The position numbers and the translations under genes were made by a program. Below are positions 1 to 64,000 of a stretch of DNA of 64,000 bases, piece by piece. This stretch comes from a virus, in IMG/VR virus record IMGVR_UViG_3300006810_000041, positions 1 through 64,000 of that record; one strand, given 5' to 3'. Each line of letters begins with the position of its first letter. Position 1 is the first letter of the stretch. Below the pieces are notes generated by a model that was not told where the DNA came from, searched no databases, and was given only the letters and a program-made list of their open reading frames with translations.

Positions 1-110
1 TAATTCCATCTAAATTTGCAACTTCACCTGAACAAATGGTACAAGAGCAGAATCTTAAGTATGTAGCTCGCAGTAGAGCAAAAAAAGAATTATATTATTT
101 AAACCTATAA
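1..110 (+). CDS. 3' end of an unidentified protein (partial)
   Basis: An open frame enters from the left edge (first full codon at 3) and ends in TAA at 108-110, giving 35 residues rich in Lys, Arg and Gln and ending KKELYYLNL. It stops 2 nt before the ATG of the next gene and lies on the same strand, so it probably belongs to the same operon. There is too little sequence to assign a family. Confidence 0.6.
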   Translation, partial: IPSKFATSPEQMVQEQNLKYVARSRAKKELYYLNL

Positions 111-112
111 AT

Positions 113-307
113 ATGGAAAACACAAAAGAATTTTTACAAGAAACTAGAGAGCTTTTATTAAAGCTTTCTCATAACATTGATGAATTAGTGAATAAACATA
201 ATTTGAGCATATCTCTTGAGGTTGGGTCACAAGCAAAGACTGTAAACTTCAATGATGTAACAACTTTTGAAGTCACTATGAAAGCAAGCCAAAATATTGA
301 ACTATGA
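113..307 (+). CDS. Hypothetical 64-aa protein, helical N-terminal half
   Basis: Small acidic protein. Residues 1-30 look like an amphipathic helix (heptad-spaced Leu in ETRELLLKLSHNIDEL), and the C-terminal half has short beta-like segments. The ATG at 113 follows an AT-rich leader, and the stop overlaps the next ATG by 4 nt (ATGA), which suggests translational coupling. I do not recognise the family. Its position ahead of the chaperonin and nucleotide genes suggests an accessory gene of the early or middle operon. Confidence 0.6.
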   Translation: MENTKEFLQETRELLLKLSHNIDELVNKHNLSISLEVGSQAKTVNFNDVTTFEVTMKASQNIEL

Positions 308-543
308 AAATAGGAATTATGATTATAACACTTTTAAGTATGCTGCTCATGGCGTATATCATAGAAGGTAAGACCTTTTGTGATGGTTGGAAAGATGGGT
401 ACATTAATGGTTACTGTTATAAAGATTATAACTGTGAAACACCAAATGTACCTGTCTGTCCAAATTCAAGAGCAGGAGAGAATACCTATTCAGATGGGTA
501 TAATATGGGATTTGAAAAAGGTAGAGAAAAATCAGATGAATAA
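304..543 (+). CDS. Small exported or membrane-anchored protein with Cys and DGY motifs
   Basis: This 79-aa protein begins with a hydrophobic segment at about residues 4-20 (GIMIITLLSMLLMAYII), consistent with a signal peptide or anchor. The remainder has four Cys and two similar DGY-type motifs (CDGWKDGYINGYCY and YSDGYNMGFEKGRE), possibly a short internal repeat. The ATG overlaps the previous stop and the end overlaps the next start by 8 nt, so it is tightly coupled. Disulphide-stabilised periplasmic location is an inference; the function is unknown. Confidence 0.6.
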   Translation: MKIGIMIITLLSMLLMAYIIEGKTFCDGWKDGYINGYCYKDYNCETPNVPVCPNSRAGENTYSDGYNMGFEKGREKSDE

Positions 544-727
544 AGATTTTCTAATTACAGTAGAGGCTCAAGGGTATTTTGACCATGTGCCTGTTTTCAC
601 CCATAGAATATTGGGAAAAACAAAAGAATATGCTGAAGGAGTAAGAGATGGATTAAAGTTAGCCTATTCAAGAAATCAAGTTTTTTTAGAAGAAATTAAA
701 ATAGTAAAAGATGAATGTAATACATAA
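536..727 (+). CDS. Hypothetical 63-aa protein
   Basis: The frame is open from 380, but the upstream part lies inside the preceding gene and reads as unnatural sequence. ATG at 536 gives a sensible 63-aa protein beginning MNKDFLITVEAQG, overlapping the previous gene by 8 nt. It includes a segment EYAEGVRDGLKLAYSRN that resembles an amphipathic helix after a beta-rich start. It overlaps the GroES start by 17 nt. No family is recognised. Confidence 0.6.
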   Translation: MNKDFLITVEAQGYFDHVPVFTHRILGKTKEYAEGVRDGLKLAYSRNQVFLEEIKIVKDECNT

Positions 728-974
728 AAATGTATTAGTAGAATTATCTGATGAAACCTCAAAATCAGGAGTATATGTTCCTGAGGAAGATAAAGAAAAC
801 ACTTTAGAGGGTACAGTTATCCAATGTGGAGAAGCTGTACCTGAAAAAGCAAGAGTTCTACTAGAAAATAAGCCCACCATTAAATATAAGAAGTTTTTTG
901 ATGGTGAAGAGATGAGTATTAAAGGTAAAAAATACATAGTGATGAACTATGAAAGTATATTATTAATATTATGA
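711..974 (+). CDS. groES: GroES-like co-chaperonin (10 kDa)
   Basis: An 87-aa protein with the GroES layout: beta strand VIHKNVLVEL, then the mobile-loop region SDETSKSGVYVPEEDKENTLEG (cellular pattern: TxSGIxLPxxxxExPxxG), a central VIQCGEAV strand matching the VxAVGxG region, and a C-terminal YIVMNYESILLIL matching the DILAxI end. The family's role is to form a seven-subunit lid on the GroEL ring that encloses folding clients in the cytoplasm. It is slightly shorter than the usual 95-97 aa; the roof loop appears reduced. The stop overlaps the GroEL ATG (ATGA, 971-974), so a 1:1 coupled pair is likely. A matched phage-encoded pair suggests the clients are phage proteins such as the capsid subunit (inference). 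Confidence 0.82.
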   Translation: MNVIHKNVLVELSDETSKSGVYVPEEDKENTLEGTVIQCGEAVPEKARVLLENKPTIKYKKFFDGEEMSIKGKKYIVMNYESILLIL

Positions 975-2587
975 CAGAAAAAATAGTAAAAGAAGATGAT
1001 TTCAGAGAAGGAATCAGTAGAGGGATAAATGACTTAGCTAATGCAGTTAAAGATACATTAGGTCCTATGGGTAACACTGTTGCAATAAAGAATGTATTTG
1101 GTGAAATAATTGTAACCAAAGATGGAGTAAGTGTTGCAGAAGAGATTGTTTTTGACCCTAATACTATTGAAAGTATTGGTGCAGAATTAGTTAAAAATGT
1201 AGCCTTAAAAGCTAATAATTTAGCTGGTGATGGGACTACTACTGCAACTGTATTTGCTCAAGCTCTGTATAATGCAGGGAAAAGACAATTAGCTCTAGGA
1301 GTAGCTCCTGCAGAATTTATTAGAGGGATAAAAATTGCAATGGTAGATGTTTTAAAGTATGTTAATGAAAGGTCTAAAGACGTGGAATTAAATACTGAAG
1401 AACTAAAATCTGTTGCATTAATTTCTTCTAATGGAGATGAAGTTTTAGCTGAAACAATTACAAATATTTATAATGAATTGGGTGTTAATGGAGTAATATC
1501 TATTACTGAAGGTAGTGGAATGCAGACAACTCAAAATATTATTCAAGGTATGCAATTTGATAGGGGATATATTTCTCCTTATTCAGTTACAGACAAAACC
1601 AGGATGAAAACAGAGTTTGACACTCCTCTTATTTTACTTTTTGATGGAGTGGTATCTCAATTTAAACAAGTATTTGCTGCTGTTGAAGCTGCTGGGCAGA
1701 AAAACAGACCATTGATTATTGTTGCTGAAGACGTAAAAGACAGTGCACTGAGAGGTTTAGTAGTAAACCACATTCAAGGTAATGTAGTTTCTGCAATTGT
1801 TCAGTCTCCTGGCTATGGTAATAAGAGAGTTGAAAGACTTCATGACATGGCTGCTCTATTTGGAGCTAAAGTGGTAAGTAAAGATACTCAACCTGAAGAT
1901 TTTGACCCAAGTTGGTTAGGAGAAATGGAAAGAGCTGAAATTACTGCAAAAGATACTGCATTTATTGGTGGTTTTGGAACAGAAGAAGCTATTGCTGAAA
2001 GAGAAGCATTTATTAAATCTCAGCTTGAGCACTTTAAAGGTAATAAGTATGAGGTTGATATCTTGAATGAAAGATTAGGAAAACTCACTAGTGGTGTAGC
2101 TGTTCTTAAAATTGGAGCTATGTCTAAAGAAGAAGGTAAGGAATTATTTGATAGAGCTGAAGATTGTAAATATGCAGTTAAAGCAGCTCTTCAAGAAGGA
2201 ATTATCAATGGAGGTGGTACTGAATTGCTTGCAGCTAGTAATCATTTAAGAGGTAAAAAGTTTAAGCCAGCAATAAGTGAAGACTTAATAGCTGGATACA
2301 ACACTCTCTTAAATGTAGTTAAAGCACCTTTTAGACAAATTATTGTAAATGCAGGATTAATACCTGAAGTAATTGAATTAGGTATAGAGTCAAGACCTGA
2401 AGGAACAGGATATGATGTTAAAAATAGAGAGTTTGTTGACTCAATGATGGAAGCAGGAATTATAGACCCTTATAAAGTAGTGAGAATTGCTTTAGAAAGT
2501 TCAGTTTCTATTGTTTGTACATTACTTTCAAGTAACTATGCTATTATCAACAAAGATGATGTGACAGTAGCAAATTATACAAATTAG
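971..2587 (+). CDS. groEL: GroEL-like chaperonin (60 kDa)
   Basis: 538 aa, collinear with bacterial GroEL. The ATP site is intact: LGPMGNTV (30-37) replaces LGPKGRNV, TKDGVSVAEE (49-58) matches TKDGVTVAKE, GDGTT lies at 86-90 with catalytic Asp87, GGG at 414-416, and the second catalytic Asp is D398 in RAED. The apical domain (about 190-375) is present but diverged. The C-terminus ends in DVTVANYTN without the Gly-Gly-Met tail that lines the cavity of cellular GroEL. The protein should form ATP-driven folding rings with the co-chaperonin encoded just upstream. It ends in TAG, directly followed by the next ATG. Group I chaperonin identity is firm; the client set is unknown. Confidence 0.93.
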   Translation: MTEKIVKEDDFREGISRGINDLANAVKDTLGPMGNTVAIKNVFGEIIVTKDGVSVAEEIVFDPNTIESIGAELVKNVALKANNLAGDGTTTATVFAQALYNAGKRQLALGVAPAEFIRGIKIAMVDVLKYVNERSKDVELNTEELKSVALISSNGDEVLAETITNIYNELGVNGVISITEGSGMQTTQNIIQGMQFDRGYISPYSVTDKTRMKTEFDTPLILLFDGVVSQFKQVFAAVEAAGQKNRPLIIVAEDVKDSALRGLVVNHIQGNVVSAIVQSPGYGNKRVERLHDMAALFGAKVVSKDTQPEDFDPSWLGEMERAEITAKDTAFIGGFGTEEAIAEREAFIKSQLEHFKGNKYEVDILNERLGKLTSGVAVLKIGAMSKEEGKELFDRAEDCKYAVKAALQEGIINGGGTELLAASNHLRGKKFKPAISEDLIAGYNTLLNVVKAPFRQIIVNAGLIPEVIELGIESRPEGTGYDVKNREFVDSMMEAGIIDPYKVVRIALESSVSIVCTLLSSNYAIINKDDVTVANYTN

Positions 2588-3103
2588 ATGAAAGAAAATT
2601 TATTTATGCCAAACAGTATTAAAACGTATTCAGGTGTCTATTTTGATTATCTCAAAATGGACCCTGATACAATTGATATTAATGATATAGCTCATGCTTT
2701 AAGCCTAATCCCAAGATGGTTAGGACATACTGCTAATCTATATTCAGTGGCACAACATTGTTGTTGGTGTCATGATTATTATATCGAAATTGCTGAAGAT
2801 GAGAGACTAGAAAGACTCATGCATGATGCAACTGAAGCTTATCTTGGAGATTGCCCATCACCTTTAAAAAAGTTATTACCTGGGTATAAAGACCTTGAAA
2901 ACAAATTAAGTAAGGTGTTAGCCCAAAAATATGGTTACAATTATCCTTATTCTTCTGCCACAAAGTTTATAGATTTACAAGCTCTACATTATGAGTGGGA
3001 ATTTATTAGACTGAATGATGGAGAAATTGATTGTTGGACATCTGAGAAAGCAGAAGCAGAGTTTTTAATGAGGTTTTCAAACCTAAAAAAACATATAAAT
3101 TAA
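2588..3103 (+). CDS. HD-domain phosphohydrolase (YfbR-like nucleotidase)
   Basis: 171 aa with the YfbR/phage HD-hydrolase signature: TYSG at the N-terminus, DINDIAHALS (30-39), YSVAQH (52-57), the HD pair H79-D80 in LMHDATEAYLGD followed by CPSPLK, and a late Asp (D129 in KFIDLQALHYEW). Family members bind a divalent metal and remove phosphate from deoxynucleoside monophosphates or related nucleotides. The nucleotide context (reductase and dUTPase follow) supports dNTP pool adjustment. The first ATG directly follows the GroEL stop; a second ATG at 2606 (MPNSIKTYSG) fits relatives better and may be the true start. Substrate cannot be told from sequence. Confidence 0.8.
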   Translation: MKENLFMPNSIKTYSGVYFDYLKMDPDTIDINDIAHALSLIPRWLGHTANLYSVAQHCCWCHDYYIEIAEDERLERLMHDATEAYLGDCPSPLKKLLPGYKDLENKLSKVLAQKYGYNYPYSSATKFIDLQALHYEWEFIRLNDGEIDCWTSEKAEAEFLMRFSNLKKHIN

Positions 3104-3112
3104 CTTAAATTA

Positions 3113-5080
3113 ATGAAAAATGAAATAAATACGCAAAAAATATTATCAGACGTAGTAGTTTATACTAAATATGCAAAATATCTGCCTGAGGTGAATAGAA
3201 GAGAAACCTGGACAGAAGTCGTAGATAGATACTTAACAATGATGATAAAAAGATACCCTGATTTAAAAGATGAAATTATTTTAAATGGAGCATATCTTCA
3301 CAGTAAAAAAGTATTACCTTCTATGAGGGCTTTGCAATTTGCAGGACCAGCAATGGAAAAGAATGAAGCTAGAGGATATAATTGTTCATATTTACCTATT
3401 GATGATTATAGAGCTTTTAGTGAATTAATGTTTTTACTACTTGGTGGAACTGGAGTAGGATACTCTGTTCAAAAACACCATGTTGAAAGACTGCCTGAGA
3501 TTACAAAGCCTACTAAAAAAGCTAAGTTCTTAATAGGAGATTCTATTGAAGGATGGTCTGATGCCATAAAACAATTAATGAAAGCTTATTTTGGAAAAAC
3601 AAAAGTAGCTCCAAGATTTGATTATTCAGATATTAGAGAGAAAGGAGCAAGACTTGTTACTGCTGGTGGTAGGGCTCCTGGTCCTGAACCTTTAAAAATT
3701 GCATTAGTGAAAATTGAGTCAATTTTAGCTGACAAAGAGAATGGTAGTCAACTATCAACTTTTGAGGTACATAGAATCTGTTGCTTGATTGCTGATGCTG
3801 TTCTTGCTGGAGGAATTCGTAGAGCTGCATTAATTGCTCTATTCTCAATGGATGACAAAGTAATGGCAACTGCTAAACATGGTAGTTGGTGGGAACTTCA
3901 TCCAGAATTAGGAAGAGCTAATAACTCTGCAGTTATCCTAAGAAATAGGGTTAAAAAAGCAGAATTTGATGCTTTATGGCAAATGGTTGTTGATTCCAAC
4001 TCTGGAGAACCAGGTATCTATTTCACCAATGACCCTGAATATGGGACTAATCCTTGTTGTGAGATATCTTTGAGACCTTTTACTTTCTGTAATTTAACAG
4101 AAATAAATGCTGGGACTCTTGGAGATATGAGTTGTGCTGATGATGAAGATATAGACCTATTAGTTAGAACAGGATACATGGATAACTATTATGAAAATGG
4201 AGGTCCTTTTTCAAATGTGTTAGCTCAAGCTGATTTAGAAGATAGAGCTAGAGTTGCAGGATTCTTCGGAACTTTGCAAGCTGGTATCACTGATTTTCAC
4301 TATCTTAGAAATATTTGGAAGACAAATACAGAGAAAGATGCTTTGATTGGTATTGGAATTACAGGAGTTGCAGATGGAAATCTTGAAGGGTTGGATATGG
4401 AAAAAGCTGCTGAGATAGGAATGGAAGAGAACCACAGAGTTGCTCAAGAAATTGGTATCAGAAGTGCAGCAAGAAATACAACTATTAAGCCCTCAGGAAC
4501 AACTTCTTGTGTTGTAGGTACAGCCTCTGGAATTCATGCATGGCATGGACCTAAATATATTAGGAATATTCAATGTAAAATTGGAGATGACCTTCATACT
4601 TTTATGTCTATACACCATCCTGAATTAATACAGAATATGGAGTACCAACTTGATAGTGCAGTTATTGGAATACCTCAAATAGCACCTGAAGAGGCTATAT
4701 TGAGAGACAATGAAACTGCTCTTACATTTCTTGAAAGAATCAAAGATATGAACCTCAATTGGGTACATAGTGGACACAGAAGAGGACCAAATACAAATAA
4801 TGTTTCTGCTACTGTCTCTGTAAAAGAGGATGAATGGGAAGTTGTTGGTGAATGGATGTGGAAAAATAAAAACAGTTTTAATGGTTTATCAGTCTTACCT
4901 TTTGATGGAGGAACATATAAAAATGAACCTTTTGAAACAGTTGATGATGAAGTTTTCAATAGAAAATTAAAATACATTAAAGAAAACAAGATTGATTTGA
5001 CCCTAATTGTTGAGGAGGAAGACAACACAGTAGTTAACGAGACTGTTGCTTGTGCTGGTGGCTCATGTGAAATCATATAA
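3113..5080 (+). CDS. nrdJ: Adenosylcobalamin-dependent (class II) ribonucleotide reductase
   Basis: 655 aa resembling the monomeric B12-dependent ribonucleoside triphosphate reductases. Seen: active-site Cys91 in GYNCSYL; the loop NPCCEI with radical Cys315 and Glu317 (N-x-C-x-E); partner Cys326 in FCNL; TIKPSGTTS phosphate-binding loop before GTASGIHAWHGP; and a C-terminal redox pair C647-x4-C652 that would shuttle electrons from thioredoxin. The enzyme reduces ribonucleotides to deoxynucleotides using a 5'-deoxyadenosyl radical, without oxygen and without a second subunit. It is somewhat shorter than the roughly 740-aa family type. It sits between the HD hydrolase and the dUTPase, forming a dNTP supply set. 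It implies that the host takes up or makes cobalamin. Confidence 0.88.
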   Translation: MKNEINTQKILSDVVVYTKYAKYLPEVNRRETWTEVVDRYLTMMIKRYPDLKDEIILNGAYLHSKKVLPSMRALQFAGPAMEKNEARGYNCSYLPIDDYRAFSELMFLLLGGTGVGYSVQKHHVERLPEITKPTKKAKFLIGDSIEGWSDAIKQLMKAYFGKTKVAPRFDYSDIREKGARLVTAGGRAPGPEPLKIALVKIESILADKENGSQLSTFEVHRICCLIADAVLAGGIRRAALIALFSMDDKVMATAKHGSWWELHPELGRANNSAVILRNRVKKAEFDALWQMVVDSNSGEPGIYFTNDPEYGTNPCCEISLRPFTFCNLTEINAGTLGDMSCADDEDIDLLVRTGYMDNYYENGGPFSNVLAQADLEDRARVAGFFGTLQAGITDFHYLRNIWKTNTEKDALIGIGITGVADGNLEGLDMEKAAEIGMEENHRVAQEIGIRSAARNTTIKPSGTTSCVVGTASGIHAWHGPKYIRNIQCKIGDDLHTFMSIHHPELIQNMEYQLDSAVIGIPQIAPEEAILRDNETALTFLERIKDMNLNWVHSGHRRGPNTNNVSATVSVKEDEWEVVGEWMWKNKNSFNGLSVLPFDGGTYKNEPFETVDDEVFNRKLKYIKENKIDLTLIVEEEDNTVVNETVACAGGSCEII

Positions 5081-5082
5081 CT

Positions 5083-5340
5083 ATGGAAGTAAATGGAATA
5101 GAATGGAGACTTGTAAAAAAGGTCACTGAACCATCAGAAGAAATTACTGATACTAATAATAGGTCATTTGAATTTGATGATTTAGAAGTCAGTAAAGAAC
5201 ACGAACTTCATATCCCTATATTCCAACAAGAACTAGAGGATAAGGATATTGAAATTTTTGCTATGAGAGGACACCAATTCATGACAGATGATGGTGTATA
5301 TCGTATAGTCAAAAAGATTAATGATACTCAGTATGATTAA
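5083..5340 (+). CDS. Hypothetical 85-aa acidic protein
   Basis: Starts 2 nt after the reductase stop. The protein is acidic with a mixed alpha/beta pattern (MEVNGIEWRLVKKV start, AMRGHQFMTDDGVYRIVKKI near the end). No catalytic motif is evident. Tight linkage to the reductase suggests co-expression and perhaps a nucleotide-metabolism accessory role, but this rests on position only. Confidence 0.6.
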   Translation: MEVNGIEWRLVKKVTEPSEEITDTNNRSFEFDDLEVSKEHELHIPIFQQELEDKDIEIFAMRGHQFMTDDGVYRIVKKINDTQYD

Positions 5341-5413
5341 TGTAGTTTTTTCGTATATGGGAATGGAAGATTGGCTTTATTCTCTTTACATAACAGAAAT
5401 AAATAATAAATGA
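5333..5413 (+). CDS. Possible 26-aa micro-ORF bridging to the dUTPase
   Basis: ATG at 5333 overlaps the end of the 85-aa gene by 8 nt, reads 26 codons (MINVVFSYMGMEDWLYSLYI, then TEINNK) and ends in TGA at 5411-5413, overlapping the dUTPase ATG as ATGA. It fills exactly the only gap of about 70 bp in an otherwise close-packed operon. It may be a real tiny gene, a coupling leader for the dUTPase, or the remnant of a lost gene. Confidence 0.4.
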   Translation: MINVVFSYMGMEDWLYSLYITEINNK

Positions 5414-5958
5414 TGATAAAATTCTTAATAGAAGAAGGAGCAGACCAACCTAAATATTATTCAGAAAAAGCCTCAGGAATGGATGTTACAGCATTTAAAA
5501 TCTTGAAGGTCTTTAGAGGAGATAGAGAAATTGAGCCTGAAAATTTAAAAAAAGTACAAGAAGGATTTAATGAAAGAGGATACATAAAACTCAGGTCATT
5601 AGAAAGAATTCTTTTTGGAACAGGAATAAAAGCAATTTTACCTGAAAACACTGAACTACAAGTTAGAGCCAGAAGTGGAATGTCTTTAAAACGAGGACTT
5701 TCTGTACTTAATGGACCAGGAACAGTAGATGAAGACTATCAGGGAGAAATTGGAATTATATTATACAATTCTACACCTTTCTTAAATAAAGTAGAAAAAG
5801 GTGAAAGGATTGCACAACTAGTTCCTGCAATAGTTACTAGACCTGATATAGAATTTATTTGGGAAAATAGTCCAATTGACCAACAGAGTTATATCCTAGG
5901 ACATGACCCTTGTAAGGATGTTAGAGGAGAAGATGGCTTTGGTAGTACAGACTCTTAA
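5410..5958 (+). CDS. dut: dUTPase (deoxyuridine 5'-triphosphate nucleotidohydrolase)
   Basis: 182 aa with all five trimeric dUTPase motifs: I ASGMDV (21-26), II RARSGMS (86-92), III GTVDEDYQGE (104-113, including the catalytic Asp region), IV GERIAQLV (131-138) and V RGEDGFGSTDS (172-182, the Phe-bearing lid over the uracil). It converts dUTP to dUMP and pyrophosphate, preventing uracil incorporation and feeding dTMP synthesis. It is longer than the usual 140-150 aa, with insertions at about 32-68 and 142-170. Two in-frame ATG codons stand at 5410 and 5413; the first overlaps the upstream micro-ORF stop. Confidence 0.93.
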   Translation: MMIKFLIEEGADQPKYYSEKASGMDVTAFKILKVFRGDREIEPENLKKVQEGFNERGYIKLRSLERILFGTGIKAILPENTELQVRARSGMSLKRGLSVLNGPGTVDEDYQGEIGIILYNSTPFLNKVEKGERIAQLVPAIVTRPDIEFIWENSPIDQQSYILGHDPCKDVRGEDGFGSTDS

Positions 5959-5998
5959 AGACAAAAACATTTTTTAATATAAATATAAATTATATAAA

Positions 5999-6235
5999 AT
6001 GAGCAAATTTTATGTAGCTAATATCGACTTATTCGAGTATTTAGTAGAATTAGGTTTAACTTTCCATGATAGAGAGGATGAAGATGTGAAATATTTCACT
6101 GACCATTTAACAGGAAAACAAATTAAACTTAACTATCGAAATAACTTAGTGGTTTTTATAGGTGCTAATGGTAGGACAGTAGAGTTTTCTTCTGCCTACA
6201 CTAATAATCAAATAGATACATTTTTAAATGATTAA
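5999..6235 (+). CDS. Hypothetical 78-aa protein
   Basis: Follows the dUTPase after a 40-nt AT-rich spacer and precedes a clear terminator, so it is the last gene of this transcription unit. The sequence alternates polar and hydrophobic residues (LIDLFEYLVEL-like helix, then KLNYRNNLVVFIGANGRTVEF strands), suggesting a small alpha/beta fold. No family is recognised. Confidence 0.6.
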   Translation: MSKFYVANIDLFEYLVELGLTFHDREDEDVKYFTDHLTGKQIKLNYRNNLVVFIGANGRTVEFSSAYTNNQIDTFLND

Positions 6236-6249
6236 AATGTAATAAACAG

Positions 6250-6287
6250 AAAGTTCTTTGTCTATGATTAGGCAAAGAACTTTTCTT
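6250..6287 (+). terminator. Rho-independent terminator
   Basis: Arms AAAGTTCTTTGTC (6250-6262) and GGCAAAGAACTTT (6271-6283) pair over 13 bp with one G-U, around an 8-nt loop, followed by TTCTT. It lies 14 nt after the stop of the 78-aa gene and ends the metabolic operon. Confidence 0.85.
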
Positions 6288-6300
6288 AATAAAAATAAAA

Positions 6301-7026
6301 ATGAGTATAAATAAAAATAAAACATTCAGAGTTCTTAAAGATGTAGTTTTAGTTGCTGCTTTAATTTTAGTAGCCACCCTATATTTTAATGAGAAAAATT
6401 TAAGAGCAGAACAGGAAACACTAATTGAAGGAAGTTTAGCTGAATTACAAGTTTGGAAGAATAAAGATGGAGAAAATGTAGCTAAGATTCAAGTCTTAGA
6501 AACAAGCAATGCTAAGACCTTTTTAGCTTTAGAATCTCAAAACGAAGCTATTCAACAATTACAAAGATTAGTAAAAGAGAATAGGAAGCTTTTTAAGGAC
6601 TCAAATGGGACTGCTGGAGTAATCACATCAGAGACAGATATAAATGCAGGAGGTGTTACAGAAGTAACTGAGGATGTAGATAACGACCCAATATACAGTG
6701 CAACTATTGAAGACAAATGGTATAAGATAAATAGTAGAGCTACAAAAGATTCTACAACTATATCTTTAAAAACATATCATAATCTTAGTATAGTTGTTGG
6801 CTCAGAAAGTCAGGGATTTTTTAAGAAAAAGAAAACTTTTGCAACAGCTAAAGATGCAAATCCTTATTCAAATATTACAGACATGAGAATATACAATGTA
6901 ACTCAAAAACAGAAAAATTTCATTGTAGGTCCTTATGTTGGGTATGGGTTGACAAAAGTAGGAAACACAATAAACACTGGATTTCAAGTAGGAATTGGTG
7001 TAACATATAAATTAATAGAATTTTAA
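6301..7026 (+). CDS. Membrane-anchored protein with coiled coil and C-terminal beta segment
   Basis: 241 aa. A single hydrophobic helix lies at about residues 12-29 (LKDVVLVAALILVATLYF) after a basic N-terminus. A helical, Gln/Glu-rich region follows (35-95), then a polar linker, then a beta-rich C-terminal part ending with alternating hydrophobic residues (GPYVGYGL ... FQVGIGVTYKLIEF) reminiscent of an outer-membrane beta-strand ending. This layout, inner-membrane anchor plus extended periplasmic part, is seen in spanin-like lysis proteins of phages infecting Gram-negative hosts; that role is inference only. The gene follows a terminator, so it needs its own promoter, but I found no clear one. 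Confidence 0.65.
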   Translation: MSINKNKTFRVLKDVVLVAALILVATLYFNEKNLRAEQETLIEGSLAELQVWKNKDGENVAKIQVLETSNAKTFLALESQNEAIQQLQRLVKENRKLFKDSNGTAGVITSETDINAGGVTEVTEDVDNDPIYSATIEDKWYKINSRATKDSTTISLKTYHNLSIVVGSESQGFFKKKKTFATAKDANPYSNITDMRIYNVTQKQKNFIVGPYVGYGLTKVGNTINTGFQVGIGVTYKLIEF

Positions 7027-7464
7027 ATGGGAAAAATAAAACAAATACTTATAAAGACAAAAGATAGAATTAAAGACCTATTAATTGAGATGAAGCCAGA
7101 GATGGAGAAAGAAATAGAATTGGCATATAAGGACAATTTCAATGAATGGTTTGGTATGTTGTTTCAATTAGATAAATTTGATTTAAGACCTGGGCTTATA
7201 GATATCAATAACATTAAGATGTCTAAATCAAAATTAAAAGAAGCTCAATCAGAAATGCTTTTATATGAAAATTTAAGAGATTTACATTATATTAGTATGG
7301 TTCAAATTGGACAAGAGTATCATTTAATTGATGGATACCACAGAGTAATAAAAGCCAGAAAAGCAAATATAGACGTTCTTAAAGCTACTATATGGACTAA
7401 AGTGGAACACAATGACCATAAAAATGTTCCAAAGATAAGGGGATTAATTATGGATAATATATAA
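7027..7464 (+). CDS. ParB/sulfiredoxin-fold protein
   Basis: 145 aa. The segment YHLIDGYHRVIKARKANI (98-115) contains the D-G-x-H-R box (D102, G103, H105, R106) of the ParB N-terminal/Srx fold, which binds nucleotide (CTP in ParB, ATP in sulfiredoxin) or acts as a nuclease in some phage proteins. The N-terminal 60 residues are basic and helical. There is no obvious helix-turn-helix DNA-binding domain, so it is not a full ParB. It begins directly after the previous stop and is the last plus-strand gene before the convergent terminator. Exact activity is unknown. Confidence 0.65.
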   Translation: MGKIKQILIKTKDRIKDLLIEMKPEMEKEIELAYKDNFNEWFGMLFQLDKFDLRPGLIDINNIKMSKSKLKEAQSEMLLYENLRDLHYISMVQIGQEYHLIDGYHRVIKARKANIDVLKATIWTKVEHNDHKNVPKIRGLIMDNI

Positions 7465-7466
7465 AA

Positions 7467-7493
7467 AAAGAGAGTTAAAATTTAACTCTCTTT
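7467..7493. terminator. Bidirectional terminator between convergent operons
   Basis: A near-perfect palindrome, AAAGAGAGTTAAA/A/TTTAACTCTCTTT, is flanked by an A-run on the left and a T-rich run on the right, so it can stop transcription in both directions. It lies between the plus-strand stop at 7464 and the minus-strand stop at 7515. Confidence 0.85.
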
Positions 7494-7514
7494 CTTTTTG
7501 TCTGCATACTGAAT

Positions 7515-10500
7515 CTACTCAAGTTTAAGCTCTTTCAATAAATCTTCAGGGATACCAGCTCTATAATTTCTTACTTTATCCATACCTTCAGCAGTTAATG
7601 AACCATCCTTATTAAAATCTTCTGGTTTTAATGATGGATATTCATTTCTTGAAAATTTGGTGAGTTCTTTTTTCACCCAATCTGCTCTTTCTCCTTCTGG
7701 TAAAGTTTCATATTCTGCCCAAGTTTTAACCACTTCTTCGTGGTTTTTCTTAGCTACCTTCTTAGCTTCTTTATGGATATCAGTCATTATCTCAAGATTA
7801 GTTTTGTTTGACCTGTCCACTATACCCTCTGTATTGTAGTCTTTTTCCATTTTGTTACCAAATCCAAATAAGTTTACAGCAGAAGGAGTAACATATCTTT
7901 CAGCAAGTACAACTCCTTTTTTACGTCCTGCATTTTTACCTCTTTCGTATTCTTCATCCTTTACAAGCTCTTCTCCAACATTCCAAGCATCTTCAATACT
8001 ACCTGCTTGACCCATTCTTTGAAGCCCTGTCCAATTTTCAGTAAGGGACATATCTTCAGCAAAAGAAGCCAACATGTTGTTTAAAGCATAATAGGTTGAA
8101 AGTCCAGGATATTCCATAACTGTCTGAATTTTAGTTCTTTCATCTTCTCCTGCAAAATAAATACCTTTTTCAGCTTCAACTGCTTTTTTATATGCTTCTT
8201 TTTCTTCATCGTCATCAAATCCTGGGTCAAGTAAAGAATAAAGTGAATGTAACATCACACCATAAATCATATTTCTTAAGACTAAAGCTGTTGATGTCTG
8301 CAAAAAGTATAAATCTGCTTGTATCTCATCTACTGCTTTTTGTTGTAGATTTTTCTTATCAATGTAAACCATACTTTTAAGTTTGTCACTATCTATGACA
8401 TCTCTTCCTATCCACCTACTAGGTATATTAAGTAATGCTTGAGCTGCAGTAGATAAAGCTAAAGTTGCAATAGTTAAACTACCCTTAACATATTTTTCCA
8501 TAGAAACTGCTAGTTGCACTTCTTTAGTATTTTTATAGATTTGTTCTAACTTAGTTTGGTCTTCTTGAATTTGCTTAAGAAAAGCTTTTCTTTGTGATAT
8601 AGCATACCAACCAATTCCTATTCCCATAACAACAGGCATAGTGAATACACCACCTAAAAGTCCTGCTGAGCCTACTGCTGTGGCAAAGATACCAGCTTTT
8701 AATAGTTGAAACCCATTCCCTGCAATATGTTGGTCATTTTTAGCTAATCTTTTGTAAATATCAGCCTTCTTGTAGATTGTTGCAATTGCCCATCTTTTAA
8801 ACATTAAGGTCATTGCAGTCACTATATATTTTTCAGCTAAATAAGTAGTAGAATTACGATAATCACCATTTATATAAGCAATAGCTTTAGGTATTTTTCC
8901 AGACTCCCCAAAAATATTTGCTGCCTCTTGAGAGTTAAAACTTATAAAAGTATCTCTATTTTTCTTTGTATCAAAATCTTTCTTTAAAACAAGCACACCA
9001 TCTTTTAATGTAAATGCAGGAAACTCTCCTTTTTTTACATCAAAAACTGGTACTTTTTGTCCATTTTTGTCTTCAACAAAAACCTCTGTAAGTAAAGCTA
9101 ATAGTTGAGGTTTTTGAATTGTTTTCTCTACCTCTCCAACAAAATTAGTTGGATTTTTAATAACTTCTTTAACAGCAGAACCAAATCTGGATGATTGCTC
9201 CCTGTATATTTCATTTGCACTATTCTGCACTAAGTCTGCACTTTTTAGAAAGAGGTCCATAATCTTTCTTTGTTCTCGCATTTTCTTAGAGGTAATTAAT
9301 TTTATATTCTTATATTTTCTTGCAAAAGACATACTTCTAGTGTATATGCCAGCTTTCCAAAATCCTGGTCTGCCATCTACTTCATAAGCATTAGCACTTG
9401 CAATAGCCATGTTTGTAACCTGAGCTGAACCATTTATAGCAAAAGCAGTAAAAGCTTTTACCTTAAATAACATTGCTTCAGTGACATCTCTACCATTTAC
9501 ATATACAACTCCATCTTCATACATCTTTTCTAAATCAGCAATCTGTAATGCAAGTTCTTTATTATTAGGTTCTTTTTTAGCTCTCTTTTTTAGAACTTTC
9601 AAACCCTCTTTGATTTCTTTTCTGATTTCTTCGTGTTCATGTGGATAATGTTTTACCCTTCTTCCAAACTCATTTCTAAACTTGCCTTTAGCAGTTTTAC
9701 CCCTATTATTAATTGCATATAAATTTCTATTAATAAAAAAGTCAACTATTTCTGTAAAAGCTTTTCTGCCTTTTGCTCCTCTTAATTGATTTGCTATAAA
9801 TTGTAGATATGTTTCTACTTCTTTTTTAGCTTTAAAAGAACCTGTCATTTGAGAGGAAGTGATAATATTGTGTAATAGGTTTTCAGTATCAGCATGCTTA
9901 TTAACTAAATTTAAAGCTCTTTCTCTATACTCTTCAATTTGAGCTTCAGTCATGTTTACTTGCTTGAGACCATCAATAGCAATCAATTTATTAAATTGTT
10001 GCATAATTTTCTTCTCAGTAGTGACCCTTTGTCCTGCTATTCTTTTGTCTTCAGCAGTCTCATCAACCCAACCTTCACCAGATATAGTTGATGTAAGTCT
10101 CCTCATTATTTTTTTAAGGTTCGTTAAAGCTGTTGGAGAAAGGAGACCAAGAACATCAGTTAATAAGTGGGTTCTTTTTCTTTCATGTCCTAAATCTGTA
10201 TCTAAGTCAGTATCAGCATTATAATCAGCCCCATTTTTATTACTGTATTCTACAAGTTCGTCCATTAACTCCCAAGCTTCTAGCAGAACTTTGTCTCCTT
10301 TAATCTTTTCTTCAAATTTGCTATCATGATATTTAGTCTTAGGTATAAAAGTACTATACTCTAAGTTAGCTCTTGCATCATAATTAAGGTATTGTTTGTT
10401 TTCAACAAAATAGACTTTAGCAATCTTGTTGCCAGTTGCTTGGTCAAAGTGGTTTTCTGCAAAAATAAAAGGAGATTTAGTGTAATAATTCTGTAAATAG

Positions 10501-12179
10501 AAATTCCAGACACTTTCAGCTCCTGCTCTATACATTGCATTCTGTAATTCCTGTCCATTTGTAACACCATATTCATCTTTTAATTGATTAAATTTAACTT
10601 CTTTTTCAATCATAAAAGAATTAATATTGTCTTCTGCTTCTTTTATAAGTTTATTGTATTCTCTTCTTCCAATCCTTGCAATTATTTCATCTCTGTAAGC
10701 AAGAGCTTCTGCATCAGTTGAAAAAGAGCCTTTAAATTCATCAAAATCTTTGTTAGCAATTATCTCAGGCAGTTTTCTTATATCTATAAAGTCAGCCTCT
10801 TTCTTTAAAGTTTCATAGTGCTTATCTATTGCAGCTAATTGAGTATCAGAAGATTCTGCTGAAAAGTTATAAAATATTTTAGAAATAACTCTTTGTTTAA
10901 CTTCATTAGCTTTTTTAAATTTTTGCCAAGAAACAGTAAAAGGATTAATCAATCTGTTTTCCCCTTCATTATCTGTTTTAAAGACATCCCATAGGGCTTT
11001 CTTCTTGAAGAAGCTACCTACATAATTTCCTGTCTCAATCAGTCTGTTTACTATACTTTTTTCTTTTGCCAGCAACTTGTCTTCTACACCTTTTTTACCA
11101 TTGTTTCTAACAGCATCATCATAAGCTTTCTTAATTACAGAAACAAGAACATTACCTTCTTCTTCCATATCTTCCATTTTAGTGTAAAACTTTAATCCAT
11201 ACCAAATTTCTTGTTGCTCAGCAAATTGCTCTTTGAATAATCTTTTAGCTTCACTCTCTAAGAAAGCTTCATCAGCATTTTGATATTCTTCCTTTTGTCT
11301 TATATGGTATTTAATTTTTTCTTCTACTTGAAGGTTTACTTTAGCTGCTAAATCATCTTTAGCCTCAGTTATCCCTTGTCTTGCCTGTACTATTTTATTG
11401 TGTATATCAGGATTAGTATCTTTAAGTGTCGAATAAGAAGACTTTAAGAATCCAGTCTCATCATCTCTAACAAAATAGTCTAACATTTGAAGATATTTTC
11501 TTGCAAACTCTAAGTTTTCAATTGTAGGGTTTTTCAATAGCCCCATAGTATTTTTAATATCTGTGGCTATATTATCTACAAAAGCATCTACATCTCCTTC
11601 ATTTTTTTCTAAGAATTGAATTTCTTTAAATAATTTTACAGAAATATCTTTTAGATAAGCTATCTGTTCCAATTGTTGTTTAGAAGTCTCTTCTGCAAGC
11701 TCTTCATTTTGAAGCAATTGAATCTTTCTGTCAATACTGTCTTTTAACTGTCTTCTATGAGCTAAAGTCTCTTCAAATCTGTAAGGATAATCAGGCTTAG
11801 CAGTAGGAACCATACCAGGAGGCAAAACTCCAGGCATATTAGGGACACCTTCAGGCATCATTCCTTCAGGAAGTTCAAAATCATCAGGTGGAAGAGTTGG
11901 GTCAAAAGTTTCATCAACATCCTCATTAACAATTCTGAAGGTCTCTTTAATTATAAGTTTGTTTAAACCCTCTCTATTAATTTCAATAGAGAAGGTTGTT
12001 GGACTTATGTTGTCTTTTTTAACATTTAAAAACTTGATTCCATTCACTTTATGTAATGGATTCATTGGGTCAGTTATTTCTTCAAAACTTTTTCCATATA
12101 GAGTATTGATATATTTACCAACTCTCTCTTCATAGTTTTGCTTTACCTCATTTAAGGTAGTTTTACATATTCCTGCCAT
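7515..12179 (-). CDS. 1554-aa virion/cargo protein with membrane segments
   Basis: This is the last gene of the 54-kb minus-strand block, 5 nt after the RNA polymerase polyprotein. The N-terminal region contains a Pro/Met/Gly linker (about 97-127) starting ELPEGMMPEG. Long charged helical stretches fill 140-1100. Hydrophobic segments lie at about 1162-1195 (AGIFATAVGSAGLLGGVF onward), 1230-1250 and 1290-1310, followed by a charged C-terminal tail. No catalytic motif is recognised. In crAss-like phages the large proteins beside the polymerase are packaged in the virion and ejected with DNA; the glycine-rich hydrophobic part would fit membrane insertion or channel formation during ejection (inference). 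Confidence 0.75.
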   Translation of the reverse strand: MAGICKTTLNEVKQNYEERVGKYINTLYGKSFEEITDPMNPLHKVNGIKFLNVKKDNISPTTFSIEINREGLNKLIIKETFRIVNEDVDETFDPTLPPDDFELPEGMMPEGVPNMPGVLPPGMVPTAKPDYPYRFEETLAHRRQLKDSIDRKIQLLQNEELAEETSKQQLEQIAYLKDISVKLFKEIQFLEKNEGDVDAFVDNIATDIKNTMGLLKNPTIENLEFARKYLQMLDYFVRDDETGFLKSSYSTLKDTNPDIHNKIVQARQGITEAKDDLAAKVNLQVEEKIKYHIRQKEEYQNADEAFLESEAKRLFKEQFAEQQEIWYGLKFYTKMEDMEEEGNVLVSVIKKAYDDAVRNNGKKGVEDKLLAKEKSIVNRLIETGNYVGSFFKKKALWDVFKTDNEGENRLINPFTVSWQKFKKANEVKQRVISKIFYNFSAESSDTQLAAIDKHYETLKKEADFIDIRKLPEIIANKDFDEFKGSFSTDAEALAYRDEIIARIGRREYNKLIKEAEDNINSFMIEKEVKFNQLKDEYGVTNGQELQNAMYRAGAESVWNFYLQNYYTKSPFIFAENHFDQATGNKIAKVYFVENKQYLNYDARANLEYSTFIPKTKYHDSKFEEKIKGDKVLLEAWELMDELVEYSNKNGADYNADTDLDTDLGHERKRTHLLTDVLGLLSPTALTNLKKIMRRLTSTISGEGWVDETAEDKRIAGQRVTTEKKIMQQFNKLIAIDGLKQVNMTEAQIEEYRERALNLVNKHADTENLLHNIITSSQMTGSFKAKKEVETYLQFIANQLRGAKGRKAFTEIVDFFINRNLYAINNRGKTAKGKFRNEFGRRVKHYPHEHEEIRKEIKEGLKVLKKRAKKEPNNKELALQIADLEKMYEDGVVYVNGRDVTEAMLFKVKAFTAFAINGSAQVTNMAIASANAYEVDGRPGFWKAGIYTRSMSFARKYKNIKLITSKKMREQRKIMDLFLKSADLVQNSANEIYREQSSRFGSAVKEVIKNPTNFVGEVEKTIQKPQLLALLTEVFVEDKNGQKVPVFDVKKGEFPAFTLKDGVLVLKKDFDTKKNRDTFISFNSQEAANIFGESGKIPKAIAYINGDYRNSTTYLAEKYIVTAMTLMFKRWAIATIYKKADIYKRLAKNDQHIAGNGFQLLKAGIFATAVGSAGLLGGVFTMPVVMGIGIGWYAISQRKAFLKQIQEDQTKLEQIYKNTKEVQLAVSMEKYVKGSLTIATLALSTAAQALLNIPSRWIGRDVIDSDKLKSMVYIDKKNLQQKAVDEIQADLYFLQTSTALVLRNMIYGVMLHSLYSLLDPGFDDDEEKEAYKKAVEAEKGIYFAGEDERTKIQTVMEYPGLSTYYALNNMLASFAEDMSLTENWTGLQRMGQAGSIEDAWNVGEELVKDEEYERGKNAGRKKGVVLAERYVTPSAVNLFGFGNKMEKDYNTEGIVDRSNKTNLEIMTDIHKEAKKVAKKNHEEVVKTWAEYETLPEGERADWVKKELTKFSRNEYPSLKPEDFNKDGSLTAEGMDKVRNYRAGIPEDLLKELKLE

Positions 12180-12184
12180 AATTA

Positions 12185-15100
12185 TTATTTACATTTGTTA
12201 TTTATGTCTTCTGTAACACTTAAGAAAGAAGCTCCTGCTGAAGCACCTTCAGGCATGAAACCTTCAGGTAATTCTTGTAATTGAGAATCCTGTAACATCA
12301 TTGCCTCTATTTCTGCTAATCTTCCAGCAGGCATTCCGATGTCATCTCTAATATCAGGAGGCATAAAGTCTGGAGTTATACTTTTCTGAGCTTGGTAATT
12401 AAACTTTGAACCAGCTTTAACTACCATCAGGCTTTCTTGTATCGCCTGCAAAGCTACTGAATTTTCTCGTAAATTCTCTCTTTTAGCGATTATATTAACG
12501 ATTCTTGTAATAATATCTACTAATTTGTTTCTAAATCCTTTTACTTTTGAATAATAATCCATTTGATTTGCTAACTTTTTAAAGTGGTCATTCTCATTTG
12601 ATAAGGTTACTGCTAAGAATTCTTTTGGATTTACCATAGCATAATAAGCTTCAAATTCATCACCTTTTAAAGTAAACCCATCAGGTCTCACAGATTCATT
12701 ATTCTTTCTTTTTTCCTTGTAAGCAGTAAATTCTTTCATGAATTGGTCATACTTATCAGGGTCAAGTTTTCTTAACTCTGTTTTATACTGATTATAAACA
12801 TTCATAAAAGTGTACATTTCACTTGGAGCATTTTTCTTAACAGTGCCATCTTCATTAAGGAATTCTGTCATAAACCTAGAAGTCAAATTATGAAGAGACT
12901 CATGCAATAGTGTAATTGCATAATCTTCTCTTGAACTAATTTTATCAGTGTTAAGTGAAACCTGCCCAGTTTTCTTTCCTGTACTACCTTTAGCAAATAC
13001 ATTCCCTTGATTATACTTAAGAGTGTCTTGAGTTTTCAATAATGGTCCAATAAACTTAGCTATTTGGATTAGTCTTTGACTATCTCCAAACTCGCCATTG
13101 GCAATCATACCAACTGCATCAACTAAAGGTGTGCCCTCCCCAGGAAGTTCCCCTAAAATATCATCTTCTCTCATTTGAACCTCTATTCCTGAAGCTTTAT
13201 TATTGACAAACTCTTTTTCAAGCATACTTGAAGTTAAGTTTTGATTTTGATATTCATATTCAGCCATACCAAAAGTTCCTAAAGTGGTAATTGGATAGTA
13301 CACTTTAGATGCACTATCTAATTTATACAGTTTCCACTGATGTTGTTTAAGCTTACTTCTGTTTTTGCCTCCTACATTTGGTGCTCTTTCAGAAATATAT
13401 GTTGGTAATGGTCCTTCAGTAGAAAATTTAAGAGTGTAAAACTCTCCACCTTCTTTGATAGGACTTCTTTTCAACTTATGTTGAGCTGCAATCCCTGGAT
13501 TGTTCTGGTAAAACTGTTGCTCAAACTCTTCTAAGAATACCACATTATTATCATCATTGTTGAATAGTGTGTGGAATCTTCTAAGAACTGTTGAAGGTGT
13601 CATTTCTTTTCCTTGAGCAGTTTTAGTGACCATATCATCTAAATATTCAATTGGCAAGAATTTATGAAATTCTACTGCTCCTTGAATAACACCTCCAGAA
13701 GAATAAGAATAGGCTATAAGCTCTTGAGCCAAGAGTCTTGTTGAGTAATACTCTGATTTACCATTTCTCATAATTCTTGGAAGAGATATATCTTCAGCAA
13801 TAAGTTCTTTAAATGCTGTATAGATAGCCTCTTGGTTAGCTTCAAAAGATTCTTGATTGTTGAAAGTTATTAAAGATGGTTTACCATTTTCTCCATATTG
13901 GAAATTTAATAGGTTAAGGAATAAGTTTCCTCTCACTTTATCTAAACCAGCTTTATACTCTGAACTCTCATTTTTCTTCAAGCCTGCTGCTAAGACATAA
14001 TCAGTGTAACTGCTTAAGGATGTGTTGTATCCAGGAACGTCAATGAAAAGATTTTCTCTGACTTCTTTAGCATTTGTATTGAATAATCCAAGTATTTCAG
14101 CACTTGTCAAATATTTTTTAACCTCTTGAAAAATCTTCTCTTTTGCCTTAATAACAGCAAAAGAATTATTGGGGTTTATTCTGCTATTTGCAAGAATTTT
14201 ATTAACCACTTTATTTAAGTACACACTCTTGGCAGGGAATAACCCATTAAAGATATTTGCACTTAAAGATAAAGCTGAGCCAATCATAACTCCCTGATTA
14301 GTAGTAGGTTTTAAGAAGATATTATCTCCTAAATATAATAATCCCTCTTGGTCAGCCTCTTCCATCTGTTCAACTTCAAATCTCTCATAGAATTCTCCTA
14401 CAAGATTTTCAATACCTTCAAGATTAGAATTAGCCTCTAGGTTTGTAAAATATTCTCTAAATTCCTCTTCTTTTGTAGAAGACTCCCACATTGATTTTCC
14501 TAAGTTATCCAGGTCAACATGTTTGTTAGCTTCTTTAATCCCATCAGCATCTGTCATTAATTGAGTATATAAAGCAAGAATCTCTAATTGTTGTATAGTG
14601 TCTGCCTTATCTCCTAATTTTATATTGTCAGCTAATCTCTGTCCTGTAAACTCTTCATTTCTTTGTGAAGATTCAAAGTACATTCTATCTGTGCCATCTT
14701 GTGCAGGTATCATTATACCATACTCTCCATTTACTATGGTATATTCTGGTCCACCATACTTAAGAATTAGTTCTTGTATAACCTCTCCTTTTGGATTCAT
14801 AGAGAATTCTTCAGCACTAATCGACTCTTTCTCTCCAAGTAAAGCAAAGAATTCCTTCACAATAGGTTGAGAGTGTAGAAGATAAGGTATAGAATATTCT
14901 TTATAGTAAATTGTTTTACCACCTGCAATCTTTTTGCTTCTATGAAATGGATTATCCTCATTAAATTCTGAAGGTTTTTCTGTCGCAGTATAACCTGATG
15001 CTTTCCCTATAATTTGGTGCTCAGCATCAAAACCTAACATAGCCAACATACTATCAACAGCAATTGCACTCTTATGGTTCAAACCAGTTTTACCCAAAAT

Positions 15101-18100
15101 TTGTGCTTTTTCATTATCTGTTGCAGTATTTGCTCTTTCATCTAACACTGTTGAGATAGCTCTTCTTAAACCTAAAATAGTTTTATTCTTAGAATTTGAT
15201 ATTGTCATATCTGTACCAAAGTTTCCAGAAGAGTAGAGATTACCAATTGCAATCCCAGCTCTTGTTTTCTTTAGCTTACCATTCTTAAATACTTTTCGTG
15301 TAAGATGCACACCACCTTTTACTAAAGCTTGTTGCATATTACTGTGTAAGGTAATTGCTTTGGCGTAAATACCAATAGCAACCTGCCCTGTTGAACCATT
15401 ATCCATTTTAACTCTTTGATATTCAGGAGACAACATGTCAAATGTCGTACCCTCTTCCTCAAGACTTTGAATAAGTTCTTCAATATCTTCAGCCTGTCCT
15501 TCAGCAAATGCCATAGATAAAGCTTTGTTTATTTTTTGTTGAGCTGCTGGATTAGAGAATACAGAAATATGAATTTGAATAAAGTCATTTTCTAATAGTT
15601 TCTTATCCATGTTTTTAGGAATCTCAGATTTAAGCTTTTTGATAGCTTCTTGTAATTCCTCTTCAGTTTCAGGATACATATTGAAAGCTAAACTTTCTTC
15701 TTCTCCTAATAATGAAGCTAAAATATCATTAAATAATATTGCAGTCTCAGGACCATATTTACCATTTTGTCTGATAGATTGTTCTAAATCAGCAATTTGT
15801 CTTTTCTTTTCTTCTAAATATACATCTTTGTTCTCTTGAGTTAATTTTTCAATTCTTCCATCTTCTCTCACTACATGATTATATTGATATGCTGTTAAAG
15901 CATCAATATCAAAATCTTGACCCATTTGAGCAACAAAACTTTTAGGAGTTATAACTAAATCTCCTGACTCTGGTGGAAGGAATCCTGCAATTTCAACTGC
16001 TGAGCCTAAACCATGAGAAGAAGTAGGGATTCTAAATACAAACTGTTCTAATAGTTTTTCATCCATCATTTCAGTCTTCAATTGATATGCTCCATCTACT
16101 AACTTAATGTAAGTACCCTCTCCAGTTTCTTCTATAAAGTCGTCAAAGATATCAACTAATCTTCCTCCTAATTTTATTCTTGAAGGCATAAGTACTTGAG
16201 CTTTAAGTAGTTTACCATCTTTTGTGGTTGTACTTTGTAGCTCTCCTCCTTTATAGTTTCCAATACGAATTACTTTACTCATATGTTGGTATCCTTCAAT
16301 CCCCTCTTGGAGCTCCATGTTTCCTTCAGAAGCAGTAACAAACTTGTTACCTGGAATCTTTTGTCTGAAGATTTTATTATTGATTAATGCATTTAACATT
16401 GCTTCAAACTTATTACTGTTTCCTGAAGCCCATAGTGGCAATCTAAAGTTTTTATTTTTTCCTACTAACTCTAAAGCTTTAAGGTCCTGCTTGGCAAAAC
16501 CTCTACTCTTAGCTTCAGCAATAAGTAGTTTCTGTAATAATTCTTTTGATTTTGCAAGATTTTTAGGAACCATATTTTTGTCCAAACCTAAAGATTCTAA
16601 TAAATCTCCTCTTTTCATATTTACCATTCCTGAGAATGTTTGGAAAAATTTCTCTTTAAGTTCCTGTCCTGTAATAGGTTCTCCATCAAATTCAAACCCT
16701 TCCATAGTATCAATACCATCTCCAAATAAAAGTTTAAAGATTTGAGTACCCATAGATACATAATCATCTTGAGGTTTTCCAGCTTTACTTGGAACATCCT
16801 GCTGAATTTTAAAATGTTCTCTATCTAAGACCATATGATTTTCTGCTGTAATTACATCATCAAAGTTAGTTATAGTTTTATCAGCAGTAAAACCACCTAC
16901 TTTAGCTCCTGAATGGTGTACAGCTCTCACTGTTTTTCCTGTTTCAAGCTCTATTCTTTCCATTTGTACTCTAAGTTTATCTAACTTAGTTCCAGCAGTC
17001 AGTTCAGGTATTAAAGGGAAAGATGAGGTTTTTATATAGACTATTCTATTCACATCTCCTTCTAACATACTACCTGTATAAACAGGCTTAATAGGTTGTA
17101 ATAAAATCTCTAATTGTGTTTTACCATCAATTGCTTTATTTTTGCTGTTAATTATAGTGCTCAAAGACAACTCAGCAGGAATAGGTTTACCCACATTAGA
17201 TTTAGTGTGGTAAAATTTATGCTGCATATCAATCTTTTCACGAATTTCATTAATTGTCTCTTGAGGTAAACGTCCTTGCTTTTCAAGGATATAAAGATGT
17301 TCTTTAACACTTGAGTATTCTTGAGCATCAGTAGATTCAATTACAATAAAATCTGAAACAGTATCAAACTGTGCTTTCAATATCTTGTCATATTTAGTGT
17401 CTCCTGATACAGAAACTTTAATCATTGCTCTGTAAGACATCTTTGTTTCAGGATTCATCTCATCAATCTCTTCAACAGGATAGTGCCAACCTATAATGTC
17501 TTCTAAATTAGAAGCTGACCCATATATGTCATCCATAAATAATTGAATATACTTGTTTCCTTTTGAGTTGGCTAAATTCTTTCCTGGTGCAATCATTGCT
17601 GCCATCCTTTTACCAAGGTTAATAGCACTTTGCATAGAAGCTTTAGTAGCCTCTTTTAAATTTTTGGAGGTACTGTCAGCTTTTGATTTATAGTATAATG
17701 CTGGGTCTCCTGCAACCATTTGCATATAATTCATTGAACTCAGTTTAGAATTCAAAATAAAATCAACTTCAGCTAAAAAGTTTTTTTCTTCAGGAGTTCC
17801 AACTTTTCTTCCTGCCAAATATTCTGCATCATTATTAGTTTTTCTTTTAGTTGAAACTTTTTCAGCTTCTGCAAAAGTATTTTTCTCTACTTCTTTAGTG
17901 GCATCAGTTTTAAACTGTTCTTTAATTTGTTCTAAACTGGCTCCAGCTTCAATAGCTTCTTTTATAGTTTGCCCTTTTTTGTTTGTAATAGTATTAAGGA
18001 CAGGGAACACATTAAATCTAACAGCTCCCTCTGAATATCCTTTGATATCAGTCACTTGATTTGAATTAATGAAAGTGTGCATTCTTCTTAATTCAGGCAT

Positions 18101-21100
18101 CACATAATCATTCCACATCAATTCATTCAAATTATCAGAAAATACGAAGTTCCCCTTTTCGTCTTTATCAAAAGCTTGTTCACTTCTGAAAAAATCATAG
18201 ACAAAAGTTTTCAACATTACCATTCTACCTTTATCAGAATTGGTTAGAGTATTCATGTTTGATAATCTGATTTTAAAACCAGTTTTCTTGTCCATTTTTG
18301 CATCTCTACCTTTAGCTTGGAATGCAATTCTTAAAGCTAATTGATAATCTTCTTCACTTAATTCTTCTATACTTGCAAACATTGGAGAATCTTTATAGAT
18401 ATCTTTCAATGCCATAAGGTCCATCAAACCATGGTCAAAAGCTTCAACAAATTCAGGGTCTTCTTTAAGCATTCTCAACATATAAGAATCTTGAGCAAAG
18501 CTTGTTTTTCTTAATTTATCAACATAACTGTTTTTACTCAATACTGAGTTTTTAAGTTTTCTTATTTGTTGGTAAAAATATGTCATATTCTCTACTTCAG
18601 ATAAAGTTTTACCACCTGACCTTCTTGTAGTACTGGCATATTTATTATTATTTTTAGCTTCCAGATATGCTAATTGCTCTAATAAAGAGTGCATATCACT
18701 GAAAGGATTTAATTTTGTGTTTGTGCTGAAACCTAAGTCTCCTTTTGCATCTTTGTTTTTTATAAGGTATTCATTCAAAATATTGAATACACCTGCAGAA
18801 TGCTCAAATAAAGCCTTAAATGGTTGCTTAACTGCTACACCATCTTTTACAATCCTTAGTTCTCCTAACATAAGCTGTTCCATGGTCTTCTCTGATAAAC
18901 GAATACCAAAGTTGTCTAACCAATATCTTAAAGTGTCAGAATCTTGTTTCTCAGGACTTTTACCCCAACTTAAGTATTCATTGTATAGCCTATTAACCTC
19001 TTCCAAGTTCAATTGACCCATATCATTTAATGCAGTTCTATTAAAGTTATCTTGCCAGTTTCTTTTAATGGCTCTCACTGCAGAATTTGAATTACTCTCA
19101 TAAAATGTAGCATTCAAAGTATTATTGTTTTGAGTAAAACCTGAAAAATAAGCTGTAACTTTTTGAGCATGCATGTTATAAACAAAAGCATTTTGTATTT
19201 GTTCATCAGAAGCCTCTAATTTTTCAATTAAAGATTTCATCCAATAGTTACTATCAGAGTATTCTCTTAAGATATTCATCATATCTTTAAAGTCTGTTGT
19301 TGCTCCAATAGATTCAGATAGTGTTAATAAAACAGTATCATACATACTTTTAAATGGTGCAATTTTATTTCTACCTAAGAATCCTTTTTGCCCTGTTTCT
19401 ACTTTAGCAAATATTCTTTTCAAAGCAGTCCCCAGTTTATCTACTGGTAATGCTTCATTACTTTTTTTAACATAATCTTTTTCAGACATTCCTTCTGTCT
19501 CCTCATAAACATCAACAACAAAACTGTCTCTTCTGCCTCTATCAGAAGCTTCAGCTAACAGCCTATCTCTATTCTCTCTTACTTTTTGAATTTGTGTGCT
19601 CAAAGTATTTAAAGAATTTAACACAGCATCCACAGTAGGATTACCTTTAAAATCAATTAAATCATTTTTAGAATTAGTAATAGCAGTATTTGCATGAGCT
19701 AAATCACTATTTAGGTTCATCATTATCTGCTTATAATCAGCGTTTTTATCTGCCAGTTCAGCAGCAAGACTACCAATAAGGTCTTCTTCTTGTTCTACTG
19801 TTAATCCTTCAGTAATTAATATTGAATCAGTAACATTTTGTGCTGAAGTCATTTCAGAAACAATAAGTTCATCACTTTCTTCAACAGTGTTTACCTGACC
19901 TCCAAGAGCTTCAATAGTAGCAATGGCTTTATTTAAAGCAGCCTCTCTTGCAACTTTTTGCTCTTCAGTTTTGGTTTCCACTTCAATATCCAAAACCTCA
20001 GCAATTTCATCCATATTGTTAACTTCTTCTACAATCTTCTCTGTTTTTTGTATAACAGTAGGAGCAGTAGTGTTTTCTTCTACAATTTCATTAACTGGTT
20101 TTACTTTTCTGATTGGCTTGATTCTAACTGCTTGTTGAATAGCAGGAGTATATACAGGATTATCACTTGTGCCTACATTGTAACCCATCATATTAGTCTT
20201 ATGTGTGTCCTTTAAGTAGTCAATATAACTTTCTGCAATAACATTTACTTCAAATTGTCCATTATCTGTTTTAGCAATAGATACAATTTTACCTAAATGT
20301 GTGTCTCTACCAAATTTAGTATTCTCAACAAACTGTGAATCTTTAACAGCATGACCATTATCTTTGTCCCACCTGTTAGATAGACTAGCTATTGTAAGAC
20401 CACTACTCACTTTTCCTCCCTTAGCATCTTTAATGTTAACAAGTCCTTCTATCAACTCATTTAGAGATGTAGATAAAGAAAGTCCTGTTTCTTTTTTAAC
20501 TTTATCATGAATCTGTTGAGCTTGCTCTTTTGTCATTCTATAAGGATTATCCTTAGCAATGAAAGGAATGTTACCAGGTTTTTTAACACTAAAGGTATCA
20601 TTCATTAAAATAGTATTAGCAGCAGCCAAAATTCTTACAGTCTCAATTACTGATTTAGGTACACCTGCACCATTTTCATCATTTTGTCTTTGAGTGAGAC
20701 TAATCTCATATTTTTTAACTCCATTGACAGTAGCTACATGTTGAAGATATACAGCTTTATTAGCATTCTCTACAACAAACTTTTTAGATTTCCCATCAGC
20801 AGAAACTTTTTCTACTTTTCTTGAGAAACCAGAATCACTGTCTCCCCAATTGATTATATCATCAGTACTAATTTGAGTTTGACCATCTACAAAATGCAGA
20901 CCATTAACTCCCATTATTGCTATCTGACTATCAGGAGCTACCTCAGATAAAGGTTTTGGAGGTATAGTGTTACCTTCTTCATCTTGTTTGAAGTATAACC
21001 TAACAAATGAAGTACCATCTGAAACTATTTCAAATTGTTCTACATTCCCTGCTAAGATTTCTTTTCTTAATGAAAGAGCACTTTGCTTTTTTCTTTCGAT

Positions 21101-24100
21101 TTCAGCTAATTCAGTTCCAGAAAGGTTACTTACTTTAATGTTGTTTCTGTCAGCTTCAGACATTTCTCCTTCAGTTGAAGGGTTAAACCAGTCAGCCTCT
21201 GCTACCCAGCCTATTTTTTGTCCTTCACTATCTACATAAAACATAGGAACTTTTGCAATGTATTCATCAGTTTCAGAGAATTCTTCCATACTCATGTCTC
21301 CTCTATTCTCTTCAGCCCATTCTGCAAAAGATATTCTTTTAACTGTTCTTCCTTTATCATTTCTCACTGAAACCATAATACTTCCTATCTCTTCTGGGAC
21401 AGGTTTAGGAACAGTGACAATATCTCCTTTATTATTTTTGTCAGGATGTACAAGATTATTAATATTTGTGCCTGCTTCTTCATTTCTTTTTGCAATAGGA
21501 GCAGTAGTTCTACGAATATATACCTCTCCTGTTTCAGGGTCAGTTACTTCTTCTTCTGTAAACTCAAGTGCAGCATTATTAATCTTGTAAATCTCGTCAA
21601 AGACATTATCTCTTTTTTGAGTAACAACAGGAATTCCATTAGCATCACGATTAACTACCTCTGTTTCAGTGGTTGTTAAACCTAAAGCTTTTTCTTCTGT
21701 TTCTAATTTTTTAGTTTGCTCTGGAGATATTTCTAGAACTTCATTGGTAGCCATCTCAATTTTTTCATTAAGTAGGTTTGCCATCTCAACTGCAGCTATA
21801 TACTTTTCTTGAGCATTTACTTGACCTAAACCTGCATTGCTCCAAGCATTTGCAAATAAGGTTAAGTAGCTTTTGTAATCAGATATTGGTCCTCTACCAG
21901 CAACAGCTAATAAGAAATCTTCAAAAGTTACATCTCTACCTGTGGTTTTCTTAGCCTTTGCAACAAAATCTTTCATCTTGTTACCTATACTTACTAAAGG
22001 ATTACCTTGATTTTTACCTCCTAAAGATTCAATCATCTCATCTTCATCCATGTCCATAAAAATGTCCATAGGTGGAGCTTCAGGTGCATCTTCAATCATA
22101 CCTTCAATAGTTTCCATATCTTCTGATACTGCTTCTTTGAATTCCTCTGCTAACATTTCAACTTCTTGGTTTCTATCTGTTGAGACAGTGCCAAATGGAG
22201 TTGTAGTCACAGGAGGTGCAGCCTCTGGGATGCCAGTATCAGTGATTTCATTCCCCTCAACAGTCTCTGGACTGTCCTCAGGGCTAACCTCTTCTGTGGG
22301 TTCTTCTACTATTGGAGCAGCTTTTTCTTTAGCTTCTTGTTGAGCTATTTGTAGTATTTCTACTGCTTCCATTGTTTTAAGGACTTTCTTCTTACTCGAA
22401 TTAGAAATAGACTTACCATAAGCTTCTTCTATTGCTGTCTCTAAGCTCATTTGTTCTACTCCTTCTTTTTTCTGTTGTTCTAAATGACGTTTTGCAAACA
22501 CCATCATAGAAGCCTCATCCTTATATCTTTTTATTTTTGTAGGTGATTTTTCACCTTCTATCTTTTTATTTAAAACCCTAAGACCTTTTTCTGTATCTTC
22601 CATAAGACCATCCCACATAAGTCTTTGCCCTTCTTTCTGCTCATCACTTAGTAACTCAGAAGCATCAATAGCAGACAATTCTGCTCTAATACCTTCTTTA
22701 TTCTTTTCTAAGTTTCTTTTATTATATTCTAAGTTCAAAATAAATTCAGCATTAGGTAGCCCTTCAACTTTTTTCATACTTTTTTGAACAGCTTTTGCTT
22801 CAGTAATAGCCTGTATAGTTGCAGCAATAGTAGCTGCCTCTTTTTGTGTAGGAATTGTAGTTGGTGCTTGTTGCTTAGCTAAAGATTTTTCTAAAGCAGA
22901 AATGAACTCTTTGCCTTTACCATGTTTCATTGCCATAAAAGCTGCATTAAAGATTCTATTTTCTCGAATCTTATTAGCTTGTACAGTTTCACCTCTTTCA
23001 TCTAACTCCTTAATCTTGTTCTTATATTCTAGTTGGCTAAAGTTTCCACTTCCTGCAGCCATTAGTATTTCATCAAACTCTTCTTTTTCAAGACCTCCTT
23101 TTTGTAAGTCTTTCATTAACTCATTGAAATTCTTTTTAGTTTGTCTGTAATCTGCATCTAATTTCCTATTTATATAATTTTTACCTCTGATGGCAGTACC
23201 AACAGGGCTCATAATTATTTTTTGTAGTGGAGCTTGAGCTAAAACATTGAAATAGAAACTTCCATGAAGTAGTTCATCTTTTCTTGCTGCAGCTTCTTTG
23301 TCAGTTTCTCCCCAAACTGGGACTACCTGTACTGCAACTTCTTCTAATGCCTCTTCTAAGTTGCCACCAATAGTGACATTTCCTAATCTATTCCCAGAGA
23401 AGCTGTTCAAAGCTTCCATAGTTTTAGGGAAAGGCTTATTTATTTTATTTAGAATATTAGTAGGTCCTGCTGTGAAAGATTTTGTCTTTGAAACTAAATT
23501 TTTCCAAGTAGGTGTTTTTCTAAGTCCTTCAGTTAGTTTTCTAGTTACAAGGTTATTAGGAATACCTTTAAGAACATTAAGAGTTGCCACCTCTGAAGCA
23601 GATTCAACAAAGTTGCCTGTCCAAGATTTAGCCAGAGCACCTCCAACTGTTTGAGGCTCTTTCATCTCACTAAACATTTGTTTTAGGTATTTTAGATTAC
23701 TTTTTGTTGCTTCTAGTTGGTCTTCAGGAACAAGTCCACTATTTAATGCATCTTCATATAAAGTTATATCTCTTTGAACAGATTCATATTGCATTCTATC
23801 TGTTTCTAGAACTTTATTACCATCTTCATCAAAGCCCATATGAACTGTTCCATAATAATTGTCAATAGTATTTGCTAAATTAGAAGTATGTAGTGTAGCT
23901 TGAGTTGCAATATCTCCTACTAAACCTACTGTTCTTCCAATAGACTCTTTTACAACTTGCTTACCACCTGCAGTGGCTAATTTACTTGCAAAGTTAGACC
24001 CAACAGCTCCTGTAACACCTTTGGCAATGCCTTTACCAACAACTTTACCAGCCATTCTACCAAAGACACCACCAGCTAAATAAGATACAGAATGTCCTGC

Positions 24101-25264
24101 ACCATAAGTTAAATTATATAATGTACTTTGTTCTAAATCTAAACCACCCAATAAATCTATTCTTCCTAGATTCTCAACAGCTCTTTGTTCAGTAGGTGTT
24201 AGTTCTTCTCCATTCTCTAGTTTACCTATTAAATGGGCACGATACTTAACAGCATCATGAGCATCTCTTAACCCAAGTGTTCCCACATCAGTTAAAAATT
24301 CTTCACTGATTAAGTTATAAACATTTGCATCATCAACAAAAGAGTCTAAATAATTTATTTTAGATTGTAATTGTCGTCTAACATAATTATTAATATCTTG
24401 GTCTTCTCTACCAAATAGAGCACCAGCATTGGAATAATTTTCTTCATAGTCTTTATTGTAAAAATCTAATTCTTCTTTTAAGACATTACTTATTTTAGCA
24501 ATCTCAGGTTTTAAAAGATTTTTTCTTTTTTCATTTAACCCAACATACTCTTTTTTAAGGTCTTTATCATCCATTCCAACACCATCAGGAGTCAATGCAG
24601 CAATACCACTATATATGCCATCCCACATCCAATCTCCTAACTTGCTAAAAATATTTCTATCTTTATCCTTTTTTTCAGATGTGACACCTTTTAGTATAGT
24701 GTCCACATCTTCATCTACGTTTTCAATTTCTTTTATTCTATTCTCAGTAGGTAATACTTCTTTTAAAATATCAAAATTAATACCTTTGTCTTGAAACATA
24801 GTATCTTTTTGAATTTCAGTGAAGATTGTGTTTGTACTTAATGGCTCACCTGTCTCTAAATTATTAACTAGGTCCTCTTGAATAGCTTCTGATTTCTTTT
24901 CAGCAATCAAATCATCTTTAAGCATATAGGCTCCAGGCTCATTATCTTCAGCCTTTTTGTCCATATATTCAGTAAACACCTCATCAGACACATCATCAAG
25001 GTCAGCAAAAATTAAAGGATTTGCTTCATATTGAGTAATCTTTTCTTTTTGTTGATTTTTGGCTTCTTCAGCAGCAGTTCTATCTGATAAAATAGTTTCT
25101 TCAGCTTCTTTAAGATAATTATAATCTTCTTCTGAATCAAGAGAATTGTAAGCTTTACCATTAACTTCTACGTTAGATAAAAACTGACCTTCAGGACTTA
25201 ATATATTCCCATTCTCTACTATGTACCCAGCTAATTTGAGTTGTAAGATATCTTCTTCGTTCAT
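12185..25264 (-). CDS. Giant virion RNA polymerase polyprotein with zinc-peptidase motif (4359 aa)
   Basis: An uninterrupted frame of 4359 codons. The RNA polymerase identity rests on D3117-F-D-I-D3121, preceded by AQMGQ and followed by ALTAYQYNHV: the metal-binding DxDxD loop of the second double-psi barrel in single-chain phage/YonO-type polymerases. A conserved-looking KTSSFPLIPEL lies near 2745. Other regions: an acidic N-terminus; Gly/Ala-rich helices near 405-440; an acidic Pro/Thr linker near 975-1080; and, after the polymerase, H4121-E-S-L-H4125 (HExxH), a gluzincin-like metallopeptidase motif. The C-terminus ends with a linker containing ELPEGFMPEG. In crAss-like phages such polymerases are carried in the virion and transcribe early genes after ejection. 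The protease may process this or neighbouring polypeptides (inference). It starts 8 nt after the preceding stop. Confidence 0.85.
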   Translation of the reverse strand: MNEEDILQLKLAGYIVENGNILSPEGQFLSNVEVNGKAYNSLDSEEDYNYLKEAEETILSDRTAAEEAKNQQKEKITQYEANPLIFADLDDVSDEVFTEYMDKKAEDNEPGAYMLKDDLIAEKKSEAIQEDLVNNLETGEPLSTNTIFTEIQKDTMFQDKGINFDILKEVLPTENRIKEIENVDEDVDTILKGVTSEKKDKDRNIFSKLGDWMWDGIYSGIAALTPDGVGMDDKDLKKEYVGLNEKRKNLLKPEIAKISNVLKEELDFYNKDYEENYSNAGALFGREDQDINNYVRRQLQSKINYLDSFVDDANVYNLISEEFLTDVGTLGLRDAHDAVKYRAHLIGKLENGEELTPTEQRAVENLGRIDLLGGLDLEQSTLYNLTYGAGHSVSYLAGGVFGRMAGKVVGKGIAKGVTGAVGSNFASKLATAGGKQVVKESIGRTVGLVGDIATQATLHTSNLANTIDNYYGTVHMGFDEDGNKVLETDRMQYESVQRDITLYEDALNSGLVPEDQLEATKSNLKYLKQMFSEMKEPQTVGGALAKSWTGNFVESASEVATLNVLKGIPNNLVTRKLTEGLRKTPTWKNLVSKTKSFTAGPTNILNKINKPFPKTMEALNSFSGNRLGNVTIGGNLEEALEEVAVQVVPVWGETDKEAAARKDELLHGSFYFNVLAQAPLQKIIMSPVGTAIRGKNYINRKLDADYRQTKKNFNELMKDLQKGGLEKEEFDEILMAAGSGNFSQLEYKNKIKELDERGETVQANKIRENRIFNAAFMAMKHGKGKEFISALEKSLAKQQAPTTIPTQKEAATIAATIQAITEAKAVQKSMKKVEGLPNAEFILNLEYNKRNLEKNKEGIRAELSAIDASELLSDEQKEGQRLMWDGLMEDTEKGLRVLNKKIEGEKSPTKIKRYKDEASMMVFAKRHLEQQKKEGVEQMSLETAIEEAYGKSISNSSKKKVLKTMEAVEILQIAQQEAKEKAAPIVEEPTEEVSPEDSPETVEGNEITDTGIPEAAPPVTTTPFGTVSTDRNQEVEMLAEEFKEAVSEDMETIEGMIEDAPEAPPMDIFMDMDEDEMIESLGGKNQGNPLVSIGNKMKDFVAKAKKTTGRDVTFEDFLLAVAGRGPISDYKSYLTLFANAWSNAGLGQVNAQEKYIAAVEMANLLNEKIEMATNEVLEISPEQTKKLETEEKALGLTTTETEVVNRDANGIPVVTQKRDNVFDEIYKINNAALEFTEEEVTDPETGEVYIRRTTAPIAKRNEEAGTNINNLVHPDKNNKGDIVTVPKPVPEEIGSIMVSVRNDKGRTVKRISFAEWAEENRGDMSMEEFSETDEYIAKVPMFYVDSEGQKIGWVAEADWFNPSTEGEMSEADRNNIKVSNLSGTELAEIERKKQSALSLRKEILAGNVEQFEIVSDGTSFVRLYFKQDEEGNTIPPKPLSEVAPDSQIAIMGVNGLHFVDGQTQISTDDIINWGDSDSGFSRKVEKVSADGKSKKFVVENANKAVYLQHVATVNGVKKYEISLTQRQNDENGAGVPKSVIETVRILAAANTILMNDTFSVKKPGNIPFIAKDNPYRMTKEQAQQIHDKVKKETGLSLSTSLNELIEGLVNIKDAKGGKVSSGLTIASLSNRWDKDNGHAVKDSQFVENTKFGRDTHLGKIVSIAKTDNGQFEVNVIAESYIDYLKDTHKTNMMGYNVGTSDNPVYTPAIQQAVRIKPIRKVKPVNEIVEENTTAPTVIQKTEKIVEEVNNMDEIAEVLDIEVETKTEEQKVAREAALNKAIATIEALGGQVNTVEESDELIVSEMTSAQNVTDSILITEGLTVEQEEDLIGSLAAELADKNADYKQIMMNLNSDLAHANTAITNSKNDLIDFKGNPTVDAVLNSLNTLSTQIQKVRENRDRLLAEASDRGRRDSFVVDVYEETEGMSEKDYVKKSNEALPVDKLGTALKRIFAKVETGQKGFLGRNKIAPFKSMYDTVLLTLSESIGATTDFKDMMNILREYSDSNYWMKSLIEKLEASDEQIQNAFVYNMHAQKVTAYFSGFTQNNNTLNATFYESNSNSAVRAIKRNWQDNFNRTALNDMGQLNLEEVNRLYNEYLSWGKSPEKQDSDTLRYWLDNFGIRLSEKTMEQLMLGELRIVKDGVAVKQPFKALFEHSAGVFNILNEYLIKNKDAKGDLGFSTNTKLNPFSDMHSLLEQLAYLEAKNNNKYASTTRRSGGKTLSEVENMTYFYQQIRKLKNSVLSKNSYVDKLRKTSFAQDSYMLRMLKEDPEFVEAFDHGLMDLMALKDIYKDSPMFASIEELSEEDYQLALRIAFQAKGRDAKMDKKTGFKIRLSNMNTLTNSDKGRMVMLKTFVYDFFRSEQAFDKDEKGNFVFSDNLNELMWNDYVMPELRRMHTFINSNQVTDIKGYSEGAVRFNVFPVLNTITNKKGQTIKEAIEAGASLEQIKEQFKTDATKEVEKNTFAEAEKVSTKRKTNNDAEYLAGRKVGTPEEKNFLAEVDFILNSKLSSMNYMQMVAGDPALYYKSKADSTSKNLKEATKASMQSAINLGKRMAAMIAPGKNLANSKGNKYIQLFMDDIYGSASNLEDIIGWHYPVEEIDEMNPETKMSYRAMIKVSVSGDTKYDKILKAQFDTVSDFIVIESTDAQEYSSVKEHLYILEKQGRLPQETINEIREKIDMQHKFYHTKSNVGKPIPAELSLSTIINSKNKAIDGKTQLEILLQPIKPVYTGSMLEGDVNRIVYIKTSSFPLIPELTAGTKLDKLRVQMERIELETGKTVRAVHHSGAKVGGFTADKTITNFDDVITAENHMVLDREHFKIQQDVPSKAGKPQDDYVSMGTQIFKLLFGDGIDTMEGFEFDGEPITGQELKEKFFQTFSGMVNMKRGDLLESLGLDKNMVPKNLAKSKELLQKLLIAEAKSRGFAKQDLKALELVGKNKNFRLPLWASGNSNKFEAMLNALINNKIFRQKIPGNKFVTASEGNMELQEGIEGYQHMSKVIRIGNYKGGELQSTTTKDGKLLKAQVLMPSRIKLGGRLVDIFDDFIEETGEGTYIKLVDGAYQLKTEMMDEKLLEQFVFRIPTSSHGLGSAVEIAGFLPPESGDLVITPKSFVAQMGQDFDIDALTAYQYNHVVREDGRIEKLTQENKDVYLEEKKRQIADLEQSIRQNGKYGPETAILFNDILASLLGEEESLAFNMYPETEEELQEAIKKLKSEIPKNMDKKLLENDFIQIHISVFSNPAAQQKINKALSMAFAEGQAEDIEELIQSLEEEGTTFDMLSPEYQRVKMDNGSTGQVAIGIYAKAITLHSNMQQALVKGGVHLTRKVFKNGKLKKTRAGIAIGNLYSSGNFGTDMTISNSKNKTILGLRRAISTVLDERANTATDNEKAQILGKTGLNHKSAIAVDSMLAMLGFDAEHQIIGKASGYTATEKPSEFNEDNPFHRSKKIAGGKTIYYKEYSIPYLLHSQPIVKEFFALLGEKESISAEEFSMNPKGEVIQELILKYGGPEYTIVNGEYGIMIPAQDGTDRMYFESSQRNEEFTGQRLADNIKLGDKADTIQQLEILALYTQLMTDADGIKEANKHVDLDNLGKSMWESSTKEEEFREYFTNLEANSNLEGIENLVGEFYERFEVEQMEEADQEGLLYLGDNIFLKPTTNQGVMIGSALSLSANIFNGLFPAKSVYLNKVVNKILANSRINPNNSFAVIKAKEKIFQEVKKYLTSAEILGLFNTNAKEVRENLFIDVPGYNTSLSSYTDYVLAAGLKKNESSEYKAGLDKVRGNLFLNLLNFQYGENGKPSLITFNNQESFEANQEAIYTAFKELIAEDISLPRIMRNGKSEYYSTRLLAQELIAYSYSSGGVIQGAVEFHKFLPIEYLDDMVTKTAQGKEMTPSTVLRRFHTLFNNDDNNVVFLEEFEQQFYQNNPGIAAQHKLKRSPIKEGGEFYTLKFSTEGPLPTYISERAPNVGGKNRSKLKQHQWKLYKLDSASKVYYPITTLGTFGMAEYEYQNQNLTSSMLEKEFVNNKASGIEVQMREDDILGELPGEGTPLVDAVGMIANGEFGDSQRLIQIAKFIGPLLKTQDTLKYNQGNVFAKGSTGKKTGQVSLNTDKISSREDYAITLLHESLHNLTSRFMTEFLNEDGTVKKNAPSEMYTFMNVYNQYKTELRKLDPDKYDQFMKEFTAYKEKRKNNESVRPDGFTLKGDEFEAYYAMVNPKEFLAVTLSNENDHFKKLANQMDYYSKVKGFRNKLVDIITRIVNIIAKRENLRENSVALQAIQESLMVVKAGSKFNYQAQKSITPDFMPPDIRDDIGMPAGRLAEIEAMMLQDSQLQELPEGFMPEGASAGASFLSVTEDINNKCK

Positions 25265-25271
25265 AAATTTT

Positions 25272-27128
25272 TTATTTTATTGATGTGTAATCTCCCTCTT
25301 TAGTTCTGTTGATTCTAAATACCATAGGACCTTCAGAGGTTGTTACATGAATGTTGAGTTTTTGGTTCTCAGTTTTTCTTTGTAGTGGACTATTTGATTT
25401 GTATTTTTTGGTTGTTGAAAGACTCATTTTATTAATATCAAAGTCTTCTTGAACTCCAACAACTTCTGTGGCTTTTTCTGTACCTGCTTTTTTACCTGCT
25501 TCATACTCTCCATTAGGGTCATATTCAGATAAAGGAACATCTTCTCCATCTACTGTTCTAATTTTAATTAAGTTACCTGAGGAGCTTTTCCAAGCAGCAA
25601 TTTTCTCTCCATTTGATACTACAAATAAAGGTTTTTCTACTGTCTTTTTAGTAGGTATTAAAGTCTCTGCTGTTTTTTCAAATTCAGCTTTAGTCATATT
25701 CTTGACTGTTCCATCAGGTAAAGTAACCTGTCCCACTAAAGTAGGAGGAATAAGACTATAAGTATCTTCTTTAAATGTTTTCTTTTCTTTACTGGTCATA
25801 ACAGCAGCATCATATACTTCTTTTTTGTTCTCAGCAAAGTTAATCAGATTATTAATTTCTGAAGGTAAGTATCCATTTTCAATCATACTTTTAGTAGCAT
25901 CTCGTCTTTGCTCTAAAGGTAATGCTAAAATGTCAAGAGTCTCTTTATACTCAGCCTCTACTGCTGCATTAAGAGCTTCTTCATCTGTCTGTACACCTGC
26001 AGTTGCAGCTTCAGTTTGAGGTGCATCCCCACTTACAGGAACTTCAGTAGTAAAATTACCTGAAGCCAATAATCTTTCTCTAATAGAGTTTTTAAAGTTT
26101 TTAGCTGAAGCATTATAGGCAGTAGCTTCCATATCAGTTTCAGTTTTATTTTCTTCAGGCACAGGAATCATATCTCTATCAATAGTAACTTGTCCTGTAT
26201 CTTCTATTTCATCCATTTCTTTATTATATCTACCCCAAGCCATAGAAAGACTTTGTCTTTGAGCAGCAGTACCATCTTTGGATAAAATATTTTCTGCTGT
26301 ATCTTTTTGTTCAAATTCTAAAGACTTAATAAAATCTTGTTTAAATGTTTCTCTTGATTCATAGAAAGTTCTATCTCTTTCTTCAGGTGTAATAACTCCT
26401 TGGTCAACTTGCCAATCTAGTCTTTGCAACAAAGCTTTCTCCCATTTACCTACACCAGTAGAATTTTCAAAGATATCGTCTAGTTTATCCTCCTCAATAA
26501 ATTTTCTGTCTCCTGTATCAGTTGTAAAATACCAACCATCAGTTCTATTAGTTTTTGTTTTTATAGAGTTAGCTGTGATTACAGCTTTCTTATCTTTAAT
26601 GAATTTCTCTTCATCTAACTTCTCATATATATGCATACCTTCTTGATAAACATTGTCTTCCTCAGCATCAGACCCTTTAAATAGGTGGTCCAATTGAGCA
26701 AGGGCAACAGCTTTTTGTTCTGCACCTATATCAGTTCTAGCCTCTATTTTCTTTCTTTCAGCTTCTCGTAAACTATAATTTCTGTCTGCAGCCTCTAAGA
26801 ATCCAGTGCTAATTTCTTTTTCAAACTTTCTTTTAGCAGCATCAATTTGCCTCATATAAGCACTTCTATGCTGAGGGTTAGCTTGAATTTGCTGAGCTAT
26901 TTTATCAGCCTCTGCTCTATATTCATTGAGAATAGCATTTCTTTTCTCTTTGTCTTTCTCAGTATATTTTTTATCTTCACCTAACACATCAAATTCATCA
27001 ATGGTAGCATTATCTTGTTCTACTTGTAGGTCTTTAGTTTGTAAAGCTCTTGCAATTAGTTCATAAGGTGCTTTGTAAATAATATCATCTACAAAGGTAG
27101 GTTTAGCAGTTTCATAGTATCTTCCCAT
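25272..27128 (-). CDS. 618-aa large helical virion protein (cargo-like)
   Basis: A highly charged, mainly helical protein. Residues 50-200 form long Lys/Glu-rich helices with coiled-coil character; an Ala/Thr/Glu-rich linker lies around 365-385; the C-terminal 100 residues look beta-rich with a basic end (KYKSNSPLQRK onward). There are no enzyme motifs. It lies between the cargo-like 503-aa protein and the polymerase polyprotein with only 2-8 nt spacing, the place of internal/ejected proteins in crAss-like genomes. Virion location is inferred from this order. Confidence 0.7.
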   Translation of the reverse strand: MGRYYETAKPTFVDDIIYKAPYELIARALQTKDLQVEQDNATIDEFDVLGEDKKYTEKDKEKRNAILNEYRAEADKIAQQIQANPQHRSAYMRQIDAAKRKFEKEISTGFLEAADRNYSLREAERKKIEARTDIGAEQKAVALAQLDHLFKGSDAEEDNVYQEGMHIYEKLDEEKFIKDKKAVITANSIKTKTNRTDGWYFTTDTGDRKFIEEDKLDDIFENSTGVGKWEKALLQRLDWQVDQGVITPEERDRTFYESRETFKQDFIKSLEFEQKDTAENILSKDGTAAQRQSLSMAWGRYNKEMDEIEDTGQVTIDRDMIPVPEENKTETDMEATAYNASAKNFKNSIRERLLASGNFTTEVPVSGDAPQTEAATAGVQTDEEALNAAVEAEYKETLDILALPLEQRRDATKSMIENGYLPSEINNLINFAENKKEVYDAAVMTSKEKKTFKEDTYSLIPPTLVGQVTLPDGTVKNMTKAEFEKTAETLIPTKKTVEKPLFVVSNGEKIAAWKSSSGNLIKIRTVDGEDVPLSEYDPNGEYEAGKKAGTEKATEVVGVQEDFDINKMSLSTTKKYKSNSPLQRKTENQKLNIHVTTSEGPMVFRINRTKEGDYTSIK

Positions 27129-27130
27129 AA

Positions 27131-28642
27131 TTAATCAGTTGTTTTTTCAGTTGTTGCACCAGGTAAAAGACTTTCAAGGTATGCTTCTACTGTCTTAAAA
27201 CCTAATGATTGTGCATAAGCTAAACTTTCTTCTACACTCATTTCTCTATCTCCACTTTTAAGAAGGATATTACCATTACTATCAACTCTATAATTTTTTG
27301 AAGTTTGATTAAGTAAATTTTCAGAAACAGTATTTGCTTTATTTTGATTAAGCATTTTTCCTGCTTGTTGAATGCCTTGTCCTTTACTTGCAATATCTTT
27401 AGCTAATTGAGAGTAGTAATTATCTCTGTCTCGTCTATCAGCATCATCTCTAGTTTGCTCTCCTGTCATTACTTGTAAATCTTGCTCATTCTCTAAACCT
27501 GCTTGTCTTGTAAGCATGTTCATCATTTGTGTGGCAAACTTATCATAGATATCCCCTTTTGCTTTGTCAGCATTAAGTTGAGTAGCTGTGTCTAATGCTC
27601 TCATAACATTTACACCTCTTGCTGATTGTCTGTTTTGTAGAGTAGCTTTAGTTCTACTAGATTCAATATCTTGTAAAGCATTATCTTGTACACTTCCTAT
27701 ATAACTTTTTGCTGACTCCATTGTATCTAAAGCGTCCACACCAAAATCTTTAAAAGCATTTATATTAGGAGTATCTCCTGCTCTTTGTTCTTGTGTGTTT
27801 TTCATAGGTTCAAATGCTGAATACAATGTACCAGCCAAACCTACTAAATCTCCTCCTGTGAAATTCAGACTTCCTTTTTCTCCTGTTTCTGAATCACCAA
27901 AAAGTCCTTTAAAGAATGTACCAAAACTAGCTTCTTGAGGGGTTCCTGGGTTGACTTTAGCAGTTGTCATTCCATGTAATAGTTTTACCACATGTTGTAA
28001 TCTTTTATCTTTTTCTTGTTCCATAGCGTTGTTTTCTTGTGTTCTTTTTAGAGTTTGATTAAGAACCACATCATGAGAATTTGACCCTTTTAATAGGTCT
28101 GTTAAAGTTTTTTCCTTCTTCATTCTGGCTAATCTTCTCTCAGCCATTGTTTTTCCACTCACTTTAATCCTCTTAGAAAAAATATCTGTTCCTTCTGGTA
28201 AATTTGTATTTATACCACCATCTTCATGTGAAGGACCTTCAAAATCAATTAGTCCACCATCAGGCAACTCTGCTACCTCATCTCCTTCAACTTCCACTGG
28301 CACTTCTCCTGCTGTTCCTCCAAAAGCTGCTCTACTAACCACTGCTCCTGGTATTTCCATCATACCTTTTGTGTTGTTTCCTCCAAATATATTTCCCATT
28401 CCTTCTCCTATTCCTTGTCCAACACCACCTAAGCCTCCTGCTTGAGACATTCCATATTGGATTGCCATATTCCCAAACAAGTCTAAACCTTTAGCCCACT
28501 GATTGTCAGCAGCTTCAGCTTTTGCTTTTGCCATCATGATATCATTTTCTACCATAGTTTCAGCAGGACTTTCAATATAATGTCTTACAACACCATTTTT
28601 TCCTGTTCCCAATTGATATTTCTTAACTTTTTTCTTTTTCAT
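27131..28642 (-). CDS. 503-aa cargo protein (crAss gp45-like)
   Basis: The basic N-terminus (MKKKKVKKYQLG) is followed by a Gly/Met-rich stretch (60-100) and a compact motif region: VEVEGDE (116-122) then GPSHEDGGI (136-144) and LPEGTDIFSK (148-157). This pattern, an E-rich 'VEGGE' followed by 'GPSHexGGI', is typical of a conserved crAss-like virion protein downstream of the muzzle gene. The rest is helical and Gln/Asn-rich. Role: probably stored inside capsid or tail and ejected with DNA. The motif recognition is from memory of the family; homology should be tested by profile search. Confidence 0.72.
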   Translation of the reverse strand: MKKKKVKKYQLGTGKNGVVRHYIESPAETMVENDIMMAKAKAEAADNQWAKGLDLFGNMAIQYGMSQAGGLGGVGQGIGEGMGNIFGGNNTKGMMEIPGAVVSRAAFGGTAGEVPVEVEGDEVAELPDGGLIDFEGPSHEDGGINTNLPEGTDIFSKRIKVSGKTMAERRLARMKKEKTLTDLLKGSNSHDVVLNQTLKRTQENNAMEQEKDKRLQHVVKLLHGMTTAKVNPGTPQEASFGTFFKGLFGDSETGEKGSLNFTGGDLVGLAGTLYSAFEPMKNTQEQRAGDTPNINAFKDFGVDALDTMESAKSYIGSVQDNALQDIESSRTKATLQNRQSARGVNVMRALDTATQLNADKAKGDIYDKFATQMMNMLTRQAGLENEQDLQVMTGEQTRDDADRRDRDNYYSQLAKDIASKGQGIQQAGKMLNQNKANTVSENLLNQTSKNYRVDSNGNILLKSGDREMSVEESLAYAQSLGFKTVEAYLESLLPGATTEKTTD

Positions 28643-28670
28643 ATTTATCTTAATTAATTAATTTAAAACT

Positions 28671-31600
28671 TTACCTTTGGGAATCTGTCTGAGAATCAAT
28701 GGAATAGTTCAATATCAACTTGACATCGTCAAAAGTATCAAATATTAATCTAACTACCAAATATTTATCCCTTAAACTTTCTAATTCAGTCCAATCTTTA
28801 TTTTCATCCAAAGATGAAACATTTAATATTTTATCTGTATAATATTCAGATTGGCGTGACATTATATCAGCATCCCATATAGGTTGGTCAATATCTACTC
28901 TTATATCTCTTAAGTCGTTTATAGACCAGTCTCTTTCATTTTTATCAATAATAATAGTGCCTGCAGAGATATCAATTACCTGGTCAAGAAGATAATTTTT
29001 ATCGTCTAATGAAGGTCCATCTTTAACTTTTAACGTAACCTCTCCAGTACATTGACTTGAATTATAGAAAATAGCCTTATTAAAAGTGACATCTTTTTGG
29101 TCAAAATATTGCTTCATAGCAGAATTATATTTCCTTGCTTCAGTATATAAAAGAATATCATCTGTAATTTTTGTTTTGAGTTTATCTTCCATAGACACAT
29201 ACTCTACTGTAAAAGGATGTCTTTCTCCATAGAAATTTTGATAATGTCCTTTCTTATTATGCTTCCAAAATACATTTTGTTCTTCTGCAACTTTCTCTGT
29301 TGCCTTCTTACCAATTTTCCAACTCCAAAATTTATCTGCAATATGCATAAAGAAGTTTGGTATATAGGAGTGCCAAGAAGTCCAAGAACTTTTCTTTAAG
29401 TTGAAACTCATAGTCCACGAATTATCAGCTTTAGTTATGTCTCCTACAACTCCAGATACAAATTCTGTATTAAGAACAGGAACTTGAACCTCTACCACAG
29501 TTTCTGTAACTGTTGTAGTATTACTTCCTTCTAATAGAGCTGTGATGTCCTCTTGAAACTGTGCAGGAGTGATTATACTGCCTGCTGCTGAGACATATCT
29601 ATCTTCCTGTACCAGCCAACCAAAATTTTCTAAACCATTGTTAGGATAAGGATTAGCCCCTTGTAAAGAAGCTTTTAAAGTTGCCCATTCTCCAGTATCA
29701 AAACCTAAATTCTCACTTAAAGCATTTACTTCAGCTAAAGTATAAGGAACTCCTTTTAATGCTGCTAATGAATGTAATACAAAGTTTCTTGAACTAGTTA
29801 AATCACTAGATGGAGTACCTGGTCCAAATACAACAGGATAATGAATACCTATAAAGGATAAGTACTTAGGGTATGTAATTTCTGTAAAATTATTATAGTC
29901 AGCAGTAAAAGTTGCTTCCACAGCAGGTAGAGGATTGTCAACTGGTCCTACTCCATGGTAAGGTCCATCACCCTGAGTTCCCTGAGCTTCATTACAAAAT
30001 GAAACAACTAGCACATTCTTAGTACTAAGGTCTTGACCAAAGTATGTAGTGCTCTCCATAATGTCAGCATACTTAAGCCATTGCTCAGTAGCATCATCAT
30101 ATTCATATACATTACCAATCCAATCAGGATTACTAGCACCATAATTAGCTACCCAAGCATCAACAGTTGCATGTAACTGAGCTAACCCTGCTGCATCAAA
30201 AGAACCTGAAGTATCATAGAATACATGAATATCTACATCATTAGGTAAAGGTTCTTCTGCTGTTACTTCTCCTGTTATTGTTTCAGTTGTATAAGTAATT
30301 TTTTCAAATTTTAGTTGACAGTTTTCAAGACCTAAAAATGTCCATCCATTACCTTCATAAGTATCAATAGTTGCTTGATAGTCTGCTATCAAAATTGTAT
30401 TACCATTGTTATCTACACATATCTCAGTGTCTCCTGTGATTGTATCAGCAAGAATTCTGTCTTGTTTTGTAAGAATATATCTTTCCTTTAAACTATCATA
30501 AACTGCTACATACCCTACTCCTGCTACATTAGAAGGATTACTATCATAAGGATAAGGTCTTCCAGTAGTCTCATAATAATCTGAAAGCAATTGAATTTTA
30601 CCATTTTCAGAGAACCAGGAGTTGAGTCCCAGGTCACTAATAGGTTTCAACTCATTACCATCAAAAACATATACTTTCCCTTCATTTTCAGAAGGAAAGA
30701 ATACACCATGTTTAGTTTTAATAGTTGCATCTTTATGCCTTGAACCACCTGATGCTTTATTATCATCTAATATTTTTCTTGGAGGAGTACTAAAATATTC
30801 TCCTGTACCAAGAAAGGATACAATATCTCCAGTAACTCTCTCTTGAAAGTTTTGAGGTTGGTGCCACAATCCTTCTTCAGTGTGTATGTATATATTATTT
30901 TTAATTCTGAACAAATCTGTAATTTGCCCTGTCTCTCCCTCTATGTCTCTATAATTATTAGGTAAAAACACTCTAAAATTATCAGTAAGTTCTTCTTGAT
31001 AAGATTGTTGTGAGTAATTAATCCTATGAGGAAAATCTTCTTGGCACTCTGAACAACAGTCATATTCAAGAGGTAAGTGAAAAAACACTTTCTCTTTGTT
31101 AGTTCTTTTATAATCAGGGTTTATCTTATACCACTCTCCTAATGGGTGTCCTATATACTCTTTACTGTCTTCTCTTTCAGGATTGAATGTTATAAGTTTC
31201 TCCATTATATGAGAATCTAATTTTGTAAAAGGATAAATAGATACATCTCTTTGTTTATAGATATCAAAATGTTCATAGTGTCGTTCTAAGAAATCATTTC
31301 CAGATTCTATTTTACCTGGAGCAGCTAAGAATGTAGAAGGTCTTGAACTCATTCCATATCTTAAAGATATGTTAACCTGAGATTCAAACCACATGTCTGT
31401 TACACAGTCAGCAGCCCACTCTATCTCATCATCTTCAGGGGTATGACACTTATTGCTCCCACCTCTATCACAAGGTAAATCAATATACTCATAGTTTATC
31501 CAATCATCTAATAAAGTTTCTCTAAGTCCTTTATCATACTCATCATAATAAGCTCTTACCAAAGCATCTCTTCTGATACCTGATGAAACAAATGAGGATG

Positions 31601-34511
31601 AACCTCCTATAATTGCGATACCAGCTCCTATAACAAGAGCTCCAGACCCACCAAATATTAGTAAGATAGTCCCTATTACAAGTAAAATAGCTCCAATAAT
31701 GTAATCCCAAACAGAAGTTCTTCCTGCTCTTTTAGCTACTCTATTGTCCCACCATACTGTATTCAAATATCTCAAAGCTGTAATATAAGTATCACCATTA
31801 AATAAAGTGGCTTCAGCACTAGCTGGGTCATATGTCTCACCATCAGCTAAATAAAATTCATGAAGGTTTTGACTAACCTTATAATAAGGAAGTGACCTAA
31901 ATGTAGAATAAGAATCTGCAATTGGTCTTTCTAAATATACATAAGGGAGAGTGTTATCAATTACAGCACTAGTGTCTTCTTTTAATTGTAAAATACCCAC
32001 TTTGTTGTCTCCTGCAATATTAAATACAGAAAAAGAATCATCTTCAATGTCTCGACTTTGTAAAGCATCTAAATAAAAAATATCTTCTACATCATCTTGT
32101 ACTAAGTTGAAATCATCATATACTTTTTCAAATTCTGTTATATTATCTCTTGTGATGGCTTTTATTGACCAACCATCTTTATCTTTACCTCCACCACTTT
32201 TATGTACTGAAGAATCATAACTACTCCCATCAGTGATATCAAGATATCTCGATTTACTTTTTAGTCTGTCAATAACACTGAATCTACCTTCTTGTTTTAA
32301 GCTAGTGAACTCAGGATATTTCTTACCTTCAAAAAGAAATTCAGGTGAGATTAATCCAAATACCCTATCTGAGATTTTTCTATCAAGTGTCCCAAACTCA
32401 GGATATAGTAATCCATGAGCAATATATTTTTCGTTGATAGTAGAAGGAGTTAAAACAGCAGTGTCTAAAATAGTTTTTTCTTCTTCGGTTCTCTCATTTC
32501 TAACAATATAATAACCAATAATTTTCTCTCCATTTGTTACTGAAGTAGGTGGTAATTCAATGTTTGAAAATTTCAACCCATAAATTTGTGTTGAATATAT
32601 TTTTGTTTCTGCTGTAAAGACAGCAGTTCCTGAAGCAGCTTGATAACTAAGAAGCCCATGTTCTGCATCTCCTGTTCCTGAACTTACTCCAATACTTGCA
32701 CTTGTGCCATCATCTAAACTTTCTTCTATGTTAGTGATAGTAATTAAAGGTGTGGTATAATAGTCTGAGTATTCTGTAATATTAATAGCAGTAGTCAAAC
32801 CTGACTCAATATAATCTGAAGGATTAATATTTACAATTAAATAGTCAGTTACACCATCAACATCAAAAGTGACTCTTGCTTGGAATGTTGGCATAGGTAC
32901 TTGTTCTCCTACTACACTACATGTTCCAGCAGTCACCCCTGCCTCATCACAAATCCAGTTTGTAACTAAATTTCCAGTTATATTTAAAGAGACTTGGTAA
33001 AAAGTTGTGTCTCCACCAATAACAGTTTCTACATTTACAAAATCAATACCTAACTCACTTCTTTTTGGAAATCTGTGGTGTCTTACTTTTGAAAATTTTA
33101 GTGCATCTCCTATGGAATCTGTACCCCAATAGTCTGAATTTGAACAAGTATCATTATCACTGTACACACTGTTAAGACTCTCATTATCAGGAGACATAGG
33201 ATATACATTTTCTCCAGGAGCAAAAACAAAATCTTGAGAGACATTGTTTAATCCTGAATCTAAAATAGTAGGGTTTTTTCCAGGAATATGATATACAGGA
33301 GTTTGTGTACCATCTCCAAATACATACACAACTCCTAAAGAGTATATTTCCCCTGGCTGATACCCTACACCATTAAATCTGGCTGTTGGGTATTTTGGAT
33401 TATCTTCATCAACCATTTGATTTGTGAACACTTTTTTAGTGACCAAATCTGTATTTATTCGAGAAGCATATCTTTGCAGATTACAATAGTTTATTTGTTT
33501 TCCTTGAGTGTTACCTAAAATTAATATATTGTCTGCTTGTTCTATACTTCCTGCTGATTCAATTATACTGTTGAATTCAGCTATCTCTTCAAGAGTACCC
33601 TCTGTTTCAAAATTTGTTCCAGTGTATATAAAAATATTGTTTTGAGTTGGCAGTTTTTCAGTAAAATGGATTTCATTAATTTGACCACTACCATTGTTTG
33701 CTCCTATAAAAGCTAATCGATAATATAAAAAAGTTTCATCTAAATTATCCATCACTACTTTTATAGACTTATCTGTATCTCCAAAAGTTCTATAATCTTC
33801 TACATCTGCTCCTTCTGCAATATTAATCTCTCCTTCAATTTCTAAATATGCTTCTGTGGTATCATCCCCATAGCAAATAATTACCTCTGATGTGGCAATC
33901 CACTCAGTAGGATTGAGATTTTCATCTAAATATTGTACTGCAATATTGTAAGACCCTGGAGGAAGAGCACCACCTGAATTCTGTAAAATTACATCTTCAA
34001 ATTTTGGTACTTTTCTATAACTTCTTTGAAGTTCAAATTTTGTTTTAAGCCAATCTCCAGCTCCATCTTTAAATTGTTGAGGTTTTTCAAATACATAATA
34101 CATAGGTTTATTGTTCTTTCCATCTACCCAGTAAATTGTAGTTTCACATCCTCTTCTTAATCTGTATGTAGCATCTATCTGGTGGTTTATACTAAAACCT
34201 AAATCCCCATTTACATGTGTAGTATATGTACAAGCATTATCTAATATACCTATCTCATCAAGTAAACCATCAGCACTTTTTGAAAATATAGCAGTTCTAT
34301 TATCACCAATATAAACTTTTCCAAGAGGAGTGTAACCTTGTGGCAAATAGGCACAGGGCTCATTACTTTCTTCATTAGATAAAAGAGAAATGTCCCCAAG
34401 GTCAGTTTCCATAACTGCATTGAGGGCATATCTATAAGTTCCTTTAGGTCTTTCTACGATAGCACTATCTAAATGTAGCCCTATACCAGTTTCTGTTATT
34501 TTCTTTGCCAT
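28671..34511 (-). CDS. 1946-aa tail muzzle/needle protein with inserted VWA-like domain
   Basis: The protein begins with GIGLHLDSAIVERPKGTYRYALNA, characteristic of the giant crAss-like tail (muzzle) protein encoded just after the ring protein. Most of the chain is beta-rich, repetitive and aromatic, as expected for a tubular tail-end structure. Two unusual parts stand out. Residues about 934-978 are strongly hydrophobic (DYIIGAILLVIGTILLIF, then a Gly/Ile-rich run), long enough for a membrane hairpin. Residues about 1425-1650 look like a von Willebrand factor A domain with MIDAS motif D1433-T-S-G-S1437 after a hydrophobic strand. The 3' end of the ring-protein gene overlaps its start by 1 nt. 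Likely role: closing the tail and ejecting cargo and DNA through the envelope. Confidence 0.82.
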   Translation of the reverse strand: MAKKITETGIGLHLDSAIVERPKGTYRYALNAVMETDLGDISLLSNEESNEPCAYLPQGYTPLGKVYIGDNRTAIFSKSADGLLDEIGILDNACTYTTHVNGDLGFSINHQIDATYRLRRGCETTIYWVDGKNNKPMYYVFEKPQQFKDGAGDWLKTKFELQRSYRKVPKFEDVILQNSGGALPPGSYNIAVQYLDENLNPTEWIATSEVIICYGDDTTEAYLEIEGEINIAEGADVEDYRTFGDTDKSIKVVMDNLDETFLYYRLAFIGANNGSGQINEIHFTEKLPTQNNIFIYTGTNFETEGTLEEIAEFNSIIESAGSIEQADNILILGNTQGKQINYCNLQRYASRINTDLVTKKVFTNQMVDEDNPKYPTARFNGVGYQPGEIYSLGVVYVFGDGTQTPVYHIPGKNPTILDSGLNNVSQDFVFAPGENVYPMSPDNESLNSVYSDNDTCSNSDYWGTDSIGDALKFSKVRHHRFPKRSELGIDFVNVETVIGGDTTFYQVSLNITGNLVTNWICDEAGVTAGTCSVVGEQVPMPTFQARVTFDVDGVTDYLIVNINPSDYIESGLTTAINITEYSDYYTTPLITITNIEESLDDGTSASIGVSSGTGDAEHGLLSYQAASGTAVFTAETKIYSTQIYGLKFSNIELPPTSVTNGEKIIGYYIVRNERTEEEKTILDTAVLTPSTINEKYIAHGLLYPEFGTLDRKISDRVFGLISPEFLFEGKKYPEFTSLKQEGRFSVIDRLKSKSRYLDITDGSSYDSSVHKSGGGKDKDGWSIKAITRDNITEFEKVYDDFNLVQDDVEDIFYLDALQSRDIEDDSFSVFNIAGDNKVGILQLKEDTSAVIDNTLPYVYLERPIADSYSTFRSLPYYKVSQNLHEFYLADGETYDPASAEATLFNGDTYITALRYLNTVWWDNRVAKRAGRTSVWDYIIGAILLVIGTILLIFGGSGALVIGAGIAIIGGSSSFVSSGIRRDALVRAYYDEYDKGLRETLLDDWINYEYIDLPCDRGGSNKCHTPEDDEIEWAADCVTDMWFESQVNISLRYGMSSRPSTFLAAPGKIESGNDFLERHYEHFDIYKQRDVSIYPFTKLDSHIMEKLITFNPEREDSKEYIGHPLGEWYKINPDYKRTNKEKVFFHLPLEYDCCSECQEDFPHRINYSQQSYQEELTDNFRVFLPNNYRDIEGETGQITDLFRIKNNIYIHTEEGLWHQPQNFQERVTGDIVSFLGTGEYFSTPPRKILDDNKASGGSRHKDATIKTKHGVFFPSENEGKVYVFDGNELKPISDLGLNSWFSENGKIQLLSDYYETTGRPYPYDSNPSNVAGVGYVAVYDSLKERYILTKQDRILADTITGDTEICVDNNGNTILIADYQATIDTYEGNGWTFLGLENCQLKFEKITYTTETITGEVTAEEPLPNDVDIHVFYDTSGSFDAAGLAQLHATVDAWVANYGASNPDWIGNVYEYDDATEQWLKYADIMESTTYFGQDLSTKNVLVVSFCNEAQGTQGDGPYHGVGPVDNPLPAVEATFTADYNNFTEITYPKYLSFIGIHYPVVFGPGTPSSDLTSSRNFVLHSLAALKGVPYTLAEVNALSENLGFDTGEWATLKASLQGANPYPNNGLENFGWLVQEDRYVSAAGSIITPAQFQEDITALLEGSNTTTVTETVVEVQVPVLNTEFVSGVVGDITKADNSWTMSFNLKKSSWTSWHSYIPNFFMHIADKFWSWKIGKKATEKVAEEQNVFWKHNKKGHYQNFYGERHPFTVEYVSMEDKLKTKITDDILLYTEARKYNSAMKQYFDQKDVTFNKAIFYNSSQCTGEVTLKVKDGPSLDDKNYLLDQVIDISAGTIIIDKNERDWSINDLRDIRVDIDQPIWDADIMSRQSEYYTDKILNVSSLDENKDWTELESLRDKYLVVRLIFDTFDDVKLILNYSIDSQTDSQR

Positions 34512-35422
34512 TATACTCGATTAAAATTATTAAATTGTCTTGTTTGGCTTTTACCTAAGTTTCCAAAGTAACCATAATATCTCTTGTGATTTGGAATTAA
34601 GTAGTGTGTTTGCTCTAAAAGATTTTGATATTCATCTAAAGTCTTTGGCATTTTTTGTTGGTTCTTTGCTTGTCTTGCATACTTAAGCCATCTTTGTTCA
34701 GCTTTTTCTGCCTTACCTGCCCAACCTTCTCTGCCTGCCCATTCAAATAATTCAGCTAACTTCCACTTGATATAATAAGTGATTGCTGTTATATAAGAGA
34801 TGTTCTCAGGTATTAAAGGATATCCAGTATCTTCATCTGCCACATTCTTTAAATAAGAAATAGCTACCTGACCTTCAATAAAATTAAATCTAAGCCTCTT
34901 ACAAGTAGTACCCACAATGGTATATTCATCCTCACAGGTCAAATATAGAGATAAATCTTTTTCTTTACATACTAAATTGTTGAAAAAACTTCCTGTGGCA
35001 AGCCTGACAGGAGTATAATTTCTTTGGTATAGCTCTGAACTGGTCCAGATTGTATAGGACCAATCATCTAAAGTAATTTCTGGATTTACAGTATTACATG
35101 GGTCCTCGTCACAGGGAGTAGCAGTTTCCACCACTGTTTCTTCTGTTGTACAAGCACATGCTCCTTCACAGGCACAAGATTTTGTCCAACTATTATTTCT
35201 TGCTATCTGAGTAACCATATGTAAATTATCAGGTATCTCAGCGTGATAATCAGATACAGTAACAATAGCTACCCTCTCTTCAAGTACTTGAGGTACTTTT
35301 AAGAAATCTAAAGCTTCCCCAATCCATTCAATAACATCAGTTTCATTTGTTTCAGTACCTCTTAAGTCCCTGTGTAGTTTGGAAAATATCCTGTCAATAG
35401 TTACATAATTTAACATACTCAT
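34511..35422 (-). CDS. Tail ring/adaptor protein (crAss ring protein 1-like)
   Basis: 303 aa. The N-terminal TIDRIFSKLHRDLRG (8-22) followed by DVIEWIGEALDFLKVP (29-44) matches the conserved crAss-like protein that lies directly before the muzzle gene and resembles P22 gp4/T7 tail tubular A adaptors. Residues about 86-100 hold an unusual Cys cluster (CACEGACAC). The C-terminal half has helices (YYIKWKLAELFEWAG) and ends in an Arg/Asn-rich tail. Expected role: a dodecameric ring between portal and tail. The assignment to ring protein 1 rather than another adaptor follows gene order. Confidence 0.75.
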   Translation of the reverse strand: MSMLNYVTIDRIFSKLHRDLRGTETNETDVIEWIGEALDFLKVPQVLEERVAIVTVSDYHAEIPDNLHMVTQIARNNSWTKSCACEGACACTTEETVVETATPCDEDPCNTVNPEITLDDWSYTIWTSSELYQRNYTPVRLATGSFFNNLVCKEKDLSLYLTCEDEYTIVGTTCKRLRFNFIEGQVAISYLKNVADEDTGYPLIPENISYITAITYYIKWKLAELFEWAGREGWAGKAEKAEQRWLKYARQAKNQQKMPKTLDEYQNLLEQTHYLIPNHKRYYGYFGNLGKSQTRQFNNFNRV

Positions 35423-35434
35423 CTTTTTATATTT

Positions 35435-35695
35435 TTAGTCGAAATAATCTGCAAGCATTTTATCTTCTTTTATTTCAATAGGGTTATCTTCACTGTAAAC
35501 TTTTTTACAGTAGTATAAATAATCTTGTTTACCACCTAAAGTATAGCTTATATCATAGTTTTTCTTAAGAATAAATCCATTCTCAATCTGTTCTACTGTA
35601 ATATCAACTCTTTTCTTTGTTACCTTTGCTCCTTCTGGTAATGTACTATTGTCTTTTCCAATAATTGTTACCTCTTTGTTTTCTAGTCCATCCAT
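35435..35695 (-). CDS. Hypothetical 86-aa protein in the neck/tail cluster
   Basis: A small, mixed beta protein (VTIIGKDNSTLPEGAKVTKKRVDITVEQI) ending in an acidic tail (EDKMLADYFD). It lies 1 nt from the IHF-like gene and 12 nt from the ring protein gene, so it is co-transcribed with neck genes. Family unknown; a small structural or assembly role is plausible from position only. Confidence 0.6.
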   Translation of the reverse strand: MDGLENKEVTIIGKDNSTLPEGAKVTKKRVDITVEQIENGFILKKNYDISYTLGGKQDYLYYCKKVYSEDNPIEIKEDKMLADYFD

Positions 35696-35696
35696 T

Positions 35697-36155
35697 TTAA
35701 ACTGTTTTATATAAAGTGCCCTCCATAATTTTTTTATGTACAGCTCTTTTGTTATCTCTAGTCAATCTTAATGAATATAGAGTTTTATTCTCTACTGCAA
35801 CATTTTTCTTTGACCATAAAAACTTATACCTCACATTATCTGTATGTGGATTGGTATGGTAGAGAAGTTTCTTTTCTTTTTTAGCTTGTGGATTATTTAA
35901 CCACAATTCTTTAGTTTTTACCCAATCAGGGGCTAAACCAACTACTTTTCCATCTTCATCAAATCTTATTTTTTGTTTTCTGCCTACAATTGATAAAGTA
36001 CCCATTCTTGAAGGAAGGGTAACTTCTTTACCAGCTAATACTTTTTCTATCAAAAAAGAATTATACTGGGCAGCTAACAATAAATAGTCTTTAATATCTA
36101 TTGGATTGTTTACTAAGGTTTTATATAATTTATAACTTTCTCTTAAATTTTTCAT
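35697..36155 (-). CDS. IHF/HU-like conserved crAss protein
   Basis: 152 aa. Residues 1-60 (helices, then EVTLPSRMGTLSIVGRK) resemble the HU/IHF pattern in which a helical dimer body is followed by 'LPxxlGtl' strands. A basic, Trp-containing region follows (DWVKTKELWLNNPQAKKEKK) and a C-terminal basic tail. Crassvirales genomes encode such IHF-subunit-like proteins beside the tail ring genes. The function is not settled: DNA condensation or a structural neck role are both possible. It overlaps the preceding gene by 1 nt. Confidence 0.68.
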   Translation of the reverse strand: MKNLRESYKLYKTLVNNPIDIKDYLLLAAQYNSFLIEKVLAGKEVTLPSRMGTLSIVGRKQKIRFDEDGKVVGLAPDWVKTKELWLNNPQAKKEKKLLYHTNPHTDNVRYKFLWSKKNVAVENKTLYSLRLTRDNKRAVHKKIMEGTLYKTV

Positions 36156-36925
36156 TATTTACTTTGTTCTTTTGGTGTGTCAGTACTATTATTGCTAGTG
36201 TCCTCTACATTAGGGACAAATCTATCAATAAGTTCTATCACTGCTATCTCTATTACTGTATCTACTGTTTCATTATCTAAAGGCAACTCTAAATCTAAAG
36301 GACTAAGACACTCAGGACAATTATCCTCAGGCTTATATCCTGTTTGCTCTTCATACTTACTTTCTGTAATAATAGTTGTATCTTTACAATCTGTTGTACC
36401 ACAAATACTTGGATACTTAGCTGCTTCAAGTGGGTCATTAAATAGACCAGTCACTGCTATAACTTTAGGAGCTGTTTTAGTTGTAATATACAGATAATTA
36501 TTTCTTATAAAAAAATCAGGTTTCTTTGCTGTGTATTTATTACCAACAGCATATTTTTTCTTCTCCCAATTGGTCTCAGAAAATATTATACTACCTTCAA
36601 TAGATGTAACTGATTGTAAGACATGCCCATTCATATGCCCTACTAAAGGTGCTGGTAATGGGTATTTACTTCTAAGAATCTTACATCCAACTGGAGGCAA
36701 ACAGGGGCACTCAGAAGGTAGAGCTGAAATCATCTCTACACAAGGTAAAGTTTGATATACCCATTGACTTATAGGTTGTCTCTTATTAATTTTTTGTGTT
36801 AAAATCTTAGCCCTTGTGGATAAGAGTTTATTGTAAACATGTCTTGAAGACAATCTACTATCATCAGACTGTACTCCTTTTGAGTATAGTGACTGAACCC
36901 TTTGTATGATTTCTCTTATTATCAT
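36155..36925 (-). CDS. Conserved tail/neck protein (crAss ring protein 2-like)
   Basis: 256 aa. The N-terminus contains SLYSKGVQSDDSRLSSRHVYNKLLSTRAKIL, then a Cys-rich strand region (LPCVEM, ECPCLPPVGC), matching a conserved crAss-like structural protein located two genes before ring protein 1. A second Cys cluster lies near 175-205 (CGTTDC, CPEC). The acidic C-terminal tail ends TPKEQSK. The Cys pairs could hold metal or disulphides. The ring-2 label is by synteny and pattern memory; structural role is likely, exact place less so. Confidence 0.65.
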   Translation of the reverse strand: MIIREIIQRVQSLYSKGVQSDDSRLSSRHVYNKLLSTRAKILTQKINKRQPISQWVYQTLPCVEMISALPSECPCLPPVGCKILRSKYPLPAPLVGHMNGHVLQSVTSIEGSIIFSETNWEKKKYAVGNKYTAKKPDFFIRNNYLYITTKTAPKVIAVTGLFNDPLEAAKYPSICGTTDCKDTTIITESKYEEQTGYKPEDNCPECLSPLDLELPLDNETVDTVIEIAVIELIDRFVPNVEDTSNNSTDTPKEQSK

Positions 36926-36949
36926 AATTTATTTTTTTGTTTTCATAAT

Positions 36950-37744
36950 TTATTGTGCAGTTAATAAAACCCCTTGAATTCCCCCAGAAAAATCTTTTCC
37001 AACAGCACTCGATAATGCTCTTAATCTCACATCTGAATTTGGTTTTATAATAACATAGGGTTCAAAAAAGTGTACACCAGAAAAATTTGTTGATGCAGCT
37101 ATATCTACTAGATTAAAGAAAACACCCCCTGGTAATCTGACTTCAAAATGTACAGTCCCATAGGTAGCTGTTTTTTCAAGACAATCCCCATAAAATTTTG
37201 TGACTAACCAATAATCGTTATTAGATATGGTGGTGGCTGCTTTTTCTGAATTATTTAACCCTGCATTCACCATTATATGTACTTTTGAAGGTGTATTAGG
37301 AACACCACCTGCTGAAAATGTGTCAGTCTCGGTTACATAAATAGTCCCAAGTAAATCAGTAGCTGAAAGTCTGTTACGAATTCTAGATACTCTTGCAAGA
37401 GGTGTTGATAAAGCTACTGGTGTTTGACCTGTAAGAGTAACATTTTGAACTACAAATGTAAATAAACCACCACTTATTGTATGCCCTTCAAGCTCTACTG
37501 TCTGGGTATCTCCTGGATTGGTTGAAACCATTGTATTTATTAAATTAGAATTCACAAAGATTTCATTGTCTATTCCAGCAGGTAATGTCATTATAGTAGA
37601 TTTTAAAGTGTTGACTAGACTATTTCTACCAAATTTAAGTAGGTCTTTATTCTTTGCCTCTACACTAACACGAACACCATCTTCTGCAAAGATAATCTCT
37701 TTAGCGTGTTCAATCCAATTGTTTGTATTTCTTATAAGTGTCAT
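36950..37744 (-). CDS. 264-aa structural protein (tail hub candidate)
   Basis: The short helical N-terminus (NWIEHAKEIIF) is followed by an almost entirely beta-patterned chain with many Thr/Val/Asn, as in virion jelly-roll or hub proteins. There are no Cys clusters or catalytic motifs. It lies just before the ring-2-like gene, where the tail hub gene sits in better-known crAss-like genomes. The name is a positional inference; that it is a structural protein is more secure. Confidence 0.55.
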   Translation of the reverse strand: MTLIRNTNNWIEHAKEIIFAEDGVRVSVEAKNKDLLKFGRNSLVNTLKSTIMTLPAGIDNEIFVNSNLINTMVSTNPGDTQTVELEGHTISGGLFTFVVQNVTLTGQTPVALSTPLARVSRIRNRLSATDLLGTIYVTETDTFSAGGVPNTPSKVHIMVNAGLNNSEKAATTISNNDYWLVTKFYGDCLEKTATYGTVHFEVRLPGGVFFNLVDIAASTNFSGVHFFEPYVIIKPNSDVRLRALSSAVGKDFSGGIQGVLLTAQ

Positions 37745-37760
37745 AATTTCTTATTTTATT

Positions 37761-38288
37761 TTAAACTATTCTGTAATCGTTTATTTGATATTTTCTTATT
37801 GTAAAAGATTCTCCCCCATATATAATTTGAGTGTCTAAACCTTCAAGTTTATCTAAAGCTACTGTGTTCACATTTAAAGGACCTTCTGTAACATTTTTAA
37901 TAACTATTTGTCCATCAAAAGTTGTTGAATCTTCTAATACTATGTCAGAAGTAATAAACTCTACTTGGTGTTCTCTATAAAGGTCTGCTAAAGCTGTGTT
38001 AATTTCTATATTAGCTTCTACCCAATCAGCTCCACTGTATATATATAACCCTTTACCATAGTATGTTCCCCCTAGTGTCCCTGGAAGCCAACTAGTTCCC
38101 TGGGAATTCTTTACAAAAGCAAATTCATTTACAGAAGGAGTTGGCACAGCTAATAAAGCTGTGTAGTTATCTACTGTATATTGAATCAACTTTTTACTAC
38201 CCTCTTCTATTCCTCCTGTGGCTACTTCTAATTGTTTGACTCTCCAAAATAAACGTGGGAGTTTCTCCACATAATATTCTAATTTCAT
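37761..38288 (-). CDS. 175-aa structural protein with small tail-tip type domain
   Basis: Residues 35-90 read TVDNYTALLAVPTPSVNEFA then GKGLYIYSGADWVEA, a module common in phage fibre proteins (start 'YTALLAxPxPxxNEfAfV', end 'lYIYxGxxWv'). A similar module appears in the 404-aa protein and in the 410-aa fibre. The C-terminus is beta-rich with FDGQIVIKNV. The start overlaps the nuclease gene by 4 nt. Probable minor virion component. Confidence 0.55.
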   Translation of the reverse strand: MKLEYYVEKLPRLFWRVKQLEVATGGIEEGSKKLIQYTVDNYTALLAVPTPSVNEFAFVKNSQGTSWLPGTLGGTYYGKGLYIYSGADWVEANIEINTALADLYREHQVEFITSDIVLEDSTTFDGQIVIKNVTEGPLNVNTVALDKLEGLDTQIIYGGESFTIRKYQINDYRIV

Positions 38289-38995
38289 ACCTTATTTGAT
38301 TTTAAATATTCTTTTAATTCATTTGTATAATCCTGAGCGTCAAACATTTCATATTCTCCATTAGGTTTTAACCAAATAATTTTTCTTCCTTCTACTGTAT
38401 ATCCTGTTTGTTCAAACAATATTTGGTAGAAAGAAAGTTGTAATTGATAGTGGTTTATAGGCATGTCTAATAAATCCTTAAAGATTTTTAACATCCTTTG
38501 CTCTTTAAAATTCTTAAAGAGGTCTTTATTAGTTTTGTAATCTCCTATAATATAATGCCCTGTCTTAGTGTTATATAGAAGAATATCCCCAGTACCTGCA
38601 AACATATAGTCTTTATGGTACATCTTTAGTTCCATTACAACAGGAACTATATGGTCAGGTAAATCATTCCAAAACTTAACTATTGCCTCTTCATAACCAT
38701 TTGAAGGTTTTAATATTTTATTGAAAGGATACATCTCTCCAAAATAATGAGCTGCAGTTCCAATAGATAAGGACACCTCAGAGTTAAGTTTCCACATCAT
38801 AGAGGTAGTCCCATTGGGAAGACTATCTCTATTATCAATACTTATAGCAATATCGTCAAAATCTGTTTTCTTGACAAATCTTTTAATAAGTTTGGAAACA
38901 GAATTTTTAATCCTGTTTCCATTTACACTATATATGTGGTTGGGTTCATTAAATTCTAAATCTTTAAAGAAACCAATGATTTTATTTTCATTCAT
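38285..38995 (-). CDS. PD-(D/E)XK superfamily nuclease (Cas4/RecB-like fold)
   Basis: 236 aa with the ordered motif set of RecB/Cas4-type nucleases: H83 in SIGTAAHYFGE, D137 in AGTGDILLY, D152-Y-K154 in YIIGDYKTNK, and Q186-x3-Y190 in YQLQLSFYQ. These residues bind the metal and cut DNA. The small size suggests a stand-alone single-domain nuclease, perhaps trimming ends in recombination or packaging. Oddly it lies inside the structural operon, between a metallophosphoesterase and tail genes. The nuclease class is well supported; the pathway is not known. Confidence 0.8.
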   Translation of the reverse strand: MNENKIIGFFKDLEFNEPNHIYSVNGNRIKNSVSKLIKRFVKKTDFDDIAISIDNRDSLPNGTTSMMWKLNSEVSLSIGTAAHYFGEMYPFNKILKPSNGYEEAIVKFWNDLPDHIVPVVMELKMYHKDYMFAGTGDILLYNTKTGHYIIGDYKTNKDLFKNFKEQRMLKIFKDLLDMPINHYQLQLSFYQILFEQTGYTVEGRKIIWLKPNGEYEMFDAQDYTNELKEYLKSNKV

Positions 38996-39014
38996 CTGAC
39001 AAAGATAATAAAAA

Positions 39015-40337
39015 TTATTTAAAATCTATCCCTGTATTGGATTCATTTTCAATATCAAAGAATTCGTCCTCTTTATAAATCTTTTTAGAATTGTAAACAT
39101 ACACCTCAGATGATAGCCCAGGTTGTCCTGAACCAAAGTTTGTGTGCATCCATTTACTACTACCATATTGGGATAGTACTTTCTTATATCTAAAGTTTTT
39201 AGCGTACCCTTCTGCTGATTGATGTAAATCTCCACTTATGACACTAACATTGTATTTATCTAGTTCATTTACCCTAATATAATCAGAAAGAACAGTAGAG
39301 ACCTTATCATTAATAACTAAAGGTAAACCATTCTTCATATCTTCATCATCTTTTCCATGACCAAAAACTATTGCATGACCTCCAAAGACAAAATGATTAT
39401 AAGGCTGGTAGGAGACATAAGTTTTGATAAATGGGTATTTACACTCCAAATAAGTTTGAAGGTGTCTCATAGCTCCATATTCAAAGTCTCCACCATGATT
39501 TGAGTTACTTGTGGCAACAAAATAGATTTCTGCTGCATATTCTCCTTTTACAATTAAATCAAACAACTCTCTATGTAATTCTACATAAAAATCTTGTTGC
39601 TCTCTATTATTTAATTGTTGAGGTAGTGTGTGTGAGGATGTTCCTCTTAGTCCTCCTGTGGTCTTTTGATTATACCCATCTAAAGCATCACCAAAATCCA
39701 TAATATATAAAGCTTCAAATTTTCCATGTAAAGCAACACTTTCCTCAATATTTTTAATAGTAGCATAAACTATTCTTTCTCTCATTACACTTCTATCATA
39801 TTTGTTCTGATAAATGGAGTCTAATTTAGTAAGAGCTCCTATATGCTTATCTGAACCATATACAAAGTGTGCTTTATTGTTTGTGAAAAGGTTGGGTTCA
39901 TATTTGTAAGGTGTAATTTCTTTTGTAAGAATTTCTTTTAAAGTTTGTAGATGCTCTTCAGAATAGAAATTCTCTTTCTTTTTCATTTTAATCCAAGGAT
40001 TACCATTTGGATTAGTTGTTACTCTTTCAATTTCAAAGTTATCGTAATCTATATCTACCTCTTGTTTTACCTCTTGTTTGAATGTCTCAAACTGTAATTC
40101 ATTATTTTTAAAGGTTTGTTTTACTAGACTTAACTTTTTTTCTTGTTTTATATAGGATTGCCACATTCTTTGAGCTTCCCTACTTATTGCTTTTTTCCTG
40201 TATTTACTGTCTTTTTGTGCTCTCTTTTTATTTGGAGCTGTAATTTCATATCTTTCAGCTATTGATAGCCAAGTTTCTCCTGTACCTAATTTTCCACCAT
40301 TGTTAACAAGGTGGTTAATTATTTGTTTTTTTATCAT
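39015..40337 (-). CDS. Calcineurin-like metallophosphoesterase with N-terminal DNA-binding-like region
   Basis: 440 aa. Metal-ligand motifs run in the right order: D163-K-H165 (GSDKHIGAL), GD217-xx-D220 (MDFGDALDGY), N280-H281 (SNSNHGGD), H327 (VFGHGKDD) and D370-L-H372 (SGDLHQ). The family hydrolyses phosphoesters; phage members are often DNA repair-type exonucleases (SbcD/Mre11-like) or phosphatases. Residues 1-65 are basic and helical (GETWLSIAERYEI), resembling a helix-turn-helix. It lies directly upstream of the PD-(D/E)XK nuclease (19 nt), suggesting a joint DNA-processing role. Confidence 0.78.
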   Translation of the reverse strand: MIKKQIINHLVNNGGKLGTGETWLSIAERYEITAPNKKRAQKDSKYRKKAISREAQRMWQSYIKQEKKLSLVKQTFKNNELQFETFKQEVKQEVDIDYDNFEIERVTTNPNGNPWIKMKKKENFYSEEHLQTLKEILTKEITPYKYEPNLFTNNKAHFVYGSDKHIGALTKLDSIYQNKYDRSVMRERIVYATIKNIEESVALHGKFEALYIMDFGDALDGYNQKTTGGLRGTSSHTLPQQLNNREQQDFYVELHRELFDLIVKGEYAAEIYFVATSNSNHGGDFEYGAMRHLQTYLECKYPFIKTYVSYQPYNHFVFGGHAIVFGHGKDDEDMKNGLPLVINDKVSTVLSDYIRVNELDKYNVSVISGDLHQSAEGYAKNFRYKKVLSQYGSSKWMHTNFGSGQPGLSSEVYVYNSKKIYKEDEFFDIENESNTGIDFK

Positions 40338-40346
40338 ATGTATTTT

Positions 40347-40934
40347 TTAGTGACCTTCAGGGTTTTCATTGTCTTCCCAGTACTTGACTTCTTTGTTTGT
40401 CTGTCCTGTTACTTTGGAAGTAATTTCCCTAAAATATGTGAAGATATCAGCAATAGAACCTATGGCTGATTTTCCTGAAACATCTTTTAAATTCTCATCA
40501 ATACTCTTTACTTCAATCATAACAAATGCCCAAAGTAAAAATTTTGTTAAAGTAGCATCTAAATTAATTAATGGTACTGTAAATTCAATTTCACCTCCAA
40601 AGCCATAGATTTCTACTACAAAGACTACAATGGCTGCCATTATATATTGGTATGATTTTGCTATTGTTTGTCTTATTCCTCCTGATATAATTCCATATCT
40701 ATAATCTGAAAATTTCAAAGAAGTTGTTCTTTCTTGTCTAAGCTGGCAAAAATAAGATACCAATGCAGTAAGTAAATCAATAGATATAACAAAAAAGAGT
40801 GCTATTAATGGGTATATCACAGTTTCTATTTGAGCTAAAAGTGGAGCTGGAAGTAGTATCCAAAGATTCTTCCAATTAAAATTTGATACTAAATTTAAAA
40901 GATAAAATGGTCTATGCATTTGAATTGTTTTCAT
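40347..40934 (-). CDS. Holin-like membrane protein
   Basis: 195 aa with hydrophobic segments at about 22-38, 39-58 (VIYPLIALFFVISIDLLTAL), 97-112 (YIMAAIVVFVVEIYGF) and 128-142. The D-L-L-T-A pattern in the second segment and the following GIRQTIAKSYQY resemble the Phage_holin_4 family (DxLTG, then G-K/R-K). Such proteins permeabilise the inner membrane to time lysis. The C-terminal tail is cytoplasmic-looking and acidic. A promoter-like site lies 58 nt upstream, so it may open its own transcript. The holin function is inferred from topology and weak motif match. Confidence 0.6.
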   Translation of the reverse strand: MKTIQMHRPFYLLNLVSNFNWKNLWILLPAPLLAQIETVIYPLIALFFVISIDLLTALVSYFCQLRQERTTSLKFSDYRYGIISGGIRQTIAKSYQYIMAAIVVFVVEIYGFGGEIEFTVPLINLDATLTKFLLWAFVMIEVKSIDENLKDVSGKSAIGSIADIFTYFREITSKVTGQTNKEVKYWEDNENPEGH

Positions 40935-40991
40935 TATAATACTCTTTTAAGTTCAAATAGAAAAATGAGGACATTATAATATATTATTTTG

Positions 40992-40999
40992 CAAATATA
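40992..40999 (-). promoter_or_regulatory. Promoter -7 element TATATTTG before the holin-like gene
   Basis: On the minus strand TATATTTG matches the Bacteroidota -7 consensus TAnnTTTG and lies in the 108-bp gap after the 410-aa fibre gene. The -33 side is only T-rich, with no clear TTG. The downstream distance to the ATG at 40934 is 57 nt. A T-rich stretch around 41020-41040 could end the upstream transcript, but no strong stem is seen. Confidence 0.5.
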
Positions 41000-41042
41000 C
41001 AAATTAATCCTTAAATAAAAAGGTTTTTGTCTTTTTTATTGT

Positions 41043-42275
41043 TTAGTGAGATACCCAAGCAGTTCCATTATAGAATACTGGACACACTACTGCACCACCT
41101 CCTGTTAGAGTTCCTAAATAAGTTGGAGCTGTTGCATCTGTAACATAAGCCATACTTCCTGTTGCAGGGGCTACTGGTAAAGTAGCTACTATATATTCTC
41201 CTACTGCTACTGTTGCACCAAAAACAGTTTGCCCATTTTTGTACATAACTAGAGCATCACTGAGACTTCCTGCACCTGTACCATTACCTATAACTATTAA
41301 TCTATCTGCAGCATCCCAAAGAAAAAGTGAATTTGGTGTATAAGTTGTGTTATATTGACCAAAAACAAATTCATAACCTGAATGCCCTGTTAGATTGTTC
41401 CCAAATAAATAATTAGGTGTCCCATAATTGATATTATTACTTCCAAAAATGTGAGCCCCTTGTCTTGACATAATATTATTACTTCCAAATATAGCTCCAT
41501 TGGATACATTGCTAGTTGCAGAATTATTATCTCCAAAAACAGCAAAGATACCTCCACTAAAACCATCAAAGTTATTATTGTCTCCAAATATTTGAAAATT
41601 TTTAATACCTCCTGAATGGTTATTTTGCCCATGAATAAATCTTTGAAAAGACTGTACTCCACTTACAGTAATGTTATATTTTCCAAATACTACATCTCTT
41701 AGACCAGTTACTCTGTTTTCCTGACCAAAGACAGCACCATCATCATTACTGTGGATGTTAGCATATCCAAATCCTACACTATTATATCCAGTTAACGCAG
41801 TACCAAAACCTATTAAATAATTATATTCTCCTGAAGGTCCATCCCAAGTTGCTGAAGGAACCCCTTCATAGTAAGGATTATCATATACTCCATCACCAGA
41901 AAATTCATGAGTTACATCATCTGGTGCTGGGTCTGCAAAAGAAATATATTTGTGTACTCCTCCTGGCAGTATTACAACTATTTGGTACCAATATTCTAAT
42001 CCTTTAAAAGAAGAGTCAGTAAATTCTGTTCCATTACCTACAACATTAGAGCTGCCATTTTCTAAAGTAATTGTTCCAGGACCTGTACCATGCACTAAAG
42101 CAACACTTTCCAAACCAAAGTTATTTCCAATAGCAGATAATTCTAAGTCTCCTAGAGAAGGAGCACTTGCAACAGGAGCTGGAATATTCCCTAACTCTCT
42201 GTATATCTCTTGAAAATTTAATTGAGTTCTTATTAAGTTTTTGTCTTTTGTATTTTTTAAGTCTAGATTTATCAT
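41043..42275 (-). CDS. Tail fibre with YadA-head-like beta-roll repeats
   Basis: 410 aa. Residues about 150-310 contain many copies of a short motif centred on FG (VGFGYANIHS, AVFGQENRV, VVFGKYNI, AIFGSNNIM, HIFGSNNIN, YLFGNNLT), with Gly/Asn every 14-20 residues. This is the pattern of the left-handed beta-roll in trimeric YadA/Hep_Hag heads. The C-terminal segment (VATLPVAPATGSMAYV, then CPVFYNGTAWVSH) is a common fibre-tip ending. The N-terminus (LNFQEIYREL) probably attaches to the virion. It is likely a trimeric receptor-binding fibre. A promoter-bearing gap follows it. Confidence 0.75.
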   Translation of the reverse strand: MINLDLKNTKDKNLIRTQLNFQEIYRELGNIPAPVASAPSLGDLELSAIGNNFGLESVALVHGTGPGTITLENGSSNVVGNGTEFTDSSFKGLEYWYQIVVILPGGVHKYISFADPAPDDVTHEFSGDGVYDNPYYEGVPSATWDGPSGEYNYLIGFGTALTGYNSVGFGYANIHSNDDGAVFGQENRVTGLRDVVFGKYNITVSGVQSFQRFIHGQNNHSGGIKNFQIFGDNNNFDGFSGGIFAVFGDNNSATSNVSNGAIFGSNNIMSRQGAHIFGSNNINYGTPNYLFGNNLTGHSGYEFVFGQYNTTYTPNSLFLWDAADRLIVIGNGTGAGSLSDALVMYKNGQTVFGATVAVGEYIVATLPVAPATGSMAYVTDATAPTYLGTLTGGGAVVCPVFYNGTAWVSH

Positions 42276-42338
42276 TTTTATTGTTTTATTGTTTAATTAT
42301 AATACTTTCTGCAGCATTTAAGAGCTAAATTTAGCATC

Positions 42339-42776
42339 TTATTTTCTTATTTTTTTGTTGCCAAATATTCCCTCTGTATATATCACTGTATTTAAGCAAT
42401 GCCCAGGGTCTAAAAAATCTAAAATTGCAACAAGTCCTTTTCCTACCTTAGTTAAAGTTATACCTATTTGGTTTTTACCTAAAACATAACTAATAGTCTC
42501 ATACTTGCTGCCAAATTTATGTTTGCTATTCTTAGATAAGAATAACCAGTTTAAAGGTACTTGTAAGACTACACATCCAAACACATCAATACAATAAGCT
42601 CCTGCTGTAAATATGTCTCCTATTCTAGCTAAACCTTCAAAGAATCTTCTTTTGTAGATATTAGCAACTAATACACTAACGATTCCTAAAATAAAAGTTT
42701 CTTTCATTAGAAATAGAGATAGTGCAAGAAGCACTATCCCTATTATAAATTTTAATATCAGTTTACTTTTTTTCAT
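42339..42776 (-). CDS. Small membrane-associated protein next to tail fibres
   Basis: 145 aa. Two hydrophobic helices span about 5-25 and 27-42 (KFIIGIVLLALSLFLM, ILGIVSVLVANIY), with a third weaker one near 55-75. The C-terminal half (KFGSKYETISYVLGKNQIG onward, then DPGHCLNTVIY) is a compact motif set that recurs in phage proteins of unknown function found near tail or lysis genes. It lies 8 nt after the 591-aa fibre gene. Membrane location is supported; the job is unknown. Confidence 0.6.
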   Translation of the reverse strand: MKKSKLILKFIIGIVLLALSLFLMKETFILGIVSVLVANIYKRRFFEGLARIGDIFTAGAYCIDVFGCVVLQVPLNWLFLSKNSKHKFGSKYETISYVLGKNQIGITLTKVGKGLVAILDFLDPGHCLNTVIYTEGIFGNKKIRK

Positions 42777-42784
42777 TTTAAATA

Positions 42785-44560
42785 TTAACTAAAATCTTGT
42801 ATTGCATATAAAATTGTAAGTTTAATATCACTATTACCTACTGTTGCATTTGTAACAGTAGATAAAGCTATACCTTCATTAATTGATAACTCTCCTCCAC
42901 TTGGTCCTGTTTTATCAATATCAAAAGCTTGAATAGCTCCAGCATTCCAATCTGCAATTACTCCTACATTTATTTCAATACCACTTGTTTCATATTTAAA
43001 ATCAAGTTGTGTTGTAAAGTCGTAAGCAACTGTATTAAAGTTAAGATATCCAGTAATAGCTAGAATCTTTATAACTGTATTTGCTCCTCCTGCTGGTACT
43101 ACTACAACTGGTGTAGTTTGTAAATTCAATAGTTGGGCAGGAGTTAAAGTTACTTTCACTTCTTTTACACTTGATACTGGAGAAGAAGGGTTAGCTGTCA
43201 ACCACTCTTCTGTGATTATTGTTCCTTCTCCTATAAAGCTCATTCCCCAAGTTGTTACTGCTGGGACATTTGAGACATCAAATGACATCTTTTTTGTTGG
43301 TGTTGCTCCATCTACTAGTCTAAAAGTAGTTGTTGAGATTTCATCAGAAAGAGTTGGCAGATTACTTAAATCATTATAGTCACCTGATGTAGCAACTGTT
43401 GCTAAACTTGGTAAATTACTTAAGTCGTTGTAATCTCCTGATGTAGCCACAGTAGCTAAAGAAGGTAAATTACTTAAATCATTGTAATCCCCTGATGTTG
43501 CTACTGTTACTAGTGCAGGAAGATTAAGTAAATCATTGTAATCATTACTTGTTGCTACTGCCCCTAAAACTGAAGCTTCTACATAGGTAGAAGTACCATC
43601 AGCACCATCATTCTCTATTCCTGAAGTTTTTGAAGGTATAGTAGGTTCTGTGGGTATTCCTCCAGTAGTTGATGTTTGTAATATTACATCATCAATATAC
43701 CATCCAGTAGTACCTCCAATATCTTTGTAAGGTTTGATTTCAATTACTGATACAGCAGGAATATAAATATCCACATCTGCAATAGGCAAAATAATTTGTT
43801 GCCAACCAGTATCTAAAGCATCAAAACCATATTGATTATGTCTAATCTCAGCTACACTTATAGGGACTCTTTGAGTTTCAGCAGCACCACTACCAAAATA
43901 AACAAATATTTTACCTTTTACTTGATAGTTCTCTTTTAACTTTACCCAAAAAGATAAAGTATTCATTTCGGCTGAATTTACTGCTGATGGTGAACTAAAA
44001 TAAGCAGTTTCATGAAGTGTGTTCAAACCTTCAACTGATTTAGTTCCTGAATAGGATATGGCTGGATTAATTGTTACTTCTGGTGCATCTGCTGTGAAAT
44101 TCCATTCTGTTGGGTCTCCTAAATCTTCATCAAATATTTGAACATTCCCATATCCTGTTGGGTCTGTGGCACCTGCAGAAACAAAGATAAATTTGATAGG
44201 GAATTGTGTTTCGTGGTCATAATTAGGCTCAGCAGGTGTTGCACCTGTAATTTCTCCTGTAATAATTTGCACTGTACCATTTATATTAGCTACTGCTAAA
44301 TCGATTCTATCAAAAGTTGCATTAGCAGCAGCAAGACTTAAAGTTTGTGCTACTGCACTATACCATACATTTTCAACTTTAAAGCTGTTTGCAAAGACAT
44401 AAAAGTCTAAACCTCCACGCCATTCAGCTCCTGCATCTACACTATTAGTACTTATATTATATAATTCTGTGAAGTTGTCTTCTGCTTTACTAAAAGCATC
44501 TCTTACGAAATCTCCATTCTGTCCATTAGGTGTCCCTATGTTGATGTTTTGTTGTGCCAT
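42785..44560 (-). CDS. Tail fibre with carbohydrate-binding-like domain and 18-aa repeats
   Basis: 591 aa. The N-terminus (NIGTPNGQNGDFVRDAFSKAEDNF) is a typical fibre-attachment start. Residues 150-300 look like a beta-sandwich of the carbohydrate-binding module type (LSFWVKLKENYQVKGKIFVY, later GWYIDDVILQ). Then come four near-identical 18-residue repeats with core VATSGDYNDLSNLP, a motif common in trimeric phage fibres. The C-terminal 170 residues are beta-rich and may be the receptor tip. Likely a side fibre that binds surface glycans. Confidence 0.75.
   Translation of the reverse strand: MAQQNINIGTPNGQNGDFVRDAFSKAEDNFTELYNISTNSVDAGAEWRGGLDFYVFANSFKVENVWYSAVAQTLSLAAANATFDRIDLAVANINGTVQIITGEITGATPAEPNYDHETQFPIKFIFVSAGATDPTGYGNVQIFDEDLGDPTEWNFTADAPEVTINPAISYSGTKSVEGLNTLHETAYFSSPSAVNSAEMNTLSFWVKLKENYQVKGKIFVYFGSGAAETQRVPISVAEIRHNQYGFDALDTGWQQIILPIADVDIYIPAVSVIEIKPYKDIGGTTGWYIDDVILQTSTTGGIPTEPTIPSKTSGIENDGADGTSTYVEASVLGAVATSNDYNDLLNLPALVTVATSGDYNDLSNLPSLATVATSGDYNDLSNLPSLATVATSGDYNDLSNLPTLSDEISTTTFRLVDGATPTKKMSFDVSNVPAVTTWGMSFIGEGTIITEEWLTANPSSPVSSVKEVKVTLTPAQLLNLQTTPVVVVPAGGANTVIKILAITGYLNFNTVAYDFTTQLDFKYETSGIEINVGVIADWNAGAIQAFDIDKTGPSGGELSINEGIALSTVTNATVGNSDIKLTILYAIQDFS
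43352..43558 (-). repeat. Tandem 54-bp coding repeat, about 3.8 copies
   Basis: Encodes the four repeats VATSNDYNDLLNLP / VATSGDYNDLSNLP (three times) inside the 591-aa fibre. Copies two to four are nearly identical in protein and similar, not identical, in DNA, so they are not a very recent duplication. Recombination here could change fibre length. Confidence 0.85.
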
Positions 44561-44904
44561 TATATTTGTATTTGTAGTTGGCTAATCTTGTAATTAACAG
44601 TATCAATGGTGATAGTAGCATTACTTGCTTTGAAGTCAAATGCACTAACAAATTGTGTATGGTAATTACATATGCTTGGGCATTTATACCTCAAACTTTT
44701 CATTAAACCTTCTATTGTTCTAATTTTTGTTGAATACTCAAGATTTCCTGCATTATATTGTGTTTGTGAATACTCTAGTGCTTTTTTAAGAGTATTAAAC
44801 AGTACAATAGTGTCTGTGCTTATAGTATCACCTAAAATAAGCCTCATATCTAAAGCTTTTTTTACACTTCCTACTAATATGTTTGTATTGTTTAAATCAC
44901 TCAT
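44560..44904 (-). CDS. Hypothetical 114-aa protein, neck/tail cluster
   Basis: Helical N-terminal 70 residues (VGSVKKALDMRLILGD, then KKALEYSQTQYNAG) with a basic RYKCPSICNYH segment (two Cys) and a short beta C-terminus (TIDTVNYKISQLQIQI). It shares 1-nt overlaps with both neighbours. Probably a small virion assembly protein; no family recognised. Confidence 0.6.
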   Translation of the reverse strand: MSDLNNTNILVGSVKKALDMRLILGDTISTDTIVLFNTLKKALEYSQTQYNAGNLEYSTKIRTIEGLMKSLRYKCPSICNYHTQFVSAFDFKASNATITIDTVNYKISQLQIQI

Positions 44905-45488
44905 TATACTAAAGTTATAATATTATCCACTGTTTTGTATCCAAAACCTGTTCCAGTTAAATCTTCTCCTAAGTCTGGGCACACAGCACAAACTTCACAT
45001 AGGTCATTTAATGTATCTATAATTTGAATGGCTTCTTCATACAATCCAAAATTCATTGTATCATATAAAGTATCTAAGACTGTACTAATAAATAGAACTT
45101 CTTTTTTCTCTCCACATTCATCATTACTTATCTCACAGTTTTTTATTGTAATACTAAGTACCTTATCTAGCATACACTCATGGTAAGGTAAAAAGTTGGT
45201 GACAATTCCTATAACAGAACTTTCCTCTGATACAGCTTCATCAGAATAAACTTCAAAAGCAAAGAAACCTGCAAAACTTTCAACTCCCATATCTGCTGCA
45301 GTTATTGAAAAATCTTCATTTTCATCTACACCAGATAACAATGCAGTTAAATCTATAACATTGTTATAATCTAAATAGGTATCTCCTGTCCAACCTATAA
45401 CTTTAAGAACTTTATTTCCTACATCAGCAGATAAAGAACAAGTAATAGTTGTGAAAGTAGAATCTATGCTTAATATATTTATTACCAT
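44904..45488 (-). CDS. Hypothetical 194-aa structural-cluster protein with Cys motifs
   Basis: Beta-sandwich-like N-terminal half (TTITCSLSADVGNKVLKVIGW) followed by a helical segment with several Cys (HECMLDK, KNCEISNDECGEKK, LCEVCAVCPD). The gene lies 1 nt after the 234-aa adaptor-like gene, a position and composition shared by conserved small virion proteins of crAss-like phages. The number of Cys in an intracellularly assembled protein is notable and may mean metal binding. Confidence 0.6.
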   Translation of the reverse strand: MVINILSIDSTFTTITCSLSADVGNKVLKVIGWTGDTYLDYNNVIDLTALLSGVDENEDFSITAADMGVESFAGFFAFEVYSDEAVSEESSVIGIVTNFLPYHECMLDKVLSITIKNCEISNDECGEKKEVLFISTVLDTLYDTMNFGLYEEAIQIIDTLNDLCEVCAVCPDLGEDLTGTGFGYKTVDNIITLV

Positions 45489-45489
45489 C

Positions 45490-46194
45490 TTAGTTTAGTT
45501 TATTTAAGTTTAATTTAGCTTGTTTAACTTGATAGTCAGGTAATTGTAAGTCTCCTGCAGCAATAAGGACAGCTAAGTCCACAATCTCTCTATGGGTGTG
45601 TGCAGGCAATATACAGTCCTGAGTCCCAGTTAATAATTCCCCTGAGGGTAAATTATATCCTCCTCCACCTCTCCAGCTTTCAGCATTATGGATATAAGGT
45701 AATGTTTTTATATATGAAATACAAGCTCTTTTGTTAGTAAATGTACCATCATCATGTAACTTTATTCCATCTTTAGTGAAAATAGCATTTACAACTCTCC
45801 ATTCAAATGAAGAACAATCAAATGGGCTGTTTTCAAAATCATCATCATGTTGTCTAATCGTAATAGTGGCTGGAAATTCAACACACTCTCCTTTATTCAT
45901 ATAACTTGTTCCTGAAAGAAAGTGCCAGTAATCCCCTGGTAAAGCAAGCACATTATTAACAACAGTAAGACAGTAGCTATCATTAACTACTGTCCTAATG
46001 TCATCTATACTTCTTTGTGAGGTCTCAAAACCCAAACTATTTTTAAGTCTGGGCTTTGCTACCATTTTAACAAAAAGTTCTTGTGCCTCATTAAGTTTCC
46101 AATCAATCTCAGGTATTTTAAGGTTCCGAGTTTGTTGGCTGTCGATTTTATTTAACTTCGATTTGAAGTCATAATGCATATCTTTTATAGTCAC
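45490..46194 (-). CDS. Head-completion/adaptor-like protein
   Basis: 234 aa. The N-terminus MHYDFKSKLNKIDSQ, then EIDWKLNEAQELFVKM with LGFETSQRSIDDIRTVV, resembles the conserved crAss-like protein of the P22 gp4/tail-tubular type that sits after the capsid genes. A central beta region with GDYWHFL and a C-terminal helix (REIVDLAVLIAAGDLQLPDYQVK) complete the pattern. Probably a connector subunit below the portal. It differs from the 303-aa ring protein but may share the fold. Confidence 0.65.
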   Translation of the reverse strand: MTIKDMHYDFKSKLNKIDSQQTRNLKIPEIDWKLNEAQELFVKMVAKPRLKNSLGFETSQRSIDDIRTVVNDSYCLTVVNNVLALPGDYWHFLSGTSYMNKGECVEFPATITIRQHDDDFENSPFDCSSFEWRVVNAIFTKDGIKLHDDGTFTNKRACISYIKTLPYIHNAESWRGGGGYNLPSGELLTGTQDCILPAHTHREIVDLAVLIAAGDLQLPDYQVKQAKLNLNKLN

Positions 46195-46213
46195 AAGGTT
46201 CTAATTTAAAGGG

Positions 46214-47428
46214 TTATACGTTAAGTAAAGCCTCTAATGCTGCATAAACTCCAGCATCATCTGTTGCTAACATCACTGCAAAAGAACGCTTATCTCCATC
46301 ATTTTTATTAACCTTGTCTGTGGCAAACTCAAAGTTTACTACATTATAGCTAACGCCATTAACGAATTGATAAACTAAATCTCCACTTGCAATACCATCA
46401 CTCAATTGAGGATAGTTATTCAAGTTAGTGTAAAGTGACATGCAATCAAATTCAGTTGCTCTCAAGTCTGCTCCTGCACCCAATTCATAAACCACATCTT
46501 GTGTTTCAGTGAACTCAATAGAAGGACCTGCATTACCATTGATTTTAACAGCAGGTGTCAATTTCACTCCTCTTGGGAAGATATAATTAACATCAAGGTC
46601 TTTATAATCTCTGGTTGTAGCTGGTTTCCCTTCTATAACAAGAATCAACATTCCTGTATCTGTTGCAGGAGTAGCATCTGTATTCAAGATAGCTGTACCT
46701 GTAATAAATGCATCTACATTTGAAATGTATCCTGTTAAGCTGGCTACGTCAATCCATGCAGTTGTTGCAATGTCATAGACTTGCATTGCTGCATCAGCAG
46801 TGTTCAACACAAGTTCACCTCCTGTTGGAGCTGGAATTGCTGCATCTCTGGCTGCATCATCAGCATAGGTAGTTAAACCTGTTACATCATAACGTAATTT
46901 TGCTAAGTAAAAAGGTGAATTTGCATTGTTAACTTGGTTAAACAACTCACGACTAATATTGTGATTGTCATAAGTTGGATTTCCAGTACAGTCACAAGCT
47001 GCTGTCAACTCTGATGGAGAACTGGCTACATGTGTATCCATATTCACCCAAGAAAGTCCACGCTCACGCATAAGTGACTCTTCATCCAAATTAATTCTGA
47101 TTGTAGCTGTACTAATGCAGTCACACTCAGTTGAGGCAACAGTGCCTTCCCAAATGTTAACCACAGGTGCAGTATAATCTTGTGATACTGCTCTACTAAC
47201 TGACGCTTTGTCAATAATGTCCATAGAGTAATAAACTTCTCCATTCAATTTAGATACAAATCTAAATCGGTCTGGTAAGCCAGCCCAAACTGTTGCTGCT
47301 GGTAAACTCGTATCAGAGCCTTCAGCATATACACCAAATTCTCCATCTGCCAAAAGGTCAAGTGTTTTAGAATCTGCTATTGCATCAACTCGAAAGAGCT
47401 GCTTATTCTGTGCTAATGTATGTTTCAT
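46214..47428 (-). CDS. Auxiliary capsid/head structural protein
   Basis: 404 aa, beta-rich, starting MKHTLAQNKQLFRVDAIADSK. It lies two genes after the major capsid protein, where crAss-like phages encode an abundant auxiliary capsid protein. Codon use here has more G+C than the nearby tail genes, as in the MCP gene, which fits high expression. Residues about 190-240 (TYADDAARDAAIPAPTGGEL, then QVYDIATTAWIDV) form a small inserted module also seen in fibre proteins, possibly surface-exposed. Exact homologue not tested. Confidence 0.62.
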   Translation of the reverse strand: MKHTLAQNKQLFRVDAIADSKTLDLLADGEFGVYAEGSDTSLPAATVWAGLPDRFRFVSKLNGEVYYSMDIIDKASVSRAVSQDYTAPVVNIWEGTVASTECDCISTATIRINLDEESLMRERGLSWVNMDTHVASSPSELTAACDCTGNPTYDNHNISRELFNQVNNANSPFYLAKLRYDVTGLTTYADDAARDAAIPAPTGGELVLNTADAAMQVYDIATTAWIDVASLTGYISNVDAFITGTAILNTDATPATDTGMLILVIEGKPATTRDYKDLDVNYIFPRGVKLTPAVKINGNAGPSIEFTETQDVVYELGAGADLRATEFDCMSLYTNLNNYPQLSDGIASGDLVYQFVNGVSYNVVNFEFATDKVNKNDGDKRSFAVMLATDDAGVYAALEALLNV

Positions 47429-47430
47429 AA

Positions 47431-48252
47431 TTATTGTATTTTAGATTTTATATTTAATAAAACCTCTTGATTATCTGAAGATGATAGTGTCTCTCTAACA
47501 TCATCCTCACTGAAACCTAAATTGGTTTCAAAGTAGAAAATTCCTTTTTTAGTACGTTTAAGTACATTTTTCTGAATAGCTGATTTTATGTCAGCAGTCA
47601 GTGATATTTGCTCAGAATCCTGTTTAAGTAACTCTTGAAGTTCCAAAGATAACTCTTTTTTATTAAATATATCCTCAAATCTTACAGTTAAATAATCTTC
47701 ATCCTTATTATCAGTGTTCTCATTCAGTAAAATTAAAATAAGTTGCCTTTTTCTCGCTAAAGAAAGATTTGAAACTTCTTTTATTAAAGAGTTACGACTC
47801 TCTAACTTAGATGCCTTAATCTTATTAGCTGCACTTTCATTAAAAATATAATGAGTTGCTTCTGGCTTGCTTCCAGTATTCATCTCTTCTTCACTTTTAT
47901 AAATATAATTGTTTACCAATAAATACTTATATTTCACGAAGTCAATTTGATTTTTGCCTGGATACAGAAAGATTGGACTATTGCTTAATTCTACCTTTAC
48001 GATTTGACTTTCCCAGAATGGGTGACTTACACCTCGCCTATAAGTTGAATCTAAATCATATGGAAAACCATCTGAGTGTAATTTTTCAACTTCCTCTTGA
48101 GTAAGCCCTGTTGCATATTTAAGTGTAACAGGGTTTACAAAAGGGGCTAATATGTGAGCCTGAGAAAAGTATTCCAAGTTTTCGGAAAAACTTTTTATAC
48201 CATCTCTTCCTGGTATTGGTCTGATTTCTATTTTTAAATCTTTATCTACCAT
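47431..48252 (-). CDS. Conserved protein following the MCP (273 aa)
   Basis: The N-terminus KIEIRPIPGRDGIKSFSENL precedes a domain with PFVNPVTLKYATGLTQEEVEKL and GFPYDLDSTYRRGVSHPFWES. The central and C-terminal parts are helical and charged, with LARKRQLILILLNE. In crAss-like genomes a conserved unknown protein of this size follows the MCP and is probably a capsid or assembly component. It starts 14 nt after the MCP stop. No enzymatic motif. Confidence 0.65.
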   Translation of the reverse strand: MVDKDLKIEIRPIPGRDGIKSFSENLEYFSQAHILAPFVNPVTLKYATGLTQEEVEKLHSDGFPYDLDSTYRRGVSHPFWESQIVKVELSNSPIFLYPGKNQIDFVKYKYLLVNNYIYKSEEEMNTGSKPEATHYIFNESAANKIKASKLESRNSLIKEVSNLSLARKRQLILILLNENTDNKDEDYLTVRFEDIFNKKELSLELQELLKQDSEQISLTADIKSAIQKNVLKRTKKGIFYFETNLGFSEDDVRETLSSSDNQEVLLNIKSKIQ

Positions 48253-48266
48253 TGCTCTATCTTATT

Positions 48267-49748
48267 TTATTCGTTAACAGTTTTCACTAATTCACCAGTT
48301 ACAGTTGAATCTGTGATTTCTATTCCAATACTATCTGAGATATGTACTTCATAGTAATCACCTGAATGTGTTGCTCTGTCTCCAGTGCTAACTCCACCTG
48401 GTCCAACTCGACCTAAAGTTCGTGTGCTACCATAAACTTTATTCTTACGAACAAGTTTGATGTTGTCTTTAGATAAGCTATCACCATTTCCACCAGTTAC
48501 ATCAAGGATTGTAACCCTTTGTGACTGTAAAGGCACACCTGTAAGTGGGTCAATATCTCGGTGAATAGACTTATCATCATTCATAGCATTGTGAACTAAC
48601 TTAAATGCTCCACCATTAGGTAGGTCATAAGTTACAAACTGATATCCAGTACGCAATGAGTTGTTATGAACTCCTTGAGCACCTTTAATGAATGTAGAAC
48701 TTTCTCGGATAATAGCTTTACTACCTGTCCAAGTATCAAGAGCTTTAGAGAAATCTTTCATTCCATAATGTCCAGATAATCCTACTACCTCTCCTAAATC
48801 TCCTGGATTTATTCGAGAGTACACAATTCTATCAAAAAATGCTTCAATTAGTTCAGCAGACATTGTAGTAAATCGTTCTACATTTCCACCAAAACTAATT
48901 TGCTGTTCCATACCAGCACCAGGGTTGATTGGATATCCTGAATCAGGGTCAATCAAAGGTTGGTCACCAAGACGAGAATAAAGAGCATATGTTGCCATCT
49001 CTTTGTTCATTGCCATGTAGTAATCAGCCTCTTGCTTATCCATCCATGATTTACGAACTTTTCCATCATCATCTTGGAAAGCAATTTCAACTACTGCTTG
49101 AGCAGCAAAATCAGTCACTTTATACTCCTTACGAAGTTTAACAAGTGAGTTCTTGTACTCAACATTAGTGTAATTCTCAGTGTGTGAACCACTTTCAGCA
49201 GCTTCACCACGCATATTAAACATACGAGTCCACTTGGTTCCTGGCTTTAAATATTTAGGGTTCAAGAAATGCTCTGCACCTTCAGTATAAACTTGAAGAG
49301 TATATATAAATCCTCTTGTTCCCTCTGCTTTTTTGTCCTTAACTACACATACTTGTGATTTGTCAGAAGAACCTGGTCCAATTGATTCACCAATTGTAAA
49401 TAAGTCAACATCTACTAAAATAGTGATATTTTGACGATACTTACCTGGGGTTGAGCCAACAGTTCTGTTTTCAAGGATAGTCATAGGACGATACCCTTTT
49501 ACTTTCATTTTCCATGACCAGTTTAGGTCATCGATGTACTTAGTTTTCCCTAAACCAAAGATACCTTCTAAAACATTTCCATTGGAAAGGTTAAGACTGT
49601 TAGTTTTTGAAGCAAAGATTGCTCTTGTTGGAGCTTCAAATACTGTTGGTTTAATTGCTAATTGGTTACTCCAATGGTTCAAGTCTGTCATTTTTGTAGA
49701 ATTGAACTTTGCTTGTCGCACCTGCAATTTGTTAATTTGTGTTGCCAT
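48267..49748 (-). CDS. Major capsid protein
   Basis: 493 aa, starting MATQINKLQVRQAKFNSTKM. It is located after portal and scaffold as in all Crassvirales. Seen: an N-terminal arm, a beta-rich domain (GIFGLGKTKYIDDLNWSWKM, TILVDVDLFTIGESIGPG), a long helical segment around 220-260 (KQEADYYMAMNKEMATYALYS) fitting the HK97-fold spine helix, and a beta-rich C-terminus. Its more G+C-rich, C-ending codons compared with flanking genes suggest high expression. Expected role: shell of the icosahedral head. The GroEL/ES pair is a plausible folding partner (inference). Confidence 0.85.
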   Translation of the reverse strand: MATQINKLQVRQAKFNSTKMTDLNHWSNQLAIKPTVFEAPTRAIFASKTNSLNLSNGNVLEGIFGLGKTKYIDDLNWSWKMKVKGYRPMTILENRTVGSTPGKYRQNITILVDVDLFTIGESIGPGSSDKSQVCVVKDKKAEGTRGFIYTLQVYTEGAEHFLNPKYLKPGTKWTRMFNMRGEAAESGSHTENYTNVEYKNSLVKLRKEYKVTDFAAQAVVEIAFQDDDGKVRKSWMDKQEADYYMAMNKEMATYALYSRLGDQPLIDPDSGYPINPGAGMEQQISFGGNVERFTTMSAELIEAFFDRIVYSRINPGDLGEVVGLSGHYGMKDFSKALDTWTGSKAIIRESSTFIKGAQGVHNNSLRTGYQFVTYDLPNGGAFKLVHNAMNDDKSIHRDIDPLTGVPLQSQRVTILDVTGGNGDSLSKDNIKLVRKNKVYGSTRTLGRVGPGGVSTGDRATHSGDYYEVHISDSIGIEITDSTVTGELVKTVNE

Positions 49749-49764
49749 AAATTATTGTTTTTGT

Positions 49765-50946
49765 TTAATTAAAATAATCAGCTAAAGGTCTGTTCTGTCT
49801 TTTAGACACACCCCCTGATTGTGATATAACACTCTTTTTACTTCGCCTAACATTATCTCTAACCTTCTTTACTACCTTTGTTTCTGTATCTAATTTGATT
49901 TCCTCAAAATTTAGTTCCCCATCTTCTGTGGCTGATTTCAATAGTTTAGCCATTTGGACTGAACCAGTAGGACTGTTTAAAACTCTCATTAAGTCTTTTT
50001 GCATTTTGGTAATCTGATTACCATTCTGCATCTTGACTATTCTATCAGACATATAGTCTGGTAGTTGTCTTTTATCAGAAGGAGAAATAGAGAATCCATT
50101 TATCTCTTCTGTCTCTTTAAGAAAAGTTGACACTTTGCCTTTAAGGGCTCGTCTATCTTCTTTATCTTGAAGTTTCTTTTGTTCTTGTGATTTGAGGATA
50201 GCTTTTTCTTCCTCTTGTCTTTTCTTTACAAACTTATTAAAGTGTGTTTCAGAATGTTTTTTCATTCTACCTGAATCTTTAAGGAATTCAATTTGAGCAT
50301 TGATATATTCATCATCATACCCTTCTCCTTTTAATCCATGGCGAATTGCTAATTCTTGATTGGCTTCATCTTCTAAATCAAGATTTGTACTTAGTCCTCT
50401 CTCATTATTTAAGGACACAGCATTTAAAAATTCATTGATGTCACCTCCATTAAGTGCAAATTTGTTAATCTCCTTAACAACATCTGGTAAACCATCAAAT
50501 AAAGTTTCAAGTCTTTGCTCAAAAATTTCTCCTTCAATAGTGTCTTCCAATATTTCAGCAGCTCTTTCTTCTGTCAAAATTTCATTTTCTTCTAACTCAT
50601 ACTGAATTAGACCTTTTTCTTTCAGTAGGTTTAGGGCTTCAATAGAAGGACCTTCCTCTGTTTCAGTTCCAGAACCTGATGAAGATTCATCAGCTCCATT
50701 TTCTTTAGGTTTCCGAGAATCTTCAAATTCATCTTCTTCCTCTTCTTCATTTTCAGCAGCATCAAACAAACTTTCTTCTTGCTCTTGCTCCTCTTCCCCT
50801 TCCTTACTAAAATCTTCAGGTTTAGGAGGGTTTTGTGTTTTATCTTCTTCAGGTGTTTCATCTCCATCATTGACAGCAAAAAAGTCTATGTCTGTCATTT
50901 CGGAGTCATCAAAACCATCAAAAGTGTTATTATCTTCGTTAATCAT
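49765..50946 (-). CDS. Candidate capsid scaffold protein
   Basis: 393 aa between portal and MCP, the usual scaffold place. Residues 1-110 are extremely acidic and low-complexity (runs such as EEEQEQEESLFDAAENEEEE), the middle is helical, and the C-terminus is basic (RDNVRRSKKSVISQ, then VSKRQNRPLADYF), as in scaffolds whose basic tail contacts the capsid protein. No protease motif is present. A TATATTTG promoter element stands 4 nt before the ATG at 50946. Confidence 0.65.
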   Translation of the reverse strand: MINEDNNTFDGFDDSEMTDIDFFAVNDGDETPEEDKTQNPPKPEDFSKEGEEEQEQEESLFDAAENEEEEEDEFEDSRKPKENGADESSSGSGTETEEGPSIEALNLLKEKGLIQYELEENEILTEERAAEILEDTIEGEIFEQRLETLFDGLPDVVKEINKFALNGGDINEFLNAVSLNNERGLSTNLDLEDEANQELAIRHGLKGEGYDDEYINAQIEFLKDSGRMKKHSETHFNKFVKKRQEEEKAILKSQEQKKLQDKEDRRALKGKVSTFLKETEEINGFSISPSDKRQLPDYMSDRIVKMQNGNQITKMQKDLMRVLNSPTGSVQMAKLLKSATEDGELNFEEIKLDTETKVVKKVRDNVRRSKKSVISQSGGVSKRQNRPLADYFN

Positions 50947-50950
50947 TGTG

Positions 50951-50958
50951 CAAATATA
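50951..50958 (-). promoter_or_regulatory. Promoter -7 element TATATTTG before scaffold-MCP genes
   Basis: Minus-strand sequence TATATTTGCACAATG: the -7 box ends 4 nt before the ATG of the scaffold gene, so a transcript starting from it would have almost no leader. It lies in a 78-bp gap. No TTG is found at the expected -33 place, only AT-rich DNA. It would allow high capsid gene expression separate from portal/TerL. Confidence 0.5.
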
Positions 50959-51024
50959 AAATAAATATTAATAATAATTCACATAAAAGTGAAAAATTTT
51001 CAATTAGTGTGTAATAGCTATTTT

Positions 51025-53430
51025 TTATTTAGAGGTCTTTTTAAGTTTTTTGTTCTCTAAAGCCATCTTATCTTCATGCTCTTTTTTTAGTTGATTTAGT
51101 TTCTCTCTGTCTAATTGATTCTTACCACGCTTAATCTCAGCATCTACGCCATTTCTTGCTATTTCAAGATAGTCATTTACACCATCATTATCAGCATCAG
51201 CATCAGGATTAAAAGACATTCCTGTAAGAGCTGATTGAGCAATAACAGTTTTACGTCTTTCTTTTTCCTTAAGAACAATAAGTTCTTTCTCATTCTCATG
51301 TTCTTTTTCTAAACCTTTTTGTTTTATCAATTCAAGTTCTTTAGCTTGTTTACCTCTATTAGCTTCAATGGCTGCATCTTCAGCTTTTCTGTCCTTCTCA
51401 GCTACTTTAAGAGTCTCTTCAGCTTCAATGATACCTTCTTGTCTAATTACAGATAAGATGTCAGAGAGTTCAGCTTTTTGATTCTGCATGGCTGCATGAG
51501 CAAGTTGTCTGATTGTTTGCATAGCCTCTTCTGCTTTTGTTGAATTAGCTACAAATAAACCTATGGTAGAATTATCAAGTAGATTGACATCCAGTTCTAA
51601 CATTTTAATAGACATATCATCTAAAGGGTATGAAAGCTTTACAGCCTTTTTACCTGAGTATGCAATTTTAGCTGTCTCAATTAGAGCAGTAAGAACATTC
51701 TTTTTAAATGAGTTATGAATATCAAAATAAGGTTCAAGTATGTTTGAAGTTTGTATTAAGTTTTGTCTGTTATTACCCACAGAATCACCAGGTCCAGCCT
51801 GACCTTCAACAGCTTCTGTAATCCCTAAGGATGCTCCAGCTTGTCTTTTCAGGTATTCAGCAAATTCGATATACTTTCCAATATCTGAGGCTAAAGATAA
51901 ATCAATAGTTTTAGCCATCGTATTAACATCAGAATATCCTGTGCCTTCTTCATTTGGGTCAAACCACATAAAAGGAGAACTTTCAAAAAAGTACTGCCAT
52001 TTATCTATATCAATTCCTGCACTGTCTGGGATAGCATTAATGTTCATCATTACTTTCTTCCCTTTATCAGAGGCTAAAAGTAATTCTAATCGATACATAA
52101 GTATATTATAGTAGTACTGATACACTTTTAATCTGTCCATAGGAGCAGTAGGAACTGAATTCATATCATCAACATATACTCCAATATAAGGAAATTTACA
52201 TTGACGAAGATTGTCTATATCTTTAAATTGTCCTGGTATTGGTCTCATATTCACATAGATAGGGTCTTCAACCACTATTTTCCATGTTTCATAAGCCTCA
52301 GGTAACCAATCATATTCAATACTTACATCTCCAGCAGCAGGATTCAATCTATATTTCTCATCTACTATCATCATCTGCTCTTTACCATTTTTATCTTTGT
52401 AGGTAAGGAAAGCAAGTTTTCTTAAAGACTTCCATAAAGTGTGTACTACCCTAACATTAGAGTAGTCTTTATACTCTCCATCCATTTCATCATTTCTGTC
52501 TGCTATATCAAATAAGTCTTCTGCAGAGTTGTCACTAATATAAGAAGCATAAATTCTATCCATCTCAGCATCTGTGAGTTCATCTCCAAAGTACTGTATA
52601 ATTTCAGAAGGGGTCATTCTATATTCAACAGAAACAGATTCTCCATCTTCTATAAAAGGAGATATGGTAGCTCTTTTAGCATTGACATCTAAAGAGTTGA
52701 TGTTCCACACTTGAGGTTCATCATTTAAAATACCAACATACATTATCTCTTTGGCTGATAAGCTAAGATGCTTAAATGCCTCATTAAATTTTCTTCGTAT
52801 ATCAGTCTTATATATAAGGTACTCAAGTAGCTGGTGGCTCATCACCTCAGCAGGGTCTTGATGTTCCCTCTCCATATATTTTTTAGTTTCCTCAGGTGTC
52901 TGTGCATCCAAGGCATCTTTTATTTGTTGTTGTATTTGAATTTTTTCTTCTTCACTAAGCTCTTTCCCTTTATTAGCCTGGGCTGCTTCCATCTCAAGTT
53001 TTTGTTTGATTGGTCCAAGCATCTCAGCAATAACAAAGTCTCTAATTTTACCAAATTCAACTTGTTCTTTTCTTGTAGTGGCTTCAGGGTTTGTAGCAAT
53101 AGTTCTCCAAGAGAAAGGTCTCTTCATCTCCATTCCAAGTAAAGCTTTTATTTTACCAGAGGAAATATCTCGGTTAACCATGGTAGCAGGCAATTCACCT
53201 GATTCAGCACCAAAGGGCTTACACACATATTCAAAATCTTTAAGGTCTAAACGATTATTGAAAAGGTGATAGTTCACCTGCATTCTCTTATAGTCAGATA
53301 CCTGTCCATAAGATTCTCTTAAACTGTTGTGGTCAGCATCTAGTTCATCTGCCTTCTCTTTATACCACTGTTTTTTATTGGCATTCTTTTGTTGAGTGCT
53401 TAGCCTTTCATTCTTTTTAATCTTATCCAT
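51025..53430 (-). CDS. Portal protein
   Basis: 801 aa. The N-terminal helical region is followed by NYHLFNNRLDLKDFEYVCKPFG (53-74) and GELPATMVNRDISSGKIKALLGMEMKRPF, the conserved opening of crAss-like portals. A long helical C-terminal part (about 640-800, with KDRKAEDAAIEANRGKQAKELELIKQ) would form the barrel or crown. The protein forms the dodecameric DNA channel at one capsid vertex and docks the terminase. It lies directly after TerL. The 801-aa length fits the large portals of this group. Confidence 0.87.
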   Translation of the reverse strand: MDKIKKNERLSTQQKNANKKQWYKEKADELDADHNSLRESYGQVSDYKRMQVNYHLFNNRLDLKDFEYVCKPFGAESGELPATMVNRDISSGKIKALLGMEMKRPFSWRTIATNPEATTRKEQVEFGKIRDFVIAEMLGPIKQKLEMEAAQANKGKELSEEEKIQIQQQIKDALDAQTPEETKKYMEREHQDPAEVMSHQLLEYLIYKTDIRRKFNEAFKHLSLSAKEIMYVGILNDEPQVWNINSLDVNAKRATISPFIEDGESVSVEYRMTPSEIIQYFGDELTDAEMDRIYASYISDNSAEDLFDIADRNDEMDGEYKDYSNVRVVHTLWKSLRKLAFLTYKDKNGKEQMMIVDEKYRLNPAAGDVSIEYDWLPEAYETWKIVVEDPIYVNMRPIPGQFKDIDNLRQCKFPYIGVYVDDMNSVPTAPMDRLKVYQYYYNILMYRLELLLASDKGKKVMMNINAIPDSAGIDIDKWQYFFESSPFMWFDPNEEGTGYSDVNTMAKTIDLSLASDIGKYIEFAEYLKRQAGASLGITEAVEGQAGPGDSVGNNRQNLIQTSNILEPYFDIHNSFKKNVLTALIETAKIAYSGKKAVKLSYPLDDMSIKMLELDVNLLDNSTIGLFVANSTKAEEAMQTIRQLAHAAMQNQKAELSDILSVIRQEGIIEAEETLKVAEKDRKAEDAAIEANRGKQAKELELIKQKGLEKEHENEKELIVLKEKERRKTVIAQSALTGMSFNPDADADNDGVNDYLEIARNGVDAEIKRGKNQLDREKLNQLKKEHEDKMALENKKLKKTSK

Positions 53431-53443
53431 ATTATTATTTTTG

Positions 53444-53451
53444 CAAAGTTA
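53444..53451 (-). promoter_or_regulatory. Promoter -7 element TAACTTTG before the portal gene
   Basis: Minus-strand TAACTTTGCAAAAATAATAATATG: the box overlaps the TerL stop codon and ends 13 nt before the portal ATG. It matches TAnnTTTG with C in the third position, like the plus-strand site at 61997. A convincing -33 TTG is not seen, since that region is TerL coding sequence. Confidence 0.4.
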
Positions 53452-55614
53452 GTTCTTTTTATACATATTTTGTATGTTTTCTAAAAGTTTTTTTGCAGTA
53501 TTGTTTTCTTTACCACTTCCATATGATTTATCAAGTACCTCTTCTTGTACTTGAAACATACACATAAACAAACTTGACACTGCATCAAAGTTTCCAGTTC
53601 TATTATAAGCTATCAGTTCTTCTAATAGTCTAATAGAATATATTTTATCTATAACTGTAATGGCATTTCCATTTTCGTCATAATCATAAACAGTTAATAA
53701 CCATTCTTTAACATACCTTTCACCAGCATCTTTAAGTTGGTTATTCATGTGACACCCAAAAATCCTAGCTACTTTGGAATTTTTAATATTCTTACTAATA
53801 ACTCTATCAGGTTGAGCTGCCAACAAATATAGTCTTTTTATTCTTTGAAAATAAGTTTTTACACCAGTAACTTCATTTTCATACATAATTTTTGTTCCAT
53901 ATAGGTCAGCAAACATCTCTGCAATTCTATCTATATCAGTTGGTGTTTCTAATCTACCTATATATTCTGCCACTATAATGTCATAGTGTTCAGTGCCTCT
54001 ATGCTTACTCTTATAAACTGTAATAGAAGCTAAAGATGTCCCTGAATCTTGTCTAACAGGGTCATAACCAATTTTATATAATCCTGGTGGTGGTTCTGCA
54101 ATAGGTTGTTCATAAATAACAGGACATCCTCTTTTGTCAGTGGGAACATTATAATAACTTGTGATTGGGTTTGCTGTACCATCTAAGATTGGTTCTGCCA
54201 CAACTTTACCATCTTTGTAATACATATTAACAGGAGTACCTTTACTTTGTTGCCACCCTTTACCTTTAACTTTCTGCAGTTGCCTTTTTAATTCAAGTAT
54301 TGGAAAGTTATTAACAGATACAGCAGCAAATGCTTCCCCTGGTCCAAGAGGTTTTTCTTGCATTCTCTTTTGAATCTCTGTTGAGGTGGCTCCATGGTCA
54401 ATTAGTTTCTGCCTTGTTAATAACTCTAATTTTTTAGCTCCTTCTTTATCTGAATTTCCATTTTCATCATAAAAGCCTTCCATATTCCAATTGATAGGGT
54501 GGAAAAATCCAACAGTTAAATCTAAACTATCTTCATCCCAAACATTTACAAATGGAAGTAAATCAAAAGCTTGAGGTCTTCCAAACATATCAGCATAATC
54601 TGCTGTTCCACCTGACATATCTCCAGAAGTACCAAATATTGTAATCATTCCTGTTTTGATTGCCCCTGCCATTACACAATCTTCAGTTGCCTTGTATGAA
54701 TCTTTTAATAGACCAGGTGTACCAAAGGCTCCAGATTCTTCAAAGAAAACTTCTTCAGCATCTTTACCCCTGGCAGCATCAGCATTATCTTTAAATGTTA
54801 AAGCTAAAATCTCAGATTTAAAACCTTTCTCTAACTTAATTCCATTTTTATATTGTATGTATGAAGCTCTAATGAGTCCTGAACCTAACCTATCAATAAC
54901 ATCAGAAGGCATTGCCCATCCTGTGTTTTCATTAATAAAGTTTATGTTCTTATAAGCCATACCAAAAATACCATTTGGATAGAGGTATTTCTTATCGTGA
55001 GCTCCAAAAATTGTTAGCTTATTAGGTTTTGTAAAATAGTTGTTTGAACCAATAGCAGCAGCTTTTAAGGAATACCCTTTCCTCCTACTCTTACCTACAA
55101 TAAGATTCCATCCTCCATATAAGTAGTCTGGCTCAATAGTTACATACAGGTTTAAGCTCTCAAACAATTCTTTTGCTTTAAGAGCTTTTTCTTTAGTTGG
55201 TAGTTTTAATGTTGCTTCTTTTTCTTCCCCTTTTAATAGAGTATCGATTATACCATATCTAGCTATCTTTCTTACCCAAAAGTAATTATAATCTCCATCC
55301 CAGAAGTCAGGAAAACCCTCTACCTTACTTGCAACATTACCTTTAATCTCTCCTACTTTTTGTATAGGACAATAGTTTAGATAATTATAATGTTCTCCAG
55401 TGATTTTTGCATTACCTACTTCATATCCATCAATAGACCTTGTTCTTTCTCTTTTCCAATAAGATAGCCAATCAGGTGTACCCCAAGGGTCAGAGACATA
55501 ATACTTATGTTTCATGAAGTGTTCTCCAGCTTCTCTAAAGACTTGAGTATTAATCCATGTTCCATCAGCATTCCTAATAGAATCAACCTTGCCTGCTACA
55601 TTATAGTCCTCCAT
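53449..55614 (-). CDS. terL: Terminase large subunit
   Basis: 721 aa. The N-terminal block with DWLSYWKRERTRSIDGYEVGNAKITGEHYNYLN (48-80) is typical of crAss-like TerL. The ATPase site is a divergent Walker A GKSRRKGYS (174-182) with Walker B EEVFFEE (287-293); the coupling segment TIFGTSGDM (325-333) follows. The RNase H-like nuclease starts at YKIGYDP (D518) with later acidic residues near E579. It packages and cuts DNA at the portal. The Walker A lacks the classical GxxxxGK(S/T) but keeps the basic/Ser arrangement used by phages of Bacteroidota. Confidence 0.87.
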   Translation of the reverse strand: MEDYNVAGKVDSIRNADGTWINTQVFREAGEHFMKHKYYVSDPWGTPDWLSYWKRERTRSIDGYEVGNAKITGEHYNYLNYCPIQKVGEIKGNVASKVEGFPDFWDGDYNYFWVRKIARYGIIDTLLKGEEKEATLKLPTKEKALKAKELFESLNLYVTIEPDYLYGGWNLIVGKSRRKGYSLKAAAIGSNNYFTKPNKLTIFGAHDKKYLYPNGIFGMAYKNINFINENTGWAMPSDVIDRLGSGLIRASYIQYKNGIKLEKGFKSEILALTFKDNADAARGKDAEEVFFEESGAFGTPGLLKDSYKATEDCVMAGAIKTGMITIFGTSGDMSGGTADYADMFGRPQAFDLLPFVNVWDEDSLDLTVGFFHPINWNMEGFYDENGNSDKEGAKKLELLTRQKLIDHGATSTEIQKRMQEKPLGPGEAFAAVSVNNFPILELKRQLQKVKGKGWQQSKGTPVNMYYKDGKVVAEPILDGTANPITSYYNVPTDKRGCPVIYEQPIAEPPPGLYKIGYDPVRQDSGTSLASITVYKSKHRGTEHYDIIVAEYIGRLETPTDIDRIAEMFADLYGTKIMYENEVTGVKTYFQRIKRLYLLAAQPDRVISKNIKNSKVARIFGCHMNNQLKDAGERYVKEWLLTVYDYDENGNAITVIDKIYSIRLLEELIAYNRTGNFDAVSSLFMCMFQVQEEVLDKSYGSGKENNTAKKLLENIQNMYKKN

Positions 55615-55615
55615 A

Positions 55616-56191
55616 TTATCTTAAACTTTCTGGGTCAGCAAAGAAAGAAATTTCTTTATTACTTCTGTTTTTTGTTTCTTCATAAAGTTCCTCTTCCACT
55701 TTTTTCTCTAAAGTCTTCAAGTTTCCTAAGACTTTTTCAGTATCATTTAGAGCACTGGTAATGTCTCTAGGCTTATAAACAGGATTGAAGGTTTTTGGAT
55801 TCACTGCTGTTATATCTACTTCATTAAAAAATTCTTGCATCTTCTCAGCAGCCCTTTTTGCAGCCATATAATAGTTATAGGTTGTAGATGCTTCAGACTG
55901 AAATTTTATAAGTTTGTGAATTGCCTGTTTAATCAATTCATCAGGTTTCCAATTCTCTCTGTCTGTAATCACATCTTTAACAACTTTTTCTTCTTTTTGA
56001 TTTTCAGGATACTGTCTATAAGGGTTGCTTTTTTTCATCGAACTCATAAATTCAATATATGCAAACTCCTCTAAAGCATGATACTTCTGCTTAGACTTAT
56101 CTCTTTCCCATATCTCCTTAAAAGGATTAACTAATAGTGTTTCAGTGTTTGGGTACACTGTTTTCTCTGTAACTGTGAATAGGAACGCCAT
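55616..56191 (-). CDS. Hypothetical 191-aa protein upstream of TerL (TerS position)
   Basis: Almost entirely helical and charged (ELIKQAIHKLIKFQSEASTTYNYYMAAKRAAEKMQEFF, then a coiled-coil-like ALNDTEKVLGNLKTLEKKVEEEL). It lies 1 nt upstream of TerL. Small terminase subunits occupy this place and are helical, but no DNA-binding helix-turn-helix is evident here, so the TerS role is only positional inference. Confidence 0.55.
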   Translation of the reverse strand: MAFLFTVTEKTVYPNTETLLVNPFKEIWERDKSKQKYHALEEFAYIEFMSSMKKSNPYRQYPENQKEEKVVKDVITDRENWKPDELIKQAIHKLIKFQSEASTTYNYYMAAKRAAEKMQEFFNEVDITAVNPKTFNPVYKPRDITSALNDTEKVLGNLKTLEKKVEEELYEETKNRSNKEISFFADPESLR

Positions 56192-56773
56192 TTAGAATTC
56201 TTTTATTAAGCAATAACTTACATAACTTTGGTTCTTTACTAAGTCTAAAATCTCATAATATCTCCCTACATTATTTATCACCTGACATCCAACACTCCAA
56301 CCACCAATGAATTTTCTAATTAGTGATAGGTTCTTTGTATAGGTAACTGTGTGGAAATTAACACCTCTAATACCTTCTCTCATTTCTCCCATCTGCTCTA
56401 CTTTAGCATTCTTATTCCAATCTCTGAAATATTTGATAGGACGAATTTGTTTTAGTGCAGGCATCTTACCTCTGTGGTGTCCAAACTTCCATAATCCATG
56501 ATACCACTCATCTGTCTTAACAACTAATACTCCATCTTTACTATATTTTTCATAGTTCTTTAAACCAGTAGTTCCAGCATTAGTTGTTCCTGAAACAACC
56601 ATTATAAATTTCTTACCTTTAAAAAGATAAAACTTATCATCAAATTGGTCATATACATCCTCTTGAGATTGTACACCAAGTATCCAATAATTTGGAGGAA
56701 AGCCCTTAAAAGATTTTAATGAACTTACTCTTTCTAATAATTCTTCATCTGTATAATTTTTTACTTTTGTCAT
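56192..56773 (-). CDS. YkuD-like (L,D-transpeptidase-type) cell-wall protein, possible endolysin
   Basis: 193 aa. H141 in GVNFHTVTY and, 18 residues later, S160-V-G-C163-Q in IGGWSVGCQVIN resemble the HX(14-17)(S/T)xGC motif whose Cys is the nucleophile of L,D-transpeptidases; relatives with SxGCQ occur in phages and Bacteroidota. Upstream, FYLFKGKKFIMVVSGTTNAG is consistent with the beta-rich YkuD core. It could cut or remodel peptidoglycan during lysis or entry. No signal peptide, so export would need the holin. The fold is inferred from few residues. Confidence 0.52.
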   Translation of the reverse strand: MTKVKNYTDEELLERVSSLKSFKGFPPNYWILGVQSQEDVYDQFDDKFYLFKGKKFIMVVSGTTNAGTTGLKNYEKYSKDGVLVVKTDEWYHGLWKFGHHRGKMPALKQIRPIKYFRDWNKNAKVEQMGEMREGIRGVNFHTVTYTKNLSLIRKFIGGWSVGCQVINNVGRYYEILDLVKNQSYVSYCLIKEF

Positions 56774-56795
56774 TTTTTACTTTTTTATATACATA

Positions 56796-57020
56796 TTACC
56801 ATTTATTTATCTTGCATTTTGCACTCTCTGCTTTGACTTTTGCCTTCATGTGACAAGGGCATAAGCTACACCAAAAATTTGTATTTTGTATAAAGTGAGG
56901 GCATGCTTTGCATATCTTCACTCTCTTCTTTTCAAAAGGTGTTTCTACTCCTTTTATTAGGTTTCCATAACCATCATATAAATTTTTAAGTAATCCCATT
57001 TTTCTTAATAAATTTTTCAA
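56796..57020 (-). CDS. Small Cys-rich (zinc-binding-like) protein
   Basis: 74 aa. Ligand candidates: C37-x2-C40 (KICKACPHF), then C51-x2-C54-x-C56-H57 (WCSLCPCHM) and C69, ending KINKW. This is a common phage miniprotein type in which the Cys bind one zinc, with basic surroundings suggesting nucleic acid or protein contact. The start overlaps the 107-aa gene by 35 nt; a later ATG at residue 8 would reduce the overlap. Function unknown. Confidence 0.62.
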   Translation of the reverse strand: MKNLLRKMGLLKNLYDGYGNLIKGVETPFEKKRVKICKACPHFIQNTNFWCSLCPCHMKAKVKAESAKCKINKW

Positions 57021-57309
57021 GCATATCTTTTAATTTAAAAAATTGCTTGGGTTCAATTTTGTTGTACTTGAATCTTTCTTTAATGTTGGTCAGCATTCTT
57101 TTTGCCCTCCCAGGGTACACTTGAAAAGTACCAAAATATTTTAGTCTAACTGTTTCTAATTCTCCTGACTCAACTTCTTGTCTTAAAAAAATCCAAGGTG
57201 TAAAAACTATTTCTTTAAATTGTTCTAAGTTTAAGTCTGGATAATTGTCTCCATACTTTGCATAAAACTCATGTAAAAGTTCTTCGTTTCTTAATCTATC
57301 AACACTCAT
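56986..57309 (-). CDS. Hypothetical 107-aa protein with IHF-like strand motif
   Basis: The N-terminal helix (RLRNEELLHEFYAKYGDNYPDLNLEQF) and then VRLKYFGTFQVYPGRAKRML, which resembles the 'G-x-F-x-V' strand turn of HU/IHF proteins, followed by a basic helix. It may be a second divergent IHF-like protein of this phage besides the one at 35697. It overlaps both neighbours (35 and 11 nt). The assignment is tentative. Confidence 0.55.
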   Translation of the reverse strand: MSVDRLRNEELLHEFYAKYGDNYPDLNLEQFKEIVFTPWIFLRQEVESGELETVRLKYFGTFQVYPGRAKRMLTNIKERFKYNKIEPKQFFKLKDMLEKFIKKNGIT

Positions 57310-57577
57310 ATCCTTTGTCTTCTAAAGGCATAACTGTATCCTTCATTTCAGGACCTATATCTACATACCTTAAATTATTACAAATAAAAATTCTTTGCCT
57401 AGAATCTGTATATTCCATATCATGAGAACATAACCAATTATAAACATCCTCTGATACTACTATTTTCATAGTGTATTCAGATTGTTTTGTTTCGATATTA
57501 TAAGCTTGACTTCCTTCTACTGCTAATATATAATTCATTTTTTTAAAGTTTTTGGCAAAGGCGAGTGCCTTCTGCAT
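57299..57577 (-). CDS. Hypothetical 92-aa protein
   Basis: Small protein starting MQKALAFAKNFKKMNYILAV; an internal Met at residue 14 (57538) would avoid most of the 35-nt overlap with the upstream gene and may be the true start. The body (KIVVSEDVYNWLCSHDMEYTDSRQRIFICNNLRYVD) is mixed alpha/beta. No family recognised. Confidence 0.5.
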   Translation of the reverse strand: MQKALAFAKNFKKMNYILAVEGSQAYNIETKQSEYTMKIVVSEDVYNWLCSHDMEYTDSRQRIFICNNLRYVDIGPEMKDTVMPLEDKGYEC

Positions 57578-57779
57578 CTGTTATAGAATCTATAAATTTC
57601 ATTTCTGTACCTTCAGGAACATTAAGTACTTGAGGCTTATCTGTTTTCTCTCCATTCTCATCTCTACTACTATATATTACAAGCTGGTGTTCATTATATA
57701 GATACATAATCCTATCCATATCCAGTCCTGCATTGCTTGGTACACTGTTAATATCATATACTAATATTTGTTTACTCAT
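57543..57779 (-). CDS. Hypothetical 78-aa protein
   Basis: Begins MSKQILVYDINSVPSNAGLDM and carries YSSRDENGEKTDKPQVLNVP and TEMKFIDSITDAEGTRLC. A compact alpha/beta pattern, no motif identified. Its ATG overlaps the stop of the 123-aa gene (4 nt), indicating coupling. Likely a member of the small-gene cluster of packaging or regulation accessory proteins. Confidence 0.6.
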   Translation of the reverse strand: MSKQILVYDINSVPSNAGLDMDRIMYLYNEHQLVIYSSRDENGEKTDKPQVLNVPEGTEMKFIDSITDAEGTRLCQKL

Positions 57780-58147
57780 ATTTTTACTAATTTAATTCTG
57801 TACCCTTGATGATTATCAATAGGTATTAAAAATGATTTCATCACTATTTTCTTTGTGATATCATTCTTCGATAAATATCTCTTTTCTATTAATTTTTTTA
57901 GGTGGTTTCCGAGACCACCAGGTTTAAGATTCAGCTTTGCCATAACCTTTTTCCTTACGACTCCATTAAACATGTCCTCTTCTATAAGACTTTTATCTTG
58001 AGATAAGAATGCAGCCAAAACTTCAATCTCTTTAATAGACATCTTCTCTGGGAAATCTTTCTCAGGTAAAAGAATGTTTATCATCTCTAAATGCTTAACA
58101 TAGTAGTCGTACTTACTGACTTTTTGTATGTTTGATATTACTTGCAT
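57776..58147 (-). CDS. Putative winged-helix-type regulator (123 aa)
   Basis: Residues 30-100 read as successive helices (SIKEIEVLAAFLSQ, then FNGVVRKKVMAKLNLKPGGLGNHLKKLIEKRYLSK) ending in a strand-like KKIVMKSFLIPI. The pattern 'MAKLNLKPGGLGNHLKKLIEKRYL' (recognition-like helix then wing) fits a winged helix binding DNA. It has its own strong promoter (TTG-N19-TAATTTTG), suggesting a regulator of the minus-strand block. Target sites are unknown. Confidence 0.55.
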   Translation of the reverse strand: MQVISNIQKVSKYDYYVKHLEMINILLPEKDFPEKMSIKEIEVLAAFLSQDKSLIEEDMFNGVVRKKVMAKLNLKPGGLGNHLKKLIEKRYLSKNDITKKIVMKSFLIPIDNHQGYRIKLVKI

Positions 58148-58170
58148 TTGCTTTTAATTTAATTCTGAAG

Positions 58171-58200
58171 CAAAATTAATAAAAATATTAATATATACAA
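58171..58200 (-). promoter_or_regulatory. Promoter TTG-N19-TAATTTTG before the 123-aa gene
   Basis: On the minus strand, TTG at 58200-58198 is followed after 19 nt by TAATTTTG (58178-58171), matching the Bacteroidota -33/-7 consensus. It lies in a 71-bp gap; the ATG at 58147 is 23 nt downstream. It is one of the two best promoters in the minus block. Confidence 0.65.
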
Positions 58201-58218
58201 GCTTTTTATGAATAAATT

Positions 58219-58497
58219 TTATGGGGCTGTTTCAATGTATTCAAATACATGGTAGAAATTGTTACCTTTTTCAACACTACCTATATATCCTACACTTGTA
58301 TTAGGAGGTAGAATAACCTCTCCTGTGTTCACTATAACTAAAAAAGTTTGAGGTACCATATTATAAGTGTTTTCTAGCATATAAAATAATGATAGGTCTT
58401 GCCCTACTACATTTATATTCATTGCTTTTACCCCTTCTGGAGCATCAACTATATGTATTCCTTGTACTATTGGTAGCACTACTAATTCTATTCTCAT
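58219..58497 (-). CDS. Hypothetical 92-aa protein after the LamG/FN3 fibre
   Basis: Beta-patterned small protein (RIELVVLPIVQGIHIVDAP, then FLVIVNTGEVILPPNTSVGYIG). Its start overlaps the stop of the 765-aa gene by 1 nt, so it may be a partner or chaperone of that fibre. A 71-bp gap with a promoter follows. No family recognised. Confidence 0.55.
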   Translation of the reverse strand: MRIELVVLPIVQGIHIVDAPEGVKAMNINVVGQDLSLFYMLENTYNMVPQTFLVIVNTGEVILPPNTSVGYIGSVEKGNNFYHVFEYIETAP

Positions 58498-60794
58498 TAT
58501 GTTATTGTTATTTCTGTTGTAAAATCACTAAAATTCATATCTCCATCCATAGTCCTTATTTTAAAGGTAGTACCTATCACTGTCCCACCATCGTTAACAA
58601 CTTCTGTAAGGTCAATCGTCGTGCCAGTCGCTGTTATCTCCCTATAATAAAAATGTTTTCTATATGGTGTGCCATCGTCAATCCAAACCTCGTAAGCCTC
58701 AGTACCATTAGCATTAGGTGTAGGTGGAGTAAAAGATATATCAAAGGATGTAGCTGTTACATTACTATATCCAGGAACTGTTGGTGGGTCAACTGTTATA
58801 GGTGCTCCAACCTCAATTAAATTAGCTCCACGTAAATCTCTTGCCACAACTAAAGATGCATGCACATCAACTCCATGTTGAAAAGTAGCCCAAGAGACTG
58901 AACCTGACCCTGTGTTACTTCCTCCTACTGAAGCAGTAAAAGCGTTTCCTGCAACTCCAGTAACATTTGCTCTCACAGCTCCCAAAGCATTATCATTAAC
59001 CATAGTCATATCTGAAGCTCCAGGTCTTGTGTCAGTATTTACTGCATTTTTAAGGTTAGTATGAACAGTATTAGGGTGTAATCCATCTCCTTGAAATTCT
59101 CCATCAGTAGTTGGAGCTCCAGCTACACAGGTATATACTAGACCATTGAATTCCACAGTATCTCCTACTGCCCAACCACTAGTAGTTCTTACAAAAGCAT
59201 TTCTATCTGTAACACCTAAAACTGAATTATAGTATATTTTTGCTCCAGACTTTACACTTGAAAATATATATCCCCTAGCACTTAAATACATTGAAGAGAT
59301 TTCACACCCATAACTAATACTAGTTAGGTTAATTATTTTTAATCTTAATAGTCCTGTTAAATTCTCGAATATCGTTCCATTAGTCCCAGTAGTTATTGAT
59401 GTTAAACTTGGGCAATCAAAAGATTGAAGAGCTGGTAGTACAGATATTAATCTCCTGTCATTAGCCACTGTTACCCCTGAAACTAATCTTTTTAGTTTAT
59501 TAGAACTTTGAATAGCTATTTGTGCATAGTTATATAAATTCGGTACATACAGATATTCTATATTTGCTGCTCCTGAAACAATATCTCCAGTAAGAGAAAG
59601 TCCATCTGCATCAATCAAATATGTTATACTACTATCAGACATAGCATCTGTAACACTAAAGTCAAAAGTACTTGTAATATAACATTGTACATTATTACTC
59701 CCATCAACTTCATATCTATGTATATCTGCAGTCCCAATGTCAATAAGAGAAGCCAGACTAGTTGCAGTAGGTATATAGGAAGCTCCAGCTCCTCCAACAA
59801 AAAAGTTATAATATTGTGTAGGAGTAGGATTTAGACTCCACAGTCTTTTATCTAATTCATATAAAGTGGGAATATCTTCGTCAGGTATTGCAGTATCTAA
59901 TAATCTTAAGCTTGCAAGATTACCATAAAGTTTAACTGTTTCTCCTCTATCTGAAAATAAACTTACTCCTGCTCCTTGCGAAACTAACCAATCTCTGTAT
60001 CCAGCGATATTTGTTCTACCCACTATAACAGAATTTAAGTACACATTCACTGCATTGCCAGAGACCTTAACAATAATATGTCTAACATCATCTTCATCTA
60101 TAATCTCTGGTAAATAAAGACTTTCAGTTGCTGCCCTCCCAAAGTTACTGAAATCTATAAGTTTTTTAGTACTTGCTCTATCTATGTACACCTCTAAACC
60201 AAGTCTGCTTGTAGTTCCATCCCCTTGCCCATATATTATGCCTGTTGTGCTTGCATTATTATTATTTGCTATAACAATTAGTGTATAATCTCCTGTTCTA
60301 GTGTAATCAGGATTAATATCTCCTTGCATAGCTCTTAGACCACTCCAATCAGTTTGTAGAGTAGATGGATTTCCATTGGGGTCATATGTAGGAGTACCAT
60401 TCTCCCACATCTCACACATTGCTAGACCATTAGCAGTTAAAAGTTTCTTTTGATTAATTTGGTCAAATATTTCATGTTGATATACTTTACCTGTACCAAT
60501 AGAATATGTAGTTAACCAATCTGAGAAAGTAGTACCATCTAAGATATAAGTATCAAAGCTTCCTATCAAAGAGGCACCAGTGACTTCAGCAAATTCTCCT
60601 TCTTGAAACCACAAACTTCTTCTACTAGCATTATCTAAGTCTGTTTTCCAAATAATTGCCATGTTTGTGTCTTCTTTTGAAACAATTGGGCATCTATTCC
60701 ATGAATACCAATATTCCCAAGTTCCAAAATCTAAGTAGTGAGGTTCTATTACAGGAAGTTCTACTCTTCGTCTATGTTCAATATGTTTTTGCAT
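58497..60794 (-). CDS. 765-aa receptor-binding/adhesin protein with LamG-like and FN3 domains
   Basis: Residues about 150-310 form a concanavalin/LamG-like sandwich (DYTLIVIANNNNASTTGIIY, HIIVKVSGNAVNVYLNSVIV). Residues about 390-520 contain leucine-rich-repeat-like, irregular beta segments (NIEYLYVPNLYNYAQI, LLRLKIINLTSISYG). A linker module with YTCVAGAPTTDGEFQGDG comes next. The last 90 residues are a fibronectin type III domain (PGYSNVTATSFDISFTPP). Such domain mixes bind glycans or surface proteins. It lies just after the C1q-like protein gene, so both are probably host-recognition proteins. Confidence 0.72.
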   Translation of the reverse strand: MQKHIEHRRRVELPVIEPHYLDFGTWEYWYSWNRCPIVSKEDTNMAIIWKTDLDNASRRSLWFQEGEFAEVTGASLIGSFDTYILDGTTFSDWLTTYSIGTGKVYQHEIFDQINQKKLLTANGLAMCEMWENGTPTYDPNGNPSTLQTDWSGLRAMQGDINPDYTRTGDYTLIVIANNNNASTTGIIYGQGDGTTSRLGLEVYIDRASTKKLIDFSNFGRAATESLYLPEIIDEDDVRHIIVKVSGNAVNVYLNSVIVGRTNIAGYRDWLVSQGAGVSLFSDRGETVKLYGNLASLRLLDTAIPDEDIPTLYELDKRLWSLNPTPTQYYNFFVGGAGASYIPTATSLASLIDIGTADIHRYEVDGSNNVQCYITSTFDFSVTDAMSDSSITYLIDADGLSLTGDIVSGAANIEYLYVPNLYNYAQIAIQSSNKLKRLVSGVTVANDRRLISVLPALQSFDCPSLTSITTGTNGTIFENLTGLLRLKIINLTSISYGCEISSMYLSARGYIFSSVKSGAKIYYNSVLGVTDRNAFVRTTSGWAVGDTVEFNGLVYTCVAGAPTTDGEFQGDGLHPNTVHTNLKNAVNTDTRPGASDMTMVNDNALGAVRANVTGVAGNAFTASVGGSNTGSGSVSWATFQHGVDVHASLVVARDLRGANLIEVGAPITVDPPTVPGYSNVTATSFDISFTPPTPNANGTEAYEVWIDDGTPYRKHFYYREITATGTTIDLTEVVNDGGTVIGTTFKIRTMDGDMNFSDFTTEITIT

Positions 60795-61870
60795 TATGCA
60801 GGATTTCTTTTAACGAAACTATAATAGGTAGTAGTTCCAATATGCTCTAAAAACATTTCATATATGTAATCAGCCTCAAAAGCATGCCCTGATATTAGAG
60901 TAGCACCTGTTACAGAAGGAAATATTACTACTCCTGTTGTATCAATAAATACTCTAGCAAACCCATTGTCTGCTGTGGTCCCCAAAGTGAAGATAGTATT
61001 TGTATTAGGTGAGGCAGCATTACAAATGCTTCCATATAATTCATCAACATCTATAATTGTACCTGTATCAGCAACACTAACAGGAGTTCCACCAGCAGCA
61101 CCAGGAACTCCTTGAAGACCTTGAGGTCCTGCTAAAGAAGCTGGGTCAGCTACAATTTGTACATAAGTTGCACTAGGACTAGCATTAGTTACATAAGTAG
61201 CATCTGGGTCAGCAACCTGAACTCCTATTTCTACAACTTCTCCAGCATTAAGAAATTTTCTGTATGTAGCTTGATATCCAATATATAAACCAAAAGTTAC
61301 ACCACGCCCATATGTAGTAGGTAAAAATTTAAAGTCTAAAACAGTATCTATCCATAATCTACCCATCTGTACTGTTCTGTTAGCTCCTGTTTGTGTAGCA
61401 AAGAAATTATGATGAATAGTGTACCAACCAGTTTTATTTATAGTTATTTGGTGATTGTTTGTCACAGTATCGTGACTAAAAGTTGATGTATCAATATGAT
61501 TTTGAGTTGTCCAAGTAAACTGATGTTGTGTACCATTTACTCCTCCAACATTTTGAGTAACTCCAAGTACTAATTCTATATAATCAGGTACTAGTCCTGT
61601 CTCCCATCTCAATCCTTCAGGTTCAGCAGAATCAGAAATCAATACAGCTCCATCTGCACCAACAGGAAATCTAACATCCTGGGTAGCATCTCTTACAATA
61701 AGGTCTCCTTTAGTTGTTGTAGGTGAGTTAAAACTTCCTCCTCCTGCTTCTACTGGTGGAGCATTCTTAAGAATCTCGATATCTATTGTATTAGTATCTG
61801 TCTGTTGAAAATGTTCCTTGGTTTTATTTCTCCTCGGATAGTATTTCTTTGTTGGTCTAGGTCCTGCCAT
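60794..61870 (-). CDS. 358-aa fibre protein with C1q/TNF-like jelly roll and collagen-like stretch
   Basis: The N-terminus is basic and polar, then SFNSPTTTKGDLIVRDATQD with PVGADGAVLISDS (a module common in tail fibres). Residues about 95-245 follow the C1q/TNF-like order (GWYTIHHNFFATQT, then RKFLNAGEVVEIGVQV). A short collagen-like GPQGLQGVPGAAGG lies near 255-268. The final region is beta-rich. It is likely trimeric and surface-binding. It is the first gene of the minus block; its promoter box lies 4 nt before the ATG. Confidence 0.72.
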   Translation of the reverse strand: MAGPRPTKKYYPRRNKTKEHFQQTDTNTIDIEILKNAPPVEAGGGSFNSPTTTKGDLIVRDATQDVRFPVGADGAVLISDSAEPEGLRWETGLVPDYIELVLGVTQNVGGVNGTQHQFTWTTQNHIDTSTFSHDTVTNNHQITINKTGWYTIHHNFFATQTGANRTVQMGRLWIDTVLDFKFLPTTYGRGVTFGLYIGYQATYRKFLNAGEVVEIGVQVADPDATYVTNASPSATYVQIVADPASLAGPQGLQGVPGAAGGTPVSVADTGTIIDVDELYGSICNAASPNTNTIFTLGTTADNGFARVFIDTTGVVIFPSVTGATLISGHAFEADYIYEMFLEHIGTTTYYSFVKRNPA

Positions 61871-61874
61871 TTTG

Positions 61875-61905
61875 CAAATATAGTTAATCGTTGAATAACA
61901 TGCAA
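61875..61905 (-). promoter_or_regulatory. Promoter TTG-N20-TATATTTG for the long minus-strand block
   Basis: On the minus strand TTG (61905-61903) is followed after 20 nt by TATATTTG (61882-61875). The ATG at 61870 is only 4 nt past the box, so the mRNA would be leaderless or nearly so. This is the first promoter of the structural block. Confidence 0.65.
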
Positions 61906-61973
61906 TTAAAAAGGTTATAGATTTTCTTTATAGTATTTGTATAAACCTATAAAAAAATAATATAGCCAGATAC

Positions 61974-62004
61974 TTGCACATGTGAAAAATTTCTTATAAC
62001 TTTG
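61974..62004 (+). promoter_or_regulatory. Divergent plus-strand promoter TTG-N20-TAACTTTG
   Basis: TTG at 61974-61976 and TAACTTTG at 61997-62004 with 20-nt spacing match the -33/-7 consensus. No convincing plus-strand protein gene starts downstream before the minus-strand gene at 62122, so the product may be a small RNA. It diverges from the minus-strand promoter 70 nt to the left. Confidence 0.55.
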
Positions 62005-62007
62005 CCT

Positions 62008-62105
62008 CAAGTTTCTTTCGAGACACTTCAGAAAGACTTGCTACAAACTTCTAAACTTATAATAATAGGAAAGCTATACACAAGTTTCTTTCTTTTGGTT
62101 CTTTT
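62008..62105 (+). ncRNA. Candidate small RNA with repeated CAAGTTTCTTTC element
   Basis: Immediately after the promoter, CAAGTTTCTTTC (62008-62019) can pair with GAAAGACTTG (62031-62040) to form a hairpin, and an identical CAAGTTTCTTTC recurs at 62081-62092, before a pyrimidine-rich run that could aid termination. The second copy could compete with the first for the pairing arm, giving two alternative structures. There is no start codon in good context. End point and existence are predictions. Confidence 0.3.
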
Positions 62106-62121
62106 CTTTCTTTGTCAAGTA

Positions 62122-62340
62122 CTAGTAACCCAATTTTTTCTCTTTAACATCCTCTTTCTTCTGTATAGTATAGGACTTCATTAAGTCATCTCCTATCTTA
62201 ATACCAAAAAGCACACCTTCAAAAACAATCACAGTATTAATAACTGATGACTCTGCTAAAAGTAATGCTGAGGTCACCATAATCACAGACCCTATCACTG
62301 CATTCCAAAAGGGAGAAATTCTTTTTTTAGTTAAATCCAT
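62122..62340 (-). CDS. Small membrane protein (72 aa)
   Basis: One or two hydrophobic segments (FWNAVIGSVIMVTSALLLAES at about 11-31, then INTVIVFEGVLFGIKIG at 34-50), with a charged N-terminus (MDLTKKRISP) and Lys/Glu-rich C-terminus (QKKEDVKEKKLGY). Its own -7 box (TATCTTTG) lies 24 nt upstream. A host-membrane modifying or small lysis role is possible; nothing specific is recognised. Confidence 0.55.
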   Translation of the reverse strand: MDLTKKRISPFWNAVIGSVIMVTSALLLAESSVINTVIVFEGVLFGIKIGDDLMKSYTIQKKEDVKEKKLGY

Positions 62341-62364
62341 AGTTTTTCTTTATTGTTTAAGCCA

Positions 62365-62372
62365 CAAAGATA
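62365..62372 (-). promoter_or_regulatory. Promoter -7 element TATCTTTG before the 72-aa gene
   Basis: Minus-strand TATCTTTG lies 24 nt before the ATG at 62340. The region that would hold the -33 box is AT-rich without a TTG, so the promoter may need an activator or be weak. Confidence 0.4.
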
Positions 62373-62408
62373 GTGAAAATGTATGATATATAATGCATTA
62401 GGGTATAA

Positions 62409-62480
62409 ATATGTATAGTAATGACTGATTTTTTATACATATGTGTACTTTTTTCAGGTTTTATTAATACATATATGTAT
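62409..62480. promoter_or_regulatory. Cluster of ATACATAT/ATATGTAT half-sites
   Basis: Half-sites at 62409-62416 (ATATGTAT), 62435-62442 (ATACATAT), 62467-62474 (ATACATAT) and 62473-62480 (ATATGTAT); the last two form the perfect 14-bp palindrome ATACATATATGTAT (62467-62480), which overlaps the -7 box of the plus-strand 52-aa gene by 3 nt. The spacing between two divergent promoters makes an operator array plausible. Confidence 0.4.
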
Positions 62481-62485
62481 ATTTG
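62478..62485 (+). promoter_or_regulatory. Promoter -7 element TATATTTG before the 52-aa gene
   Basis: TATATTTG ends 5 nt before the ATG at 62491 (TATATTTGGTGCTATG), the same arrangement as on the minus strand before 61870 and 50946. No TTG -33 box is clear. It overlaps the ATACATATATGTAT palindrome. Confidence 0.45.
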
Positions 62486-62490
62486 GTGCT

Positions 62491-62649
62491 ATGTCCAAAA
62501 TCTTAGTTAAAATCTTAGGCACAATCATGTATCTATTAGGTGCAACAGTACCCATACACTATATGTACATGCCAAGACTGTTAGCTATATGTTCTTTTAT
62601 CTACTTTATAGGTATGTGGCTATACATCTTCCTACTGGTCTTTGGTTAA
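62491..62649 (+). CDS. Small hydrophobic protein (52 aa)
   Basis: ATG at 62491 gives MSKILVKILGTIMYLLGATV, then a polar turn HYMYMPR and a second hydrophobic run LAICSFIYFIGMWLYIFLLV: two membrane helices. The frame is open from 62443, but the start at 62491 is preferred because a -7 box stands directly before it. Possibly a membrane-modifying or exclusion-type protein; unknown. Confidence 0.5.
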   Translation: MSKILVKILGTIMYLLGATVPIHYMYMPRLLAICSFIYFIGMWLYIFLLVFG

Positions 62650-62664
62650 GTTAGGTTAGGTTAG
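62645..62664 (+). repeat. Short tandem repeat GTTAG (four units, one imperfect)
   Basis: GTTAA then three GTTAG units run from 62645 to 62664, starting inside the last codons of the 52-aa gene. Purpose unclear; replication slippage may explain it. Confidence 0.7.
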
Positions 62665-62668
62665 GCTA

Positions 62669-62692
62669 TAATTTTTTGGGAAAAATTTTTTT
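62669..62692 (+). terminator. Weak AT-only terminator candidate
   Basis: AATTTTT GGG-type loop AAAAATT followed by TTTTT could act as a weak terminator about 20 nt after the 52-aa gene. The stem has no G-C pairs. The remaining stretch 62693-62744 shows no feature. Confidence 0.3.
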
Positions 62693-62744
62693 AGGTAGGA
62701 AATTTTTTGATGATTTGTGAGAATGTGAACCACCTTGAGTAAAA

Positions 62745-62761
62745 CCCCCACTAATTTCTGG
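62745..62761 (+). promoter_or_regulatory. Cassette motif copy 1 (CCCCCACTAATTTCTGG)
   Basis: Matches copy 2 (CCCTAACTAATTCCTGG, 63038-63054) at 14 of 17 positions and lies 74 nt before the 44-aa gene. See the related motifs at 63030 and 63445. Confidence 0.5.
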
Positions 62762-62835
62762 CAGAGAAACTCCCCCCTGTCCAAATTCAAACCGAAATCA
62801 TTTCTGGGGAGCATAATTAATACATACTATCTACC

Positions 62836-62970
62836 ATGAGACTAAGAACTATCTCTCTTGACAGACAGGCACAGTGCCAAGCAATCCTTGACATGAACAA
62901 CAAGGAGCAGGCTGTGATGCTAACCTTTGGACTAACAGACAAGCCAAAGAGCTACATGTTTCCAAACTGA
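62836..62970 (+). CDS. Small basic protein (44 aa), first of the right-hand cassettes
   Basis: ATG at 62836 to TGA at 62968-62970. The protein starts MRLRTISLDRQAQCQAIL and ends TDKPKSYMFPN. Codons end in C more often than in the rest of the window (ATC, CTT/GAC, AAC, TAC), as in the two paralogous genes downstream, which supports it being a real gene. ATTAATACAT precedes the start by 10 nt, as before the 94-aa gene. A hairpin follows 14 nt after the stop. No family recognised. Confidence 0.6.
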   Translation: MRLRTISLDRQAQCQAILDMNNKEQAVMLTFGLTDKPKSYMFPN

Positions 62971-62984
62971 AACAAACAGGAGAA

Positions 62985-63009
62985 ATCCCTTGGTATAACG
63001 CCAAGGGAT
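62985..63009 (+). terminator. Hairpin after the 44-aa gene
   Basis: ATCCCTTGG (62985-62993), 7-nt loop TATAACG, CCAAGGGAT (63001-63009): a perfect 9-bp stem without a U-run. It may be a terminator of a non-classical type or a 3'-end stabiliser. Confidence 0.6.
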
Positions 63010-63029
63010 AACTCTTGTGAACAAGCTTA

Positions 63030-63050
63030 ACTCAATACCCTAACTAATTC
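63030..63050 (+). promoter_or_regulatory. Cassette motif copy 2 (ACTCAATACCCTAACTAATTC)
   Basis: Identical at 20 of 21 positions to copy 3 (63445-63465). It lies 46 nt before the 94-aa gene and 20 nt after the hairpin. No TAnnTTTG box is seen between it and the gene, so it may itself be part of a promoter or operator. Confidence 0.6.
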
Positions 63051-63096
63051 CTGGACTTGACCTAATGATGGTCCTTAAACATTAATACATTACATT

Positions 63097-63381
63097 ATGA
63101 GCAAAATCACTCTTACTATCGACAAATCAGTGAAAACAGTTAACGACAACTTTATGAACAAGTTAATCGGCAAAGGTAACTCTGTAACAACAGCCTTTGG
63201 TACTACTGAAGGTGGACGCAGAACCTTCTACATGTTCACTGACCAAGAGAATGCAAAAGGCTTGTCAGCAGAAGTTGACCTTAGTCAGTTTGACCAAATC
63301 AAAAGGGAATATCCATTCACTGATGACCAAGGTGCAGAACAGGTTGCAACACTGACATACCTATACCCGAAGAAAGCCTAA
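63097..63381 (+). CDS. Unknown 94-aa protein, paralogue of the 96-aa protein
   Basis: Starts MSKITLTIDKSVKTVNDNF. The centre holds EGGRRTFYMFTDQENAKG and the end EYPFTDDQG, then EQVATLTYLYPKKA. Alternating hydrophobic residues suggest a small beta-rich domain without membrane segments. It has more G+C and more C-ending codons than the rest of the window, which suggests strong expression or a separate origin. I do not recognise the family; single-stranded-DNA or host-protein binding would be guesses. Confidence 0.75.
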   Translation: MSKITLTIDKSVKTVNDNFMNKLIGKGNSVTTAFGTTEGGRRTFYMFTDQENAKGLSAEVDLSQFDQIKREYPFTDDQGAEQVATLTYLYPKKA

Positions 63382-63397
63382 GGGTATAGGCAAGGCA

Positions 63398-63423
63398 AGG
63401 ACACATCAGCAATGGTGTGTCCT
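63398..63423 (+). terminator. Hairpin after the 94-aa gene
   Basis: AGGACACA (63398-63405), 10-nt loop, TGTGTCCT (63416-63423): a perfect 8-bp stem, no U-run after it, 16 nt past the stop. Same placement as the hairpins at 62985 and 63841. Confidence 0.6.
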
Positions 63424-63444
63424 ACACCTTTAGTACCTAACTCT

Positions 63445-63465
63445 ACTCAAGACCCTAACTAATTC
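63445..63465 (+). promoter_or_regulatory. Cassette motif copy 3 (ACTCAAGACCCTAACTAATTC)
   Basis: 20 of 21 positions match copy 2. It lies 21 nt after the hairpin, like copy 2 (20 nt), and 69 nt before the 96-aa gene. The AT-rich stretch 63470-63530 in between may hold the promoter. Confidence 0.6.
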
Positions 63466-63534
63466 TTGCTATTTTTATTTATACTAATTATATATTTTAA
63501 TTAGGTAGAAGTAGTGATTTAATTTTTTACAGCT

Positions 63535-63825
63535 ATGAGCAATGTAATCAATTTGACTATTGAGTCTTGTACTAAGACTGTCAATGGTAATTACGCCAAC
63601 AAGTTAGTTGGTAAGACTGAAGGTGTGAAGACTGCCTTTGGTGAGGTAGAAGGTGGAAGACGCACTTTCTATATGTTTACAGACCAAGAGAACGCTAAGG
63701 GTACTAGTGGTGATGTAAACCTTGACCTTTTTGACGTTGTTAAAAGTGAGTATCCTTTTACCGATGATAAAGGTGAAGAGCAAGTAGCGACTTTAAGCTA
63801 CCTATATCCTAAGCGAGCTAACTAA
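63535..63825 (+). CDS. Unknown 96-aa protein, paralogue of the 94-aa protein
   Basis: Begins MSNVINLTIESCTKTVNGNY and shares with its neighbour the identical core EGGRRTFYMFTDQENAKG, EYPFTDD, EQVATL and YLYPK; overall identity is roughly 60% by eye, spread along the whole length. Differences lie in the loops (TSGDVNLDLFDVV against LSAEVDLSQFDQI). DNA identity is clearly lower than in a fresh duplication, so both copies have been kept under selection. Function unknown. Confidence 0.75.
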   Translation: MSNVINLTIESCTKTVNGNYANKLVGKTEGVKTAFGEVEGGRRTFYMFTDQENAKGTSGDVNLDLFDVVKSEYPFTDDKGEEQVATLSYLYPKRAN

Positions 63826-63840
63826 GCTTGCTAGGTAGGT

Positions 63841-63875
63841 CATTAAGGTGCATCATTCATTGGTGCATCTTAGTG
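63841..63875 (+). terminator. Hairpin after the 96-aa gene
   Basis: CATTAAGGTGCAT (63841-63853) can pair with GTGCATCTTAGTG (63863-63875) over 13 bp with three G-U pairs and a 9-nt loop; GGTGCATC is also directly repeated here. It lies 15 nt past the stop. CTTTGCTTT follows. Confidence 0.5.
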
Positions 63876-63939
63876 CTTTGCTTTAAATTGAACTTTAATT
63901 GAGTGATTTGGTTTAAGTTTTTATTATTGCAGTTAGTAA

Positions 63940-63980
63940 TGTGTGGTGTGAGTGGGTTAACCAGCCCTCTCACCCACATA
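63940..63980 (+). other. Strong hairpin at the right edge
   Basis: GAGTGGG (63950-63956) pairs with CCCTCTC (63965-63971) apart from one T-T mismatch, around loop TTAACCAG. The stem extends outward with TGTGG-T-GT against ACCCACA (one bulged T). No gene ends nearby (63876-63939 holds nothing recognisable), so it may be a leader structure, a terminator or a replication signal. Confidence 0.5.
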
Positions 63981-64000
63981 TTCTACCTCTACTATAAACT

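Follow-up and report, generated by a model that had tools for sequence, protein, structure and literature searches.

The window, that is, the whole stretch of DNA analysed here, comprises the first 64,000 bases of a 67,996-base viral record and carries towards its right end an array of three consecutive plus-strand units, each composed of a short motif, one small reading frame and a hairpin (Table 1). The motif copies that a preliminary description had placed at 62745, 63038 and 63453 are all exact, and the three plus-strand reading frames of 44, 94 and 96 aa are found where it listed them. Across the full record the exact form CCCnnACTAATT occurs at three sites only, with no occurrence of the reversed control pattern, while a scan for the 21-base form ACTCAAnACCCTAACTAATTC allowing up to three mismatches returns two sites against 0.00 expected. 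The motif is shared by all three units as described, but the first copy falls into a head class of its own, in which a second C-rich box follows. A short TTAGG-repeat run, gttaggttaggttaggc, lies upstream of the array (62650–62666).

Each of the three hairpins was compared with 200 shuffles, and in no case did a shuffle fold as well. Their reported position 14 to 16 nt past the stop codon holds for units 1 and 2 (14 and 16 nt), whereas the third stem is longer than first described; the spacing from hairpin core to the next 21-mer is indeed 20 and 21 nt. In the terminator scan, hairpins 1 and 2 lack a T-tract, and no Rfam family is found in the window. The suggestion that the array might run on to the right does not hold, as the motif model gives no additional site over the final 4 kb. 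The only other model match, a weaker one (E 0.0015 in this record, 0.0023 in its near-identical 105-kb relative), lies at the same distant place in both, adding one weak distant site to the motif cluster of each. To the right of the window, two stretches (G000 64450–64830 and 65500–66250, equivalent to L004 4450–4830 and 5500–6250) are long and free of convincing reading frames, with no Rfam match at E 0.5.

Table 1. Features of the array, the putative polymerase gene and the tmRNA genes of relatives.
Feature	Sequence	Coordinates	Strand	Basis
Head promoter-like motif, unit 1, core TAAAACCCCCACTAATTTCTGG	window	62732..62764	+	R1 match, E 4.9e-5 (R1 trained on site)
Second C-rich box CTCCCCCC, head-unit feature, 17 nt past ACT	window	62770..62777	+	gap and CCCC comparison of heads with non-heads
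Putative 44-aa reading frame, unit 1	window	62836..62970	+	ORF list
Hairpin 1, core 62985–63009, terminator-like, no T-tract	window	62976..63018	+	-25.6 kcal/mol, z -7.71
Promoter-like motif, unit 2	window	63025..63057	+	R1 match, E 7.1e-6 (R1 trained on site)
94-aa gene, predicted all-beta fold, SSB-like at modest scores	window	63097..63381	+	ORF, paralogy, structure prediction
Hairpin 2, core 63398–63423, GCAA loop	window	63382..63438	+	-25.9 kcal/mol, z -4.79
Promoter-like motif, unit 3	window	63440..63472	+	R1 match, E 6.7e-6 (R1 trained on site)
96-aa gene, paralog of the 94-aa gene	window	63535..63825	+	69% identical
Hairpin 3, the only one of three accepted by the terminator scan	window	63833..63883	+	-25.5 kcal/mol, z -5.72
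Giant 4,359-aa gene, DFDID at aa 3117: putative virion RNA polymerase, proposed motif reader	window	12185..25264	-	DFDxD polymerase motif and phi14:2 match
tmRNA, in a feature-free stretch of the record	Fpv3 NC_031904	82006-82420	-	Rfam only
tmRNA	L149	8634-9052		Rfam only
tmRNA	L063	5709-6083		
tmRNA	L142	1455-1925	-	Rfam only
tmRNA	L128	5828-6247		Rfam only
tmRNA	L092	5114-5533		ARAGORN only

At the protein level, the 94- and 96-aa genes share 69% identity and differ at 101 bases, of which 21, 21 and 59 fall at codon positions 1, 2 and 3, a comparison that identifies them as coding paralogs. Structure prediction gives the 94-aa protein an all-beta fold (mean pLDDT 85.2); most of its listed Foldseek matches are single-stranded DNA-binding (SSB, OB-fold) proteins, with a best E of 0.012, and its structural matches reach Z values up to 7.2, a level that the tool calls common. 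A pattern-seeded search of bacterial genomes yields no relatives of this gene, and phage records return matches at E 4–10 only. Matches to ribosomal protein L33, at E 0.057 and above, were discounted as weak. The 44-aa reading frame has no PHROGs match, and its Pfam matches lie at E 0.14 and above.

The terminase of the record is 60–61% identical to those of the Flavobacterium psychrophilum phages Fpv3 and FpV4. It matches 157 phage records and the portal protein 149, among them phages of Flavobacterium and Bacteroides, uncultured cr-series phages, phi14:2 and crAss001, and by this homology the record is a crAss-like phage. The label rests on homology because the record of Fpv3, the nearest named phage, names no order, being filed under Caudoviricetes and Fipvunavirus, while phi14:2, cr85_1 and crAss001 are filed in Crassvirales. 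Long late-type genes occupy the minus strand, and the array opens a plus-strand early module that faces away from them. The late-strand genes include the putative virion RNA polymerase, in which a 401-aa region around the DFDID motif is similar to a phi14:2 reading frame of 2,184 aa (E 9.5e-9) and, weakly, to one of cr85_1 (E 9e-7). In the record of locus L015 (G006 52846–60440), the two parts of the polymerase query match two long frames several kb apart, an arrangement that resembles a split gene.

The motif recurs in relatives reached by several routes. Protein similarity leads to L007, which carries related cargo (48% identity) behind the same motif; a pattern scan of viral contigs leads to L011 and L015, where the motif precedes different cargo; and Fpv3, found through its terminase, has several copies at the start of its early module. 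A first matrix built from 15 sites and applied to 292 loci reveals, beyond the arrays known before, further arrays in L061, L063, L078, L079, L084, L112, L117, L133, L142, L147 and L149, results that omit six redundant loci of the window. Retrieval independent of the motif, which makes for a fairer comparison, by protein for L007, L328 and L330 and by terminase for Fpv3, gives arrays in 4/4 cases. Alignment of 58 sites from 15 loci resolves 33 ungapped columns with the consensus nCnCAnnTCAAAACCCTCACTnATTnnTAGnAT and 0 predicted base pairs. A structured RNA in the motif is therefore rejected, and the lack of predicted pairing implies a role as DNA or as an unfolded, linear stretch.

The 33-base model R1, whose training set includes many of the records scored here, some of them near-duplicates, matches 13 of 15 records, 12 of these with 3–7 matches, and its best matches reach E 1.6e-9 under a short calibration of E-values. 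Among 22 control records, chosen by pattern rather than at random, nine match at E 0.5 or better, eight of them weakly and one, the single-site record G063, strongly (1.7e-8). In phi14:2 there is one weak match (E 0.019), which is remote from the head element and shares the strand of the polymerase gene, and cr85_1 and bajarodcaudo virus have none. In every record with several hits, all copies lie on one strand (22/22), grouped where the early module begins, a distribution at odds with the random placement that the preliminary description had named as its refutation; many records also carry one more copy, likewise oriented, some kb further downstream. An accidental origin, in which AT-rich intergenic sequence repeats itself by composition, might be read from the 12-base form with one mismatch, which occurs at 5 sites in the window against 4.81 in shuffles and so shows no excess. 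Set against this are the strength of the best matches, the arrays across many phages, the hairpin z-scores and a 2-Mb Markov background in which no score reaches 20; chance can be practically dismissed, and is refuted because the motif is conserved across diverged genomes.

Comparison of the units across relatives reveals a recurrent anatomy. A reading frame of at least 40 aa starts within 170 nt of the motif at 38/56 sites, at a median of 67 nt after the motif CAA (range 24–135), and is lacking at the other 18/56. Between one motif and the next, a hairpin of -10 kcal/mol or better occupies 18/37 gaps and is missing from 19/37; such hairpins arise in 2.2% of shuffles (n = 740) and in 7.5% of control segments (n = 107). 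In 17 of these 18 gaps the motif CAA lies 10–43 nt past the strong hairpin, and in the remaining one 56 nt past it. Many hairpins in relatives are followed by T-rich tracts in the manner of intrinsic terminators; loop types come from single folds, and the count of no GNRA loops is an effect of the script's loop definition. The leaders of two window units look dissimilar. Four cargo families (A to D, D being that of the window) recur across arrays; family A corresponds to phrog_15744 (E 2.9e-31), and in cr85_1 and tikkala relatives of it follow the head element; shallow alignments detect no homology of D to A, B or C. The reading as a modular expression unit is supported and reaches far past the window, to an element of about 33 bases that recurs in many phages with differing cargo genes behind it.

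Several early modules contain further features. Head units without a reading frame of 28 aa occur in L061 (7144–7415), L112 (reverse complement, 9108–9379) and L149 (4206–4477); these share about 200 nt of similar-looking sequence and may encode a non-coding early RNA. In addition, tmRNA genes lie in the early module of relatives about 0.6–1.5 kb downstream of a motif copy (Table 1), with no tmRNA match in the window (Rfam) or in L004. The public feature table of Fpv3 lists coding genes only and none of the motif or hairpin elements.

The motif is linear, strand-bound and intergenic, frequently has a strong hairpin before it and stands in front of diverse genes; it is best read as a promoter. 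Its median distance of 67 nt from the start codon in the 38 gene-bearing units would also place it within a message if the promoter lay elsewhere, as expected of an RNA-level 5′ leader element such as a translation enhancer or a processing or stability signal. We regard a leader element as very improbable, given a motif without base pairing, the copies that lack a downstream reading frame of 40 aa and the short distance from hairpin to motif, into which a promoter of its own would hardly fit if transcription stops at the hairpin. A repeated element near a genome end could instead serve replication, as an origin, or packaging, or mark a site of recombination or cassette insertion, and to this the turnover of cargo between phages, the near-identical tandem duplication in tikkala, with its element copies about 740 bp apart, and the position of the DAC15 early-gene end within a direct terminal repeat would be congenial. 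The units, however, vary in length and content, hairpins alternate with motifs in about half of the gaps, and ordinary recombination between repeats could explain the remaining duplication, so that a role of this kind appears very improbable.

The distribution of the motif follows that of the phage type and its polymerase. A terminase of the window type is present in 15/15 array records first tested and in 0/3 others. Of 50 more records, drawn from at least 120 stretches, four are known arrays, all with the terminase, and among the other 46 a single record (G038) has the terminase; this record carries seven motif matches, i.e. an array. The virion polymerase is found in 11/24 records, namely 8/10 array records, G063, phi14:2 and cr85_1, with the two array records that lack it being fragments of 50 and 59 kb, and in 0/11 controls. 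Among 15 later motif-bearing records it is present in 7/7 of at least 45 kb and in 0/8 shorter ones. In all 16 records that contain both a motif (E 1.5e-4 or better) and the polymerase gene, the two lie on opposite strands. Seven named crAss-like phages were viewed (Fpv3, phi14:2, cr85_1, bajarodcaudo virus, crAss001, tikkala and DAC15), the 33-base model being run on the first four; an array of the 33-base element is seen in Fpv3 only, and the other six are all more distant than Fpv3. On these comparisons, in which the controls were picked by pattern, the motif appears limited to relatives with the virion polymerase.

Beyond phages, a search of 84,980 genomes of bacteria and archaea yields two matches to the strict motif form. 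These represent the same sequence in two Flavobacteriaceae bins, with a single copy per 8-kb stretch, and an element of host genomes was rejected. A search of the two bins that had no known positive found no virion polymerase.

A motif that accompanies the polymerase equally accompanies everything else in this phage type, which weakens the link to this enzyme, and the same placement and unit anatomy would suit any promoter, including an early promoter read by the host RNA polymerase together with a phage activator or sigma-like factor. The Bacteroidota housekeeping consensus, which we take to be TTTG, 17–23 nt and TAnnTTTG, was compared with 56 sites: no full promoter of the TTTG-N-TAnnTTTG type is seen where about 0.2 would be expected by chance, so few that the result excludes no more than a regular host promoter. 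On its own, the TAnnTTTG box shows no enrichment near the sites (0.41 per kb against 0.60 in the control). A promoter serving the first genes must moreover work before any phage factor exists, unless such a factor is injected. Reading by the host enzyme also sits poorly with phi14:2, whose early genes, according to PMC10136315, are transcribed by its virion polymerase and despite rifampicin. Dependence on the host polymerase is accordingly unlikely.

The interpretation that we favour is that the array consists of tandem early promoter–gene–terminator units and that the motif is probably an early promoter read by the virion RNA polymerase. Motif, hairpins, their placement and strand, the co-occurrences and the turnover of cargo are observed, and promoter function is supported by this anatomy; promoter activity itself, the start site, the polymerase involved and termination are inferred. 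Each unit would comprise a phage-specific promoter of about 33 bases, a leader, one small gene and a hairpin, while some units of relatives without an evident gene may yield a non-coding RNA. The giant virion-borne RNA polymerase would enter the cell together with the DNA and recognise the motif without need of a host sigma factor, initiating near the conserved TAG/TGG end of the motif and stopping at the hairpin, which may end or protect the transcript, such that each small gene would form its own short early message. The number of units may grow by duplication, as the tandem paralogs suggest, with cargo turning over between phages.

The head of the array provides a possible connection to the wider crAss-like phages. 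The first unit differs from the others in carrying mostly CCCCCACT followed by a second C-run, and its core can be written CCC-n(2–3)-ACT, with an irregular core in L015. By script, the gap from core to second C-box is 15–19 nt in 15/19 heads; the heads of L336, crAss001 and tikkala were mis-anchored by the script and have gaps of 14–17 nt by eye, and that of L079 has only a weak second C-box. At the equivalent position, CCCC occurs at 0/45 non-head sites. The table of 19 heads leaves out L063, L133 and L328. In gut phages the common form is CCCATCACTTAGCC, with one exact site each in crAss001 and cr85_1, two in tikkala and one with a mismatch in bajarodcaudo virus; a 9.5-kb stretch of DAC15 contains no head core. 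The occurrence of the pattern CCCCCACTCnTTnTTnG by itself is mostly chance: among 50 of its records examined, from at least 120 stretches, two have the terminase, phi14:2 and the L007 contig.

In crAss001 the head element (near record position 150, minus strand) lies directly upstream of the right-end early genes, which are transcribed within 10 min according to PMC8375218; upstream of it, and sharing its strand, is the annotated gene Gp2. A similarity search recovers the crAss001 element from 34 phage records, 27 of them at least 99% identical. The tikkala duplication carries identical 86-aa genes, and the head of cr85_1 lies on the same strand as its weak polymerase match. The head elements of phi14:2 and crAss001 resemble array heads in the core and the second C-box, and it is through these short features that the arrays may be linked to the wider order. 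That the head element serves as a virion-polymerase early promoter in a large part of the crAss-like phages, including those of marine bacteria and fish pathogens as well as gut crAss001, with arrays grown from it as a module that swaps small host-takeover genes, is a possibility to which we give slightly less than even weight.

Three further observations concern the early ends of the named phages. In phi14:2 (KC821624, near 97924, minus strand), a motif-like CCCCTCACTTAT is directed towards the small genes that run leftward, at a distance of about 90 bp from the head element, which points rightward. In crAss001 (NC_049977), Gp1 (102620-87) is short and from some point on diverges from its 86-aa tikkala homolog, as after a frameshift. 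In DAC15 (MT074136, 97653–99494), the paralogous small early genes DAC15_130 and DAC15_132 lie inside a direct terminal repeat.

crAss-like phages are among the commonest viruses of the human gut, and the motif represents a good candidate for the switch used by their injected RNA polymerase. With an element of about 33 bases of defined place and strand and with cultured relatives at hand, the question of a virion-polymerase promoter can be put to a direct test. In addition, the arrays single out possibly the first-expressed genes of crAss-like phages, a natural source of host-takeover proteins, and offer a compact early promoter–terminator module.

Coliphage N4 has few promoters before small early genes, which are read by an injected polymerase, and its virion-polymerase promoters are small DNA hairpins formed by a conserved short inverted repeat. 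The present array shares with N4 the few (here putative) promoters before small early genes, but its motif lacks conserved pairing; with 0 predicted pairs over 58 sites, it does not have the inverted repeat of an N4-type hairpin promoter.

Among the crAss-like phages, Fpv3 and FpV4 have the same motif, recognised by the same model, in the same place and strand relation. Fpv3 has six model matches, two of which are identical copies at both record ends, and in place of the 94/96-aa pair its cargo is an 87-aa gene from a different family. The phages phi14:2 and crAss001 resemble the window phage in a divergent early module, a giant virion polymerase, and a head core with a second C-box near the junction; they possess one head copy (tikkala two) as against arrays of 3–7 copies, and the 33-base model misses the phi14:2 head. 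According to PMC8375218, all crAss-like phages have a giant RNA polymerase that is injected. No promoter for a crAss-like virion polymerase was found in the open-licence literature, the consulted portions of PMC10136315 containing no use of "promoter" and those of PMC8375218 no use of "promoter motif".

The direct precedent, as described in PMC10770324, is the virion polymerase of the Thermus phage P23-45 and its promoter motif. The P23-45 motif is AT-rich and has mapped start sites, whereas here the motif is known from its sequence, with a CCC-n-n-ACT core, mostly in one cluster and with one small gene per unit. In P23-45, several promoters and terminators lie towards one genome end, and a two-barrel, virion-carried polymerase accompanies a motif that precedes the first-entering genes and occurs only in relatives with the polymerase (PMC10770324); the present phage has a putative counterpart of each. 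As in P23-45, the motif lies upstream of early genes on their own strand.
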